Shown: positions 1-64,000 of the stretch, piece after piece
How the letters are laid out: each line of letters opens with the position of its first letter
Numbering within the stretch: position 1 is the first letter of the stretch
Origin: Gracilaria domingensis
Lineage: Eukaryota > Rhodophyta > Florideophyceae > Gracilariales > Gracilariaceae
Length of the DNA stretch: 64,000 nt
Assembly (NCBI GenBank): GCA_022539475.1
Contig: VCMS01000020.1
Location: forward strand, 186,001-250,000
Reading direction: 5' to 3'
Program-made: the position numbers and the translations under genes
The notes under the pieces: generated by a model
Database searches by the model: none
What the model saw: only the letters and a program-made list of their open reading frames with translations
What the model was told of the DNA's origin: nothing

Positions 1-544
1 CTAGAATTGTGCCCATTTTGTCGCGCGATGCGACGGGTTTGTAGTGGTCGCTGAGAAGGCTTATAATTAGGTGAATATGAATGTAGGCACAACCCGTTTA
101 GCTGAGCAAATGAAAGATTGTGAAGCACCTTCACGATTTCTCCACCGCAACAGGGTTGAGCTGAGAGAGCTCGGAGGCGGAAGAACCTGTCATGATGTAC
201 GATTACTTGGTTAACACGGGTGAGTTGCAAATCAAGTTCAGTTGTACGAAGTTCGTACTACGAACGTCTCAACTTCGAGAAACGGTCACCAAGAAGGATT
301 GTTTCATTTGCTCAGAAGCGCATCAGCGCTCAGGGCGCTTGACTCATCCTACAACAAATATTTCATGGACAAATCGCAGATGATGATTCATTGGATTGTA
401 CGGGAGCAAGACGCAAATGCGTACTGCACAGCACCACAAATTCAAATTATGGCTTACTTGGCAATCACAATTTGTGGGTGGCCTCTTTGAGATTGTGATC
501 TTGAAGATCTGTGGCTTTGAGCTCGAACAGCTATATTTAAGCTA

Positions 545-800
545 CCGTTCTCTCTTGTCGCTACTCAGCCAGCAACGGTCTCGTTCTATTCCGTACTCAA
601 CCTTTCCGCTTCTGCCAGAACAGATGGAGCGTCGTTGCTCCAAGTAGAACAGAGTAGTGACTTTACTCAGTTTGGGAACATCCGCGCTCGTGGCGGAAGT
701 GTCCTTTCGTCTTGGCAACAGCAAATAATTCAGGCTTTTGTTGCCGTCGGGACAGTTGCTCGTCCCGGTCGACGCGATAGGACTTAAGCTAAAGCTTACT
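545..800 (-). repeat. Structured repeat related to the B repeat of the YR retrotransposon
   Basis: Read on the minus strand this stretch is a series of hairpins in the same order as parts of the B repeat at 8598-8794. It shares the loop-containing core GACGAGCAACTGTC and, further on, a TGTTCTAC...CTGTTCTGG block. The stems around the shared core differ but still pair (GGGAC/GTCCC here, GTGAC/GTCAC in B). It also has GGCAACA/TGTTGCC and GGAGC/GCTCC stems. I read it as a diverged terminal repeat of a related tyrosine-recombinase element in the opposite orientation. The rest of 1-1050 holds no convincing gene. Confidence 0.45.
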
Positions 801-900
801 TAATGTCACATGAACTGTGATTGGGAAATTGTGGTGGGTGGGTCAAGAACAAAAGCAGAAGCTTGGAGCAACGACGCTCCATCTGTTCTGGCGAAGCGGA
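605..900. repeat. Inverted repeat, about 39-bp arms
   Basis: The segment at 605-644 recurs as its reverse complement at 862-900 with one or two mismatches; the shared core includes GCCAGAACAGATGGAGCGTC. The roughly 217-bp spacer contains most of the B-like repeat. It could be a foldback element, or two facing copies of one end of a terminal repeat. No coding content is evident. Confidence 0.6.
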
Positions 901-1050
901 CGGAAAGGAATAAGAAATTGTTTCTGAGTTTTGACCTGAAAAATCGATCCCCCGTGGCCTCTTCTCTTTATTAATCAAAGACGTAGGTGTCTTCTCGAAG
1001 ATATATCACAACTCTGAAGTTCAGAGTCTGAACCACAGCTAAATTAATAT

Positions 1051-2592
1051 TCATACCTTTGCTTGTAACTCTTCTCCAATTCGTTCCGACACCTCAATAT
1101 TTGATTCCTCTGTGTCCTTGAAGAACTTTTCCCATGCTTTTTGAGAGTCAATATCGCCCTCGATGCGAAGTGCAGCGAGCACAATCCATGTAAGCAGCAA
1201 AGTACAACAAATGATCAAGCTTGGCAAAACCCCAATCCATGGTCTATTGTAGTACGCCAACGGCGTATTGTCCTCGTCAAGAAAGCGAAATTCATCTCCG
1301 GCATAAATAACTCCTCGTCCTCCCCCAGTCGGAAACATTATAGAATGCATGACATCCTTCAAATAGCTGTGCATGTACAAGTGTTTCCGAAAATCATCTT
1401 CCTCGCCAGTAATTATCAGCGATAGGTGAGTTTCTCGCAAGTCCAGGTTACTCACATCAACCACAACTGAAACAACAGTGACATTGAGAAGTGGAGTTGT
1501 AAAAACCATGTTGCTTGGGCTTTGCAGTTGTAGACGGAAATCCGTCGTTTCCAATGATTCAGATTGCGCATCTCCGTCGACCGTAATATTTGCCAGAACT
1601 GTGACATTGGTTCTGTCCAGGCGCTTCACTAAAGCAGACAGTATCTCTTGAGAACTCACATTTTGCATCCCATGATAAAGTTTCCCACTCTGCTCTAGAA
1701 AAACCCCCATTCGTGTAGTTTGAGTATGTTTCGTGTTTCTGTCCATTGTAGTGACTCCAATGCCGTCGCCAACATTCGTAATGCTGAATTGAAGTGTAAA
1801 ATAAGATGAGTTTGAAAACCGGGAGGCATTAAAAATATCACCCGTGGTTGTTGAGAACACCTGTATGCTGGCCCGCGAGTCGAATCCAGACTTTTCGGTG
1901 AGAGGAATCTGATAACAAGAATCATCAAAAGCAGGTGGGCGAAGGAATTCGCAGCCTCGGTCTTCAAACTCAAATATCGGAACAGTATCTAGTCGAAGAT
2001 TAAGCACTTTGTTTTGGTTCGTTGCAAGGAAGATGAACATAAACTCGATCATAACAGTCAAACCACCCATAAATGCCAAATAAACTGACCTCCGTTTTGA
2101 CAGTTTATGAAAAGGGCTTTGGGGATGGTCATCCTCAAACTCTTCAGAACAAGTGGCTGCAATTCTTCCGAGGATATATGAAAGAAGGTTTATGGGGTTG
2201 GAGAAGTTTTCCAGAACTAAGCGTCGCTGCACCATCTCAGGTGTAACACGACAGTTTTTGCCACGAAGAAGAACTCGAAACAAGATGTCGACGAACAGAA
2301 TGATCGAAAATGAAGTGGCAATGGCTGTGATAAGCGAGACCACGTTCTCGTCCAAATTCAAGTTCCAAGGATCATCAAACTTATCCTCGTAGAAGCCTTC
2401 TACATTCCAATCGTTAAGCGGAGGTAGAACGCCAGGTTGTGAACAAGAATACTTGGTCAACCACTGCATAGCTTGGGATTCCGAATTGCTCGCCATTGTG
2501 CTACCAATGTTTTGACTTCGCATGCATTGCACCTCAGGTTGGGATGATGGGAGTTTTTGGTATAAGTACAGAAAGTGAGTTGTAACCTGCAA
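1051..2592 (-). CDS. Orphan three-TM membrane glycoprotein (hypothetical)
   Basis: An uninterrupted 513-codon frame that I do not recognise. Hydrophobic segments lie near residues 84-108, 170-190 and 453-477. The roughly 260-residue stretch between the second and third carries six N-glycosylation sequons (for example NASR, NSSY, NVSS, NITV), so it is probably lumenal or extracellular. The C-terminal tail of about 36 residues is charged. The first ATG gives a long unremarkable leader; an internal ATG at residue 33 (codon near 2496) is an equally good start. No transposon motif is present, and this is the only gene here that looks like ordinary host coding sequence rather than mobile DNA. It may belong to a lineage-specific family. 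Function unknown. Confidence 0.7.
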   Translation of the reverse strand: MQVTTHFLYLYQKLPSSQPEVQCMRSQNIGSTMASNSESQAMQWLTKYSCSQPGVLPPLNDWNVEGFYEDKFDDPWNLNLDENVVSLITAIATSFSIILFVDILFRVLLRGKNCRVTPEMVQRRLVLENFSNPINLLSYILGRIAATCSEEFEDDHPQSPFHKLSKRRSVYLAFMGGLTVMIEFMFIFLATNQNKVLNLRLDTVPIFEFEDRGCEFLRPPAFDDSCYQIPLTEKSGFDSRASIQVFSTTTGDIFNASRFSNSSYFTLQFSITNVGDGIGVTTMDRNTKHTQTTRMGVFLEQSGKLYHGMQNVSSQEILSALVKRLDRTNVTVLANITVDGDAQSESLETTDFRLQLQSPSNMVFTTPLLNVTVVSVVVDVSNLDLRETHLSLIITGEEDDFRKHLYMHSYLKDVMHSIMFPTGGGRGVIYAGDEFRFLDEDNTPLAYYNRPWIGVLPSLIICCTLLLTWIVLAALRIEGDIDSQKAWEKFFKDTEESNIEVSERIGEELQAKV

Positions 2593-3335
2593 GCTTGGCT
2601 ACTCATAAGAGTGATTATCAATTCTTCCGTCCTCGCTGGAGTATGTGGGGAATGCATGGGTGCATTGTTTTGTGGGACGTGGTTCTTATCATAAATATGG
2701 CGCAGAGCTCTCTCAGGTCTTCCCCACGCAACTTACAACACAGAAAGCACCCGCGCAAAGAGTTCTGGTTCACCATTGGTTTAGAGCTTCGCGGATCGAT
2801 AAGAAAACAAGGTGACTACCAAGGATGGTGAGAGCTGGCTCACTGCACGGAGGATTTGTTCACTCTCGAGACTCGCTATTAGAGTTCTGAATGATTTTGC
2901 TTGTCGCTGTTCTCCATTCTGCAGTGAGGCCGTTCGGCATCTTTGCGTCAATCGAATTGCCCCGGCGACATGTTGGCTGTTCTTCTTCTTTATTGTGGAA
3001 GTTGTGTTCTAATTCCTAACACAACCAAGCAGCACCTAAAGGTACTTCTCTCTCCTTAAAAAGGCCAGAAATCGACGTGGCGCATCATGTTGGCTGTTAT
3101 TCGACACTAATGATCCCGCCAGGACCATCCTTGCCCGCCTGCTGCAAGAAGGTGGATCCCGAATGTTTAACGATGAACAAGGTTTTTATTTACATATCTA
3201 CAATAGAACTAGCGTACAACCTTTCCTTATTAGTTAATGAAAGTTGGCACCTACACACAGGCAACATTCTATTTCACATGTTGGGTGGATTGAGAACACA
3301 GCCATCAAAAGCCTCGAGTCTCAGTCAGCGAGACG
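2593..3335. other. Noncoding region, nothing recognised
   Basis: Upstream of the membrane-protein gene. Only short open frames without recognisable similarity occur (the longest, at 3077-3388, runs into the palindrome and looks spurious). The minus-strand gene's promoter should lie in the first few hundred bases, but I see no clear TATA box. Confidence 0.4.
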
Positions 3336-3444
3336 CGATGGAACACGCAACAAAACCTGCTGAGACTGGATTTACCCGTGTACTGTAGAATCTACAGTAC
3401 ACGGGTAAATCCAGTCTCAGCAGGTTTTGTTGCGTGTTCCATCG
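3336..3444. repeat. Near-perfect 109-bp palindrome
   Basis: Arms 3336-3389 and 3391-3444 are exact reverse complements around a single central base (3390). The similarity continues outward as AGTCAGCG on both sides, interrupted by a six-base insertion (AGACGC) on the left. Transcribed from either strand it would fold into a long hairpin. It may be a foldback element or a hairpin-RNA precursor. It ends about 270 bases before the YR retrotransposon. Confidence 0.85.
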
Positions 3445-3522
3445 CTGACTGTACGCTTGCTGCGCCGTGTGCGATGACGGCGGCAGACGCACTGGATGTG
3501 CTGTCGATGACGATCGCGTGCC

Positions 3523-3644
3523 CCGCCGCCGCCGCCGCCGCTACTGCCGCCGCGGTGGTATTTAGGTATCGTTTAATATACGGCGTATAACCTAGGCTTA
3601 AGAGATATCTACAGTGTAGATATATCTTAAGCCTAAGTTATACG
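3523..3644. repeat. GCC microsatellite and second palindrome (3584-3644)
   Basis: A (CCG)n tract at about 3523-3553 precedes a second inverted repeat. Its 30-bp arms at 3584-3613 and 3615-3644 pair around a central G with about two mismatches; the stem includes GGCTTAAGA/TCTTAAGCC. Two strong palindromes within 310 bp next to a YR element suggest a fragile or element-derived border. No coding content. Confidence 0.7.
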
Positions 3645-3716
3645 TTATTCAGAGAACTATACTTTACGTAGTCCATGCCTGAGCTTGAGAAAGCAGGAAT
3701 TTGCGCGTTGTGTTAT

Positions 3717-4077
3717 TGGGTGAATGGGGATGAGTGTTTATTGGAGCTGTTTCTGGGAGTGTGACGTGATCACAAGTGGCTCAAACGGTTGATTTTATTC
3801 TGGACTACCTACGCAACAGCGAGCAAAACCTTTACAACCTACGCAGGACTGAATTGTGGTTTGTCAAACTAATGCTGTTTCGGTCGGCAACCCAGAATTT
3901 GGCGCGCGTCTGAGTCAGGGCAAAAACGGCCATTATATAAGCGCCATCAGCAGCATCTGGAACTGATGCTGCCCACCAGTCTCTCAGCTCTCAAGTTTTC
4001 CTGCTTTCGTCGATTTCCTCCTCTGAAAACTTGCGTTCATTTGCTGCTGGTTGTCCATTTCCTTGCTTCTTTTGTTT
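3717..4077 (+). repeat. A1 split direct repeat
   Basis: The 361-bp left repeat matches 8794-9154 with about five substitutions. It carries the probable promoter and the untranslated leader of the retrotransposon. Its left border is set by where identity with A2 begins (TGGGTGAATGG). Confidence 0.85.
3934..3940 (+). promoter_or_regulatory. TATA box of the YR retrotransposon
   Basis: TATATAA lies inside A1, followed after about 15 bases by a small GCAGCAT/ATGCTGC stem. The same box recurs in A2. It sits about 150 bases ahead of the preferred gag ATG at 4086, so it is a plausible core promoter for the genomic transcript. Confidence 0.6.
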
Positions 4078-4085
4078 CTTTTGTC

Positions 4086-5199
4086 ATGTCGGACGCCGTT
4101 GAGGCGCAGCAAAGTCAGCAAGATACCGCAGTATTGAATTATCAGGAGCTTGTACGCACTTCCAAAGCGCAACTGTGCGATGCTAACCACAGCAGTTTGA
4201 AGTCAATTTTTACCTCTGCGCCTACTGAACTACAGAATCAACACCTTCCAATTCCGAGGAGGGTTTATAAACTTTTGGGTATAATTTTGGGATGGAGAGA
4301 AACCGTTTTGCTCGAGAATCGTGACGAACTGCAGACTACAGAACTTGGCCGTAATCGTTTGGATCAAATGTTTTCCATGTCATTGGAGGAGGTGGAACAG
4401 CTCTCCATCCAAAAGCCAGGAGAGCTTATTGAAATTATTGAAAAATGTCTGCGCGCAGACCCCAACCTAACACCGCGTACATATGACAAGGACAATCATA
4501 CTTCTCTCTCACAAATAGTTCTGAAATGGCATTTGCTGGCTACAAAGAAAGCCTTGAAGCGAAGAGATTCTGGAAACGAATGCACTTCAATGGGCGTTCG
4601 CAAACTACAGGATGAACCGCCCCCACCTGGGAAAAGAAGAAACCCGCTTTCAGAATCCGGCTCCAGAGACGTTGAAATGAAGCGAGCAAAGGTGAACAGA
4701 ATTGGAGGAGTGCTGACTGGAGACCATGATGAGGATTCTCAGGATTTTTGGCCCCGGCTCGGCGGACCAACACCTCTCCGACCGAGCCAGTTGAAAGAAT
4801 ACCCGGGAAAAACATCGGTGCTACTGAACGTACAAGAACTCATGGGTCCGTCAATTCTGCACTCTGTGTGTCAGGAAGGCGTGAATGTCGAACTCGTTGT
4901 ACGGAACGTTCGCTGGAAGCGTCAAAGCGATGGACGCCCTTTCAGCTCGGAGGTAGAAGCTCTTACTCTGGCCAGGTGCGTCCATGCCTCTCTCCCGCGA
5001 GGAGGCATGGCACCAAGTGCTTCCGTCATTGGAAGTGTATCCGGACGTTGGCATACGAGTGCCAGCAATGCGTTCAATTGTACTCCGACAGGTCTCAGCA
5101 GCTTCGAGAGCTAGGAACGCAGTCCGGAGCATTACCAAGAAACCCCCGTCACAGAGGCAGAAGACGAGAAGGCCACAAGGGCGCGAAACAAACGCCTAG
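4086..5199 (+). pseudogene. Gag-like protein of the YR retrotransposon
   Basis: Start chosen at the ATG at 4086, after the A1 leader; the frame is also open from 3966, but those residues are leader translation. Shared features with the second element's gag (10656 onward) are an LTPRT block, a VxELMGPSI-type block and a W-[KR]-R block. After about 4975 the reading switches frame (to 5199 in the next frame). Compared with the second element, about 40 residues are missing just before the switch, so a deletion plus frameshift has damaged this copy. There is no zinc knuckle, which is common in DIRS-type gags. The role would be RNA binding and packaging. Confidence 0.7.
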
Positions 5200-5246
5200 T
5201 ACTTGACCCTAGAGTTAGACTTCGGACTTTTCCACTCTCTAGTGTT

Positions 5247-7352
5247 TTGAAGAAGAATGCAAGTGCAGAAGGAGACGCTGGGACCGTGAGTTATGCATCA
5301 GAAGCATTGGATTTCCTCTATCTTGGAAAAAACATCGCCAAGCTCCCCGCCCACTCAGACCTTTCTGTGACCCTCCGGGCGGTTCGCTCATTGATTACAC
5401 GGCATATTGAGCTTGGGCGAGATATTGGACAAGACTGCGTTAAAGAAATAACTCGAACACAGAGGGACTTTCTTCTGCAGACCGCCGCTACAAGTTGTTC
5501 CGCGCCGCACCAGGATGTTCTGAGTTTTGTAGAGGACATGAAGGCAAGTGGGCTAATCCGAGGTGATTTCAAGCTGCTTAACTCCAACCGCCTCGACCTT
5601 CCAGCGCCATCACAGTCACATGCAAATCTATGGATCAAGAGAATGCCCCTTTCACTACAGAACCTCTTCACAGAGTCCGGGTTTTCAAATCTGATATCTG
5701 AGGTTCGATCTTTTCTTGACTCAGATAATGAGAGACCCCCATCACGAGTCCATGCTCATGCTGGCGAGTACCCCTTACTTCTAAGCCGTTTGGAAGATTC
5801 AGGAATGCTTCGGTGGTCCGTCGTCGACAATGAAGACAAACGCTACACTACTTTAGCAGACGCCTTGACGATGACATCCTTCGCCGTCGTGAAAGACATA
5901 TCGAAAGACCGTCTGATCAGCTGGCCACGAATCCAGAATCTGTGCATGCCCGAATCTCCTGAAGTGAACCTGCCTAATCCTGGGCATTTGGCAGCGCTGC
6001 AGGTGCCGAAGCAAAGCATACTGTCTGGTTTTTACCTGGACATCGCCAACATGTTCCACAATATCCGCATGCCTAGCAATCTGGCGTCTATATTTCCGTT
6101 CGCAAAGGTAGCATTTGGAAATCTTCCTGGATGCCTGCAGCGAAAATTGCAAGCAAAGTTTGGCTTTCGACCTGAACAATCTGAACTGCTTAGCCCGCTT
6201 CAATGCACGCTGCCCATGGGTTTTAAGTGATCCGTGTTCATCGGCCACACTTTTGTTGAATCGTGCTACCAGGAAGCATTTGTCCTTTTCCGTTCAAGTT
6301 CCAGGAGATTCCGACTTTCAAATGTTTTCGACCTGCCAGTACTGCTGCATCGAACAAGTGGACCGGTACGCCTCACCCATGGAATGGCAGTAGTGCTCCA
6401 TATAATAGACGACCTAAACCTTGTCTGTTTGGATTGGTCCCAAGATGAAGTAGCCGCTCTGCAAGATACGATCGAAGAAGTGCTCACAAACAATTACTTA
6501 CCAGTGAAACGATCGAAATCTTCTCCTGTTGGTGTGGTGGAAACGGTCGAAATGCCGTTCATTGGTTGGGTATGGTACCTGAAACGTGGTGTCATTCGTT
6601 TTAAGGCAGAGAAGCTCCAACTCGTGGCCAAGGAAGCCGCAGTAGTCAATCACATGCCCTTGGATGAAGTGAGAGTCAGATCACTCGTTGGAAGAATCGT
6701 TTGGATTGCTCTCGGGCTAAGACCTCTTCTATCCGTACTCTACCGAACATTCCAATACCTGCAAGCTCCGAATGAACTTTCGAATGAGTTGGAAGCATCG
6801 GTCAAGCGAGAAATATGTATGATTTGCCAGTTGCTGCCCTTTTCTCATATAAGGCTCACGCGAGGCTTCTGGCATCGAATAATCGCCTTCGACGCTTCAC
6901 CAGTTGCTGGAGCAGTAGTTTACACCGATGTTGACGTCCAAGAACTTCAGTTGCTCCTGCAAAGGCTGTCCGGAAAATTCAGAGATCCCACAGATTGCAA
7001 GACTATAGTACAATTTGTATGTTCCCGAAAATGGACCACAGCGTTTGTCCACCGATGGCGCCGTCAGGAACACATCAATGCACTTGAAGCACATACCGCA
7101 GTTCTGGCCTTGGAATGGGCCGCTTCATTTAATGTAACCGGCTTGCGAATGTTGGTTCTCTCTGACTCGATGGTGACGATTGGAGCTCTCCAGAAAGGCC
7201 GATCTTCATCTCATTTGCTGTGCCTACCTTGCAGAAGATTCACAGCCATCTCTGTCTCCCATGATCTCGAACCGCTATTGGCACATGTGCCTTCTGATTA
7301 CAACCCCGCCGATGGACCCTCTCGACCAGGGCCACGGGTGGGAAGCCAATGA
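5247..7352 (+). pseudogene. Reverse transcriptase / RNase H of the YR retrotransposon
   Basis: One frame, open from about 5115, interrupted only by TGA at 6228-6230 in the motif PMGFK-stop-SVFIGH, where relatives would have Trp (TGG to TGA). The RT catalytic segment reads HIIDDLNL, a DIRS/Ngaro-type variant of YxDD. The RNase H part follows, with Asp in IIAFDASP, Glu in NALEAH, Asp in VLSDSM and a distal NPADGPSR motif. The stop codon overlaps the recombinase start as ATGA (7349-7352), suggesting termination-reinitiation. The protein would copy element RNA into DNA. Apart from the TGA the frame looks intact. Confidence 0.85.
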
Positions 7353-8557
7353 GTAATTTTGTATGTTGCGCCCCCGAGGTTTACTGCCGTAATAACTGCG
7401 CAGCCTCCAGCCATCGGGGGCGCCCACGGCTCAGAGCAGCATCGCTTTCGCCGTATCAAGCGTCGTTTGAGAAGCAATGGCGCAAGTACCTTTCGAACTC
7501 CCAGATAAGGAAGAAGGTATTGAAAACTCCCACACTCTCCCGAGGCATCCCCAAGCGCAATTTCGTAGCAAGTGCTAATCGGAGATCTTTGCAGCTACCT
7601 AGTTTGGAAATATTCAGCAATCGCCCTCTTTTGGCAGCTACTCTTACCGATAGAACTCGAATGATGTACATTCGAGCATACAAGACCTTTCTAGTGACTC
7701 TGGAGCCATCCGCCGCTTCTCCCGATGATTTGGACAAGGTACTTTCCGCCTATATCGAGGACGCGTATGTTGAGGACTGCTCTGCTGGGCACCGGCTTGA
7801 AATGTCTTACCTAATAGCATTCCTTTCGCTTGCTGAGCCTTTGCTAAGAAACGCCTTAGGATTATCTCGACGGACATTATTTGGATGGAACAAGTTGGAA
7901 CCTGCCCAGCCCGCTCTTCCGCTAACCCGGAAACTCATGCTTGCCTTTGCAGAATACTTCCGTTGCAATGGGTCCCAGTCGGCAGCAGTTGCATTGTGCG
8001 TCCAGTGGACTACATACATGCGCGCCTCCGAAGTATTGTCATTGCGAATTGAAGACATTGAATTGCCCGGGACTGTTCAAATGAAGTGTATTGGTTCGCA
8101 AATGGCTGGGATACATATTCCGAGTTCCAAAACCGGGCCAAATCAGTTCACCCCCATCCGCGATAACCGCTGCGTATCTCTTTTGCAGGCTTATTTGCAA
8201 CGCCAACCGAGAAACGGGGTTGCAGAAATCTTTGACTTAAACTATCGGAGTTAAAACAATCTTTTCAAGGAAGCTGCAAAATTTCTGGGGCTTGATGCAT
8301 CAAGGTTTTCGACTCATTCTGCGCGCATTGGGGGCGCCTTTACAGATTACGTGCGCGGACAGGATGCGAAAACAATTGCCCTCACCGGAAGATGGAAGTC
8401 ATTCAAATCGCTGCAGCGCTATGTTTCCAATGGACGTGCTGGATTGATGCAGATGAAAACGCGTCAGTACATGGAAACTCGGGTACAAAATTATTCTGAC
8501 TCCTTTTCATTTCTTCTCGAGCAATGCGTTTCTCATACGTCACTTACATCAGCATAG
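7349..8557 (+). pseudogene. Tyrosine recombinase of the YR retrotransposon
   Basis: About 402 codons in one frame with a single TAA at 8252-8254. The first catalytic Arg lies in TYMRASEVLSLR. After the stop come the HxxR box (HSARIGGA), a GRWKS motif and the nucleophile Tyr in LQRYVSNG. This is the order expected for phage-integrase-type recombinases that insert DIRS/Ngaro circular DNA without target duplication. A basic N-terminal region of about 80 residues precedes the core-binding domain. Because the catalytic His-Arg-Tyr lie beyond the stop, this copy needs readthrough or a helper to move. Confidence 0.85.
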
Positions 8558-8597
8558 AACCAGTTAAGCATTTAGTAAATGCTTTCTCTTTGGGTTT

Positions 8598-8794
8598 GGG
8601 ACGCGCGACTGATTTTAGTCGCACCGCTGTGACGAGCAACTGTCACCGAGGTTTCCTACGAAAGGATTCTCCCAGTAGCGAAAGAGCTGTCAGAAGTTCT
8701 CTGACAACACAAAACGCACGGGCAATAGTCCCACCTGGTTCTACTAAAGCACAACAATGCTATTCGTTCTGGTAACGGACAGCAGCGTAATAAT
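8598..8794 (+). repeat. B1 split direct repeat
   Basis: The 197-bp repeat appears identical to 9242-9438. It is rich in short hairpins (GCGACT/AGTCGC, GTGAC/GTCAC, GTCAGA/TCTGAC, AGCA/TGCT) and lies after the recombinase stop, probably in the 3' untranslated region. Confidence 0.85.
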
Positions 8795-9154
8795 GGGTGA
8801 ATGGGAATGAGTGTTTATTGGAGCTGTTTCTGGGAGTGTGACGTGATCACAAGTGGCTCAAACGGTTGATTTTATTCTGGACTACCTACGCAACAGCGAG
8901 CAAAACCTTTACAACCTACGCAGGACTGAATTGTGGTTTGTCAAACTAATGCTGTTTCGGTCGGCAACCCAGAATTTGGCGCGCGTCTGAGTCAGGGCAA
9001 AAACGGCCATTATATAAGCGCCATCAGCAGCATTTGGAACTGATGCTGCCCACCAGTCTCTCAGCTCTCAAGTTTTCCTGCTTTCGTCGATTTCCTCCTC
9101 TAAAAACTCGCGTTCATTTGCTGCTGGTTGTCCGTTTCCTTGCTTCTTTTGTTT
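8794..9154 (+). repeat. A2 split direct repeat
   Basis: Second copy of A1, joined head-on to B1 at the TAAT/TGGG junction. In PAT/Ngaro elements this internal junction mimics the joined ends of the circular intermediate. The 87 bases that follow (9155-9241) are not repeated elsewhere in the window. Confidence 0.85.
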
Positions 9155-9241
9155 TCCTCCCGCCCACCCTACAGAGATAGGATCAGAGGTCAGGGGAGAT
9201 CTTAATTATAATTTATGTTGTAGCTCTACTGCGCTAGGGGC

Positions 9242-9438
9242 GGGACGCGCGACTGATTTTAGTCGCACCGCTGTGACGAGCAACTGTCACCGAGGTTTCC
9301 TACGAAAGGATTCTCCCAGTAGCGAAAGAGCTGTCAGAAGTTCTCTGACAACACAAAACGCACGGGCAATAGTCCCACCTGGTTCTACTAAAGCACAACA
9401 ATGCTATTCGTTCTGGTAACGGACAGCAGCGTAATAAT
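9242..9438 (+). repeat. B2 split direct repeat, right end of the element
   Basis: Second copy of B1. Identity ends at ...GTAATAAT, which marks the element's right border. The next bases (9439 onward) belong to a different, older YR element. Confidence 0.85.
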
Positions 9439-9459
9439 CGAGTATATTTCACCTCTTAT

Positions 9460-10399
9460 TTAGCCCGCACTCTGATTGATCTGCGGTTTGGAGCTCTGCT
9501 CACGTCGACTTCATTTTCGTGTACGGTCTCAAAGCCGCTGCCTTTTGTTTCTCATTTTTCTAGATTTTCGAGGAAACAAAGAAGTGGTTTTATTGCAGCC
9601 AATGGCAAATGCGCCGTGGTGCAAGATGCTCTTCACGCCGGCGGGAGACAACTTTGATGTCCATGTCCGGGCATCTTCGTTGTCATGCACCACCCCGTCC
9701 GGCCGCATCTCGCATCACGCTCTCGTCGGTGTATCGCAGGATGGAAGCATATCAAGCCTTCATCTTCTTCCTTCCCTCTTACCAAGCAACTGTGTTTTGC
9801 TTTCGCACTTCGGGTGCTCACAAGAAATCGAATAGGATCAGATGCCATTCTGATCATCTCATATGGAGCCTGTTTAAGAATTTCAGAAGCCCGAAATCTA
9901 CGTTGGAGTCAAATCGCTTTCCCTGGGGATGTTCGCCTCTCTTGATTCGGACCAAATAATATTGGAGTTAACATCCTTGGTGCAAAGACATCCCGTCAGA
10001 CTGGTCGCCTTCAATTTGTGCCAGTAACTGATCCTTAAATCAATCATTCGTTTTCTGGTTCTCTACCGGTCATAAAATCCTGCTCAACATCATTTCGCCC
10101 CAAACCTTTCCTATAGATTGTATGAGAACGACCTCAAAGAAGCCGCACACGCCTTTCAAATATCAAACGCCAAGATCACTATACATTCCGCTCGTATCGG
10201 AAAAGCGACCGATAATTACATCAGAGGCCTATCCGTCGAGCAGATTGCCATCAATGGCCGCTGGAAATCACTAACTTCTCTGCGGTACTACCTTGACAAT
10301 GGCAACTCATGGATCTTGAATATAAACATATCTCTGCGTCAGCAGCAGCAAATCAAGTCTAGTGAAAGGCACCTTTTGCAACGTCTCTATCATCTCTGA
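9460..10399 (+). pseudogene. Decayed tyrosine recombinase of a second YR retroelement
   Basis: Fragments in more than one frame give a clear recombinase. The first catalytic Arg is in YGACLRISEARNLRW (about 9865-9910), a SRQTGR-like segment follows, then the HxxR box in HSARIGKA, the GRWKS motif and the Tyr box LRYYLDNG (about 10180-10300). It is the same family as the recombinase at 7349-8557 but clearly divergent. Several stops and frameshifts disable it. It lies immediately upstream of a gag of the same family, the reverse of normal element order. Confidence 0.75.
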
Positions 10400-10523
10400 A
10401 TCTCCTTTCACGGCGCTGCAGTTCCAACGAAGATCGTAACGTTCAAATGTACGCCCCAAACCTTCTTTCGTCATCCACCTCCACTCAACAGAAAGAAACA
10501 GGTTCCATATTTGAGGAAACTGC

Positions 10524-12158
10524 TTGTCACTTCTTGTCCTCCTAGCTCATTTGTCTGCCACTCTCCCTGCTTTTGTTGCGTCAATATCCGGCGCAATTCA
10601 GAAGTCCCCTCCTGACTGCCGATCTCTTATAACTGAACTCGTCGTTGACAACACAATGGCAAACCCTCCCTCTCACTCTCTTCCCCTTCCCTCATCTTCT
10701 TCAACTCAACCACACTCTTCATTAGCCGCACCATCCAACGCCCCCGCTCAAAGCTCCCTCATCGCCCATCTAGCACCTCCACCACCTTCCGTTCCCATTG
10801 CTCCCGCCCCCTCTCACATCGCATCACCAAGCCCTCTCCCTCGTCACTCGACGTTTTCTTCCCAAGCCGTTCCCATCTTGGAAGCCCCTCCCAGCTTTTC
10901 TTCACCCTCTGTACCTACCTTTGGCAATCTTCGCTCTCACGCTTCTGTCTTCTATAGGACAAGCCTCTCCAACTCTCAGTTGCTACAGATATCACAAAGC
11001 GCCCCTCCCCATCTTCACACAAGCCTTGGTCCTTTCCCCACCAAACAGCAACTGCTGAATGACGTTCTGCGCTTAAGGGATATCGAATTTACGTCTTCAT
11101 CGCCTCAGCCTACCGATGAAGAAAATCACAGCACCCTCATGAAGGTGACACCTCCCGAAGTCATGGAAATGGCTCGCGAAAACCCGCAACATCTGAAGAA
11201 GCTCATGGAGTCTGCCTTGAAGGTAGATCAATCTCTGACCCCACGAACAATTCCAGAAAGCAATCCATTTGAGGGAGCCTCAATCGTCTTGACCTGGCTT
11301 CTCTCAACCTCCAACCAACTACGACAAGCTTCAGTTCCGACCACAAATCAATTTTCTCGCTCAGCCCCAACTGACCCACCTCATCCTGCTTCAGTAGCAA
11401 CTCCCACACGGGGTCGCGCACTCTTTTCCTTGGCAGTTCCGAACCCCCAACCCGCTGTAAACATTCACGATTCGGATGATTCAGATGACGATAATGACCA
11501 GCCACAGACCAAAAAGCTCAAGCAAGTCATAGACCCCCAGATATTCTCGTTCGGAGTAAGCCACGCTCACAAAAATGCACTTTCCCACTATCCGAGAAAG
11601 GGCTTAAGCTCCACCAGCCTCAAGGTGGAGCAGCTAATCGGACCATCCATCTTCTCCATTCTCACCTCCCTGGGAAGCGACATTCCAACATTCCTGCAGC
11701 ATCATTTCAAACATTGGAGACGTTCAGCGCTAGGGTAACCAACGCCCTCATAAATGGAGGCTGTCACACTCGGACGCATGATCCATCTGGAAATGCTCAT
11801 TCAAGAATCTCCGAAGCAAGCTCTAGAACAGAGACCATCCCTGGAACTCGCACTTCGCCGTCTGTACGCAATTCTACGTGTAGAGGAGGCTCTCTCCGCA
11901 GGACTTCATACCAAGAAGCGCGATGCATGGGACGAAGTGACCCATCTCATGGAAACCATTCCTCAAGGAACTGTCAGATCGGAGGACCTGGAAAAAGTCG
12001 TAACGAAGAACATATCGCTGCAAAAGAAGCGTTTACTGGCGATCAAGACCATTCAGGAAGCCAGGTCAAAACGCCGAAACAACTTCAGGAAGCCTTCTCG
12101 TTCAGACAATCAGAACGACCAGGCACAGAAGGACAAAGGCCGTCCCCCTCGCAAGTAA
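10524..12158 (+). pseudogene. Gag-like protein of a second YR retroelement
   Basis: One frame from 10524 to 12158 is broken only by TAA at 11736 and 11751. Residues on both sides align one-for-one with the first element's gag around W-[KR]-R. A Pro/Ser-rich N-terminus (best ATG 10656) is followed by the LTPRT and QLIGPSIF blocks, an acidic DDSDDDND patch and a basic C-terminal tail. It retains about 40 residues that the first element's gag has lost, so it is the better reference for this family. Confidence 0.7.
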
Positions 12159-12790
12159 TTACTGTCCAGACATTCTCGCCTTTTTTTCCCATTTCCACTC
12201 CTCGCATTGTTCGACTACCTTGCGCCCTATCTCCTGCGATCTTTGAAGCCCTCAACAACCTCTACTTTGGTCCCAACCCATCAAGTAGAAATTTTAAGCG
12301 AGCATTCCGCACCACCCTTTCCCACAAATGCGCCCAGAAGCACATACAGAACCGTGTTTTCTCCTTTCTATCTAGCTCAAACCTGCTTGACGATCAAGAA
12401 AGTGCAAACCAGCATATTCTATGCATCCAAAAAGCTTCCCCTCCCGCGCCAATCTTCGAGCACATTTACAAGGACCCTTCCCAGGTTTTCTCCCGTGGAC
12501 TCTTCAAACGCATAATTCCATCCCGCCTCGCATTGCCACCTCCTCGAGAGCCACCGAGTCCAAAGGACTCTCACCACTGGATGTCTCGGATACCTGATGA
12601 CATCCGAACCCTCTTTCTTGGAAGTACGCAGTCAAGACTGCAGGACATATTGCAATCTGTCCTTTTTGAAGAAACAGATTCCTTCAGAATTCGACGACGT
12701 ATGCCGAAACCACGCATCCACGCAAGCCAAACCCAGTACCTTGATACTCTGCAAAGAATGCAAAACTCTGGAATGCTAACGTGGTCAATT
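12080..12790 (+). pseudogene. Truncated N-terminal RT region of the second YR retroelement
   Basis: In the next frame, overlapping the end of gag, is a stretch homologous to 5560-5830 of the first element: an HHWMSRIP segment, then NSGMLTWSIV matching DSGMLRWSVV. Similarity stops abruptly at about 12790, before the catalytic RT motifs, where Copia-related sequence begins. The gag/RT overlap suggests frameshifted expression in the intact ancestor. Confidence 0.65.
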
Positions 12791-12799
12791 GTAGTCTAT

Positions 12800-13025
12800 C
12801 ATTCTATGGACGTATCTAGAGGTAGCTCTAAGTATTATAAAAGAGCAAAGCAGACTTCGAGCTCATCACAATGGAGACCTCGATTGTGAGTCTTGTCAAC
12901 TCAAAACAAATCTTAAAAGGTTATGGGCTTGTACACGCTACGTGCGCTACAGTATCAATAACTCAATCCCATATATCCATCGAAATTGAATACAAATTCT
13001 TACAATCACTGTTCAAAAAGTCATC
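12800..13025 (+). other. Probable LTR/leader remnant of a Copia element
   Basis: AT-rich sequence with a TATTATAAAAG box (about 12832-12842) directly ahead of the Copia gag ATG at 13026. It is presumably the end of a 5' LTR plus leader. The LTR start and primer site could not be fixed because no second copy is present. Confidence 0.35.
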
Positions 13026-14020
13026 ATGACGGAAGCAGAAAAGATAAGAATCGACCCTCTCAAGGAAGGTCAAGACTATGCAATTTGGAAAATAAGAGTC
13101 GAAGCCGCATGCAATTCAAAGGGAATCGGTAAAGTGTTGGAAAACGAATTCTGTCCTACCGAAGACGATGATGCTAAAGCGAGGTTTTTAGCAGCACAAA
13201 AGAAAGCCTCCGAAATTATAGTTACAGCACTTTCGAATGAAGCCTTGCGGCAATGAAGCCTTGCGTGTGGTACGCAGTGATATTCATAATCCGTTTATAA
13301 TGCTCCAGAAATTGGGATAAAGATATGACTGAAAGACCACAGCATCCAGAATAGCAAAAATGACCGAGCTAATCGTATTACGATATGCGAGCACTAAACA
13401 AGATATGGGAAAGCATATAGACAAGATGAAAGGAATTTTAGAAAAGCTCGAAGCTATGGACACAAAGATTCCGAAGGAATTGGCGATTGCAATTCTGATC
13501 TCGTCCATAGACGCAAGTGAGCTGATCCCTATCACCGCCGCGCTAAAGAAGTTAACTGATGATAATGCTACATGGGATACAGTCGCCGCCAGATTGATCG
13601 AAGAACAGCAGTCAGTGAAAGCCAAGCACAAACGTTTTGAACGCCCTCATACGGCAAAAGCATTCTGTTACATTTGTAACAAGACAGGCCACACTACAGA
13701 CAAGTGCTGGCTCAACCCAATGAATCCTGATAACAGGATAAAATCAACGAAGGAAAAGGATAAAAATGAGGAAAATACCGAACGCAGTAGACTTGAAAAC
13801 AATTCAGCTCACGGAAAGAAGAGGGCCGAAAATAAAATTCGGGCTGCACCAGCGCGAGTCATGACTATGAAAGTCCAGGAAGATCGGATGATCTTAGACT
13901 CTGGAACAACCTCGCATATGACACCATTTGAAAATTCACTACACAACGTGGAATCTTGCATGGTCCCCATAGCGTTAGGCGATGATTCGGTTGTTCACGC
14001 AACAGAGCGAGGAACTAAAA
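13026..14020 (+). pseudogene. Copia-type gag and protease fragment
   Basis: Gag begins at ATG 13026 with a Copia-style N-terminus (G-x-DYAIWKIR). A 16-bp tandem duplication at 13236-13267 shifts the frame; from about 13360 the reading continues with a CX2CX4HX4C zinc knuckle (CYICNKTGHTTDKC) and then the protease active site LDSGTTSHM. Coding similarity ends at about 14020, shortly after the protease core, and a different element follows. Integrase, RT and the 3' LTR are missing, so this is a truncated relic. Confidence 0.75.
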
Positions 14021-14209
14021 TGACCCCCGAGACTTCAACCGAAGGCGCTGAGGTCTGGGAGCATACTCAGACAGGACTTCCGAGGTCTTTCATGCCTGCT
14101 CTCTGAGTTTTCTGCGTAGACTACCGAGTCTGCATCTCTGCGTTGGTATTCAATCTTGGCCAACAAAGCGCTTTGCCTCTAAAGAGGATCAAGGGAATTC
14201 CAGCGCAAG

Positions 14210-17200
14210 ATGTCTTCGTACGGCTTAGTCAACACCATACAAGCACCCACGCTCGAAGGAGCAACTCAACCAGAGCTGCTCAAGTTCGAAGTCGAATTTG
14301 CTGCGCACTGCGAACGTGTTCAGGATGTGAACTCCGGACGCCTTGCGAGTCAGAGGATCAAAGCAGCGACTATCCGACAGTGCATGAAGCCTCGTTTGTT
14401 GCAAAGCTTGTGCATCCTGGGACGAATCGAAAACGCGTCATCAGTTGAACAGGCAACAGACGATGCAGTTCAAGCTTGGTTCGATTCCCGTTTGGCATCT
14501 ACGATATGTGATCTCAGCGACCGTGTAAAAGAAGCACTGTCGACAGTCAAGTTCAAGTCCTCCCCAAGACACCCATCCGGTGCGACAGAGAACCTTGTTT
14601 TCGACACCATCGCTGCTCTCGACGAGTACAACGCCTCTAGTATCATCAACGATGGCGACCAATGTAAGGAACTCATCGTCAAGCTAGCGCGAAAGCTTGA
14701 ACCTCCTGAGTTGAAACAGATTGTAATGGACCAAATTCGACTGTGGAAAAAGGAACAAAAGGGTGACCTAAAGTTCTTTACCAACACGATATCAACTCTT
14801 GCAGCACAGGTTCATATCGTGCAGTGCGCGTCGCAAAAGCTGAAGCGAAAACACGGACACTCTCGCGACACAGGCAAGCAGAACACCCGGTCAGGAGAGC
14901 CTGAATCCAAACGAGCGCGTAGGGGATCCCGCTCTGCGAACAAGGTAGTAGAAAAACCGCGGCAGAACGCAGAGACGGCAGCCGACAAGTTTAATGCCGG
15001 TAAGTGGGACAAGCCTTGTTTGAATTCTAAAGCGTGCTCAGGAATGCACCCAATCAGCAAATGCCCGGTAACCTCTAAGGAGAAGAGGAAGGAGCTTCTG
15101 GACGAACATTTCGGAAATAAGAAGGGGAACAGCAATAGCGCGAAGGTGTCCGCACTACGGTCCGACCCGGTATCTTCGCCGAACGCAGAGGAAGGGCGAT
15201 ACAGAATCTGTCTGAACGAAATAGAGACAGTGGCTCTCGGTGACTCCGGCGCTGACTACTCCACCATCCCAGCAAGCCTCTTCGAAACCATCACCAAAAG
15301 GTACCCTGGCACTGTAGCGGAACGTCTGGAGATACCAATGACCCTCGACACGGCACGAAAGCGTGACGAAGATCTTCCCGCTCCGACTGCTTCAAGAAGA
15401 GTACAACTCGATCTAACTATTCTATTGCCACAGACCGGCCTTCCCGTACGAGTCAGGGGCGTACAGTTCCTCATTGCAGACACCGATATGCCAGAAACAC
15501 TTCTTGGAAGACCTCTCCTGAAAGCGATGGGATTCGATTTCGACGAACACTTACACCGTATAGCTTCAGCAATCAACGGCAAGTCGGAAGAAGAACTGAA
15601 GCATCGCAGCTGTAAACTTTCATCCACCAGCTACCAAGGCCTGAAGTACACCGACACTGACGATGACCCCATCGAACTGCCCGAGTGCTTACAAGCTGGC
15701 TTCGGAATCGATGCGAAGGAAGACATCGAGGAGGCGATAACTCACGCAGTGGATGATTCTCGGAGTCGAGGTATGTCAGAAAATGGAGTTAAGAAGCTTC
15801 GAATTCTATTGGAAGAGAACAGGAGCTGTTTCGGAATCAAGCTTGGACCACAACCACCAGCTGACGTCCGACCCCTTTCGATCAAGCTCAGGCCCGATGC
15901 GAAACCATACCGTACCGCCCAACGCCTCTACTCACCAGCACAGAGAGTTTTCATCGGCCACACCATCCAGCAACTCGAAAAGATTGGCGCGGTCTACAAG
16001 AACGACCAAGCAAGATGGGCCTGCCCCGCCCTAGCCGTTCCCAAACCTGGAACTGACAAACTGCGTTTCGCAGTGGACCTTCGTGGCACAAATGCCAGAA
16101 CTATTCCCCTCCAGTCCGCGATGCCTCATCTAGAATCCATGCTTCAGGACTGCGCAGGAAGCAAATGCTACGCGAACATCGACTTCACGCACGGGTACTG
16201 GCAAATACCTCTGGACGAGACATCACAGGAAGTAATGTCTATCCAAAAGCCTTTCGGAATTTACTCCCTAACCAGGACTCTGCAGGGTGGCACCGACTCA
16301 GGAAACCACTTCCAGGCCGTCACAAGGGAAAAGTTCGAAGGCAAAGTGCAGCGTATGCTACAATGGATGGACGACTTCCTTCTTCACGCAGTGGATGAAG
16401 AACAGCTGTTGAAGGAATTGAACGCCTTTTTCGGAATCTGCAAAGAAGTAGGATTCAAAGTGAACCCGAAGAAGTCTTGTTTCTTTACCAGGGAAGTAAA
16501 GTTTTGCGGGAGGATAATATCCGAGGATGGAATACGATTCGATCCTAGGAATTTTGAAGCCTTACTGGCTATGAAGGCGCCTCGCACGGGAGACCAGTTG
16601 CAGCATCTGCTGTGCGCCACCAACTGGATGAGAACATCCATCCCAGATTATGCACGTCTGATAGAACCGCTTCATCGCCTTTTGGAAGAGTCGTGCAAGA
16701 CGGCTGGAAAGCGGACAAAGAAAGCTCTGAAGAAAGTGCACCTGAAGTGGACGGAGGAACACAACGAAGTATTTGAACAAGTCAAAGCGCAGCTAGCCTC
16801 AGCTACGAAGCTTGCACTCCCAAAGGAAGGGCACAGGCTTTGTCTGTTCATGGACGCGTCTGAAACACACTGGTCCGCCGTACTGACCCAGACACCCGAA
16901 ATCTCAGCGCACAAAGCACTGGAAGACCAGCCACATGAACCACTGTGTTTCCTCTCAGGGTCTTTCAGCGGGCCATCTAAACGATGGAGCACCGCCGAAA
17001 AGGAGGGATTCGCGATAGTCGAAGCTATGTGCAGGCTCAACTACCTCACAATCGGGCGAACGATTTCTATATACACCGACCACGTTAACCTCGTATACAT
17101 ATACGACCCATATGGCCGAAACCCGAGCATCGCACGTCACATCGCTCAGAAACTCACGCGATGGGCTCTGAAGCTGAATGGATTTAGATTCGTTATCGAA

Positions 17201-17803
17201 CACGTCTCCGGCGAACGAAAAGCATGGGCAGATATGCTTACAAGATGGGCAGTTCAATCTACCAACGAGGTAATACCGGCCAACGTCGGTCGCATTCGAG
17301 TGTTGATGTCCGCTCCAATCAACCCAGGAGTGAGCGAGGAATACGACTGGCCTTCGATGAAGGACATCAAACAGTCCCAGCACGACAGCAATTCAATTCC
17401 TCCGAAGCGGTGCACTAAGACCGGGGATATAACTCGAATGCCAACAGGACAAGTGTGGATACCCGACGAAGATGAACGGCTCCAGCTACGAATACTGATC
17501 GCGGCCCACACCGGAAAGGGAGGACACAGAGCAACGGACCCAACATTCGAAACAGTCGCCGCCCACTTTTGGTGGAAAGATCTTCGAAAGAAGACCGACG
17601 AATTTACAAGCTCTTGTTTCCACTGCATCGCCACCGAACCCGGGAAGGTAGTCCCCAGGCCTCCTGGACACGCTCTTCACGCAACCATTTCGAACGAGCT
17701 GCTGCATTTTGACTACTGCTACATGCACAAGGGAGAAAAAGGAAAGCTGTACACTCTCATCATCAAAGATGATCTCTCTGGTTACGCAAAATGCGCCGTG
17801 TGA
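14210..17803 (+). CDS. Ty3/Gypsy-like gag-pol polyprotein, truncated in integrase
   Basis: An uninterrupted 1197-codon frame. In order: gag (residues about 1-260); a Cys/His cluster (C-x5-C-x3-H-x4-C, about 270-285); protease with GDSGADYS (about 345); RT with the catalytic motif LQWMDDFLL (about 716), an uncommon W in YxDD; RNase H beginning FMDASETHW (about 880); and the integrase HHCC zinc finger (about 1100-1145). The integrase core starts with its first Asp in IIKDDLSGY and stops at 17803 before the second Asp. No flanking LTR pair is visible, so this is an intact-looking 5' part of an element cut by deletion or rearrangement. gag and pol are fused in one frame. Confidence 0.85.
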   Translation: MSSYGLVNTIQAPTLEGATQPELLKFEVEFAAHCERVQDVNSGRLASQRIKAATIRQCMKPRLLQSLCILGRIENASSVEQATDDAVQAWFDSRLASTICDLSDRVKEALSTVKFKSSPRHPSGATENLVFDTIAALDEYNASSIINDGDQCKELIVKLARKLEPPELKQIVMDQIRLWKKEQKGDLKFFTNTISTLAAQVHIVQCASQKLKRKHGHSRDTGKQNTRSGEPESKRARRGSRSANKVVEKPRQNAETAADKFNAGKWDKPCLNSKACSGMHPISKCPVTSKEKRKELLDEHFGNKKGNSNSAKVSALRSDPVSSPNAEEGRYRICLNEIETVALGDSGADYSTIPASLFETITKRYPGTVAERLEIPMTLDTARKRDEDLPAPTASRRVQLDLTILLPQTGLPVRVRGVQFLIADTDMPETLLGRPLLKAMGFDFDEHLHRIASAINGKSEEELKHRSCKLSSTSYQGLKYTDTDDDPIELPECLQAGFGIDAKEDIEEAITHAVDDSRSRGMSENGVKKLRILLEENRSCFGIKLGPQPPADVRPLSIKLRPDAKPYRTAQRLYSPAQRVFIGHTIQQLEKIGAVYKNDQARWACPALAVPKPGTDKLRFAVDLRGTNARTIPLQSAMPHLESMLQDCAGSKCYANIDFTHGYWQIPLDETSQEVMSIQKPFGIYSLTRTLQGGTDSGNHFQAVTREKFEGKVQRMLQWMDDFLLHAVDEEQLLKELNAFFGICKEVGFKVNPKKSCFFTREVKFCGRIISEDGIRFDPRNFEALLAMKAPRTGDQLQHLLCATNWMRTSIPDYARLIEPLHRLLEESCKTAGKRTKKALKKVHLKWTEEHNEVFEQVKAQLASATKLALPKEGHRLCLFMDASETHWSAVLTQTPEISAHKALEDQPHEPLCFLSGSFSGPSKRWSTAEKEGFAIVEAMCRLNYLTIGRTISIYTDHVNLVYIYDPYGRNPSIARHIAQKLTRWALKLNGFRFVIEHVSGERKAWADMLTRWAVQSTNEVIPANVGRIRVLMSAPINPGVSEEYDWPSMKDIKQSQHDSNSIPPKRCTKTGDITRMPTGQVWIPDEDERLQLRILIAAHTGKGGHRATDPTFETVAAHFWWKDLRKKTDEFTSSCFHCIATEPGKVVPRPPGHALHATISNELLHFDYCYMHKGEKGKLYTLIIKDDLSGYAKCAV

Positions 17804-18720
17804 CACGGCCCATTTTTTGGGACAAAAGCTCATCGTCTGCTACATTTTAGGAAACAAAATGATAGATTTTAAAACTAAACGACGAAAACGAAAAGTCTAC
17901 CAAAAATGATTTAATGCGCCAAAAACAGATACTTAGCTAGTTTTCTTACAATTTTCAGCTCAGATAAAATCAAATCTATTTATAGAAAGGATAGTGGCGC
18001 CAACAATAAGAGCTTTGGGATAAAACGAGAGCAACTAGCCGCAACCACTCGTGTCCACCGGTTAGTGAGGCAAGGTTCTGATTGTCATGTTAGCCTTCAT
18101 TTTGTCATCTATGCGATATCAGAATAATTGCACGGTCTCAATTCTGTTCATGACAAACATGCATGCATTGTATGCGTGTTGGAAAAAACACTAATGTTTT
18201 TGGAGCAAGAACATTTTTTAAGACCTTTTTTATTGGCTTTGTAGAGTCAACATTTGGAGAACTGCCACCAAAACAACATTTGTTTATGTCTACTCCGCTA
18301 AACCTAAGAAGACAATCCACCTGGCAGTCTAAATGCCAATAGTTTTCGTTGCGGTTTAATCATTGTCTTAGCTTAGGTCTATCTGAAGATACTTAAGCTT
18401 TCAGTGCTGAAAAGGTTACGTTGTAGTTGTTACACTGCTCCTCTTCCAAAAGCCCATCCTGTTTGCGTCAGGCCCGTATCGGTGACTGACTGACTACGGC
18501 GCTTTTTTCACTGACTTTGACTGACTGACTCCAGTAGTTCGGCCGTAGTCAAATATTGTAGTCACCGTTGTCTACAGCAGCAATTGAACGGCTCCATAGC
18601 AGCTCAATGTGACTTTGGATGATCTCTGAGAGATATTAAGTAGATATATTTGACCGCACACAGTAGTAATTAACATCTCAGCAGTTTTGACTTCTATGTC
18701 CTGTCTAATCTTCCTACAAA
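17804..18720. repeat. Noncoding region with a GACTGACT inverted repeat
   Basis: AT-rich sequence with no credible gene. At 18479-18568 there are clustered GACTGACT motifs flanked by facing CGGTGACT/AGTCACCG and GACTACGGC/GCCGTAGTC arms, possibly a terminal or foldback structure of the hAT relic downstream. The junction at 17804 is the broken end of the Gypsy-like polyprotein. Confidence 0.4.
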
Positions 18721-18869
18721 TCATTCGTTCATTTGTTGTTTTTGAAAGGGAAGCTGTCAAACTAGACAGTTCATTGATGACTCACAGTCATAAACTGAAG
18801 GTGATATTCAGTTTGTTGCAGAAAGAACGTTGCAAATCGTTGAAGAACAATATATAGAAAGAGCCGAGC

Positions 18870-19052
18870 ATGACTCTGCGGTTTTGGAGACGCACTAACA
18901 AACTGCCACGGTGGATAAGCCTCGTTCCATTTAATATAATTGCGCAAGTAGCTCTATCCGCTCAGGCTTACTCTGCTCCAGCTGAAAGACGTTTCAGTGA
19001 CCTTGCCCGCATTGAGGGCAATTGGAGACAGTCTCTTCCTTCGGAGACTTAG
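18870..19052 (+). pseudogene. hAT-family transposase C-terminal relic
   Basis: The translated segment includes YSAPAERRFSDLARIEGNWR. This fits the hAT dimerisation signature (S-x-P/A-x-ER-x-FS...R-x-x-L) at the C-terminus of hAT transposases. The preceding sequence back to about 18725 gives weak continuing similarity with frame breaks. Only the last about 60 residues are readable and the DDE catalytic region is absent, so it is a dead fragment. Confidence 0.6.
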
Positions 19053-21179
19053 AAATCACGGAAAGCATTAAAGCATTTATCCATTAAGAGCCACATAGAA
19101 ACCAACATGAAGAAAACAGTGTACTGCAATTTGGAGCCTCCGCGTTGCAAAAAACAGCGACAAAAGTAGCATGGAAGATGATAGAAAACTCTTAGGCACC
19201 TACTTCTTAAGCTCTCTAGTAAACGTTCACGCGTATGTCTTGTGACTATATTTTGACTACTTTCAAGATGACTACCGCCAAAAGTGCTTGACTTCTTGAC
19301 TTCAACATGTATCAGAAACGTAGTCACGAATACGCCCCTGGTTTGCGTGGAAGAAAAGTAAAGACATCGTGGAGCAAGCGAATGAGCAAGTTCAACATGT
19401 AAGCGGCAAGTGCATTGCAACGCGCCCTCGCGGTGGCCAATCGTTGCTGCATGCTGTCCACTGCATGGTGTCCGCTGCCACGTAGAAAACTCATACAGCA
19501 CTGTGTGGCCCTTCATGCTTACTGTAGAGGCGGATTTGAGGCTCACCAATATGTGATGAGGGAGGCGGAACGTAAGCTGCGCGTTTGCATTCCATGCAAA
19601 CGCAGCACTAGGGTTTTCTGTGTTTGTCTATTTTCCAAACGCTCATGCGTCTGCGACAGTAAGATATTGGTTCTACTTGCGATATCGGCACCCTAACGCT
19701 CCTGGCGCAAGCATAATGATGGTCTTTCCGTTCCGCGCCGTCGCCTAGCACGGCGATATTATGTACTCTGTCTTCGGCCCCCTTCGCTGCCATCAATGGT
19801 CTATTCTGTACCGCCTGTCACAATCAATTTCCTCCGTCGATCCTTCGCGCTATAGAAAGCGACGCTCCCCCGCGCCACTGCAAGTGAGTGGGAAGGTCTG
19901 GCTGGCCCCGACCTCTCGTCGCGTCATTACTCGCCGCCACGCGCCAAACTCACATACCTGCTGTTACTGCACCATAATACTGTTGTTTCTTGCTGTCAAA
20001 TCTGATGCTGCTACTGCTAAGCTGGCATCACCAGAATTGTCAACACTCGCGTACCGTACGGACTGGCGCTGCCTATCGTAGGCGTGACGTCTTGCATATG
20101 AGACTGTGGCAGGCAGCCTGTAAGTGATGCGAGAGCTAGAGCTGCTATGCTGTCATTCCTACACCATCATCATCGCATATGAGACAAAATTTAAACCATG
20201 ATCCCTCGTCAATTATCATCATCACGTTTGCCGTTGCACAAACGATATCATCGTCATGAGACAGAAATTCTGCAAGGTATTGACGTATGCGCCCCTAGTT
20301 CATGTTTTTGGGACGCAAATGCCTCTACTTCGAGACGGAACATTCCACCGCAACTACCCTCCAATCTCGTGTCACGATCAACATGTGACCGCCCAATTAG
20401 AATAGTATGCTCTATTGTCTTCCTGGCTTAGGGATTTCGCAACTAGATGGTTTGTCTGCCATCACTATTTGGAATGGAACGTCGTGTCCAATATTCGTGT
20501 ATAACTGGACGAATGATGACATATCAAATTGAATGCTGGAAGCTCCTACAGCTTGTGGCTGTCTATATAGACCATCATGTTCTCGTTCTCGCCGCCATCT
20601 CGACTCAGTCAGACCACCTACATTACTCTTCCCCGGGCTCCAGTCCCTCGTGAATCCCATCTCTTCCCCCTTGGCATCCCCATCTTCCTTCAGCACAGCT
20701 CGTGCCTCCCTGCCGCCAACAGTTTCTTCTCTTTTCATTCCTTTCTCCTCGAGTGGCTTGGTCTCCCATACCGACACTTTTAGCTCCCACGGTGCTGCCT
20801 TGCGATGGGGCTTGTGATGCACTGTTTCGAGACTTATCGTTGTTACCCTCCAGTTTCGTTGTTGATGATTACATCCTTGTTTGTCTATTCTGGTCGTTTG
20901 TTTTGCTGATCTGTTTATTGTTCTAGCATCGTATTTGGTTTGCTTCAGTTACTTGTGTTGTTCCTGGCCTCTGTCTATGTGGGAAATCCGCACTGCATAC
21001 CAGGTCGTGCTTCTGCTTCTGACCATCGTCGTCGCTTCAGTGTTTATGTAACAGTGCCCTCAGAGTGGGCTTTTGTTTCGTCATCACTTGGATTAGCACC
21101 GCGTATGTGATCGAGAGAGTGGCCGTACGTGTTGGTGCCAATTCAATCGTCTTTAAAGTTGTTGGAGCTCATTGCTTAG
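19053..21179. other. Noncoding region, left flank of the nested LTR element
   Basis: No recognisable gene. Short frames in both strands have biased, non-protein-like composition. A CTATATAGA box at about 20567 followed by a pyrimidine-rich leader looks like part of a retroelement LTR. The last five bases (21175-21179, CTTAG) are the left target-site duplication of the LTR retrotransposon that follows. Confidence 0.4.
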
Positions 21180-22160
21180 TGTAGAGCAAAACGTGCACGC
21201 CCGCTACACGGGGAAGGATTTCATAAACCCCTGGTAAGGATGATTCCGGGTACTCGGAAGGTATGAGTATTGGCCGACGGATGGGATACTTTTTGGCAGT
21301 ATTGAGGTATGGCACCCTGAGGGGTCGGCCATGACGTGGCGCAGATGAGTATTGGTCGTCTGTACGCGTGTGTAGGAATGGGTGTGTTCGCACATGTCTT
21401 GTTATGATTGTCGGATATTTTACTGGCCGCTGCCGCGGGTTGTCACGTGCACCACGTGTATGAACCTGCTTAGGTGTGAACTAGATTATTTAATTTAGTT
21501 TAACTAATTTATCGGTTACGATATAAGAGGTGACCTCCCGGTTACCACCTCCTTCAGTAAAGGGTAACCGAGTTCGGCTCTGAACCAAGTTCACCTGCGC
21601 GAAGTATACACCTCTCTCAGGAGGGTCACCGCGTACGGTACGGATTGGATTCATCCCTCGGGACCACTCAGGCAATACTGACCATTGTGGCCCTGCCTTC
21701 GGGCTTATTTATTCCGTGTCTTCGGACTTTCTGTTTCGTTTACTGTGCAGTTGAACTGCTTTTACCACAATTGGTAGCGTTTCCGTCTCTGTATAGAGTT
21801 GTGCCGCGTGGGCGTAATACACATCGTCGTCTTCCGGCGCCGGGTCTGTTGCCGCTTGCCGCACGTCCCGCCGCGGGATTGCTCTCTTTTCCTCTTTTGG
21901 TTTCCCTTCCTTTTACCCCTTTTACCTAGGGCTTACACCGCTCTACGGTACCTCCCTCCTCAACCATTCCGTCGCTTTTCGCCGGATTCCTGGATCGGGC
22001 CCGTTCACCCATCAACCTCCGTAGGTATATCCCGTACCACGGGCGGTCTTACACCCGCACTATCCGTGTTCGGAGAGCTCACCACTGAGTTCACCTCGTC
22101 TAGAGGGCAAGGACTCGAACGCCTTGAGAGACGATCCCATCGCTGGGGTTTTGCTCTACA
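21180..22160 (+). repeat. 5' LTR (981 bp)
   Basis: TG...CA ends with a 12-bp inverted terminal match. Two CACGTG palindromes (21444-21449, 21453-21458) lie upstream of a TATAAG box (about 21522), a plausible promoter arrangement. A pyrimidine-rich R/U5-like stretch follows. Confidence 0.88.
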
Positions 22161-22162
22161 AG

Positions 22163-22180
22163 TGGTCTCCCGACTTAGAA
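22163..22180 (+). promoter_or_regulatory. Primer-binding site
   Basis: TGGTCTCCCG starts two bases after the 5' LTR. It would pair with a tRNA ending CGGGAGACCA, an acceptor end I recall for eukaryotic tRNA-Tyr. The tRNA identity is from memory; the position and TGG start are seen directly. Confidence 0.65.
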
Positions 22181-22410
22181 CGGGCTGGATTCTTTCTTTC
22201 GTTCTCGTTCTTGTCGAGGAGTCTCACGATTAGTGATCAGTTGGTTTTTGGGAAGCTACTGTGAAACAGTGGACTCTCTAGAGTGTTTTATTTGTTGTTC
22301 GTTACTTACTCTTTGGAGTATCGAGACCTCTCGTTGTTAAGTTGATCTTACCGCAGTTCGGTATACCGTGGCCCGGTATGGCGCCACCTGCGCCGAACTC
22401 TTGAAACGGT

Positions 22411-24541
22411 GTGGCCAGAGAAACTGGTGTGCCTCCACCTAGGCCTCCGCTTTCTCGCGCCTCCGTACCTGCAAGCTCGCCTGACAATGAACAGGTCCCG
22501 GAACCCTGGAGAGCCTCGTCAGTCACGTCGGGTCCGATGGCTGCTTCTACGGCAAGGAGCTCCGCCCGTTACGGGTACTCCGGCCACGGAGAGACCAGAC
22601 GATGTTGTTGAAACCCCTAGATACTCGTACCTCGAGGCTCAACTGCGTGTCAGTCAGCTCGCGCAAAACTCGTTGTTCGAGGATCTGCAGTATCTCAGAC
22701 GGAAGCTTGACCAAACTGAAATCGGAGATCCGGCCAATGACATTCGTGTCTTACGTCAAGACGTGAATTCAATTTTGGAAAGTCTGGGTGCACCAGCCGC
22801 TTTTGTTCAAGCTTACCATTCCTCTATTCAGGAGCATCGAACTGAAATCGATCGCCTAACCACTCGGTTGTCTACTCTCGAAGAGATCATCCGGATGGAT
22901 AACGCATCTGATGCGAAGAATGCTAAGGAAGAAGCCTCTAAGAGCTCGGCACGCCAATCTTCGTATCACGGAAATCGACGATCCAAAAAGGAACTCCGTT
23001 ACGACTCGGATTCGTCTAGTTCCAATTCTAGCGTTCGTTCTGCGAAATCTACTTCATCCAGTTCTTCGGACAGTGAGGAAGACCGAGAACGGTATGGGAG
23101 TAGATCCCGCGGGACGAAGTCGAAGGCGACATATGCCACTCAAGGAGTGATTCGCTCTCGCGAGAAAGGTAGACGTCATCTTGGACTCAAGGAGTTGAAA
23201 CCAACGAATCTCCTCTACAGGAAGCTGTTGTCTTATCGTTATTACCGATTGGAGGATTCATCGTCAAGTCGCACCTCGCGAAGCACCTGTAAGGTGAAGG
23301 ACCACATCAGAAGGCTGAATATCGTCTTTACGAAGAAATTCGATGGCGAAGATCCAATTCTGGTACTGGACTTCCTGGCCTGCTTTGTGCAGGAAGCCGA
23401 CATTCTCGGTATGAACGAGGAGCAAGCGTTTCTCGCTTTACCCTATTTTCTGTCACAGATGGCTGAAGATCAGTTTAACTCGGTCGGAGGGTCGTCCCGT
23501 GCATCTGAGGGAGGTATCAGCTGTTGGCCGGAAGCGGTCCAATACCTCCTGAGGTCCTATGCAACAGGAAGCGTGATTCACAACGCGACGCTGGCTCTAC
23601 GAGATACTAAAGAGAAGACTGAAGAGACCAAAACGGTTTACTCAACTCGGTTGAACAAAGCGTTTCATCGCTGTGGAAATGTGTACTCCGCTCAGGAGAG
23701 ATGCACGATGTTCGTGGATGGGTTGGACCCTTCTATCAAGGCTTTGGTGGCGCGATATCGCGAAGAGAAACGCAGGATTACGTATCTGGAACTGGTCCAG
23801 TTTGCCCAAGCGGAGGGCGAAGTCTTGCGTGCTCGGCGTCTACTCCGATCTAGGAAGGTGACCCCGCACTCTATATGGGAGGAACACGGGTACAGGCCCC
23901 CAGGCGGAAATACTGGAGTGCTTCTGTCATTAAGATTTCATTCACGTTTCAAGAAGAATCCTTTAGGAACTCTGCTAATTGAAGAAAATGGTAACATGTT
24001 GAATTTCTATTGAGAGATGGCAAGCCAAAAAATTTGACATGTAATTGCCATTGAAAAGATATTGGAGTACTAAGAAAAAATTGGCACATATAGGAATTGG
24101 ATTGAAAAGCTAATGACAGATAGTTCCGCCTGGGCCGCTCCACTCGCTTACGCGACCAACAGCAGCCGTTTCTCACGCCCAGGATGGGTGAATGCGCAAC
24201 CGCAACGACGGACAGGTGGTAATCGATCTTTCGATAAGTCGGTGACGACCATCTGTCATATTTGTTACCGACCCGGTCATATTGCACCTGTGTGTATGTT
24301 GCCCGCTCGGGAGTTACCGAAAATTGTGGGGTGGTATGAGTCCTTGTCACCAGCTGACCGTGCTCGTGTTCCGAGTAAGAATTATGAAGAGCAAAGGGCC
24401 AAGTTTGGCAATCCTGTTACGGGACAGAACGTTCGAACTGAGCAACCTCGGAACCAGGCTGAACAGGTAACTGTGACCAACCCCGAACCCGGGAATTCTG
24501 TTTCCCACTCTGAGCAGAGTTTGCCGTCGTCGGCCAACCCC
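22411..24541 (+). pseudogene. Gag of the chromovirus, interrupted by a small insertion
   Basis: Gag begins near 22411 in one frame and shifts to a second at about 22600, which runs to 23922. It contains a Ser/Asp-rich low-complexity region (about 22990-23080) and a retrotransposon-gag-like helical domain (about 23300-23850). A 198-bp inverted-repeat element then interrupts it. Gag resumes at about 24121 and carries a CCHC knuckle (CHICYRPGHIAPVC) before ending at 24556. The frame changes show the gene is dead. It would have formed the particle and bound element RNA. Confidence 0.75.
23923..24120. repeat. 198-bp MITE-like insertion in gag
   Basis: AT-rich sequence bounded by inverted TCTGTCATTA / TAATGACAGA ends, interrupting an otherwise coding gag. 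No protein is encoded and no clear target duplication is seen, so the exact family is unknown. Confidence 0.6.
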
Positions 24542-24558
24542 GCCCAGAAAAACTAAAC

Positions 24559-27500
24559 TTGGGAGTTCCCCCTGCGGGAGGGGCGTCTCCTGAGCCGAAG
24601 TCTGAGACGCCCGAGGAGCCGCCGCTTCGCTCCCAGGTCACTTTCCTTAAAAGGAAGATCTTTACGAGGAAGATGGCTCAATCTGACGTGGACTCAGAGC
24701 TTTTAACACTTCTCCGTCGCCCGTGGGTACTGTCCCGAAATTTCCGTAACCCGGATAGAGTCTTTGTGATGGCCAAAAGGAATTATAAGGTTTACGCCGA
24801 CCTCTGCTTATCACACCAGTTTATGGTTCGTCAACTGTCTGTGTTAGACACGGGCGCTGCGCCCAATCTCATTCACTCTTTTAGTGCCCCCGACACTTCG
24901 GGAATTCGTTCGCTATGGTCCAGGCTTGGATATCGCTGACGCGAACAGTAACCCGTTGCGCACGGTTGGTTACTTAACTCTCACAGTGAGACTTGGCACC
25001 TACGTGGTGAAACTTGACTTTGTTGTCTGCGATTCACTCGCTGCACCGGTTATACTCGGTTGTGATTTTTGCGACCGCTTTGTCGAAGCGATACGCCAAA
25101 GGGCGAAAACCGTGGAAATGGAAGACGGTACAACCATTCCGATCGTTCGGAAGCCGTTGAGGCGCGCAATCCAGAAGCGCGTTCCATTACCTGTGGTTCA
25201 GGAGGTTCCAAACGTGGATCCGAAATCAACAAAGCTTCGCATAGCGAAATCCTTTTAAATCCCACCAGAATCCCAGATATGGGTGCAGTGCGTCTCCAAA
25301 CAACATGGAATTCGACTAGTTCAACCGTCTTCATCGTTGTACGATGAGCGACAGCTCGCTTTAGCTAATGGTGTTCTTTCTATCGAGCCCGATCAACCTT
25401 TCAAGGTACTGGTTGCCAACTTTGGCAAAACCACTCAGTGGCTAGTCAAACACCAGGTACTGGGTTCGGTCCTGCCGCATCCGAAGGCGCTCGTACAGAC
25501 GAGAATCCCAACGTCCGAGGTTCTCGGTGTGCCCGAAGCTAGGAAGCGGGAGGTGCGTCCTGAAAACTCTGTTTTGTCGGATTCCTCCAGAAAGAGAAAC
25601 TCCGCGGTACCGGAAGCAGTTGGTACTGAAGAGATGAACCTAGTTAGTTCGGGCCACGAACGACCATTCATTCCGGTTAAATCAGCGCTACCCCCTGGCA
25701 CAGAACAGACGAATCCTGTTGAGGAATTAGAGAAGTTGAATCTGGACCATATCCCCGCGTCTCATCGCGAGAAGTTGCGAGACATGCTCAGAGAATTTAC
25801 TCCCATGTGGGACAGTTCCCTTGGAACAATTGGAATTACGGAGCACCGTATTGATTTGCTCCCAGATACTCGCCCAATCGCGCAACACCCGTATTGGGCA
25901 GGCCTGAAAGCGGAGGAAGAAGAAAAGTCTCAAGTCGAGAAGATGCTACGAGCCGACGTCATTGAGCCAGCTCAGTCGTCATGGGCATCGCCCGTTGTAC
26001 TTGTTCCGAAGTCGGATGGATCGTGGCGTTTTTGCATCGATTACAGGCGACTTAACGCCGTTACCGTCGAAGACGTGTATCTAATTCCACGGATGGATGG
26101 TAACATCGACTCGCTGGGAAGCGCCAGAATATTTACCGCCCTTGACGCCAATTGGGGTTACTGGCAGGTTCCAATTCGAAAGGAAGAACGCGACAAGACC
26201 GCGTTTGTATGTCACCAAGGACTGCACCGTTTCAAACGGATGCCCTTCGGGCTAACGAATGCTCCCGCTACGTTTCAGCGCGCGATTGACATTCTGTTGG
26301 CCAAATTCAAGTGGAAGACTTGTCTTGTGTACTTGGACGACATTTTCGTATTTTCCAACAGTATGGATAAACATATGTCCCATGTGAGGGAAGTGATGCA
26401 AGTTCTGCGTTACGCAGGTGTTACCTTGAAGCTCAAGAAATGCGAATTCTTTACCGACTCGGTGAAATACCTGGGCCACATTATCCGCCCAGGGAAACTC
26501 TCGGTCGACGAGGTAAGGGTGAAGTCGCTGAAGGAAGCGAAACATCCGACAACTCAAACGGAACTCCGATCATTTCTCGGTTTTTGTAATGTCTACCGTC
26601 CGTTCGTCCCGAATTTCGCTGATACTGCAGCTCCTCTCAACTCTCTCCTCAGGAAAGGACAGCCAGTTCAACTGGAACCATTCGGCGATGGGGAAGCATC
26701 TGCCTTTTCGTCGTTAATCGACGCTGTTACGTTTCCGCCGATTTTGGCATTGCCCACTCCAGGGCTTCCATATGAAGTTGATACTGATTCCAGGGACCAC
26801 CAAGTGGGGTGTGTCTTGCTTCAAGTCTCGAAGGAAGGCGAGCGACGTCCAGTTGGATACTGGTCCCGTTCATTGAACGTGCATGAGCGTAATTACTCAG
26901 TCTCTGAGAAAGAGTGTCTCACTGTCGTTTTGGCGCTGTCTACCTTCAGACCCTATCTCATGGGAACCCATTTTCAGGTACATACGGATCATTCGGCTCT
27001 CCGCTGGCTTATGGAGATCTCCGAGCCGTCGTGTCGCCTTATGCGTTGGCGTCTCCGTCTATCGGAATTTGATTTTGATGTCCGGTACAAACGGGGCACC
27101 CTGAATATGCAGGCTGATGCGCTTTCCCGCTTAGGAACGTCTGGAGAAGCAGAACCTGTCAACGACGACGACATACCATGCTTCTTGGTAGAAGACTGGG
27201 AGGAAGAATCCGAAATTACGGATGACGTCTGTGACGATATTCTCGCCTCAGAAACGGACGAGCCACCGCCTGGCTCATTTGAACCCATTACCGCTGAAGA
27301 GGTAATACGTGAACAACACGGGGATCCTTTCTGTACTCAGATAAGGGCCCGACTCAACGGGGGATTCAAGATACCCTTTCTAACCAACGACCAGGGATTC
27401 CTTGCTAGGATTGTTGGGCCACGTCCTCAAATTGTGGTTCCACACTGCCTACAATGGAGGGTTCTCCATATATCCCACTATGCAAAGATTGGGGGACACC

Positions 27501-28140
27501 CTGGTGTCAGGAAGTTGTATCTAACTCTCCGAAGAGACTTTTATTGGCCAGCTATGGCATTCGACTGCTACGCAGTACGCCGTTCATGCACGGAATGCGC
27601 CAAGAACAACGTCAAACTCCGACGAAATTCTAAGTCGATGACGCTGTTCCCAGCCTGGGCTCCTTTGAAGTTCGTCGTTATCGGCATTCTGGGGGAATAA
27701 TTCGAACCGCACGCGGTCACAGGTACCTCCTGGTTATCACGGACAGGTTTTCGAAGCTAATTCGAACGGTTCCGTTGAAACGGATCACTGCAGCAGCAGT
27801 TTCACAAGCGTTTGTGACGCATTGGGTCTGCAATTACGGGCCACCCGTTAATCTGCTCTCAGACAATGGCTCGCAGTTTGCGTCAAAGTTCTTTATGGAC
27901 GTATGCCGTATCTTGGATGTCAAGAATTTGTTTACAACAACCTATCATCCCCAGTGTAATGGGCAGGTAGAACGATTTAATCCTACAATGCTTATCGCAT
28001 TACGATCCTATGTTGCGGATCACCCAAAGGATTGGGACGTGTACACCGACGCTATTACGTACGCGTATAACACCCAGGTGCATCGGGTAACGAAGCTTTC
28101 GCCGTTTGAACTCGTTCTTTCGAGATACCGCCACCGGTAG
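24559..28140 (+). pseudogene. Protease-RT-RNase H-integrase of the chromovirus
   Basis: Protease has LDTGAAPNLI (about 24845). A frame change near 24930 and one TAA at 25256 precede a long open RT/RNase H section (25283-27700). RT shows the FCIDYRRLN block, the KRMPFGLTNAPATF block and the catalytic YLDD (about 26329). RNase H includes EVDTDSRD and a VHTDHSAL motif. Integrase has an H-x-x-H...C-x2-C finger (about 27470-27600), a stop/frameshift at 27700, then the core with Asp in ITDRFSK, SDNGSQF and Glu in GQVERF. At least three shifts or stops disable it. The order PR-RT-RH-IN is Ty3/Gypsy. Confidence 0.88.
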
Positions 28141-28149
28141 CAATCCAAT

Positions 28150-29637
28150 CACAACCGACGCTAGCGTCTTTCCCGTCACCACGGATGTAGAAGGACACCT
28201 GGAAAAATTGGTTAACCAAGATGGTAACGGTAGGCCGGAAGGCCATGGAAAAGGCTCAGCTTACGTACAAGCGTAATTTCGATCGCCGAATTCGCGGTAC
28301 CCCAGTGTTGGTCGAGCGCAACAGCTTTGTCTTCCTTCGGAAGGATTATTATAATCCTGACAAGGAAAAGAGACATAAGCTCTCCCCAATCGCTGATGGA
28401 CCATATCGCGTCATTTCCGTCAATCCGGATACCGTCGTACTCGACATTGATGGGCGTCATGAACGAATCTCGCGCGACCGCGTTGTGCCCCCCCCCCCAA
28501 CGCCACCCACCGCAACCGGACCCACCTCAACCAATACCCAATCAGGGGATCCTCAACAGGAGACAGAACCGTCAACAGCCGCTACACTACCGTCGCGCCT
28601 GGCGATTCTTCCGCACCCGGATGGAGGATTAATTGATCTACCTACAGCAGGTACTTATGACCACAGAACTGAACTTCCTACTACTTGGACGAATTCCAAC
28701 GACTCTGCACGAGTATTTACAAGAGTAACCCCCCACCCCATCTCCTGATGGAGCCCGTGGCGCCACCTAAGGAGGGGGAGGATACCGCAGCTGCTGCGAA
28801 TGGCACTGACGCTCCGGTGTCGCCCGGTTCCCCAACCACGGGAAATGTGATCCACACTGACAACCCAGTCGCTCCCGTGGGAGAATCTAGTGGCACAGTT
28901 GCCTTGTCGCACCCCAACCGTGAGGACTCCGCCGTATCGGTCTCCGTTACCACGGAACGTGCCCGCGAGAGGCGCGACGCTGCCGCAGAAGCAGCTACCC
29001 ACTCTGGGACCTCTAACCGCTTGAACTCGCGTATCCGCGCTGAGAAGCATAGCCGAACTGTGAAAACGGTTTGCGCTGATCCGGACAAGGCGCTGCACGC
29101 GGAAGAATAGCATTGCAACCCTGAAATAGGAAGCCTCGTGAACGAGTTAGGCTGAGTATTACCACTCATTATGGATTCCCTTGTGGGATTTTTAACGCTT
29201 TCTTGGAAGCCGACACTCTACAGTGTGAACCACATCGCGTGTGGAAACTTGGAACTCCGCCACCACTGCAAGAAGTGCAATCTCCGTGACACGGGGCCAC
29301 AGAACCAGGCGCGTGCCACGCGACGCACGTTACAACGTGAAAAGCCCTAATGAGCGGTCGGCGACCTTTCGCGAACGGATGGCCGAGCATGGCACGCGCA
29401 CGATTGTCGTGGTCGCCAATCTGTGGCGTAGAGCCAATCAGAGCTCTTGGCACAAGCCCCGTGGACCAGGTGAACCGCCGCCCTGCCAAGGGAGTGCCGT
29501 ACGCACCTCCGTCACCGAAACGGTTATCCCCGTGAAGGCCGGGAGATTCGTCAACCGGAAGTACTACCGTTTGTCAGTCTCTCGACTCTCGTCGAATAAC
29601 GTGATACCGGTGGACTCGTCTTATTGAGAGCTTTGCA
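28150..29637 (+). pseudogene. Integrase C-terminal region and extended tail of the chromovirus
   Basis: After another frame change the reading at 28221-28748 shows the GPY/F-like module (ADGPYRVISV, about 28396) known from chromoviral integrases, then a Pro/Thr-rich linker including a C-homopolymer at about 28489-28498 that may itself cause slippage. Further frames (28685-29110, 29241-29627) continue a low-complexity tail with no recognisable domain. I infer that the tail links integrase to the distal chromodomain. Confidence 0.55.
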
Positions 29638-29825
29638 ACTACCTCTCTAGCTCGAGGATAGGACGCGTAGGACGCGAGTTACAGTACGGCCGCCACAGCG
29701 GAATGCATGGAAAATCGCCGAAGTAAGCCCGTCTCCAACGCTCGGGAAGATTCACCTGCGTGATTTTAGGCAGCTACATAACCTCTCCACGTGAAACTGC
29801 GTCAAGCAGGAGTGACACATACGCC

Positions 29826-30059
29826 ATGGAGTCCCGCGAACGGGAAGTGTTCCCACAAGAATTGGTTATCTAACGCATCGTGAGTCACGTCGTGAACCCC
29901 GATGGGGAGACTGAATACCAAGTTCGTTGGTACGGATACTCCCCTGAGGAGGATACTTTCGAGCCGATCAAACATCTGCCTCGATCGAAGGTTCTCGCCT
30001 ACTACCAGCGCAAGCGCTTACCGCCACCGCCAAACTTGGACGCAGCCCAGGTAGGGTAA
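29826..30059 (+). pseudogene. Chromodomain of the LTR retrotransposon
   Basis: From ATG 29826 (one TAA at 29871) the frame reads RIVSHVV, then EYQVRWYGYSPEEDTFEP and IKHLP, ending at 30059. The Y-x-V-[KR]-W-x-GY-x-x-x-x-x-T-[WF]-E-P pattern is the chromodomain signature, with Phe in place of the usual Trp before Glu-Pro. In chromoviruses this domain follows integrase and can steer insertion to marked chromatin. The frame is too short and broken to be called automatically. Confidence 0.8.
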
Positions 30060-30377
30060 CAGTACTACTGTGCCGCGAGGTGAACCGACGGGCCCACTTG
30101 TGGGAGAATAATTGATGGTATTACCAAGAAGTTTGGGTTGTTCCTACGGAAGGAAGTATCGAAGGGATGAAAGAAGAAAGATGATTTCCGTCTAACGGAC
30201 TTCGATTTATCGGAAAGAAGCGAACTAACATCTAACGGTCCATGTGAACATGTCGTGAAGCTACACGCGTAACGGAGAACCGTATTGGAACGATGGTGCG
30301 CCAAAGGCATTGAACCGTAATCCGGTTACGTCGGTGTTCTCGGAAGTGGAAAAGTGAGTGTTAGTTGTGGAATAGTT

Positions 30378-30389
30378 GCTAGTTTAGGC
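30378..30389 (+). repeat. Left terminal inverted repeat of the nested transposon
   Basis: GCTAGTTTAGGC, complementary to 45148-45159 and preceded by GTT at 30375-30377. The AACTAGC core is the same motif that is reiterated at the right end. Confidence 0.65.
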
Positions 30390-30739
30390 CCTGAAATGGG
30401 CGCGCGAGGGGGTAGGCCGCGCTGGCACCCAAAAAATTAACAAAATTTGGAATAATGTATTCCACTTTACGTAATTTTTTCTTCAGTTCCTCTAGTTTTT
30501 TAGCAGGTTCCGTTTGCCTTCAACCAGAACTGCATCCTTTTCCAGGAACCTCTCCGTTTATTTCACTCGCGCTAGTTTTCCTACCGGTTCCATTCAGGAA
30601 CACAGTGCACATCCCAACAACTTCCCCACCATACCCGTTCCATGCCACACGCACTCAGCTCCAGGGACCCTCAAACCAACTGAAGCACACATCAAAACAT
30701 TTTACTCATCACGCTTTTCAGTCTCCGTATCCTCAAACG

Positions 30740-31564
30740 TCATCTCCTAAAAGTTTTGCGCGCAGCTCTGCCCATTCTCCTACACGCGCCTCCCTCCCAT
30801 ACGGCTCCCCACGCCCCCACCCTTTTATCCTCCTGCTCCTCCAGAGTCCTCTCCGCCAGCAGCGCCCCTTCGTTCTTCTCAACCCTCGCCACCCCTCTCC
30901 TTCTCTTCTTCAAACGGCTCCACCCGCCCTCTTCCTCACCACCATCAACATCCCTCTTGTTCCCTCTACCACTCTTCGGCATCACCGGCGAACCTTGCCT
31001 ACCACCTCCCGCCGCCCCCTTCAAGAACCCCTTCATGTCCATCACCTGTCGCATCAGCCCCTCCAGGACTTCCACCCTCCCCTTCAACTTCCTATTCTCC
31101 TCCCTGACATCAGCAACCTCCTTCGCCAAACACTCTACCATCCCCTCACCATGCCTCTTCATCTCCATCCTCACCACCTTCAACCCTCCTCGCACGGTAG
31201 ATATCACCTCCAGCGATACTCCATCCTCAGAAACGCTCAGTACAGCACCTCCCATCTCTACCACCTTATTCCTCAGAAAGTCATCCACCTCCTCCTTCAC
31301 CCCAATCCCCATCAACTTCATGCGCTCCTTCATCTCCTCCGCAAACCACTTCGGCGGCGGTGCTCCCTCCCCACCCCCACTCCCCATCTCCATCCCAATC
31401 CCCAGCTGGCTCAAGTGCACCGCCCTCCTCTCACCCCCCGCCTCAGCCTCCCCTACTTCCTCTTCCAAAGGCGTCCCCGATATCTCCCTCACCACCTCCT
31501 TCCTCTCAAGCAGCGCCAAGAGCTCCTCGTCCTTCACATACCCATTTGACATTACGCAGTACAC
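30740..31564 (-). CDS. Coiled-coil, basic-tailed protein (hypothetical)
   Basis: An uninterrupted 274-codon frame; the open frames on the opposite strand are Pro/Ser/Thr-rich and look like shadows. The N-terminal half is acidic, a leucine/valine heptad-like segment (about residues 155-195, around VREENRKLKGRVEVLEGLM) predicts a coiled coil, and the C-terminal 80 residues contain clustered Arg/Lys (LKKRRRG). No known domain is recognised. As the last gene at the left end of the nested transposon it is probably cargo or an accessory DNA-binding protein. The start could be at residue 6. Confidence 0.55.
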   Translation of the reverse strand: MYCVMSNGYVKDEELLALLERKEVVREISGTPLEEEVGEAEAGGERRAVHLSQLGIGMEMGSGGGEGAPPPKWFAEEMKERMKLMGIGVKEEVDDFLRNKVVEMGGAVLSVSEDGVSLEVISTVRGGLKVVRMEMKRHGEGMVECLAKEVADVREENRKLKGRVEVLEGLMRQVMDMKGFLKGAAGGGRQGSPVMPKSGRGNKRDVDGGEEEGGWSRLKKRRRGVARVEKNEGALLAERTLEEQEDKRVGAWGAVWEGGACRRMGRAARKTFRR

Positions 31565-31972
31565 GAACGAGCGCGTTCTTAGACAAAATACAACAGCGCG
31601 AATTGTGCCACGAAAGAAAACGCGATTCCAACGACCAGGATCCGGACCCCCACACAGCCCACGCGCATGCCCTTTTCGTCGGAAATACTTTCATCTCGTT
31701 TTCACCCCAACGCACTCCCCCGTGGACACTCAATAACCATCCAATGACCATCCCTACGCCTCGAAACCCCTCAACGTGTACCACCCCGCTCCAAACCATA
31801 CTTCTTCTTCTTCAGTATGGTTCACTAATCCTGATTGCGAACTAGTAGGAAAACTACACAAGTACTTTTCTCTCACGAAGGGCAAAACTACACGACAGGT
31901 AACTTTCTCTCCTGAAAAAGGCCAAAATCTTTGACGGTCACTGCTCGAACCATACGGTACTCATCTATATGG
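31565..31972. other. Intergenic region, nothing recognised
   Basis: Between two minus-strand genes of the nested transposon. It contains TTCTTCTTC-type low complexity near 31800 and a GGCAAAACTACAC...GGCCAAAA near-repeat at 31880-31925, but no gene. Confidence 0.35.
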
Positions 31973-33196
31973 TCAGGGCTTCACACAACAACCAAAGATA
32001 AAGCTCCAGAAGCCTCTCATATCCCCCAACAACCTTTCTTTCTTCAAACTCAACCAGTTCAATCTTAAACAAACCTCTCTCTCAGTAACACCCTTCAATA
32101 AAAAAAGATGTTTACTAAAATGTATTCTTTCTACCATACAAACTTTACTTACAAAGCGACGCCGCTCTCTTCCATTCACAGCATAAAGCCCTTCCCACAC
32201 ACTTCTTACTAACGCCCTTTGTTGTTGCTCAGCAACCGAATACATTATAATTAGAACAACAAAAACACTGTTTCCCAGTACTGGCGGTACCCCACGGCTG
32301 ATACGTTTCTGTAAACTCTCCGAAAATGAATCGCTCACCAATTGCGCACTCACAATGGGAACAAATCTCTGGAAGAACGGGTTCACCGCCTTTCCAATCC
32401 CGTTCATGAACAGTATTGACTTCAATGTGCTCCTTCCGCTCTGCACAACTATGTGAAACACATTGGCCACTGTTCGCCTCTCTTGCGGCAAATCCATAAC
32501 ATGATTCGAAACATTCCTTGTGCTCCACAGCACAAGCCATCTCTGCAGACAATAGTTACCCAGTCCCAACAGAAACCCTCCAGAAGAAAAGGCAACAGTG
32601 TTAATCTTAATCGCATTTAAAAGCGTTCTCCCTTCCGGAAAGAAATGAAAACTCAGAGCAATGCAAATGTTCACAAACAACAATCCACTTTGCGTAAACA
32701 CATTAAATGCATTCAGTGACACAGCCCAAATCCCAAGCCGACGTTCAGATTGAAAGTCCTCTGTCGCCACCGAACCAAACAACCCCTCGGGCATACATTG
32801 CAAACCATTTATAAACAACACATGCGATAGCGATTCTATTACCGCTACCGTCACGACCTTTCATGTATACGCGCTCACAGAACCGTCCTCCGACATAAGC
32901 ACATGCACAACTGCCGGTTTTATCATTCCATACAACAAAAAAAGAGCAAGCATCCACAACACACAATACAACAACAACGAATCCCCACAAATCTGGCCAC
33001 CCAGTCGCTTCAGGCAACCATGCTTCTCCCTTTCATGTGCGGAACGAAGGCATCTGGTGAAGTGCACCTTACCAGACAAAACGGGATAGAAATCCGGACC
33101 CTCCAACAACATTTCTTCACTATCAACATGCTCTGAAATGAACTTGCACAATTCACTCATCTCTCTTGCCAACCCCCAGTTTCGTACGTCCCTCAC
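31973..33196 (-). pseudogene. Multi-spanning membrane protein with an in-frame TGA
   Basis: Two frames (33196-32861 and 32854-31973) are in the same register, separated by a single TGA at 32863-32861. Read through, they give about 407 residues. Hydrophobic segments occur near LLLYCVLWMLALFLLYGM, near GLLFVNICIALSFHFF and near SVFVVLIIMYSVA, suggesting at least three membrane spans, with a basic C-terminus. I do not recognise the family. The TGA may be a point mutation or a sequencing error. It lies inside the nested transposon and so is probable cargo. Confidence 0.5.
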
Positions 33197-33243
33197 ATTT
33201 CTCTCAACTGCCCCCTTCCTGTTACTCTGTCAAACGTTAACAA

Positions 33244-33849
33244 TTAATCTCTGTTGAATTTAAATTCAATTCTATCAGGGTACAATAGGAGCTGCACTTT
33301 ACATGGCACCCCAACCCCTGTACCTGCACTAGGTAGCATGAACATGGATTCTTTCGCCCTGTACATTGCACCATCTATTCTAATCTGACTTTTATTGCAG
33401 AGTCTGGTTTCTATTGATTCACCCAAACAAGATAAACAGAAATGCTTATATGGATACATTTTGAAACGGTATATCTCCACACACCCATTGTTTGCAAACC
33501 AATCGCCCTTTTATGAATACATTCTCCTCTCATATAAGACCTCAACACCTTTTTGGAGCACACAATACTACGAATTATAGTGGTCACCATAAGCTTTAAC
33601 GTTGTTCCAAAACCAGTTTCTCCAAAAAAACCGTACGGAAAGTCCAAAAGGAAATATTACATCATCCAACCGCTTACCTCTCGAATTTCACTACGCTCCT
33701 GCCATTTTCATATCTAAACTTCTGCCTACTTTCCCATTTTTTATGAAATATGTTCCTATGAGTCATATACTGCGAACCTTTACTCTTCGATACTTTTTGA
33801 CAGGAACCACTGTTTCACGCCCCCGTTCTAGTAAGTACTCATAAATCAT
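33244..33849 (-). pseudogene. Broken frame upstream of the membrane-protein gene
   Basis: From ATG 33849 one register stays protein-like to 33244, with about five stops and no shift needed. Readable pieces include VVPVKKYRRVKVRSI, IGTYFIKNGKVGRSL and KHFCLSCLGESIETRL. It ends 47 bases before the next frame's ATG, in a different register, so it may be the N-terminal part of the same decayed gene joined by a frameshift, or a separate dead gene. No family recognised. Confidence 0.4.
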
Positions 33850-33964
33850 GTTGCCATCAGAAAGGAACTGGAGACTCCTGTGTCTCAAACTCTATTACAC
33901 TAGCCACCCAGTTCAACCCACATGACATTGCCCTCCCCTCCAAGAGCCAAAGAGAATCCTTTCA

Positions 33965-34972
33965 ATGCCCATCATCATGAGCTCCGTAGATATGGAACCG
34001 ATCCTAGCGACAGAACTACGTCGATCAACTTCGGCCGTAGTCGTCGGGAAAGGACGCATAGGCACATTGCTTCGAGATTTCGGTCATTCAGGAGACATTC
34101 ATGTGTCCACCGCAGGTTACATAAGCATGAAGCATCTACCTCTAGGTTCGATCTTTCTATGTGTCAGAACATCTGCCCTACAAACTGTCATTGAGTGTAC
34201 TCCTCCAAAGCGGCGAGAAGATCTTGTGTTCATTCAGAATGGCAACATTCTCCCGCTTCTTTGTAGACATGGTGTACAGGAATGCACAAGGTCCGTTCTT
34301 TACGTTGCCGTGCCCATAAAAGGCGCCACGCCAGAGGACAGCATAACCCTCTACAGCCCTCTGGGTCTCACAGTTGCGACAGGAAAGTGGGTTGACGCAC
34401 TCGCGGAACGGTTCTGGTCAGCAAATCTCTCTTGTCATATTGTATCGGGTGGAGAATTTACGAGGGCGTACTATGAAAAACTTGTATGGATTTCGGCGTT
34501 CAACCTTGTCGGAGCCTGTCATGGCTACACATCAATGCATGACGTAGCTACCGTGCATAAAGCAGTAGTGTGTACCATGATGAAGGAGCTCCTCTCCATT
34601 GTGACCGAGAAGACAAACATTGAATTCAATACGGAGGAGGTGGTTCAACGGCTTTTGGCCTACGGCAAATTGCTTGTCAAATTCAATACGTCCATCTCCG
34701 AGATGAGTTTAAGGAACGCCTTCTTCTCCCAATATTCTCGAGAGGCGAGAGCTGCAGGAAAGGTTGACCCCGCACCATATCACACAACTTATATCAACGT
34801 CTTCCTTCACGACATTCTGCAACCCCTTTATTACAATACACATGAGCCAATAAAAACAAAAAAACACCTTTACCTTCACGCGTATGCGCTTTTAGAACTT
34901 AGGTGCCGTACGCCCCGTATAAACCCAAATCCGCAGCCGGCACAAGACAAAACACAAACATACTTTATATGA
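33965..34972 (+). CDS. Ketopantoate-reductase-like NAD(P)-binding oxidoreductase
   Basis: 335 codons, intact. The N-terminus has a dinucleotide-binding loop (VVVGKGRIGTLL, about 25-36), then FIQNGN (89-94), which matches the QNG segment of ketopantoate reductases. A C-terminal helical half begins EKLVWISAFN, with Lys172 and Asn180 at positions where that family keeps catalytic Lys and Asn. Bacterial KPR enzymes reduce ketopantoate to pantoate, but many eukaryotic homologues have unassigned substrates, so I name only the fold. It is the sole plus-strand gene in the left half of the nested transposon and has no transposition role I can suggest; it is probably a captured host gene. ATG 33977 is an alternative start. 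Confidence 0.72.
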   Translation: MPIIMSSVDMEPILATELRRSTSAVVVGKGRIGTLLRDFGHSGDIHVSTAGYISMKHLPLGSIFLCVRTSALQTVIECTPPKRREDLVFIQNGNILPLLCRHGVQECTRSVLYVAVPIKGATPEDSITLYSPLGLTVATGKWVDALAERFWSANLSCHIVSGGEFTRAYYEKLVWISAFNLVGACHGYTSMHDVATVHKAVVCTMMKELLSIVTEKTNIEFNTEEVVQRLLAYGKLLVKFNTSISEMSLRNAFFSQYSREARAAGKVDPAPYHTTYINVFLHDILQPLYYNTHEPIKTKKHLYLHAYALLELRCRTPRINPNPQPAQDKTQTYFI

Positions 34973-35094
34973 AAGTTAGTTCAGAAGAAAAGCCAAGCAA
35001 CGACAAGACAGTAGGTACTCTAACCTTCCAAAACCCTTGGGCGTCCTACAGGTTCGAATTCTTCTTCCTCATCTTCCTCTCCCTCCTCAACTTC

Positions 35095-38000
35095 TTACTC
35101 AACTTCCTCTTCCTCTTCCTCCTCCGCCTCCATCTCGGCGTCCTCTACCTCCACTTCCTCGTCGTTATCATTCCCACCACTCTTGTTTCCAGCCGTAATA
35201 CCACTCTTGTCCCTGTCCTCCTCTACGAACTCTTCTCCTTCCCCAAACTCATTCTCCTCCTCAAATTCAGGATTGAATCCCTTCACACGATGAACTGCAT
35301 CGGGTAGCTTGTATCCCTCTGGCACCATGTACTTGTGATACCTCACCATTACGTCTATATCTCGAATGGCATCCTTCGAAGCGGCTCCCGCATGTACCAC
35401 ATCTCCCCGCCCAATGAAGATCGAGAATGGGGGTACCATCACCTTTTTCATCGTATGTCGTGACTGCGAGGTTCGCTTAGTTGCGTCCAGAGCTGCAATT
35501 CTGTGACTCCCTTCGCATATCCAAAGTGGAAATGGGTTCTCCCCAGACACCATGAGAAAGTAGCCGGGGTTCTCAGTCTCCAACGTTTCCAACCTGACTA
35601 ATCCCTTGAAGTCCGTGTGCAGTGTCTGGCGCGGACACCCCTTCGTTGCGGCGAGTAGTCGACCTCCAGTCCTGGGCGCATACATGCTCTTCGAGGTTGG
35701 CATCCTGTTGTTCCAGAGTTGCAATGCAGCAACGACTTGTCCCATTCTAGCATCCAGGAGAGCCCTCTTCCGTACCGCCCACCTCAGCCCCCGGTCCATC
35801 TCAACCCTGTCGACAAGCCCCAGTCTGGTAATCATATATCGAGTTTGAGCAATCAGTCTATGTTTCTCATCCTCCGTCAATGAACCAGTGTTGATGATAG
35901 GCATCCAATACTTTCTGTTCCCTTCAATTCGGAAGTCTCCTTGAGCGAGAACGTCGTCTTCGAAATGCTTCAGCAACCTTCCACAAACATCACCAGAATC
36001 CTTTCTCGTCCAAAGCCCCTCCATATCCGGGATGGTCGCATCTGTGGCAAATCCGTCCAGTATACAAAACCCTTTCTCCCGCACTTCATTGCGTTTCTGC
36101 GTGAGAAACTCCAGCGCATACTCATCACGCTCCACTGCGGCCAACCATAATGCATTCTCATCACTTGTACCAGCGGGTCGATTGGTCGGCAACGGGAAAC
36201 CAAGCACAGGTCCTTTTGTAGTTCCCAGCTCCTGGTGTCTCGCCCTGGAGGCATGCCAATACACAGCGTAATGGACACTTCGTAAATCACCCTCACTCAA
36301 AAGCTCAGACCGATGTCCTCCAGCCATGTGATTCGCTCTCAGCCATGGCTCCCTATTGGCAATGTGATTCTGTCCCTCCCTTCGCCTTGGACAGACAACC
36401 GTCAAGTTACACCATGCCGGGTACTCCCCTCCATCATGCGGCTTTCCCTTCTCCAGTAAGCTTTCCTCTTCTGGAAGCTCTTCTGGATTCTCATCATCGA
36501 AACCCAGGCGGCTTTCCGCTTCACTTTCCTCCATTTCTTCATCATCGAGAAACGCGTCCTCGTCCTCCTCCAACACCATCAGCACAACCCCCTTCTTGCT
36601 CATAGTCTTTTCGTTCATTTCCCTCATAAGGTCATCGACGTCCATCCTCTGAAACAAGTCCACCAACTTGGATGGAAGAAATAATTTGCGCTTCTTACGG
36701 GGGGGTTGGGATGCCTGTATCTCTCCGTCAGACTCCATCTCCTTCTCTATTTCTTGTAAAGGATCAACTGAACCTCCTTTAGCTTTCACCCGCTTCTGTA
36801 ACCCACCCTTTCCTGCGGCGGAGTTGGTGCTTGACTTAGCTGCCACTCTCTGACTCCTTCGCACACCCGGGGGTCCAGCACCTCCCTCTAAATCAACCAC
36901 GGAACCATCATCATCATCAGTTTGCTCTTTGTTCTTCGTGGTTTTCGAAGATGGCGGCTGAGCACTTCCAGAACCAGGCTTCTTTTTGGATGCTGTAGGA
37001 GTTTGAATGCCGAAGAAAGAACGAAGCCTATTTCTTACCATATTGGCGCTTCGCTGGATCGATTCTTCGCGAACAGCTCGACGGGGAAGGACCCTCATAT
37101 TGACAGCCTGCCCGAAAACAAACTCCGAAACCGGAATCAGAGGACCAGTATCTCCAGAAATTCTGAACGCTTCCTTGAAGAAGTCCTCAAGGATCAGCTT
37201 CTTTTCAGCACCGACCGTACGGGCAGCCCGATACATTGCAAGTTCCCTATCAAAAAAGAACGTGCGCACATCTTCGAATCTGCCCCAAGCATAGGTCTTG
37301 GGATCCTTCACTACAAGACGGCGTATGCATTCCATAGCGAACCAAAACTCGTCAGCATCCAGTTTGTATAACTCTGTGTATGAGAAGTGAGTGAGTACTC
37401 TCTTTGAATTATGCTCGCACATGTGCTCAAACTTCTCTACCATACCAGGAGTACTCGCGAGCTTTAAAGCAATGTCTGCATACCGCACGTACTGCTTCCT
37501 CTCAGCCCCCGATATCAGATTACTGCTTTGCAGACATTGTGCAACCTGTTCAGATTCGAGTTCTGACGCACATATTGAATGTTCACATTCAAGAATCTTA
37601 ATGAGACTCACAGTAGAGTGAACTTTGTCTGCAAACCTCATCTTCAACAAAGCCTCACTCTCCTCATTGAGGACTGCGCCAAGCCTCAACACCTCGCTCG
37701 CCGTGACATGCTGCCCATCCGTTCTTCTCCAAAGCATGACTCTCACACTCTTGGTTATAGTCTTCCATCGAGGGTCCTTGTCATGCTCTAGAATATGCAG
37801 CAATGCCATCAAACGGTGGTGTCCATCCACTAAAACGCAGTCCACAAGCACTCTGTCCTCATCATTCAACGCATTCTTCATGTCAATCTCACGAGCAACT
37901 GTCACACTCATCAGCCCAAGCGCACCAAGCAGTCCACGCTTCCTAAAGTTCTCAATCAAGTCTCCCTTGTGAATTTCACTCATACCGCGGAGGGTCTGCT

Positions 38001-38649
38001 CCGGTTTCTTTATGCGGGTGATATCGATTGTTACTGCCCGCTGAGTGTAGTCGGTGAGGTCAATGGAGCTAACATTGAAGTCCAAGATATTCTTCTTACG
38101 ATTCGTTTCCGTCCTCTTCGGTCTCTTCACCTCCACAACGTCTTCATCCGAGCTGCTGATGACATGAATGTTCTCCTTCACATTGCCCAATTCAGCAGTC
38201 GAATCATGCTGAGGCTCAGGCTCCGCTGGACCTGCAACAGATGCGGGCTGTGCCTCCGCTGTTGCTGGTTGGGGGTCCTCACGCTGAGGGGCACTGCGAG
38301 GTCTGAGCATTTCCCTATCCCATGCGTACGTCCCGGCTCTGAGTATATCATCCAACGTCGCAGGGGGTCCCTCGACCCCTCCAAACGTATAGGGATAGGG
38401 TAGAGTTCCATCACCTGTGATTTCAGTGAGATAAATCACGACACAACCGGCTTCCAGCTCAGAACCGTGAAGGGATGTCTTCAAACTGCCATTATCGTTA
38501 AACATAGTCGCATGGCCAACAACCTCTTTGGCCCCATTTTCTAGAACGACGAGAAGATCCACCTCCACACCAGGAATTATCTGTTCGCTAGACTGGGATG
38601 CCGTTCCCGTGGTGGTCGTACGGCGAGAACTGCGGCGCGCGTTGACCAT
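35095..38649 (-). CDS. ParB-like domain fused to a 2-oxoglutarate/Fe(II) dioxygenase-like domain
   Basis: 1184 codons, uninterrupted. Residues about 205-290 contain a ParB/sulfiredoxin-type segment with LVDGHHRLMAL (273-283). A helical region follows to about 560, then basic and acidic linkers (SKKKPGSG, RKKRKLF, EEDEDAFLDDEE). The C-terminal part (about 840-1130) has QTLHTDF (His1011, Asp1013), GDVVHAGA (His1086) and MVRYHKY (Arg1103). This HxD...H...R spacing fits the metal and 2-oxoglutarate ligands of double-stranded beta-helix dioxygenases. The protein ends in a long Glu/Asp tail. The set suggests a nuclear nucleic-acid or protein hydroxylase with a ParB-like nucleotide-binding module. 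TET/JBP-type enzymes ride on related transposons in fungi, but membership in that family is not shown here. Confidence 0.7.
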   Translation of the reverse strand: MVNARRSSRRTTTTGTASQSSEQIIPGVEVDLLVVLENGAKEVVGHATMFNDNGSLKTSLHGSELEAGCVVIYLTEITGDGTLPYPYTFGGVEGPPATLDDILRAGTYAWDREMLRPRSAPQREDPQPATAEAQPASVAGPAEPEPQHDSTAELGNVKENIHVISSSDEDVVEVKRPKRTETNRKKNILDFNVSSIDLTDYTQRAVTIDITRIKKPEQTLRGMSEIHKGDLIENFRKRGLLGALGLMSVTVAREIDMKNALNDEDRVLVDCVLVDGHHRLMALLHILEHDKDPRWKTITKSVRVMLWRRTDGQHVTASEVLRLGAVLNEESEALLKMRFADKVHSTVSLIKILECEHSICASELESEQVAQCLQSSNLISGAERKQYVRYADIALKLASTPGMVEKFEHMCEHNSKRVLTHFSYTELYKLDADEFWFAMECIRRLVVKDPKTYAWGRFEDVRTFFFDRELAMYRAARTVGAEKKLILEDFFKEAFRISGDTGPLIPVSEFVFGQAVNMRVLPRRAVREESIQRSANMVRNRLRSFFGIQTPTASKKKPGSGSAQPPSSKTTKNKEQTDDDDGSVVDLEGGAGPPGVRRSQRVAAKSSTNSAAGKGGLQKRVKAKGGSVDPLQEIEKEMESDGEIQASQPPRKKRKLFLPSKLVDLFQRMDVDDLMREMNEKTMSKKGVVLMVLEEDEDAFLDDEEMEESEAESRLGFDDENPEELPEEESLLEKGKPHDGGEYPAWCNLTVVCPRRREGQNHIANREPWLRANHMAGGHRSELLSEGDLRSVHYAVYWHASRARHQELGTTKGPVLGFPLPTNRPAGTSDENALWLAAVERDEYALEFLTQKRNEVREKGFCILDGFATDATIPDMEGLWTRKDSGDVCGRLLKHFEDDVLAQGDFRIEGNRKYWMPIINTGSLTEDEKHRLIAQTRYMITRLGLVDRVEMDRGLRWAVRKRALLDARMGQVVAALQLWNNRMPTSKSMYAPRTGGRLLAATKGCPRQTLHTDFKGLVRLETLETENPGYFLMVSGENPFPLWICEGSHRIAALDATKRTSQSRHTMKKVMVPPFSIFIGRGDVVHAGAASKDAIRDIDVMVRYHKYMVPEGYKLPDAVHRVKGFNPEFEEENEFGEGEEFVEEDRDKSGITAGNKSGGNDNDEEVEVEDAEMEAEEEEEEEVE

Positions 38650-38967
38650 GGTATGTTACAGATGCTGAGTAACGACGCTGAGGTGTGTGTTTCAATTGCT
38701 TCTGCGCACGACTTACAATGGACACCCCCGCTTTTGGCAGCTCCTTCCAATGCACTGTGCGAGAAAAGAATTCACCTGATAGTAACACCTCAGTTACGCT
38801 AAAGGTCAGCGTTATAACGAGAATACCCGTGACACGTAAAGGATCCGCTCGCGAGAACTTAGTTTGAATACAACCGTTAACGCGAGTTCTTGTTCAAGTA
38901 CTTGAACATGGCTTCATTTGTATTACATACGTCCGTTCATGTCCAGTCGCGTGAAAGGCCCTTTTAG

Positions 38968-39330
38968 CTACCCCTCGTACGGGGAACGGAACATGAAATC
39001 AGATCGTTGATTTTTCCCACCCGCGGTCCGAAAGTGCCCTGGCCGCCAGGGCGGGCGCGCAGGCGAGTTGGGCACCCCGCAAACCGCACCCGTTTAGATT
39101 TTAAATTTTAATTCTTCAAAAAATCAACGAATTTGCCCACCCGCGGTCCGAAAGTGCCCTGCCCGCCAGGGCGAGCGCCCAGGTGAGCTGAGCACCCCGC
39201 AAACCGCACCCGTTTAGGGGGGTGCCCCACTCGCCTGGGCGCCCGCCCTGGCGGCCAGGGCACTTTCGGACCGCGGGTAGGAAAATCAACGATCTTATTT
39301 CATGTTCCGTTCCCCGTACGAGGGGTGTAG
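38968..39330. repeat. Foldback element with about 115-bp arms
   Basis: The left arm begins CTACCCCTCGTACGGGG (38968) and the right arm ends with its complement at 39330. Both arms continue through AACATGAAAT, ATCGTTGATTTT and then a CCCGCGGTCCGAAAGTGCCC module. A third copy of the module in direct orientation (39136-39218) sits in the centre. It is strongly structured and noncoding. Confidence 0.75.
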
Positions 39331-39410
39331 ACGCCGCCCCGGACGCAATGGGACACGTTGCAGACCCGTTGCCACCACGCATACCTTGCGTTCAAAAAAT
39401 CGTTCATTCC

Positions 39411-39557
39411 GCCCACCCGCGGTCCGAAAGTGCCCTGGCCGCCAGAGCGAGCGCCCAGGCGAGTTGGGCACCCCCCTAAACGGGTGCGGTTTGCGGGGTG
39501 CCCAGCTCGCCTGGGCCCCCGCCCTGGCGGCCAGGGCGCTTTCGGACCGCGGGTGGG
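39411..39557. repeat. Second GC-rich inverted repeat
   Basis: The direct module (39411-39480) abuts an inverted module (39477-39557) through ACGGGTGCGG, and both are flanked by facing CGTTCATT / AATGAACG. It uses the same module as 39016-39281, indicating local duplication or repeated insertion of one family. Confidence 0.7.
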
Positions 39558-39821
39558 CGCAATGAACGGTTGAGTACAAGTTGTACTCAAAGCATTACAG
39601 GTTCCAAGACAGAGCAGCTCAGAATGCTTCTATTTAAACCTGGCAGTTAATTTTGTTGAGATTAGCGGTTGTTCCGCACATATTGCGTCTTCATCGTTCG
39701 CGTTCGTATAAGCGGGTGTTTTCATACCTATTGAGGCTCACGTAATACCGTTCGTGCTCTACGTCTGCTCCTCTCTCCGCAGAAAGCGAGTTTAAAGCCT
39801 CAGCCTAAAGGTGACTACATC

Positions 39822-40073
39822 ATGATGGGCATTACGGACACAGACACCATGCTTCGTTTCTGTCGAACTTCTGACCTCTTTTTCGCGTTAAGAGACGAAT
39901 ACGCCAATGAGGGAGACGCCAGTTCGAAGCCTAGAGACGCTCGTTACCCCGCTATTGTGCAGTATGCCGCCGAGGTATGGTCCAATTCGTCATCCGTAGC
40001 CCATCGCAAGGGCACGCACCCAAGTACTCTGTCTATGTTTGTAACGGGTGAAACCACCTCAAATATCGCATGA
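39822..40073 (+). CDS. Small hypothetical ORF
   Basis: 83 codons, beginning MMGITDTDTML, with a TATTTAAA box about 190 bases upstream. Its 3' end overlaps the end of the convergent transposase gene by about 40 bases. It has no recognisable domain and may be chance. Confidence 0.25.
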   Translation: MMGITDTDTMLRFCRTSDLFFALRDEYANEGDASSKPRDARYPAIVQYAAEVWSNSSSVAHRKGTHPSTLSMFVTGETTSNIA

Positions 40074-42954
40074 AAGCAAATTCGTTGGATATGTGCGGGT
40101 GCGTCTTTGAAGATGTTCTAACAAGTGCTAGCGTGTGAGCAAACCATACTGACTCAGTACCGGATGCGTTTTCATCGTTCCCTTTTACCATAATGGGTGA
40201 GAATTTGGGAGTTCGCGAGGGCCCGAATGCTGGGCACGCAAAAACCCGCTGCTCCATTCTGAAATTCTGCTCTGTCAAGGTGATGTTGTTTGTTACTTCT
40301 TCGTAGTCTTGGAGAGTTGGAGGTATGGCTCCAAGTATAAAAGCGGACTTCACAAAGGAGAGGGTGATATCTTCCATGACATATTCTCCATGTTTTTCTG
40401 AGAGCACTTCTTTTGTAAGATTCACGAACGGTGTGATTCTTGTCTCTCCGATTTGAGATAGTACGGTTACTGTTTCTGAGCAGAACCGTTTTGCAATGAC
40501 GTTGGATAGAACGAAGTCGAACGTGTCTGACGCTGATGATAATATAGATTCGCATTCAATGATATTCTCGAGCTCGATATTGATCCCATCTCTGGACATT
40601 CTGGGCAATGTCTTTGGTGGCGTGATTCGAGATGAAATGTTCTGGCGTGCGTGGAATCTTTCTCTCCACTGCTTCTGTCGTTCTCGATGTTCAATGGATT
40701 GAATTGTCTCTGCCACCCCTGAGGCGGTTCGACGGGAAGTCTTCCGATAGTTTCTTTTGAAAAGCAAATGAGCGTGTTCATATACTGCAGCATCATAGTA
40801 CTTGATACTACCTAGACGACGTATGTCATCCACAATATGGTCTAATAGATGAAATTTGAGTGTTCCAAGCCCAGATGGATGGAACGCTCCCAGAAATTTT
40901 GAGGCATGCTGCTTGAAAGACGTGATGTCCTTTTGTAATGTATCAAGAGCGAGAAAAGTCCATTCTTGTGGCCTATTGTAACGAAAGATAGTAGCCACGA
41001 GATCTGAATACTTGGTGAACACGGTTGTAATCGGTGCTTCCTCAGCTTCCCCGCAACATGTGTCAAAAAAGGCCCCAATAAAAGGGAAGACCATAGCTTT
41101 GTAGTCCTTCGCTTCAAGCATACCTCTTAGACCATCTTTTGTGAATATACCGTTTAGAGACTTTCCCTTCTCTTCTGTTGAAAAATCGATAGTAAGCCCC
41201 GGTGCAGGGGCGTCTCTCTGGATAGCTGCAAGTATAGAGTTGGAATGGTTGAGGACAAGGGTGCGAATGCTCTTAAAAGTTCGAGGGGAACCTGATACAG
41301 CCGTGGTAAACAGCGACTCTGACTGTAGTCGCTCCATGGCCGCTATTTTCAAAAGCCTGGAAACGCCGAGATGAAGGTTGTGCAGGGGTTCGAAAGAGAA
41401 CAGACTGTACGGTGTAAGGCTTGGTATCCAATTCAGAGTGGGATACACTTCTAGAAAGAAATTAACATGCGAAAGCGACTGTGACTGCAATAGAACTTGG
41501 GCCTGGAGCTTTCTTTCTCTCGATTGCCGAGGACGGCGGTTCTGGGCATCCTGTTCGGACTTGGTAAGAAGAGATGAATATGCTGCTCGAACATCCTTGG
41601 TGTGGGTCAAGCTGCGGTCTGCTGCCCCACTGGGGATTGGATTTTGAAGTTTTTCTCTTGGTATCAAGCAACGATGGCATAGACGTTTAGTGAGGGTGCC
41701 ATGTGAGACAGAGAGTATATCCTTGGCCTCTGGGATATCAGCGCAATAACTTGCAAGAATAGGATGGCAGACACGTCTTGTTTCATCGGCCGATGTGAAC
41801 GGTATTCCAGACTTCCAGAGCTGGAGTAGAGGCTTCAGAATAAGCTGCAGAGACTGGTGTAGAACTTGCATTCTTGCTTCTCGAAGGGAAGCCGAACGCA
41901 CAGAAGGCATGCCATCAAACGACGATTCGCTTCGTACCTCCTCTAGTTCTGTTGGTATGTAGGCAACAATAGTCAAGTCCTCGGAGATGCACTTCTGACG
42001 GAGTGTATCTGAGAGGTTGAGTAGGGTTAAGTGAAGGGGATAGGAGGTAACGGAAGATTGCTTTAGAGAGGTAGAAGATTTATCAGTGTAAAGCTGTAGT
42101 AGACCAACAAATGACTCAATTCCGCTATCTTCGATTCTATACCACACGTGCTCAACATCGGAGGAGGCCATGACATGAGAGCTAAGATGGCGGTATACGT
42201 CTCTTGCGAGGCGGGCGGTCATGGGGTGTGAAAGGGTGCCATGCTGGAAGCGCCCGACCTGCGGTGGCTGGAAGAAAGTGTTCTCAGAGTTAGACAGTCT
42301 GAGTTGTTGCAACAAGACGTTCAATGGGTCCTTGGAGTAGAGTTTGGCTCGGAACTTACCGTCAGAGGTGGTAACGAAGCGCTCCTCAAACCCGTCTGCA
42401 GTGGCGTATCGTTGAAATATGGAGTGCTTCAGCTCCGTACAACGCTTGGAGGAAGTGATTGTTTCATTGAACCTCTCTTGGGGAAACGTACGAAGAAGGG
42501 ATATGAGCTCGTCCGCAGCCCTATGGCCTAGGTTCGACGCAACGAAGGCAAGACAGACCACGAGATAGTCCATGTGTAGCTCTTGCAACGAGCTTTCGGT
42601 TGGAGGCGGAGAGGGGGAAGATGCCAAACGTGGTTCTGATAGTGAGCCAGGAGGGTGGGAATCCGTGTGGGGAACGGGTATGTTGGGAGCGGTTTCGGGA
42701 TGAGCTTCGATAGCGGTGGACGGGATGAAAAGAGGCGCATCGTCGGTACGAGAGTCTGAAGGAGACGGTGATGATGGAGGCAGGGGGGTATGGGTGGCTT
42801 TCTGACGCTTGGAGCGTCGTACTTCTGGTTGGGGTGAGGGGGCTTGCCTTCTCTGTGAAAGTCGTCGTTGGGGGCAGTTGGCGATGTGCTGACGCAGAGA
42901 CAGAATGCCCATTGCCCTGTAAGGGCACCCTGGGGCGCGGCATCGGTAAGTCAT
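40033..42954 (-). CDS. Plavaka/TNP2-like (EnSpm/CACTA-group) transposase
   Basis: The frame is open from 43158 (1041 codons). I prefer the ATG at 42954, which starts directly ahead of a C2HC finger (YRCRAPGC...RQHIANC), as Plavaka-type proteins begin with such a finger. Further family-like blocks are LCHRCLIPREKL (about 41670), LHNLHLGVSRLL (about 41360) and, near 40730-40860, KFHLLDHIVDDIRRLG followed by EHAHLLFKRNY, resembling the conserved C-terminal K-x-H...E-x-x-H...K segment. It would bind the AACTAGC end motifs and cut and rejoin the element. No stops or shifts are seen. Assignment is from motif memory; KDZ-type transposases are the main alternative. Confidence 0.65.
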   Translation of the reverse strand: MTYRCRAPGCPYRAMGILSLRQHIANCPQRRLSQRRQAPSPQPEVRRSKRQKATHTPLPPSSPSPSDSRTDDAPLFIPSTAIEAHPETAPNIPVPHTDSHPPGSLSEPRLASSPSPPPTESSLQELHMDYLVVCLAFVASNLGHRAADELISLLRTFPQERFNETITSSKRCTELKHSIFQRYATADGFEERFVTTSDGKFRAKLYSKDPLNVLLQQLRLSNSENTFFQPPQVGRFQHGTLSHPMTARLARDVYRHLSSHVMASSDVEHVWYRIEDSGIESFVGLLQLYTDKSSTSLKQSSVTSYPLHLTLLNLSDTLRQKCISEDLTIVAYIPTELEEVRSESSFDGMPSVRSASLREARMQVLHQSLQLILKPLLQLWKSGIPFTSADETRRVCHPILASYCADIPEAKDILSVSHGTLTKRLCHRCLIPREKLQNPIPSGAADRSLTHTKDVRAAYSSLLTKSEQDAQNRRPRQSRERKLQAQVLLQSQSLSHVNFFLEVYPTLNWIPSLTPYSLFSFEPLHNLHLGVSRLLKIAAMERLQSESLFTTAVSGSPRTFKSIRTLVLNHSNSILAAIQRDAPAPGLTIDFSTEEKGKSLNGIFTKDGLRGMLEAKDYKAMVFPFIGAFFDTCCGEAEEAPITTVFTKYSDLVATIFRYNRPQEWTFLALDTLQKDITSFKQHASKFLGAFHPSGLGTLKFHLLDHIVDDIRRLGSIKYYDAAVYEHAHLLFKRNYRKTSRRTASGVAETIQSIEHRERQKQWRERFHARQNISSRITPPKTLPRMSRDGINIELENIIECESILSSASDTFDFVLSNVIAKRFCSETVTVLSQIGETRITPFVNLTKEVLSEKHGEYVMEDITLSFVKSAFILGAIPPTLQDYEEVTNNITLTEQNFRMEQRVFACPAFGPSRTPKFSPIMVKGNDENASGTESVWFAHTLALVRTSSKTHPHISNEFAFMRYLRWFHPLQT

Positions 42955-43159
42955 GGCCTGGCTCGCTTGGAAGAAAAGAGGAAAAGGAAGGGAGCAGCTC
43001 GTCAAGGAGAAAGGAGAAGTTTGTTGCAGAGTTGGTGAAAGAGAAAGTGAAGGGTGAGAAACGGAGAGCCGGTTGGGGGGAATTATTGCGTGCGCCAGTG
43101 CGGGGTGCATGGAGCATGCGGTGGAAAGGTAACCACGATGCTGTGCGTTCAAACTCAAA

Positions 43160-44640
43160 AACAGGGCTGTTCGAAAGGTTTAAAAATTTTATTCAACACG
43201 TGTACAGATATTAGAGGACGACGGGAGATCGACAGCGGCTGTCCATTTGAGCGGTTGCCCTGCGTCACTGTCTCGTCGCCCTTCTGGTGTTCCTCCGCCC
43301 GAGGGTTCGTTTTCGGATCGTGCGCAGGAGTTGTTCATGCGTGATGTTTTTGGGAATGTGGGGCGAGGTCGAAGTGAGGCTGGGTGGGATGTACATGGTA
43401 AGTGCTACGACCTGTTCGAGCATCGTGTTGACTTGGTTTGTGATGACTAACGTTGGTTTTGTCTCTCTGATGGTGCAGAGAGTTTAAGTATTTGATTTGT
43501 TAGAGTTTTGGGTAATTGAAGAGAGATGAGTGAAGAACTTTTGTTGCTTTCTATAACGAGTGGGTCACTAACAGCAGGGATTTCTGCTTTCTTTTGTACA
43601 GGTTTGGCAGATTTGTTTTGGGAGAATAGTGTTGTCTCACCAGATGTTCTTCACTCCACTTAGTGACTAACAACTGGAGTTTCTGGTTTTCCTTTTGCTA
43701 TACATTTCAGCAGACTCGGGTTGCGAGCATAGTATGTGTCCTGCGACACGTTTTCTCCCTCAACGAGGTAGTCATTCTACTTGGCAGTATGACTACTTTG
43801 TTCAGTGCAAAAATGTGCCGCATGATGCCTCTACTATTCTTCCGCATCGTTTTCCTGTTGGCGGCGAGATGCGTACTAACTAAGTCTCTTTTGCTTTGCT
43901 TTTGTTTCGGTTCATAAGAATATGGAGGGGTGCGAGGGAAGAGGGTGTGTGATGCTGTTGTTTTGCTGCGCGCTGCGTGAGGCTTGCGAATGCTGACTGG
44001 TGTTTATGTTGTTGTCACTATTGCGTACAGAAGACTAGATGGTGGCTTAGCGTGGTTGTACGGGTAAGTGTTGTATTCTTCCGCTTCGTTTTCCTGTTGG
44101 CGGCGAGATGCGTACTAACTAAGTTTTTCTTCCTTTGCTTTGTTTTCGGTTCATAAGGATGTGGAGTGGTGCGGGGGAAGAGGGTGCGTGAAGCTGATGT
44201 TTTGTTGCGCGCTGCCTGAGGTATGGGATTGCTGACTGGTGTTTATGTTGTTGTCACTATTGCGTACAGAAGTCTAGATGGTGGCTTGGCGTGGTTGTAC
44301 GGGTAAGTGCTAACTGTTTTTGAGGTTTTGGCTGATGACAAGTATCTGACGAAGCTTTTTCTCTCTGTTCTGTTTTGGTTCTGTGTTGATGTTTGATGTG
44401 AAGTGTGTTGTCTTGGTTTGCATGGTGGCGGTTGCGAGTCATGCGCGTCGCGACGAGTTGTGTCATCCAGTGTACTGTTTCAGAGTACTCTGGAAGGCAG
44501 GGCTTGTCGCCACTCCTACGAGTAGCGACAAGCTGTGCAGTTCAGAGTACTTTGTATAAGCGTATACCGTTGCACACACCCTGCAGGTGCTGGGAAGGGT
44601 ATGAGATGCTACGAGTGCGATGTGCGAGCGTAAATTAGGA
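43160..44640 (+). other. Region with repeated intron-like signals, no clear protein
   Basis: Upstream of the transposase on the other strand. On the plus strand it contains GTAAGT donors (about 43398, 44063, 44303) and repeated [AGT]ACTAAC branch-like sites (about 43446, 43567, 43665, 43874, 44113), several followed after 25-50 bases by a pyrimidine tract and CAG or AAG. No continuous reading frame links the presumed exons. It may be a spliced noncoding transcript or the 5' part of a decayed intron-rich gene. Confidence 0.35.
43840..44310 (+). repeat. Tandem duplication of about 235 bp
   Basis: 43840-44070 and 44077-44310 are clearly homologous (both contain GGCGGCGAGATGCGTACTAA and TTGTCACTATTGCGTACAGA) with scattered differences. 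Each unit includes a TACTAAC site and ends with GTACGGGTAAGTG, so the duplication copied an intron-like module. Confidence 0.8.
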
Positions 44641-44822
44641 TAGAAATAGTATATAGAATAGGCGCATATGAACCATTAGTAAAGAGCACGATTCACTGCA
44701 GAAGAGGCCGTAAACTAGCCAGAATAGAAAAGCGCACGAGTCTGAGCTACGGGCTATAGTAGTAAAAACTAGGGGCTAAACTCGCAAGAAAGGAAAACGA
44801 GGGAGTTCAAACTGCATTTCTA

Positions 44823-45006
44823 AACTAGCGGAGATGTAATAGTGGCCAGGGTAGCATCCATAGATGAACTAGCAAAGATGTAATACATAGTAGTTCTCCA
44901 TGCACGCGCCAACTAGCACAGATGTAAAAGAGCGTAGTTTATCATGCACGCGCTAACTAGCACAGATGTAATACAGCCTAGTTTATCGTCCGCGCGCCAA
45001 CTAGCA
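44823..45006 (+). repeat. 44-bp periodic subterminal array (AACTAGC motif)
   Basis: AACTAGC begins at 44823, 44867, 44911, 44955 and 44999, exactly 44 bases apart each time, followed by a conserved [CA]A[GC][AT]GATGTAATA-like tail. Looser copies continue at about 44714, 45111 and 45133 and at the terminus (45153-45159). Subterminal reiterations of this kind are transposase-binding sites in CACTA-group elements. Confidence 0.8.
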
Positions 45007-45147
45007 CAGTTGTAATAGCTGCAAGTAAAATTTTGACAAAAAATCTAGAGGAACAGGAGCAGCATATAGCTGTTTTGTAATAGGAGATACAGGGAATTTT
45101 TCAAAAAATTAACTAGCGGACCAGGTGCAAAGTCTAGCGGAACAGGC

Positions 45148-45159
45148 GCCTAAACTAGC
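45148..45159 (-). repeat. Right terminal inverted repeat of the nested transposon
   Basis: GCCTAAACTAGC, exact complement of 30378-30389 and followed by GTT (45160-45162), the right copy of the duplicated target. Confidence 0.65.
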
Positions 45160-45299
45160 GTTCCGGGAACACCGACGTATGAAGGAACTGATATCGAAGT
45201 CGATTTTATTCTAAGGAGAAGTTGTACCGCTAGCTATTGCGGATTGCGTTGGTCGCAGAGCCTACCACAGCCCATCATGGAGGGAACCCACCGTTGGGA

Positions 45300-47114
45300 T
45301 CACTGCCATCCTGTCGAAGGACCGGCACCTCCAGGGTTGGACGGCCCCACTTGGGGAGGCTGACTCGCGAAAGCCTGCGCGCCCAATGCCAACAGCTGGC
45401 CGAGGTCGTACCTATCCGGTGGAACAGGCACCCCAAGTTCGAGGAGTTGGTTGCGCATCGCTATCACGCGAGGGTCAATATTCCCCTGCGAAGGGCCCAC
45501 GCCCCAACTGACAGGAGCAACTGGCGCAGCCGCCCCTCCGGCAACCGGAACTCCTGCGGAAGCCGCCGATGGACCTCTCGTTGCCGGGTCTTCCACAGTA
45601 ACATCCACCATTGGATCGTCCTCCTCTGCTACGGAGTAAAAGTTGTCGGAAAACATGAACCCAATAGGGTGATCGCTCGGAACCACTCGAGGAAGTCCGC
45701 GTAGGACGAGAGCCCGCTCCTTCGGGACGGTAACTCCCTCCCAGGGATCGTAATACACGAAGTCACCGGCACCCGGATGTCTTCGCCCTGGCGAACGGTC
45801 GTAGTGCAAACGAGTGCCCCTGGGGACGTTTTCCGCCGGAACGGTACTCCAATCAATGGAATCGATGAGATCGATAAGGCTGATGATCTCGTTGACGTTG
45901 TTGTCCGAACCGAGCGCGGTGTATAAGTCCAGTGATCTAATCACATTCCGTAACCTCGGAGGCAAATACCAAACAAGGTTCTGGTCGTATGCTTCCCATA
46001 GCATAAACGCGGCAACGGGAGCGGCCCATTCGGCGATGAAGAAAATCCAATACTCCGAGTGCGGATTCGCAATCATGCGTGACCCCACATAGGAGATGCA
46101 CGGAGGCCATTCCGGGAAACACCCGCGTGGTACCTCATAGTGAGCCCACCACGATGGGAGTGGAGCGAATCGACCGGCTAGTGCGTCCGGACGCAAACTC
46201 TAAACCTCCATGTTCTGGTGTGGAATCAGATACCCGAACCGGGATGGCCATTTGCGTTCGTTTCGCAGTCGGTCGAAGAAGCTTCCCTCTCCCGAGGGGC
46301 GATGTAGATATCAGAACTCCGCTCGCCGGATCGGCCTGTTGAACAGGAGAATGTCCGCCGGCATCGCCTCCGGGAAGTTTTCCGCCGCTTGGAAGTCCGC
46401 GAGGTTCGCGCCATACTTGATCTCTCCTTAAGTTCGGAACCGGGAAAGGTCGAACCCGTATGACTCGGGAATCTTCTCGAAGAACGAGGCTCGGTCCTTC
46501 CGAAAGTATGCCAATCGTGCCATAGCCGCGCGCGCTTCATCTAGCGTTTCGTATCCACGGCCGCGCCGTTTCCGTGACAACACGTGAGGTGCGACCGCCA
46601 CGCGGTGTCTCCAATCCCATGAATCCACCATATCTCGGTGCAGGCCGCCAGGCAGCATACCGTTCTCGGTGTATAAGTCCATCAACACACTGTTGCGAAC
46701 CGCTTTCGGGTGAAACCAGGGCGCTCTGGAATAGGCCCAGCTTCCTCCGGTAGTCGGATCTTGAACAAGGAGCGATTCACGCGCTATCCAGCCAGCTGGA
46801 GTCGCCAGCAAGGGCACCGCCTAAGCGGAATTCCACGCCGCGACGTCGATCGGGTTCGGTGTAGTCATGTGATGTTGACTCTGAGGCAGAGGAGCTGAGG
46901 CGAAACCGCCGATATATCCTGTCGCAGGAGTTGCGGGACCCGAAACGTTCGGAGCCCCGGCTTGGGAGTGCTGCTCGTCGCCCTGGTGAGGGTTCATCGA
47001 ATCGTCGGTCGCGGAGGAAACTTCAAGTACTGAATCGTCTGAGTACAGAGAAGTTGGGTGCGCTTGCGCGTGTGTATCGTTGTGACGAGGAACCGGAATC
47101 TCGGATATGTCCAT
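45300..47114 (-). pseudogene. Antisense reading frame of the chromovirus (about 605 codons)
   Basis: From ATG 47114 to 45300 a single register on the strand opposite gag-pol is broken only by TAG (46821), TAA (46428), one TGA near 46312 and one TAG near 46200. Each could arise by C-to-T change from CAG, CAA or CGA. The N-terminus is Ser/Pro/Gly-rich, the middle is protein-like (YSRAPWFHPKAVR, ESYGFDLSRF, EYWIFFIAEWAAP) and the C-terminus is Pro/Gly/Ala-rich. No family is recognised; a capsid-like or nucleocapsid-like role cannot be tested here. It lies between the nested transposon and the 3' LTR, the place where some plant giant retrotransposons carry antisense genes. Confidence 0.65.
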
Positions 47115-47181
47115 GGTGGACCGCGCTTATATACTCGCTCGCTGATGAGTCTCCGCTTGCAAACCGGATGTTTCCTGCGCT

Positions 47182-47192
47182 AAGGAGGGGGA
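47182..47192 (+). promoter_or_regulatory. Polypurine tract
   Basis: AAGGAGGGGGA ends two bases before the 3' LTR, the expected primer for plus-strand DNA synthesis. It confirms that the LTR at 47195 is the 3' LTR of an element lying to its left. Confidence 0.8.
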
Positions 47193-47194
47193 TA

Positions 47195-48175
47195 TGTAGA
47201 GCAAAACGTGCTCGCTCGATACACGGGGATGGTTTTCATAAACCCCTGGTAAGGATGATTCCGGGTACTCGGAAGGTATGAATATTGGCCCACGGATGGG
47301 ATGCTTTTTCGCAGTATTGAGGTATGGCACCCTGAGGGGTCGGCCATGACGTGGCGCATATGAGTATTGGTCGCGTGGACGCGTGTGTAGGAATGGGTGT
47401 GTTCACACATGTTTTGTTATGATTGTCGGATACTTTACTGGCCGCTGCCGTGGGTTGTCACGTGCACCACGTGTATGGACCTGCTTAGGTGTGCAATAGA
47501 TTATTTAATTTAGATTAACTAATTTATCGGTTACGATATAAGAGGTGACCTCCCGGTCACCTCCTCTTTCAGTAAAAGGGTGACCGAGTTCGACTCTGAA
47601 CTAGATCGCCATCGCGAAGTGTACAACTCCAGACGAAGGGTCACCGCGTACGGTACGAGTTAGCTTCATCCCTCGGGATCACTCAGGCAATACTGACCAT
47701 TGTGGCCTTGCCCTCGGGCTTATTTATTCCATGTCTTCGGACTTTCTGTTTCTGTTACTGTGCAGTTGAACTGCTTTTACAACAATTGGTAGCGTTTCCG
47801 TCTCTGTATAGAGTTGTGCCGCGTGGGCTTAATACACATCGTCGTCTCCCGGCGCCGGGTCTGTTGCCGCTTGCCGCACGTCCCGCCGCGGGATTCCTCT
47901 CTTTTCCTCCTTTGGTTTCGCTTCCCTTTCCCCCTTTTACCTAGGGCTTACACCGCTCTACGATACCTCTCTCCTCAACCATTCCGTCGCTTTTCGCCGG
48001 ATTCCTGGATCAGGCACGTTCACCCATCAACCTCCGTAGGTATATCCCGTACCACGGGCGGTCTTACACCCGCAATATCCGTGTTCGGAGAGCTCACCAC
48101 TGAGTTCCCCTCGTCTAGAGGGCAAGGACTCGAACGCCTTGAGAGACGATCCCATCGCTGGGGGTTTGCTCTACA
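47195..48175 (+). repeat. 3' LTR (981 bp)
   Basis: Same length and start (TGTAGAGCAAAAC) as the 5' LTR, ending GGTTTGCTCTACA; it retains both CACGTG palindromes and the TATAAG box. It is followed by CTTAG (48176-48180), matching the five bases left of the 5' LTR. Substitutions are scattered along its length. Confidence 0.88.
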
Positions 48176-49930
48176 CTTAGGCCTCGGGTTGTAGGCGCTT
48201 TGCAGCTCCTGTTTTTGTGTCACTGTTGGTTGTTTGATATAGAAGTGTTCAATGCTGCTGGTACGCTGATTCTTTTGGGTTCTTGTTCCCCAGGATCAAT
48301 TCGTTGGTTCATCGTTGTTTGTTGTTTGTTTTCTATTGTCATTGAATCTTTCAGGCGTAGGCCTGTTATCCTTCGTTTGTTTATTTCTTCCGCAAACCAC
48401 TGAGCTACATCTATCTATCAGTTTGTCAGCCTTTCTAGGCTAGTACTCTCGACTTCCTCTGGTTTGTAACCACCCGCGCCATTGTCGGCAAAAATGACGT
48501 TTACACTTACATCATCGTCAAGTCCACTTTCTGTCTGTGCTTCTTCGCCAGTGGCCGGAGAACAGGCGCTCGCACATGCCGTGCGGCAACGCATTGGAGG
48601 TTACAAGGATACCCCTCCCAGCTCTCCTTTCTGACTCGACTGGGAGGTGGGGGAAACAGCTGCCATATATTTTAACTTCTAGCTAGAGATGTCATGTCGA
48701 AGCATAAAAGAAAAAATGAAAAACGTTAGAAATTTTAGATAATTATACGTTGTAGGTGAGCAAAAATAGCGCTCTTTTGCAATATTTTCGGTTATATTCG
48801 AAGTATTTTGAGACTCTTACGTTACGGTCAAAAATATTGCAAAAGAAGGGACTTCGTAAGTTCTTACATGTATGCTATTCCAGAGACCTCTTCCATTTAC
48901 CTGACAACGGTTAGTGGAAGTTCATTGCTGGAATGGGGCAACGCCCAATTTCAAAGTGGCTGTTGCCACTGTGAAGCTCATATGCTTCCCATTACAGGAT
49001 ACTTACAGGGACATTCTAGAATGTTCTGTAAGGATCTAAAAATACGTGGAACTATGTAGAATGTTCTAGAAGGCAGTACAAGTCTCTCTTTATTTCTTGT
49101 CAGGGATGTGCAATTTCTACATTTAAGGAGCACAGACGCTTGTGGATGCTCTGAATGACTTATTTAGAAGTCTTTAGACTAATCTAGAATTTCTCGAAGC
49201 TCCCTAACAAATAGTTAGAAATGGTTGAATGGCTATGAGCTTCAGAGAAGGAACTAGTGAGGCATTAGTAAGGCGACAAAATGTCTAGAATTAATCTTGT
49301 GATAGAGTAGAAATCAGAAACGCGTAAAAATGGTTTCTACGATATGCTACCTTCCAACAAAAGCTATAATAGACGGTAGCAATCGTCTATATAAGCAGAG
49401 TGGCTTTCGAGTTGACCCTTCTTCGGTCCTTTCCAACCACCCACCACCCACCACACCCCCACAAAAAGAGCAACACCTGCTTGTCAACCTTCCCTTCAAT
49501 CCTTCCTTTTTTCTTCCCTTCAGTGGGATGGGCTTTTCTCTACTACTACCCCTTTTGGCCAATTGGTAGTTCTGGCCTTCGCCCCTTTTTTTTCTTTTAT
49601 CAAACCTTTTTGCGTACATTTGGGGATTGGCTCCCACTTTTCTCTTAAGTCTTTTCGAGCTTGTGTCTAAAGTTTGGCACAGGCTTTTGCCGTGTTTATT
49701 CGAGTCCTCGTTTGGAGTTGGCGTGGACTTTAGCCGTTTGGTTTCGAATCTCTGTCTAAAGTTCGTCGCAGGTCCTAGCCGAATTATTTCGAGTCCTCGT
49801 CTGGATTTGGCGTGGGATTTTGCAGTTTTTTATTTGTTGCTTATTTTATTGTGGGCATCTGCAGATTGCTATTAATTTGGCTGGTACCCCCTGGCATTTC
49901 TGCTTTCTGTTGGGTTTGTCACCACCCGCG
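48176..49930. other. Noncoding region, possible LTR of the following relic
   Basis: No gene seen. A TATATAAGC box at about 49389, followed by a pyrimidine-rich stretch, may be the promoter/R region of an LTR that served the gag relic downstream. A TTTCGAGTCCTCGT...GG motif recurs at 49698 and 49788. No second LTR copy is available to fix the ends. Confidence 0.35.
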
Positions 49931-52900
49931 TCATTCCGTTCAAAACTGAAGTCCAAATGGTACTCCCAGCAGGGCTCCGTGCCGCGTGAAGCTATAATGT
50001 GATTTAACGGGTCTTCCACCGATATCAGGAAGTTCCCGTTCTATTTCGTGAATGTTGCTACTTGAGACTTGGATGACGTAGACAATACTCTGAAGCTTCT
50101 TGGTCATCTGGAAGGAGAAGCTTTTGACTTCTACTACGACACCTATGCCATGAATGGGTCTCTGAGGAGCGAGGCCCATTATTACGAGGGAGTGAAGCAA
50201 GCCCTCATCGACCGCTTTGGGGCTGCTGAGGAACCGGAAGAGCAGATTCGATGTGATGTCACTGCTCGCATGAACTACGGGGACCTTCTCGGTTCCCAGA
50301 AGAAAATGGACGCCTGCTTCGAGTTTGCAGGCTTCAATGAGAAAGCGAAGTTTGGCCTTCTCCGTAATGCTGCTACGGAGTATGCGGACCTGGCCCAGTT
50401 TGTGATATTTCGGGCGGCTGACAATTATGAGGGCCTCAAGCGTCTCTTCAAGTTCTTCGTCGCGGGAAGGAAAGCCCTGGGTTCCTATGGAGCATTGAGT
50501 GGGCTCCCGCCTTCCAAGTAAGTACTGCAGAGGCCAGGGAAGTCGAAGACCGCACGCCCGAGTGCAGCACCACTAGAAGACAAAGTTGAGCGACTGGCTG
50601 AGCAGATGGCGGAGCCTCATCTCCTTGTGAAGAAGAACCAGAGTGGTGGAATTCGGCCAGACAAGGGTCAGACGTATTCGTACTGTCAGCAACCGGGTAA
50701 CTTCGAGAATCGGTGTGAGTTGAACCCATACCGCAACACCCGTTGCGGTCGTTGCGGAAGGATGAGACACTCCGCCCTGACTTGTTGGTCGAAGCCGAAG
50801 GCCAACGCAGAACTCAATGTGTCATTTGAAAGCGTGAAGGCAGAGTCAGCTGCTGAGACGGCGTTGAAGGAGAGGAAAGCCCTCAGCAAGGCTGAGGAGA
50901 ACCAAGTTTCAGTTTTTGTTAATGACTTCGATGACGAGGAAGTTGTGACTGCAACGAAGAGAGATGCGAATGGTGCTCTTTTACCGAAGCAGCCGCACAT
51001 GGATGCGCTTCCCGGTATCTCACCAGTGATGTTCCTACAGAACCAAGGCGCTGGACTGGCCCCTAAGTCTTCAGTGGGAAGCTCAAAGTCCAAGTCCAAG
51101 CCGCGTAAGGCGATGGACGCGAAGTGAAAGGTCAAGCGTAGGAAGATCAAGATCCAGGAGAACATCGGCAAGTAGAACGTCTACGAGGAACTCGCCAAAG
51201 CCCCGTCGGGTATTACCTTCAGAAAGTTGGCCCGTGGTGATGCCGACGAAGCGAAGAAGGATCTTCGAAGAATTTGTTCTGGCAGCTTCGCTGGGAAGAA
51301 AGTTGCTTTTGCTCAAGATCCGGCACTACCACCGGCGCTAAAGGTTGTCAATATGGCCATGTATGGAACGATTTCACAGGCATTGTTGGATTCAGGGGCC
51401 ATCCCTAATCTGATGTCTACGGCCCTCAGCCATAGGCTCTCACTCGAGCTGAAGCCTTGAAACAGGAGGATAATCGTTGCAGACGGTAAGAAGTTCCTGG
51501 TTCGAAGAAGCCTGGAGAAAATCCCCGTGGTCTTAGGAACCCTCCCAGTACCGCTCGACTTCTTGGTTGTTGAGAATCCTCCTTTCTATGTGATTATTAG
51601 ATGCTCTGCTTTGGAATCTCTTCAAGTTTGTCTGGACCTCAGTACACACCAAGTGTCCATGCAGTTTGACGAAGATTCAGCTGTTTTACCACTTGGCCAT
51701 CATCGCTCCAATCTGGAGCTAATTGATGACAGGGTTCAGACGGACAGCGAAGATTTTACGTCGGCTTCCGAATCCTTCTTCTACGACAGTGAAGGGGAGG
51801 AGGATGAAGAAAATGACATCTCTCTATCTAGAGGCAAGCCGAACAGTTCCGCTTACGTCTCGGCTACAATGAGAGATGGGGAAGTCCCAGCCTATGGGCA
51901 GGGCGCTTCAGGTGCATTTCTAGAACAGGACGCCATGGAACTTATTGCAGAACTCAATGTCACTGAAAATCAACGCTAGCCGGTTGTTCCTCAGTCTCAA
52001 GTGATGGACGAAGACCGACAAAGGTTCGAAGATGCCCAGGAGAGTGAAGAGAGTTCAAGTGAAGAAGATGACGAAGGCTCTCCGCCACCTGAGCAAACCC
52101 TCGTGGTGCCTATAAGAAGTGATGTTGTCTTGCTCCGATATGAAGATCTCGATCGTCCGCCGGACTATCTATTCTTCCGTGTGTACCGCCGCTACCCTTA
52201 GCTGGCTCCAGGAGATCCGATTCATCCTCACGTTACTGAGCTGCCATATGGCGAGATGGGTGTCCTAGAACTCGACCGTCGAGCGGAGCAGGTGGTTCGC
52301 TTTGGTGAAGGATGGCCGATCCCAGAGGCCATTGTCGAAGAAACTGCTGCCCAGCCAGCTGGAGCAGAAGAGACTTAAGAGCACGTCACGTACGTGGGAA
52401 TTGAAGATTCTGATGATTTTCTGGAGGGTCAAGTGATCAACTTCGGAAACCTTCCTAGGCACATACGCTCGATGATCACCCACCGAATTCGTCATCATTC
52501 CAGAGCTTCTCCACCGACACCAGCGTCCAGCAATACGCGGCTGGCAATGTTCCAATTGACGAAAGCGGGGGGTCTGAAGAAGATGTTACGAATGAAGACT
52601 TTGAAGATGAAGCTTATGAAGCAGAAGATAAAGATGAAGATGAAGTAGATGAAGATGAAGTTGATAAAGATGTAGTTAATGAAGATGAAGAAGAAGCTGA
52701 AGATGAAGACGAAGACGATGATGAAGATCTGAACTTCCTCCCAGAAGGAGTTGAGATGTCTAATACATCGCTTTATGGGGACCCTGTTCTGACTATACCC
52801 ATCAAGGACGAAGTGAAACGCTACCACTAGAAGAGGGTGAGCTTGTTAGCGACTTTCTATTCATACGCGGGGAAATACGTTATCTTGTTCCTTCTCCGGC

Positions 52901-53456
52901 TCATTTACCTCACTTGGGCGTCCACAATATGCCCTTTGGCCACGTGGGACACCTGGAGGAGAACAATGATGGTGGATACGTGATCGCGTTTGAGGAGGAG
53001 CTTCTGCAAGAAGAGTTCCAGCTTCATTTGGAATCGATAAAGGAACCTTCCGGAGCTCAACCAGGACCTTCACAGATACAAGGCACTCTTCAGACCCCAC
53101 TTGCCACTCAAGCTTACGAAAGTTCAGAGGTCGGCCAGATGGTCCACCAATGGCACTCCGAAGGTTGTCAGGGTGATTCAGAAGAAGCATACTCAACGCA
53201 AGAAATCAAGTACTTATTGTTGGATCACATTGCTAAAGATTCTAGCGGACGCTCATTCGACAGGCGAGATTACCATCCCGACATGGATCAGGAAGCGGTT
53301 ACTTCGGAGAAGATATCTCACTTGCTTCCTCAAGCGCAGGAGAGGCTACGTACTACTCTACTTGATTCAGACGCCTTGGCTTGGTCATTGTACGATCTCC
53401 GCCCTTCGGAATCAATCGGCAGAGTTATGAGCCACTGGCACGCGGTAGTGCGGTAG
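49930..53456 (+). pseudogene. Retrotransposon gag/protease relic with an acidic C-terminal region
   Basis: One register stays protein-like from about 49930 to 52600, interrupted by about nine stops but no clear shift. The gag part includes STDIRKF and LGHLEGEAFDFYYD, followed by a degenerate knuckle and a CGRCGRMRHSALTC knuckle (about 50745-50785) and a retropepsin motif (LLDSGAIPNLM, about 51383-51415) with its C-terminal hydrophobic segment. Beyond this lie highly acidic stretches, then another frame to 53456. RT, RNase H and integrase are absent. Nonsense-only decay suggests C-to-T mutation pressure. The downstream end abuts a minus-strand Copia. Confidence 0.65.
52590..52735 (+). repeat. 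GAAGAT-rich microsatellite encoding an Asp/Glu tract
   Basis: Imperfect GAAGAT/GATGAA repeats. In the plus frame they encode a run of Glu/Asp with Val/Lys interruptions inside the gag/protease relic. Similar acidic runs at about 51780-51820 and 52030-52080 suggest this was a genuine acidic domain that expanded by slippage. Confidence 0.7.
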
Positions 53457-53873
53457 CTCGAATGCGCCGCTGAGGTCGCAAGACAAGCAGACTCTGGTAG
53501 TACGGCAGGCGCGAGGGGCGCGGACGCACTAGAGAAGAGTGTATCAGTTCAATTCGTAATAGTTGTTCGTTGTTGACTTCTCCGAGTACACTATCGTACG
53601 CGAAGTAAAGCTTACTAAAAGCATTCAAGCTACACTACTAACATAGACAAACAGTTTGTCCTACAAATTCATACACGTACGCATTTGCGTGCAACACATT
53701 ACTCTAAATGTGATCAACCACTTCAATCAGTTTTACAAAGCCATTTTCCCGGCATCTTGATCATGTCACGCTGTAGCGTACAGATTCCTACTACGCGTGT
53801 TCATCTCTACAGTACCACTTCTGGGTTCTTCCTTCAACAGAATCCATCACCTCATCCGGATGTTTCACATTCA
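53455..53873 (-). repeat. Possible LTR of the minus-strand Copia
   Basis: On the minus strand, the Copia stop codon (about 53892) is followed by a purine run (GGAAAAGGAG) and then TGAATGTGAAAC, a plausible polypurine tract and LTR start. The far end is not clear because no partner LTR lies in the window. Confidence 0.3.
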
Positions 53874-53891
53874 CTCCTTTTCCGTTTTTAA

Positions 53892-54472
53892 GAACTTACT
53901 TCCAACCGTTGAACCAATCCTTGGACATCGACATTGAACGTTTTACCTTTCATCGTGCTCCATAATACATGTTTAGTCCACTTGCAAACTTTGGTGAGAT
54001 CATCGGCAATGCTCTCAGTAGTTGGTATCCATGACAGTGTTCTCAGTTCGCCTCTCTCTTGGCTCTCACGCAGTGCAGAAAAATCGATTTACAAACGCTT
54101 TTCAAGTGTTCCAGCATTCTTTGCCACCACATTAAAATTGTACGCGAGTTAGTAAAACCATGTACATGTATTCCATGAGCCAGTATTTCAGAGAGCATAT
54201 CACAAACCATGTACGCGTTATCAAAGCCATAGACCAGTGCATGTATCTCAGCAGCCAACACTGAACGGGCAACTCTCTTACAACGTGAACTACCGTAATG
54301 AAAAATATTGGCATTTCCGTTCTTTTCAACAAGAAGAAGAACAGACCCAAGCTGTGATTTGAGGTTCGGCACATTGGCAAACGATGCGTCTGTCATAAGC
54401 ACTAAAGACACAGAGTCTAGATGCAGAGGAACAAATTTCAATCCTGTTTTGCTAGTCAAGCGACAGTACTGT
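53892..54472 (-). pseudogene. Copia RNase H, distal part of a split minus-strand element
   Basis: The minus frame shows LMTDASFAN, AAEIHALVYGFD and, further on, WIPTTESIADDLTK, the Copia RNase H signature and its C-terminal tail, ending at a stop near 53892. It is cut at 54472 by the plus-strand Copia. Reading resumes in the same sense at 59598 across the ACTGT duplication. It would have degraded the RNA strand during reverse transcription. Confidence 0.8.
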
Positions 54473-54770
54473 TGTAGGTTATACACGTTTTAGACAGAGA
54501 GATCTGGCATTGACACGACATTCGTCGTGAATCGAAAGTGCGTGCAGCGACAATACACGCCCAATTGTCAGCGGCTCCGCCGAAAGCCACTGCCCACGCG
54601 AACGGGCACAAGGCGAAGCATAAGACAGTCCGATGGTGGGGACTGAGTAAACAATGACGGACGGAGTCACAGCGACAACGACCCAGCTTTGATGCTGACC
54701 AGTGCTTCCCTTGCTTCAGTAGGCTCAATCCAACGTCCTCATGTCCCAGAACGCCTCCACGTTTCCCACA
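54473..54770 (+). repeat. 5' LTR of the young Copia
   Basis: TGTAGG...CCCACA, 298 bp. It contains the gag ATG (54741) close to its 3' end, so translation runs out of the LTR and across the primer site. Confidence 0.92.
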
Positions 54771-55898
54771 GTTATGGGCCCAGCTGGAGTTGTCCCTACT
54801 GATTCTGGTGGAAGTATCAGCAGCGCGCCAAAATTCGTCACAAATGTTACCTCTAAGGTTCAATATCGCAAATCATTACGTGTTTGGATGAAGATGATGC
54901 ACCGGTTCGCAGAGGTGGACAACAAATCAAAAGCTGTCTGCAAAGGAGCTGGTCTTTTGGTGTACCTTTCTTGTGATGCAACAGCGCAAGCCTTGTTGGA
55001 CCAAGCGCAACGCAGTGGAAATCTCTCTCTCGACGGAAACGATGACGACACGAATAACGAAGCATTGATTGAAAACATCCTGAATGTCATTGCAAAGGAC
55101 AGTCCGACGGAGGTAGTAAAACGTGAAGTAGATCTGCTGACGGCTATCTCCGCATGCGTCCGTCAACCTGGGGAAAAGATTTCTTTCTTTGCAAACAGGT
55201 TTAATGGGGCTGTTGCAAAATACAGCGTACACACGAACGGGTTTAATGCTGCAACTAACCGACAGTTTGCTCTGATGATGCTTCGCAACGCCAAACTTTC
55301 TCAAGAGACTATGAATGGAATAATATTGCAACTAACGTCAGCGAAATCCCAAAGTGCGATTGACGGTTTTCTCTCTGAAGTCGGATTGTCAGCGGCAGAA
55401 ATTAAATTTCTCGCTGAAGCGATGAAGTTTGACAGCTTCACCAATGACCCTAATGCAGCCACTGTTACAGCTAAGCTAAACAAGGTCGAAGAACGAGTGA
55501 AGAACTCTCGTGGCGATATACCAATGTTTTCTTTGCAAGACGCTACAACGTCTCTTAGCCATGTAGACAATCACGTGGACAATCTTAAAGCAGATGTCGA
55601 AAAGCAAACAGCTAAAGTTCAGACAGCTATGCTTGGCAAGAGAGCCAGTTCCAACGGCGCAGATAAGGGTACATTCGTTAAGAAGTTAAAAAGTGAGAAC
55701 CCGTGCCGTGCATGTGGTGAGTTTGGTCACTGGTACAAGGACAGGGAGGAACGCCGAAAAACGATGCGCAAGAGGTTTAACCAACGTTCTGGTGGCAATG
55801 TGGGAGCGTTTGCTGTGCATGTATCACCTGTAGACGATGTTCCGCCACCATCTGCAGCGAAGGATGAGCCAACGATTAGTTCGCTTTTTCAAAAGTGA
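54741..55898 (+). CDS. Copia Gag
   Basis: 385 codons, intact, starting at ATG 54741 inside the LTR, so residues 11-15 are encoded by the primer-binding site. A helical Copia-gag region (about 30-230) is followed by a Lys-rich stretch and a knuckle CRACGEFGHWYKD (about 325-340), in which the last Cys of CX2CX4HX4C is Asp. The role is particle formation and RNA packaging. The next frame begins within a few bases, so pol probably needs frameshifting. Confidence 0.85.
   Translation: MSQNASTFPTVMGPAGVVPTDSGGSISSAPKFVTNVTSKVQYRKSLRVWMKMMHRFAEVDNKSKAVCKGAGLLVYLSCDATAQALLDQAQRSGNLSLDGNDDDTNNEALIENILNVIAKDSPTEVVKREVDLLTAISACVRQPGEKISFFANRFNGAVAKYSVHTNGFNAATNRQFALMMLRNAKLSQETMNGIILQLTSAKSQSAIDGFLSEVGLSAAEIKFLAEAMKFDSFTNDPNAATVTAKLNKVEERVKNSRGDIPMFSLQDATTSLSHVDNHVDNLKADVEKQTAKVQTAMLGKRASSNGADKGTFVKKLKSENPCRACGEFGHWYKDREERRKTMRKRFNQRSGGNVGAFAVHVSPVDDVPPPSAAKDEPTISSLFQK
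54771..54784 (+). promoter_or_regulatory. Half-tRNA primer-binding site
   Basis: GTTATGGGCCCAGC abuts the 5' LTR. It is complementary to the anticodon-arm sequence GCTGGGCCCATAAC of eukaryotic initiator tRNA-Met (from memory), not to a tRNA 3' end. Copia of Drosophila is known to prime from a cleaved initiator tRNA in this way. Confidence 0.75.
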
Positions 55899-57807
55899 GG
55901 TCTGGAAAGCTCCAACCAGATCTCAACCCCATAGTAGATGATGCAGCACCCAACTCTACAGCAGGTATCAACGAAGCCACTGCATTATGCGATGCATCGA
56001 ACTTGTTCTTGATCCACCACGCGAACAGTACTATCATGCGTGGGGTGTACACGCTGCTGATCCGAAATTGGTACTCTGCACATGTAACTTTGTTCTCAGT
56101 GATATATATGGCAAACCAACAGCAATACCTTTCGATATAGTGAGTGGTTCGTCACCAATCATTATTGGCCTTGAACTATTGCGTCATTCCAACGTGCTAA
56201 ATCGCGAGACCGCCCCAATTTGCAGTTTCAAAAGACCACTAGACAACGCCGAACGTTGTTTCCCCACTTATATACGCCCTGACGAAGACGGAAATGATCG
56301 GTTACGAATGGAGATTGTACCCAGCAATAAGTCTACTATTCGCACGCTACTTGGCACCACTCGGAAGAAAATGGGCTTGAATGCTGTGAAGAAAATTCAT
56401 CGCTTTACACACACAACTTCGGATGAGATGAAACAACTCCTGACGGATGCCAACATGCTAACTGACGAACTCCGTTTAGCGTGCGATAAGGTCGTTAGAG
56501 CTTGCGACCTCTGCGCTGCCTCTGGTCGACCGGCACACAAGAAGAAGGTTTCGCTAAGCCATGTCAGCGAGGCATTCAATGAAACGATACAGGCCGACTT
56601 TTGTGTAGTATACATATCAGGTGGAAAGTATGAAGTCCTGAACATTGTCGACGGTGGCACGAATTATGGAGAACGTGTTATTGTCACTCAACGAAATGCT
56701 TCTGAACTTTCGGACAAACTGGAGTCAGAATGGATTTACCACCACGGAGCCCCGAAGTATTTCAGTGCCGACCCGGAGTTTACGAATGCCAAACTATGTA
56801 AGCTCCTTACCTCTCACGGGATTGAAGTACAAGATAGACCCGCCCGTTCTTCGTCGAAGAATGGTAAAGTTGAGCGCAACAACGGGCTATTCAAGAACGT
56901 TTTCGACCGTGTATCTAGAGAGAATACGAAAGCTTCTCCTCAGACATTGGTGGCGCGTGCATCTCTTTTGACGAATATGTTTCACGGCTCCTCGACCTTA
57001 AGCGCATTTCAGCTCGCCAGAGGTTACTCCCCGTCAATCCTAGCAATGCCTGGGAATCCGGTCACACAGGATTTGCTTGACGCTCATATGCGTACAGCCG
57101 CGACTAGAGCACTACAGAAAGTGTTGAAGTCCTGAAACAATCATCTTCTCTCACCGAACTCTTTTAAACCTGGTGCATCTATATGGGTATATTTTAACAC
57201 ATCGAAGCAGAATGATCCTGTTAGATGGGTTTCGGCGAAGGTTGTAGAGGCCACACCGTTTTTTGTCAAGTGCTGGAGATCCCATCGTGGCCCACCGATG
57301 AAGGTTGCGTATGAGCATGTGCGTCTAGCTCCGGAAGGAAAACTGGCACAGGAGCTGCAAGAAGGAATCCTTGAAGATGTACTAGCTGAAGACATTCCAG
57401 AAGATTCCTCAGCAGAAGTTTTGAACACTCCACACAATGATGACGATGAAGCTCAGATAATGTTGGATATTTTTGGTCCAGAAGACAGAGATGACAACGA
57501 AAATATACGTGAAGTGAGGAGATCGATGCTTTCCAAGCCCGTACAAGGGAGACCCGAGATGGATATCGGCAATGCGAGTGAAGAAAACGAACAGCCAGAA
57601 GTAGGACAGACGCTTACATCAGACGAGCAAGAGGTCCTTAATGAAGTCTACCGCAGCGTAGGAAATGCCCAGGTTACGCGAAGTAAGATGGACTGTGCAC
57701 CCCCATGGATACTGAACAAAGCATTAGACGAAGAGATCCAGAAAGCGTGGAAGGATGCCTCGTCGAAGTCTCAGAGAGTACAGTCCCGCGAGATGCGAAT
57801 GTTATAA
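55895..57807 (+). pseudogene. Copia protease-like region and integrase
   Basis: The first about 90 bases read in one frame (to about 55990), then the frame from 55987 runs to 57807 with a single TGA at 57133. A retropepsin-like end (IPFDIVSGSSPIIIGLELL) is recognisable, but no DSG/DTG is seen, so the protease is uncertain. Integrase shows an H-x4-H...C-x2-C-type finger (HRFTHTTSDE...ACDLCAA), Asp in IQADFC, Asp in SADPEF and Glu in GKVERNN. After the TGA, KPGASIWVYFNT and the AYEHVRLAPEG segment match the C-terminal part of Copia integrases. The enzyme inserts element DNA. Confidence 0.8.
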
Positions 57808-59264
57808 GCTCGCATGTTGTCTACAAGGTTAAGAACGAAGAAAAAGGGTTAAAACGATTGAAAGCTCGGCTGTGCCCTCACGGCAACAGAGATAAAGAAA
57901 AGGGCAACATACGTAACGACTCTGCCAACGCTCAGTTTGACATCATTCGTCTCCTCTTGTCTATTTCTACGATTCTTTCTTTTCACTTGGGTTGCATCGA
58001 CGTCAAGGGTGCCTATATTCAAAGCGGTCCCATTACTCGAGAGTTGTACGTTCGCCCGCCTCGAGAATGTCAACAAAGCCCTGGCACACTCTGAAAGCTT
58101 GTAAAACTACCGTATGGAATAAGCGAAGCCGGCAGACAATGGGCAACGGTACTTGAGAAATGGATGCTTGATGTGGCAGGGCTTGAGCGTATTTTTGGTG
58201 TCAGTCAGCTTTATGTTAAGCGCGACAAGGATAAGAAGATTTGCCTACTCCTTGCTAAGCTGACAGATGACTTACTCATGGCTGGATCAGAGACAGAAAT
58301 GCAGACGTTTTCGGAACAGATCTCCGAGCGCTTCAAGATAAGCAAAACCATTATCAATGACGAAATCAAATTCAATGGATGTACTATCAAACAGCATGTT
58401 GACTATAGCACCACACTCTCGATGGAAGAATATGCGAACTCGATTGACCGCATCAATCTCAGCAAAGTAAGACGTTCCATGCAGCAGGATAAGGCAACAC
58501 ACGATGAGATTCGCTCCTATCGCAAACTGGCAGGGGAGCTGATATGGCTCGGATGCGGAGCACTCCCACAAGCCACATATATCGGCTCATATATGCAGCA
58601 ACAAATTCCGCAGTTAAAGGTGTCACATCTAATTGAAGCTAATCGCATGTTTGCTGAAATGCGTCACCTTCGGCCGACGATATGCTACAGGAGACCATCC
58701 GAGAAGATATGTAATCTAGAGATTGTTTCTTTTTCCGACGCGTCATTTAACATATCACCTGCGCAATGCTATGGACAAACTAGATTTATAACGGGTTTGC
58801 GACTTCTCACAGAAGCGGGAAACAATGATACGGTTCATTTAATCGATTGGGCTAGTATCAAGCAGAAACGCGTATCCTACTCATCGTATGGAGCTGAAAT
58901 TCTTGCGTGCACAGAAGCTGACGACAGAGGATTTAACTTGAAGTGTGCATTGAAATCTATTTCACCAGCAGACGAATTTACCCATGTATGGAATGTGGAC
59001 TCCAAATCTTTATTTGAAACGATAACCACCTTGCATGAAGGCAAGGAGTACAGGCTGAGGCAAACAGTCCAGCGCCTTCGAGATTCGTTTGAAGCACGGG
59101 AACTTGATACCCTTAGATGGATCCAAGGGAAAGCGAACATTAGTGATGCGCTAACGAAACGAAACCCAGCGATGCATAGGATGTTGAATCGCATTGCGGT
59201 CACTGGACAATTGTTACTTCCTGGTCACCGCTCGTTTTGCTTGAACAGTTCTACATGGACTTGA
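57705..59264 (+). pseudogene. Copia reverse transcriptase / RNase H
   Basis: A frame change from the integrase register occurs at about 57750-57790. From there one register runs to 59264, broken by TGA at 58092 where relatives have Trp (TL-stop-KLVKLPYG). RT blocks: CIDVKGAYIQ with catalytic Asp, ELYVRPP, PYGISEAGRQW and the LTDDLLMAG catalytic site (YVDD variant with Leu-Thr). RNase H shows SFSDASFN, a GAEILACTEA box, the WNVDSKSL box and ALTKR near the end. The 3' LTR follows after a GGGGGG polypurine-like stretch (59291-59297). Confidence 0.85.
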
Positions 59265-59299
59265 GTTGTCGTAAATGAGTTTACTACAACTGGGGGGTC

Positions 59300-59597
59300 T
59301 GTAGGTTATACACGTTTTAGACAGAGAGATCTGGCATTGACACGACATTCGTCGTGAATCGAAAGTGCGTGCAGCGACAATACACGCCCAATTGTCAGCG
59401 GCTCCGCCGAGAGCCACTGCCCACGCGAACGGGCACAAGGCGAAGCATAAGACAGTCCGATGGTGGGGACTGAGTAAACAATGACGGACGGAGTCACAGC
59501 GACAACGACCCAGCTTTGATGCTGACCAGTGCTTCCCTTGCTTCAGTAGGCTCAATCCAACGTCCTCATGTCCCAGAACGCCTCCACTTTTTCCACA
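59300..59597 (+). repeat. 3' LTR of the young Copia
   Basis: 298 bp, differing from the 5' LTR at about three positions, including two in the last 15 bases. It is followed by ACTGT, the right target duplication. Confidence 0.92.
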
Positions 59598-60956
59598 ACT
59601 GTACAGCAGCATTCAATACCTTAATGTCGTCCTCAGATGGGCCATTCGCACCCGGTGCGATTAACTGCACTGCGGCGCAGATATCAGGACGAAAGCAGTT
59701 GCCAATATCTGAGCTGTAGCACGAACGCTTTTAAAATCCTCGGCAGAGGCCGATAGTTTCAGAGCTTGTAGATTTTTCGTCTGCGTCATAGTTTAGATCC
59801 CTTCACTGTCCTTCGAAATCTTCACACCGTTAAACACTCCTTCATCATCATAGTTCAATATCTTTCGCTCCTTAGACTTGAATCTACATGATTCTTCTTC
59901 TGCTGCTAGAAATTCTGATGAACAGTGGCCAAAGGAATCCTCAAGCTGTAATTCCATTATCCCGTTTAGAGTATCTCCACGTCTGCGAAACAGAACGCAA
60001 GGGTCCACTCTTGTTTCTGTCATAAGCAAAGCCTCTTTGTGGTGCGTTTGGTACGTTAAGAACCAATGAAGACCACTTTCGGGTATCCCGTACAGAGGTT
60101 TACGGGCCAACAATACTTCATCGTCACCGAGCTCATGTCAAGAGGGGGACGCAAGAAGATTTGTCGCTCAAGTGCTGATTCAGACGGCACGTAAGCCTGA
60201 GAGCTATCACGAAAGTACGACTTGTAAGGTGGCAGGGAGCCAGCAAGACAAACAGTAAGACGCTGTCCAAGTCTACTTACGGTAGGAGCCTTGGTTGAGA
60301 TCGAGGAGGCCTGCAGATTAGAATAGTTCGGGGCTACGAGTCGAGACTTCTTAATCTTCTCCACATCTACTGTCGTATATACATCAACAAATCTCGTACC
60401 GTAAATGCGATGTCCTGCCGGGACGGAAGGTAACTTCACAACTTCGAATGTACCATTCCTTCTTAGACCTTCCAATTCCTTCCTCCGAGGATCTTTGAAT
60501 ACATCTGCTTCATCACGAGATGCAATTGCAATCTTCGTCGATCCGAACATCACCGCACACTGCTCTTTGCTACTTGGAGCGCTGTCATTCTCTTCTGTGT
60601 CCTTGTCGGGAACGAAATCATTATCTGATGTAGAACACTCCTGTAAAATGGAACGAGTAACATGCTTCACAACAGTAGAGCGAAATATCTTGCGGCCAGT
60701 GGGTAGTTGAACAAGTACAGTTTCTCCATCAATCTGAATGAATGGAAAGGAACCTTCCCACTTTTCTGTCTTATCTCGATAGACATAAACTGGAGTTTCT
60801 GCGGGAGGTTTCCGCAATTCCGATCTAGCTTCCATTCGCTTAGGGCCATGATCGTGCTTCAAGCCAAAGGCAATTCGCTTTTTGGCTTCCTCTTTCTGTA
60901 CAGCTTTGGCTGCAGCGTCCAGCGCTTGAGCTCGTTGAAGCTGAGTTTCTGCATTA
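59598..60956 (-). pseudogene. Copia integrase end and RT, proximal part of the split minus-strand element
   Basis: From 60956 downward the minus frame gives the end of integrase (ETQLQRAQALDAAAKAV), linker, then RT (GTRFVDVYT, KSRLVAPNYS, YFRDSSQAYVPS, IFLRPPLDM). It shifts frame at about 60110 and continues with PLYGIPESGLHWF. The catalytic YVDD position reads QLEDSFG, with Glu for the first Asp. After stops near 59795 a further frame leads into the split junction with 54472. The 5' end is cut at 60956 by the Gypsy LTR, so the rest should lie beyond that element. Confidence 0.8.
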
Positions 60957-61173
60957 TGTAAGAGAATTATAGTCAAACCCACTCATTTCAAATCACATCC
61001 GTTTAATTCAAATTCATGAGAGTTCATGTTTGAATTCAAACATGAACTCGTCATTCTTTAGAGTACTTAAGGTGTTACTCTCTTATCCAAGTACTGAGAG
61101 GAGAGCTAACACTCATACATTGTAAACTGAGTTTCATCCAAACGAGAGGCTCCTGCTTGTCCACTCTCTTACA
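60957..61173 (+). repeat. 5' LTR of the Gypsy element (217 bp)
   Basis: It starts TGTAAGAGA and ends TCTCTTACA, a 9-bp inverted terminal match. Internally, ATTCAAATTCATGAGAGTTCATGTTTGAATTCAAACATGAACTC forms overlapping inverted repeats around 61005-61050. Confidence 0.75.
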
Positions 61174-61175
61174 AT

Positions 61176-61190
61176 TGGTAGCATCAGCTT
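61176..61190 (+). promoter_or_regulatory. Primer-binding site of the Gypsy element
   Basis: TGGTAGCATCAG begins two bases after the LTR, complementary to a tRNA ending CTGATGCTACCA. I do not know which tRNA this is. Confidence 0.6.
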
Positions 61191-61217
61191 TTGATTTCGG
61201 AACTACAATCTTATACG

Positions 61218-62234
61218 ATGCGTCGTTCAACTCGAAATCACGATCCACAGGACAACGATTCTGTTCCCGCTTCAGAATCGTTGGCCCAACTCCAGCAACA
61301 AATTCAACTACTTCAAGATACAGTCCAACAACAGGCCAATGTAATCCAGTCCCTGCAGAACACAGCTTCAAATTCGACTGTATCCAATGTAGCACAAATC
61401 AACACCACCGGCTCGAACACGTTCAAGTCCCCACCGGTCCCTATGTTTTCCGGTAAACCAACTGATCGTACCACCGAGAAAGTCCAGAGCTTCTTTTATT
61501 CCATACAGAAGTACGGTGTATTGTGTAACTACACTCCAGAAAAGATGTTGGCTTTAGCCGAATGTCATTTTCAAGACCGCGCCGCTACTTGGATTATGCG
61601 TCTAGAGCGTGATGGAAAGAAACCATCTTCCATAGAAGAGCTTCGTGATGCAATGATCAAAGAATTCGTTCCAGCCAACGAAATTGCACAGGCACGAATC
61701 AAACTCATGGAGATTCGTAGTGATGACTACAAGAAGTTAGAGGAATTCATCGCAAAATTCGAGGACCTCATTCTTCTATGCAGTACTCCCCCCAACGAGG
61801 CTTACATTTATTTCTCTAACAGCCTCCCGAAATCCTACAAAGGAAAGTTCGCAGAGAAGTTTCCTAACTCTCAGCCACTTGACAGGTATGGTATCCCTGA
61901 CATGCAATCCGCATTTGAATATGCTCGGACATTAGAACTGTCTATGAGAATGTCCGCTAGTGGTTCGGCTACGACTCAGAAAGAGAAGAAGTCTAACAGC
62001 TTTCGCAACAAAACTTCGAAGAATAGAGGATACAGTGCTGACGACAGACAATCCAATAAGTCTGAGAAAAGTGCAGATGCCCTCACATGGGGTCCTGCTC
62101 AGAAAGGCGAGGGGAAACTGTACCGCACTAACGATCGGTGCTGCATTTGCGAACGCAAACCATTCAGCGATCCCGATCATCCTTGTCGAAAAGATATCGA
62201 GAGACGCAGGCAAGAAAAGGAGTCAAAAAACTAG
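61218..62234 (+). CDS. Gypsy Gag
   Basis: About 338 codons from ATG 61218. A Gln-rich coiled coil (about residues 25-55, QLQQQIQLLQ) precedes a canonical retrotransposon gag domain (about 75-245: AATWIMRLERDG, EFVPANEIAQARIKL, YIYFSNSLPKSYKGKF) and a Lys/Ser-rich tail. There is no standard CCHC knuckle, only CCICERKPFSDPDHPC. It is intact, and overlaps pol by about 97 bases in the -1 register, consistent with frameshifted pol expression. Confidence 0.85.
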   Translation: MRRSTRNHDPQDNDSVPASESLAQLQQQIQLLQDTVQQQANVIQSLQNTASNSTVSNVAQINTTGSNTFKSPPVPMFSGKPTDRTTEKVQSFFYSIQKYGVLCNYTPEKMLALAECHFQDRAATWIMRLERDGKKPSSIEELRDAMIKEFVPANEIAQARIKLMEIRSDDYKKLEEFIAKFEDLILLCSTPPNEAYIYFSNSLPKSYKGKFAEKFPNSQPLDRYGIPDMQSAFEYARTLELSMRMSASGSATTQKEKKSNSFRNKTSKNRGYSADDRQSNKSEKSADALTWGPAQKGEGKLYRTNDRCCICERKPFSDPDHPCRKDIERRRQEKESKN

Positions 62235-63166
62235 CTCAGCCGCACTACAGTGCGGATATTAAGCGTGACTCACAAACGTCATGCTTGCACCTCTCTGCAC
62301 TTCGTTTTGGAGAGGAAAGACGGTGGATGTACAACATCTCTCTTGACGGACATCCGCTTGACGCTGTAATCGATTCCTTTGCTTCACACAATTTTATGGC
62401 TTATCATGATGCTAAAGCGTTGGGAATACACATCAATCCAGTTACTTCTCTTGAAGTGGAACTTGGAGACAGTTCGAAAACAGACGTGGTTGGCGAAGTA
62501 TCAGCAGTACTGAATGTCAATGGACATCTTTCAAGAGAAAAAGTTTTTGTCATTCACATGAATGAAGATAATCAGAGTCCACTTCTTATTCTTGGACGAA
62601 CCTGGTTAGAGATTCAGAACCCAGAGATAGATTGGAAGACAAATCAGTTCACCATCAAGAGACCCGACGGCACCAAAGTGATCGTGTCGTCAAAGCGAAA
62701 TGATGGAAACAACAGTAACACTCCCTGTTTCAAAATGATGTCTTTCAAGAAACTCAAGAAAGTAATGAAGAGTGGTAACTGTGAGCTGTTTACAGCTCAG
62801 ATTACGCAAGAGATGGCGAATAACATGAAGGATGTAGACTGTTCCGATTTCTTCAAACCTCTACTAAACGAGTTTGAAGATATTTTTCGTGAAGAACTTC
62901 CTCAAGAACTTCCTCCTACACGAGGAATGGAGTTGGAGATAAACACCATGCCAGGGGCGAAACCACCCGTTAGGCCTGTGATTCGATTATCCACATCAGA
63001 ACTCAAAGAGCTAAAGAAACAATTAACCAAGCTCTTAGAGAAAGGTCGAATTCGTCCTTCTACTTCACCTTACGGAGCGCCAGTCTTCTTCATCAAGAAA
63101 AAGAACGGAGACCTCAGAATGGTTTGCGAATCGCGCATTGAACAAAATCACAGTGCCGGACGCTAA
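62138..63166 (+). pseudogene. Gypsy protease and start of RT
   Basis: The pol frame is open from before 62138. The retropepsin region shows AVIDSFASHNFM, where Phe replaces the Gly of the usual D-S/T-G, followed by LLILGRTWL. The RT N-terminus includes TSPYGAPVFFIKKKNGDLRMV. The register is lost after about 63129, where a 2-bp deletion in what should be the Y/F-RALN motif shifts the frame, and translation stops at 63164. Both lesions would inactivate this copy. Confidence 0.8.
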
Positions 63167-64000
63167 TCCGATTCCCCTCATCAATGAAACGCTCGACCAA
63201 ATCTCAGGAGCAAAGATATTCTCCCAAATAGATTTAATCTGGGGATATCATCAGATGAGGATAAAAGACGAACATTGCCATAAGACTGCAATTCGAACAA
63301 GGTTTGGTTCCTTTGAATGGAAAGTCATGTGTTTCGGACTTCGAAATGCACCTGCTGCGTTTACGAGAATGCTGTCAAACTTGCTACATGAACTGTATGG
63401 TGAATGTATGGTTCTTTACTTGGACGATATTTTAATCTACAGCAAAACTGAGCATGAACACAGAGAACACCTCCGAAAGCTCTTCAAGATTTTACGAAAG
63501 AACAAAATCTACATCAGACCAAGCAAATGTCGCTTTGGTGCTACTGAGGTAGAATGTTTAGGATACACTGTGAGTGATGAAGGAATCACTACTCAAGGGC
63601 GATTGATCAAAGCAATTACGGATTGGCCTACTCCGAAATCAGTGAAGGAAGTCCAGCGTTTCCTCGGTCTTACGAACTTTTACAGGAGATTCATTCGAAA
63701 CTACGCTTCAATTATACGTCCTGTATCAGACATCATTCGACATAAATCATTCAAGTGGACACAAGAGCATGAGCATTCATTCGATAAGCTCAAGCAGGCT
63801 ATGACGTCGGCACCAGTACTTCGGCACCCCTCATCAGAAACAGATTTTGTACTCACGACAGATGCTTCCAAATACGCCGTTGGGGCCACACTGGAACAGA
63901 ATGGATATCCAGTGGCTTACTTATCGCATCGGCTGTCCGATACAGAAATGCGATGGGACACTGGAGACCAAGAACTTCTTGCTGTTATGATCGCTCTCAG
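63132..64000 (+). pseudogene. Gypsy RT core and start of RNase H (open to the window edge)
   Basis: In the new register from 63132 the RT continues: RALNKITVPDANPIPLI, IDLIWGYHQMRI, VMCFGLRNAPAAFTRM and the catalytic VLYLDDILIYS (about 63413-63445), then thumb and connection segments. RNase H starts with FVLTTDASKYAVGATL (about 63846). No stop occurs before 64000, so apart from the upstream frameshift the enzyme looks intact. Confidence 0.85.

Follow-up and report, generated by a model that had tools for sequence, protein, structure and literature searches.

A 14.8-kb Plavaka-type DNA transposon with additional genes, nested in an LTR retrotransposon of the red alga Gracilaria domingensis

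The 64,000-nucleotide stretch of the Gracilaria domingensis genome analyzed here (the window) contains an LTR retrotransposon interrupted by a long, gene-bearing insertion, which raises the questions of what kind of element this is, where it ends, and whether the genes that it carries belong to it. The insertion is a 14.8-kb DNA element with extra genes, nested in the retrotransposon, and its host is an alga, as the initial annotation had supposed from the sequence (Table 1). On balance, we favor the view that it is a giant Plavaka-type transposon (CMCT superfamily, CACTA-like) with an inherited set of accessory genes that would probably act on DNA or chromatin marks.

Table 1. Features of the element and of its host retrotransposon, in window coordinates.
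Feature	Position	Strand	Basis or remark
Host LTR retrotransposon, order RT-RNaseH-integrase	21180..48175	+	LTRs, target site duplication CTTAG, Pfam domains
TA target site duplication, left copy	30327..30328	.	In-register copies, empty sites
Plavaka-type DNA transposon, 14,849 bp	30329..45177	.	Copies in register; exact empty sites in 4/4 other retrotransposon copies read
Left terminal inverted repeat CGTCGGTGTTCTCGGAA (begins CGTCGGTGTTC)	30329..30345	+	Matches right end at 16/17 bp
Subterminal repeat GCTAGTTTAGGC	30378..30389	+	49 bp inward of true left end; formerly taken as terminal
Coiled-coil ORF, 274 aa	30740..31564	-	141 matches in genome
Membrane-like ORF, about 293-295 aa	31973..32854	-	Open in window; "membrane" is the label of the initial annotation
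Ketopantoate-reductase-like (KPR) oxidoreductase, 335 aa	33965..34972	+	Profile match to PDB 3hn2
ParB-like + HxD...H...R dioxygenase-like protein, 1184 aa	35095..38649	-	Gene model FGB62_20g211 covers 71%
Cluster of direct and inverted repeats (D4, D5, I1-I6) between ParB/dioxygenase gene and transposase	38970..39571	.	
Plavaka transposase ORF, 1041 aa	40033..43158	-	Pfam PF18759
239-bp tandem duplication, 2 copies, transposase-to-right-end interval	43835..44309	.	Both copies also in right-end loci L003-L007
44-bp periodic subterminal array	44867..45017	.	TRF: 3.4 copies, 84% matches
Subterminal repeat GCCTAAACTAGC	45148..45159	-	18 bp inward of true right end; formerly taken as terminal
Right terminal inverted repeat	45161..45177	-	Copies in register; 16/17 match to left end
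TA target site duplication, right copy	45178..45179	.	In-register copies, empty sites

The host retrotransposon is delimited by LTRs (21180–22160 and 47195–48175) that share 93.3% identity across 982 columns, and it is bordered on both sides by CTTAG. A Pfam scan of its frames, which are split, recovered RT, RNase H, and integrase domains and, among the frames covered, no chromodomain, leaving the earlier label of chromovirus unsupported. At the insertion site, the other copies of this retrotransposon that were read are empty (4/4), with CCGGTTA running directly into TGAAGG; these empty sites, one of two checks proposed in the initial annotation, bear out the nesting. Because they join window position 30328 to 45180, the insertion comprises 30329–45177 with a 2-bp TA duplication. 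Aligned in register, copies of the element put its ends, CGTCGG...CCGACG, at 30329 (left) and 45177 (right), and the DNA outside them is unrelated.

The initial annotation had drawn the element from 30378 to 45159, with terminal inverted repeats (TIRs) of 12 bp and GTT as a 3-bp target duplication. As its second check had foreseen, the genome contains further copies of the left and right ends. They stop at positions other than these, a condition that the initial annotation had itself set for refutation, and so overturn the coordinates while leaving the element itself standing: alignments run beyond 30378, as far as 30323–30335, at 10 of the 13 other left-end places fetched (11 loci, L016 and L019 being one place), and beyond 45159, as far as 45175–45183, at all seven other right-end loci. 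For the remaining three left-end places, of a more distant family (L020, L021, and L023), the BLAST alignment starts only at 30397. The 12-bp repeats exist but are subterminal, and GTT does occur on both sides, but the target duplication given by the empty sites is TA; in the face of the in-register copies and the empty sites, there is practically no chance that the earlier ends and the GTT duplication are correct, and we reject them.

The 17-bp TIRs match at 16 positions, a level attained by none of 200,000 random 17-mer pairs drawn from the window (best random pair, 13). Within the window's subfamily, 2-bp duplications match in all three paired copies (TA at this locus, TA/TA in C6, and TG/TG in C289), and TA with its exact empty sites agrees with the duplications of PlavakaA (2 bp) or PlavakaB (2–3 bp). 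An 8-bp duplication of the Zisupton type, as for membership of the KDZ (Kyakuja-Dileera-Zisupton) group, was not found, the duplication being 2 bp. The motif ACTAGC/GCTAGT occurs eight times in the last 500 bp of the element, twice in the first 500 bp, and once in the intervening 13,849 bp, with 11 occurrences in the remaining 49,151 bp of the window. The 44-bp periodic end array described earlier was also recovered.

The intact transposase noted earlier is of the Plavaka type: its reading frame is free of interruption and matches PF18759 with an E value of 7.7e-22 and 78.4 bits (cut-off 26.3). It has 44 matches in the genome, and all 26 homologs belong to PF18759. CMC transposases have in common a C(2)C motif and catalytic residues that are acidic. 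In a 17-sequence alignment, D359, D474, C497, and E794 are invariant and C494 is nearly so, consistent with the acidic residues and C(2)C motif of Plavaka; the conserved acidic positions are candidates for the catalytic ones. The N-terminus carries what we take to be a C2HC-like zinc finger motif. The transposase would probably bind the 17-bp TIRs as well as the ACTAGC repeats of the subterminal regions, excise the 14.8 kb, and insert it at a staggered 2-bp cut in a cut-and-paste reaction. At this locus the element went into a pre-existing LTR retrotransposon. The present-day mobility of the element, like the activities of its enzymes, is presumptive.

Each further gene noted in the initial annotation is present in the window and free of stops there, namely the coiled-coil, membrane-like, KPR-like, and ParB-like ORFs. 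The KPR-like protein, with 120 matches in the genome, is related by sequence to solved 2-dehydropantoate 2-reductases: its profile (A4) matched PDB entries 3hn2 (2-dehydropantoate 2-reductase; E 3.9e-5) and 3i83 (E 0.001), with matches to Pfam ApbA_C (0.013) and to TIGR00745 falling under the cut-offs. We have no convincing proposal for its role in the element. The coiled-coil ORF matched, by tblastn, the first ORF of C218 (E 5e-26), a member of the large family described below. The membrane-like ORF had been called a relic, which does not suit the open frame in the window; stops occur in all six other near loci. It matches seven loci, including its own, at 67–100%, plus short pieces, and its remaining matches stand at 18–27%.

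The ParB/dioxygenase-like protein returned 68 rows of matches in the genome. Residues from about 200 to 335 have a ParB N-domain-like fold, ParB N-domains taking the top rows of both structure searches and sulfiredoxin and V-ATPase rows ranking below them. The sulfiredoxin fold is the fold of ParB N-domains; the V-ATPase rows, which fall on a helical stretch, were not taken as a sign of relationship. We call the C-terminal half dioxygenase-like solely for an HxD...H...R motif (H1011xD, H1086, and R1103), as in 2-oxoglutarate/Fe(II) dioxygenases, that is conserved in relatives: HxD is kept in 8/9 sequences and the distal H and R in 8/8 of those reaching them, five of the nine sequences being near-identical large-family copies and the broken copy C218 being excluded. 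The predicted structure of this half has a pLDDT of 30, and no credible PDB sequence relative was found, the profile covering it giving two rows (E 0.39 and 2.5) that were taken as chance; for this half we neither assert nor reject any known fold, the double-stranded beta-helix of such dioxygenases included. The N-terminal profile gave three rows (E 0.15–3.8), likewise taken as chance. An NCBIfam search of the protein returned nothing, and at E 0.1 neither TET/JBP nor any other Pfam family was detected in the window protein or in P0003–P0005, a search that a very divergent member would escape.

A second Gracilaria family, much more numerous than the window's element, has coiled-coil, KPR-like, and ParB/dioxygenase-like genes too, with 48–55% protein identity for transposase and reductase. 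The only member read has a length of about 23.7 kb and encodes, in addition, a HAD hydrolase and a DNA-methyltransferase–SET (MTase-SET) fusion, the latter with more than 100 relatives in the genome; a tblastn search for these two in the window gave no match better than E 0.16. The termini of this large family are CGTCTG..CAGACG, and the target duplication matched in neither of two putative end pairs (C218 and C106).

The most likely job of the ParB/dioxygenase-like protein would be recognition of DNA by the ParB-like half and oxidation of a DNA or chromatin mark by the other, which would protect the element from silencing; we put forward this anti-silencing role tentatively, at somewhat less than even chances. 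Rather less probable, in our judgment, is that the protein regulates the transposase or modifies a protein (a histone or another) and not DNA. Many oxygenases with the HxD...H...R motif have proteins or small molecules as their substrates, and this motif is all that identifies the C-terminal half, both of which would accommodate a protein target; the ParB-like half, as modeled, suggests DNA binding instead, and in the large family a DNA methyltransferase adjoins the ParB/dioxygenase gene. The MTase-SET protein would likewise suit a transposon that controls its own marks.

Are the additional genes of any use to the element? They could be captured host or foreign genes that travel as passive passengers, and stops do occur in most of the other copies that belong to the subfamily of the window's element (KPR, 4/5; ParB/dioxygenase, 5/5; and the membrane-like loci above), while gene content varies, HAD and MTase-SET being absent from the window. 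Against this stand the three genes common to two families and their order. Counting only neighbors found within the set distance, KPR lies on the same strand as the left end in 15/15 cases (of 40 left ends), ParB/dioxygenase on the opposite strand to KPR in 8/8 (of 120), and the transposase on the same strand as ParB/dioxygenase in 5/5 (of 37) and downstream of KPR in 5/6 (of 120). A single arrangement likewise accounts for 51/52 pairs of KPR and coiled coil (one exception), 15/15 of coiled coil and ParB/dioxygenase, 9/9 of ParB/dioxygenase and MTase-SET, 7/7 of MTase-SET and transposase, and 11/15 of KPR and MTase-SET. Transposase and KPR, the two genes measured between families, also show signs of selection: pN was 0.32–0.33 against a pS of 0.81 for the transposase (window versus six large-family copies) and 0.325 against 0.76 for KPR (window versus one large-family copy). 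Five pairs within the large family gave dN 0.000–0.005 against dS 0.006–0.019. Because the same order recurs in a more numerous relative, the extra genes look like working parts and not chance passengers, and we regard the passenger explanation as unlikely.

That the locus is what remains of an integrated DNA virus, and no transposon, is very improbable: giant repeats flanked by a Plavaka transposase are reported to adjoin viral insertions in Amoebidium (PMC11244446), but the exact TIR, duplication, and empty site speak against it, as do the five element ORFs scanned, which had no virus-type Pfam match, and scans of viral_contigs with two short alignment-derived patterns each, which confirmed no ParB/dioxygenase or KPR relative. 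In a giant Plavaka-type transposon, as we prefer to see it, the coiled-coil, KPR-like, and ParB/dioxygenase-like genes would be long-standing accessory genes of the lineage, neither recent captures nor host genes.

Work on Bostrychia by Petroll (2025) reportedly discusses giant Plavaka elements. The initial annotation had considered the gene set undescribed, which is right only in part. Giant multi-ORF EnSpm elements of red algae are already in print, as cited in later papers: families of 16–20 kb with 4–5 ORFs in Chondrus crispus (Kojima 2013, cited in PMC6431247) and giant elements with accessory genes (Petroll 2025, cited in PMC12477816). They share host group, size class, a CMCT-type transposase, and several further ORFs with the present element, a likeness drawn from the descriptions in the citing papers and not ORF by ORF. 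The exact gene set was not found in the open-licence literature searched, and the accessible part of a paper on Gracilaria sex chromosomes (PMC12502185) contains nothing on the element.

Fungal TET+ Plavaka and other TET/JBP transposons (PMC12730594) resemble the element in their Plavaka transposase, 2–3 bp duplication, and dioxygenase-type accessory gene, but here there is no TET/JBP Pfam match, the protein joins its dioxygenase-like half to a ParB-like domain, and the termini CGTCGG..CCGACG differ from those of PlavakaA (TGT..ACA) and PlavakaB (CATCA..TGATG). Sola1-1_Ec32 of Ectocarpus (PMC12477816) is likewise a giant algal transposon with a ParB-like accessory protein joined to a presumed modification enzyme; there the partner of ParB is an N4/N6 DNA methyltransferase, whereas here it is the HxD...H dioxygenase-like half, and the Gracilaria methyltransferase, in fusion with SET, has a gene of its own that was found in the large family, not in the window. 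The giant Plavaka-flanked repeats of Amoebidium (PMC11244446) are also large and also combine a Plavaka transposase with numerous genes, but many of those genes code for tyrosine recombinases in tandem clusters, for which the ORFs scanned here had no Pfam match.

The accessory genes of a giant algal transposon can thus be an inherited, ordered set common to diverged families. The lineage has a possible eraser in the ParB/dioxygenase protein, joined in the large family by MTase-SET as a possible writer, and the idea of transposons with their own epigenetic toolkit is directly testable in a seaweed genome that has many near-identical copies.

The genome searched (77.9 Mb in 680 contigs, with the window at C20:186001-250000) is that of Gracilaria domingensis, a florideophyte red alga whose published genome size is 78 Mb (PMC10388701). 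A search with both ends of the transposon returned 10 matches to the right end and, with scoring limited to 40 of 475 candidates, at least 41 to the left. The initial annotation had set the ends at 30378 and 45159 with a GTT duplication; copies align past both, reaching 30323–30335 at 10 of 13 other left-end places and 45175–45183 at all seven other right-end loci. Three left ends (loci L020, L021, and L023) are from a more distantly related family, align only from 30397, and carry CGTCTGTGTTC at the corresponding place. In register, left ends read CGTCGGTGTTC preceded by two bases (NN) and right ends GAACACCGACG followed by NN, or close variants, with the DNA outside unrelated between copies; L013 and L014 have one flank in common, and mutated ends occur, such as L015 left and L007 right. 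The outer two bases match at both ends in all three paired copies (TA/TA in the window and on contig C6, TG/TG on C289). The window's left flank has 41 genome matches, and in all four retrotransposon copies examined besides its own, position 30328 joins 45180 directly. The insertion therefore covers 14,849 bp (30329–45177) and is flanked by a TA duplication; these borders replace the earlier ones.

The terminal inverted repeats match at 16 of 17 positions, a level reached by none of 200,000 random 17-mer pairs. The element's final 500 bp contain eight copies of the motif ACTAGC/GCTAGT, its initial 500 bp two, and the intervening 13,849 bp one; the remaining 49,151 bp of the window contain 11. 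This distribution fits putative subterminal transposase-binding repeats. Repeats in direct and inverted orientation are densely clustered at 38970–39571, between the ParB/dioxygenase and transposase genes; their arms reach 147 nt with 93% complementarity, and the cluster may be a small fold-back insertion.

Coordinates of annotated features
Feature	Coordinates	Strand	Details
Plavaka transposase ORF	40033-43158	-	PF18759, E 7.7e-22
Host LTR retrotransposon	21180-48175		LTRs 21180-22160 and 47195-48175
Large-family member	C218:30497-54242		~23.7 kb; one member examined

The host retrotransposon has LTRs of 93.3% identity that start TGTAGA and finish TCTACA, and CTTAG lies on either side. Its Pfam domains are reverse transcriptase, RNase H, and H2C2 integrase, with an integrase core fragment scoring under cut-off; no chromodomain was found among the frames scanned. 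On the minus strand, antisense to pol, ORFs of 298 and 129 aa lie at 45300–46817; neither had a Pfam match.

PF18759 is present in all 26 database homologues of the transposase, for which scoring covered the 7,990 candidates with the most words in common. In an alignment of 17 sequences, D359, D474, C497, and E794 do not vary and C494 hardly varies. Plavaka is described as part of CMCT, with duplications of 2–3 bp and two fungal subgroups whose termini are TGT..ACA and CATCA..TGATG (PMC12730594); the termini of the window element match neither. The element would move by cut-and-paste, because of its transposase family, inverted repeats, duplication, and empty sites.

A second, diverged family, here the large family, is far more numerous than the window's subfamily and carries the same proteins. 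It accounts for 42 of 44 scored transposase matches (53–55% identity; 2,287 first-look candidates), 114 of 120 matches to the ketopantoate-reductase-like protein (KPR; 48–52%), and 130 of 141 to the coiled-coil protein (41–49%); its ParB/dioxygenase is 33–46% identical to the window protein, and scored counts for all four are lower bounds. FGB62_20g211 of G. domingensis is 100% identical to the window's ParB/dioxygenase over 71% of the latter's length. More remote KPR relatives, P0007–P0010, lie at 30–38%, with PF08546 in P0010.

The C218 element encodes the coiled coil, KPR, ParB/dioxygenase (scattered over several frames), and transposase. It also encodes a HAD hydrolase (PF08282 at E 1.6e-13) and, over two frames, a fusion of an N6/N4 DNA methyltransferase (PF01555 at E 4.1e-11) with SET (PF00856 at E 3.1e-8). 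This MTase-SET fusion has at least 110 genome matches (107 scored of 708 candidates; 83–100% identity), some of which lie in open frames about 1,055 aa long. Neither it nor the HAD hydrolase was found in the window element, and the C218 element is arguably the more striking of the two. Within it, C218:40740-43149 is a run of N, possibly an assembly gap. Scoring of the top 40 among 613 candidates for the large-family right end gave 41 matches, 40 of them 100% identical (rounded); five transposase pairs differ by 0.2–0.8%. On these sequence comparisons, at least part of the large family has therefore spread recently. At two presumed end pairs no matching target duplication was seen (C218 TT/AC, C106 AT/GA), which could reflect mispairing, recombination between copies, or a wrong border.

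Where neighbours were found, accessory gene order is nearly constant. The left end and KPR share a strand in 15/15 cases, KPR and ParB/dioxygenase are on opposite strands in 8/8, and ParB/dioxygenase and transposase share one in 5/5, the C6 pair probably joining genes of two nested elements. The transposase lies downstream of KPR in 5/6, and arrangement is constant for KPR with the coiled coil in 51/52 and for the coiled coil with ParB/dioxygenase in 15/15. Across 68 of the 110 MTase-SET rows, the fusion keeps its arrangement with ParB/dioxygenase (9/9) and transposase (7/7), and with KPR in only 11/15. The C6 copy, a second member of the window's subfamily, stretches over ~42 kb (453.7–495.5 kb) and appears to have a large-family element nested within it (ParB/dioxygenase 470544–473474, left end 479766–479946).

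Between the window and six large-family copies, the transposase gives pN 0.32–0.33 and pS 0.81; KPR against one such copy gives 0.325 and 0.76. Within the large family, five transposase pairs show dN 0.000–0.005 and dS 0.006–0.019. Counting against constraint, the transposase of the window and the C6 copy gives pN 0.028 and pS 0.042. The coiled coil gives 0.33 against 0.57 versus the large family and about equal values in two of four near copies. All five ORFs are open in the window copy; in other copies of its subfamily, stops interrupt KPR in 4/5, ParB/dioxygenase in 5/5, and the membrane-like ORF in 6/6. The latter (31973–32854) has seven near loci and dozens of remote matches (18–27%, frames up to 485 aa), perhaps a separate repeat family.

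A giant red-algal transposon with accessory genes is of a kind already known; the combination of a ParB and HxD...H protein, KPR, and a sister-family MTase-SET was not found in the open-licence literature searched. The transposase and the accessory set are inherited together, and the substitution ratios suggest constraint on KPR; the accessory genes therefore most likely work for the element. A role for KPR and the HAD hydrolase in a modification pathway has low probability. The ParB-like and oxygenase-like halves of one protein, with MTase-SET adjoining in the large family, point to DNA or chromatin marks as the target on which these proteins would act. The gain for the element would be escape from silencing, a possibility we place somewhat short of even, by analogy with fungal TET-carrying transposons, for which such escape has been proposed as a hypothesis (PMC12730594).
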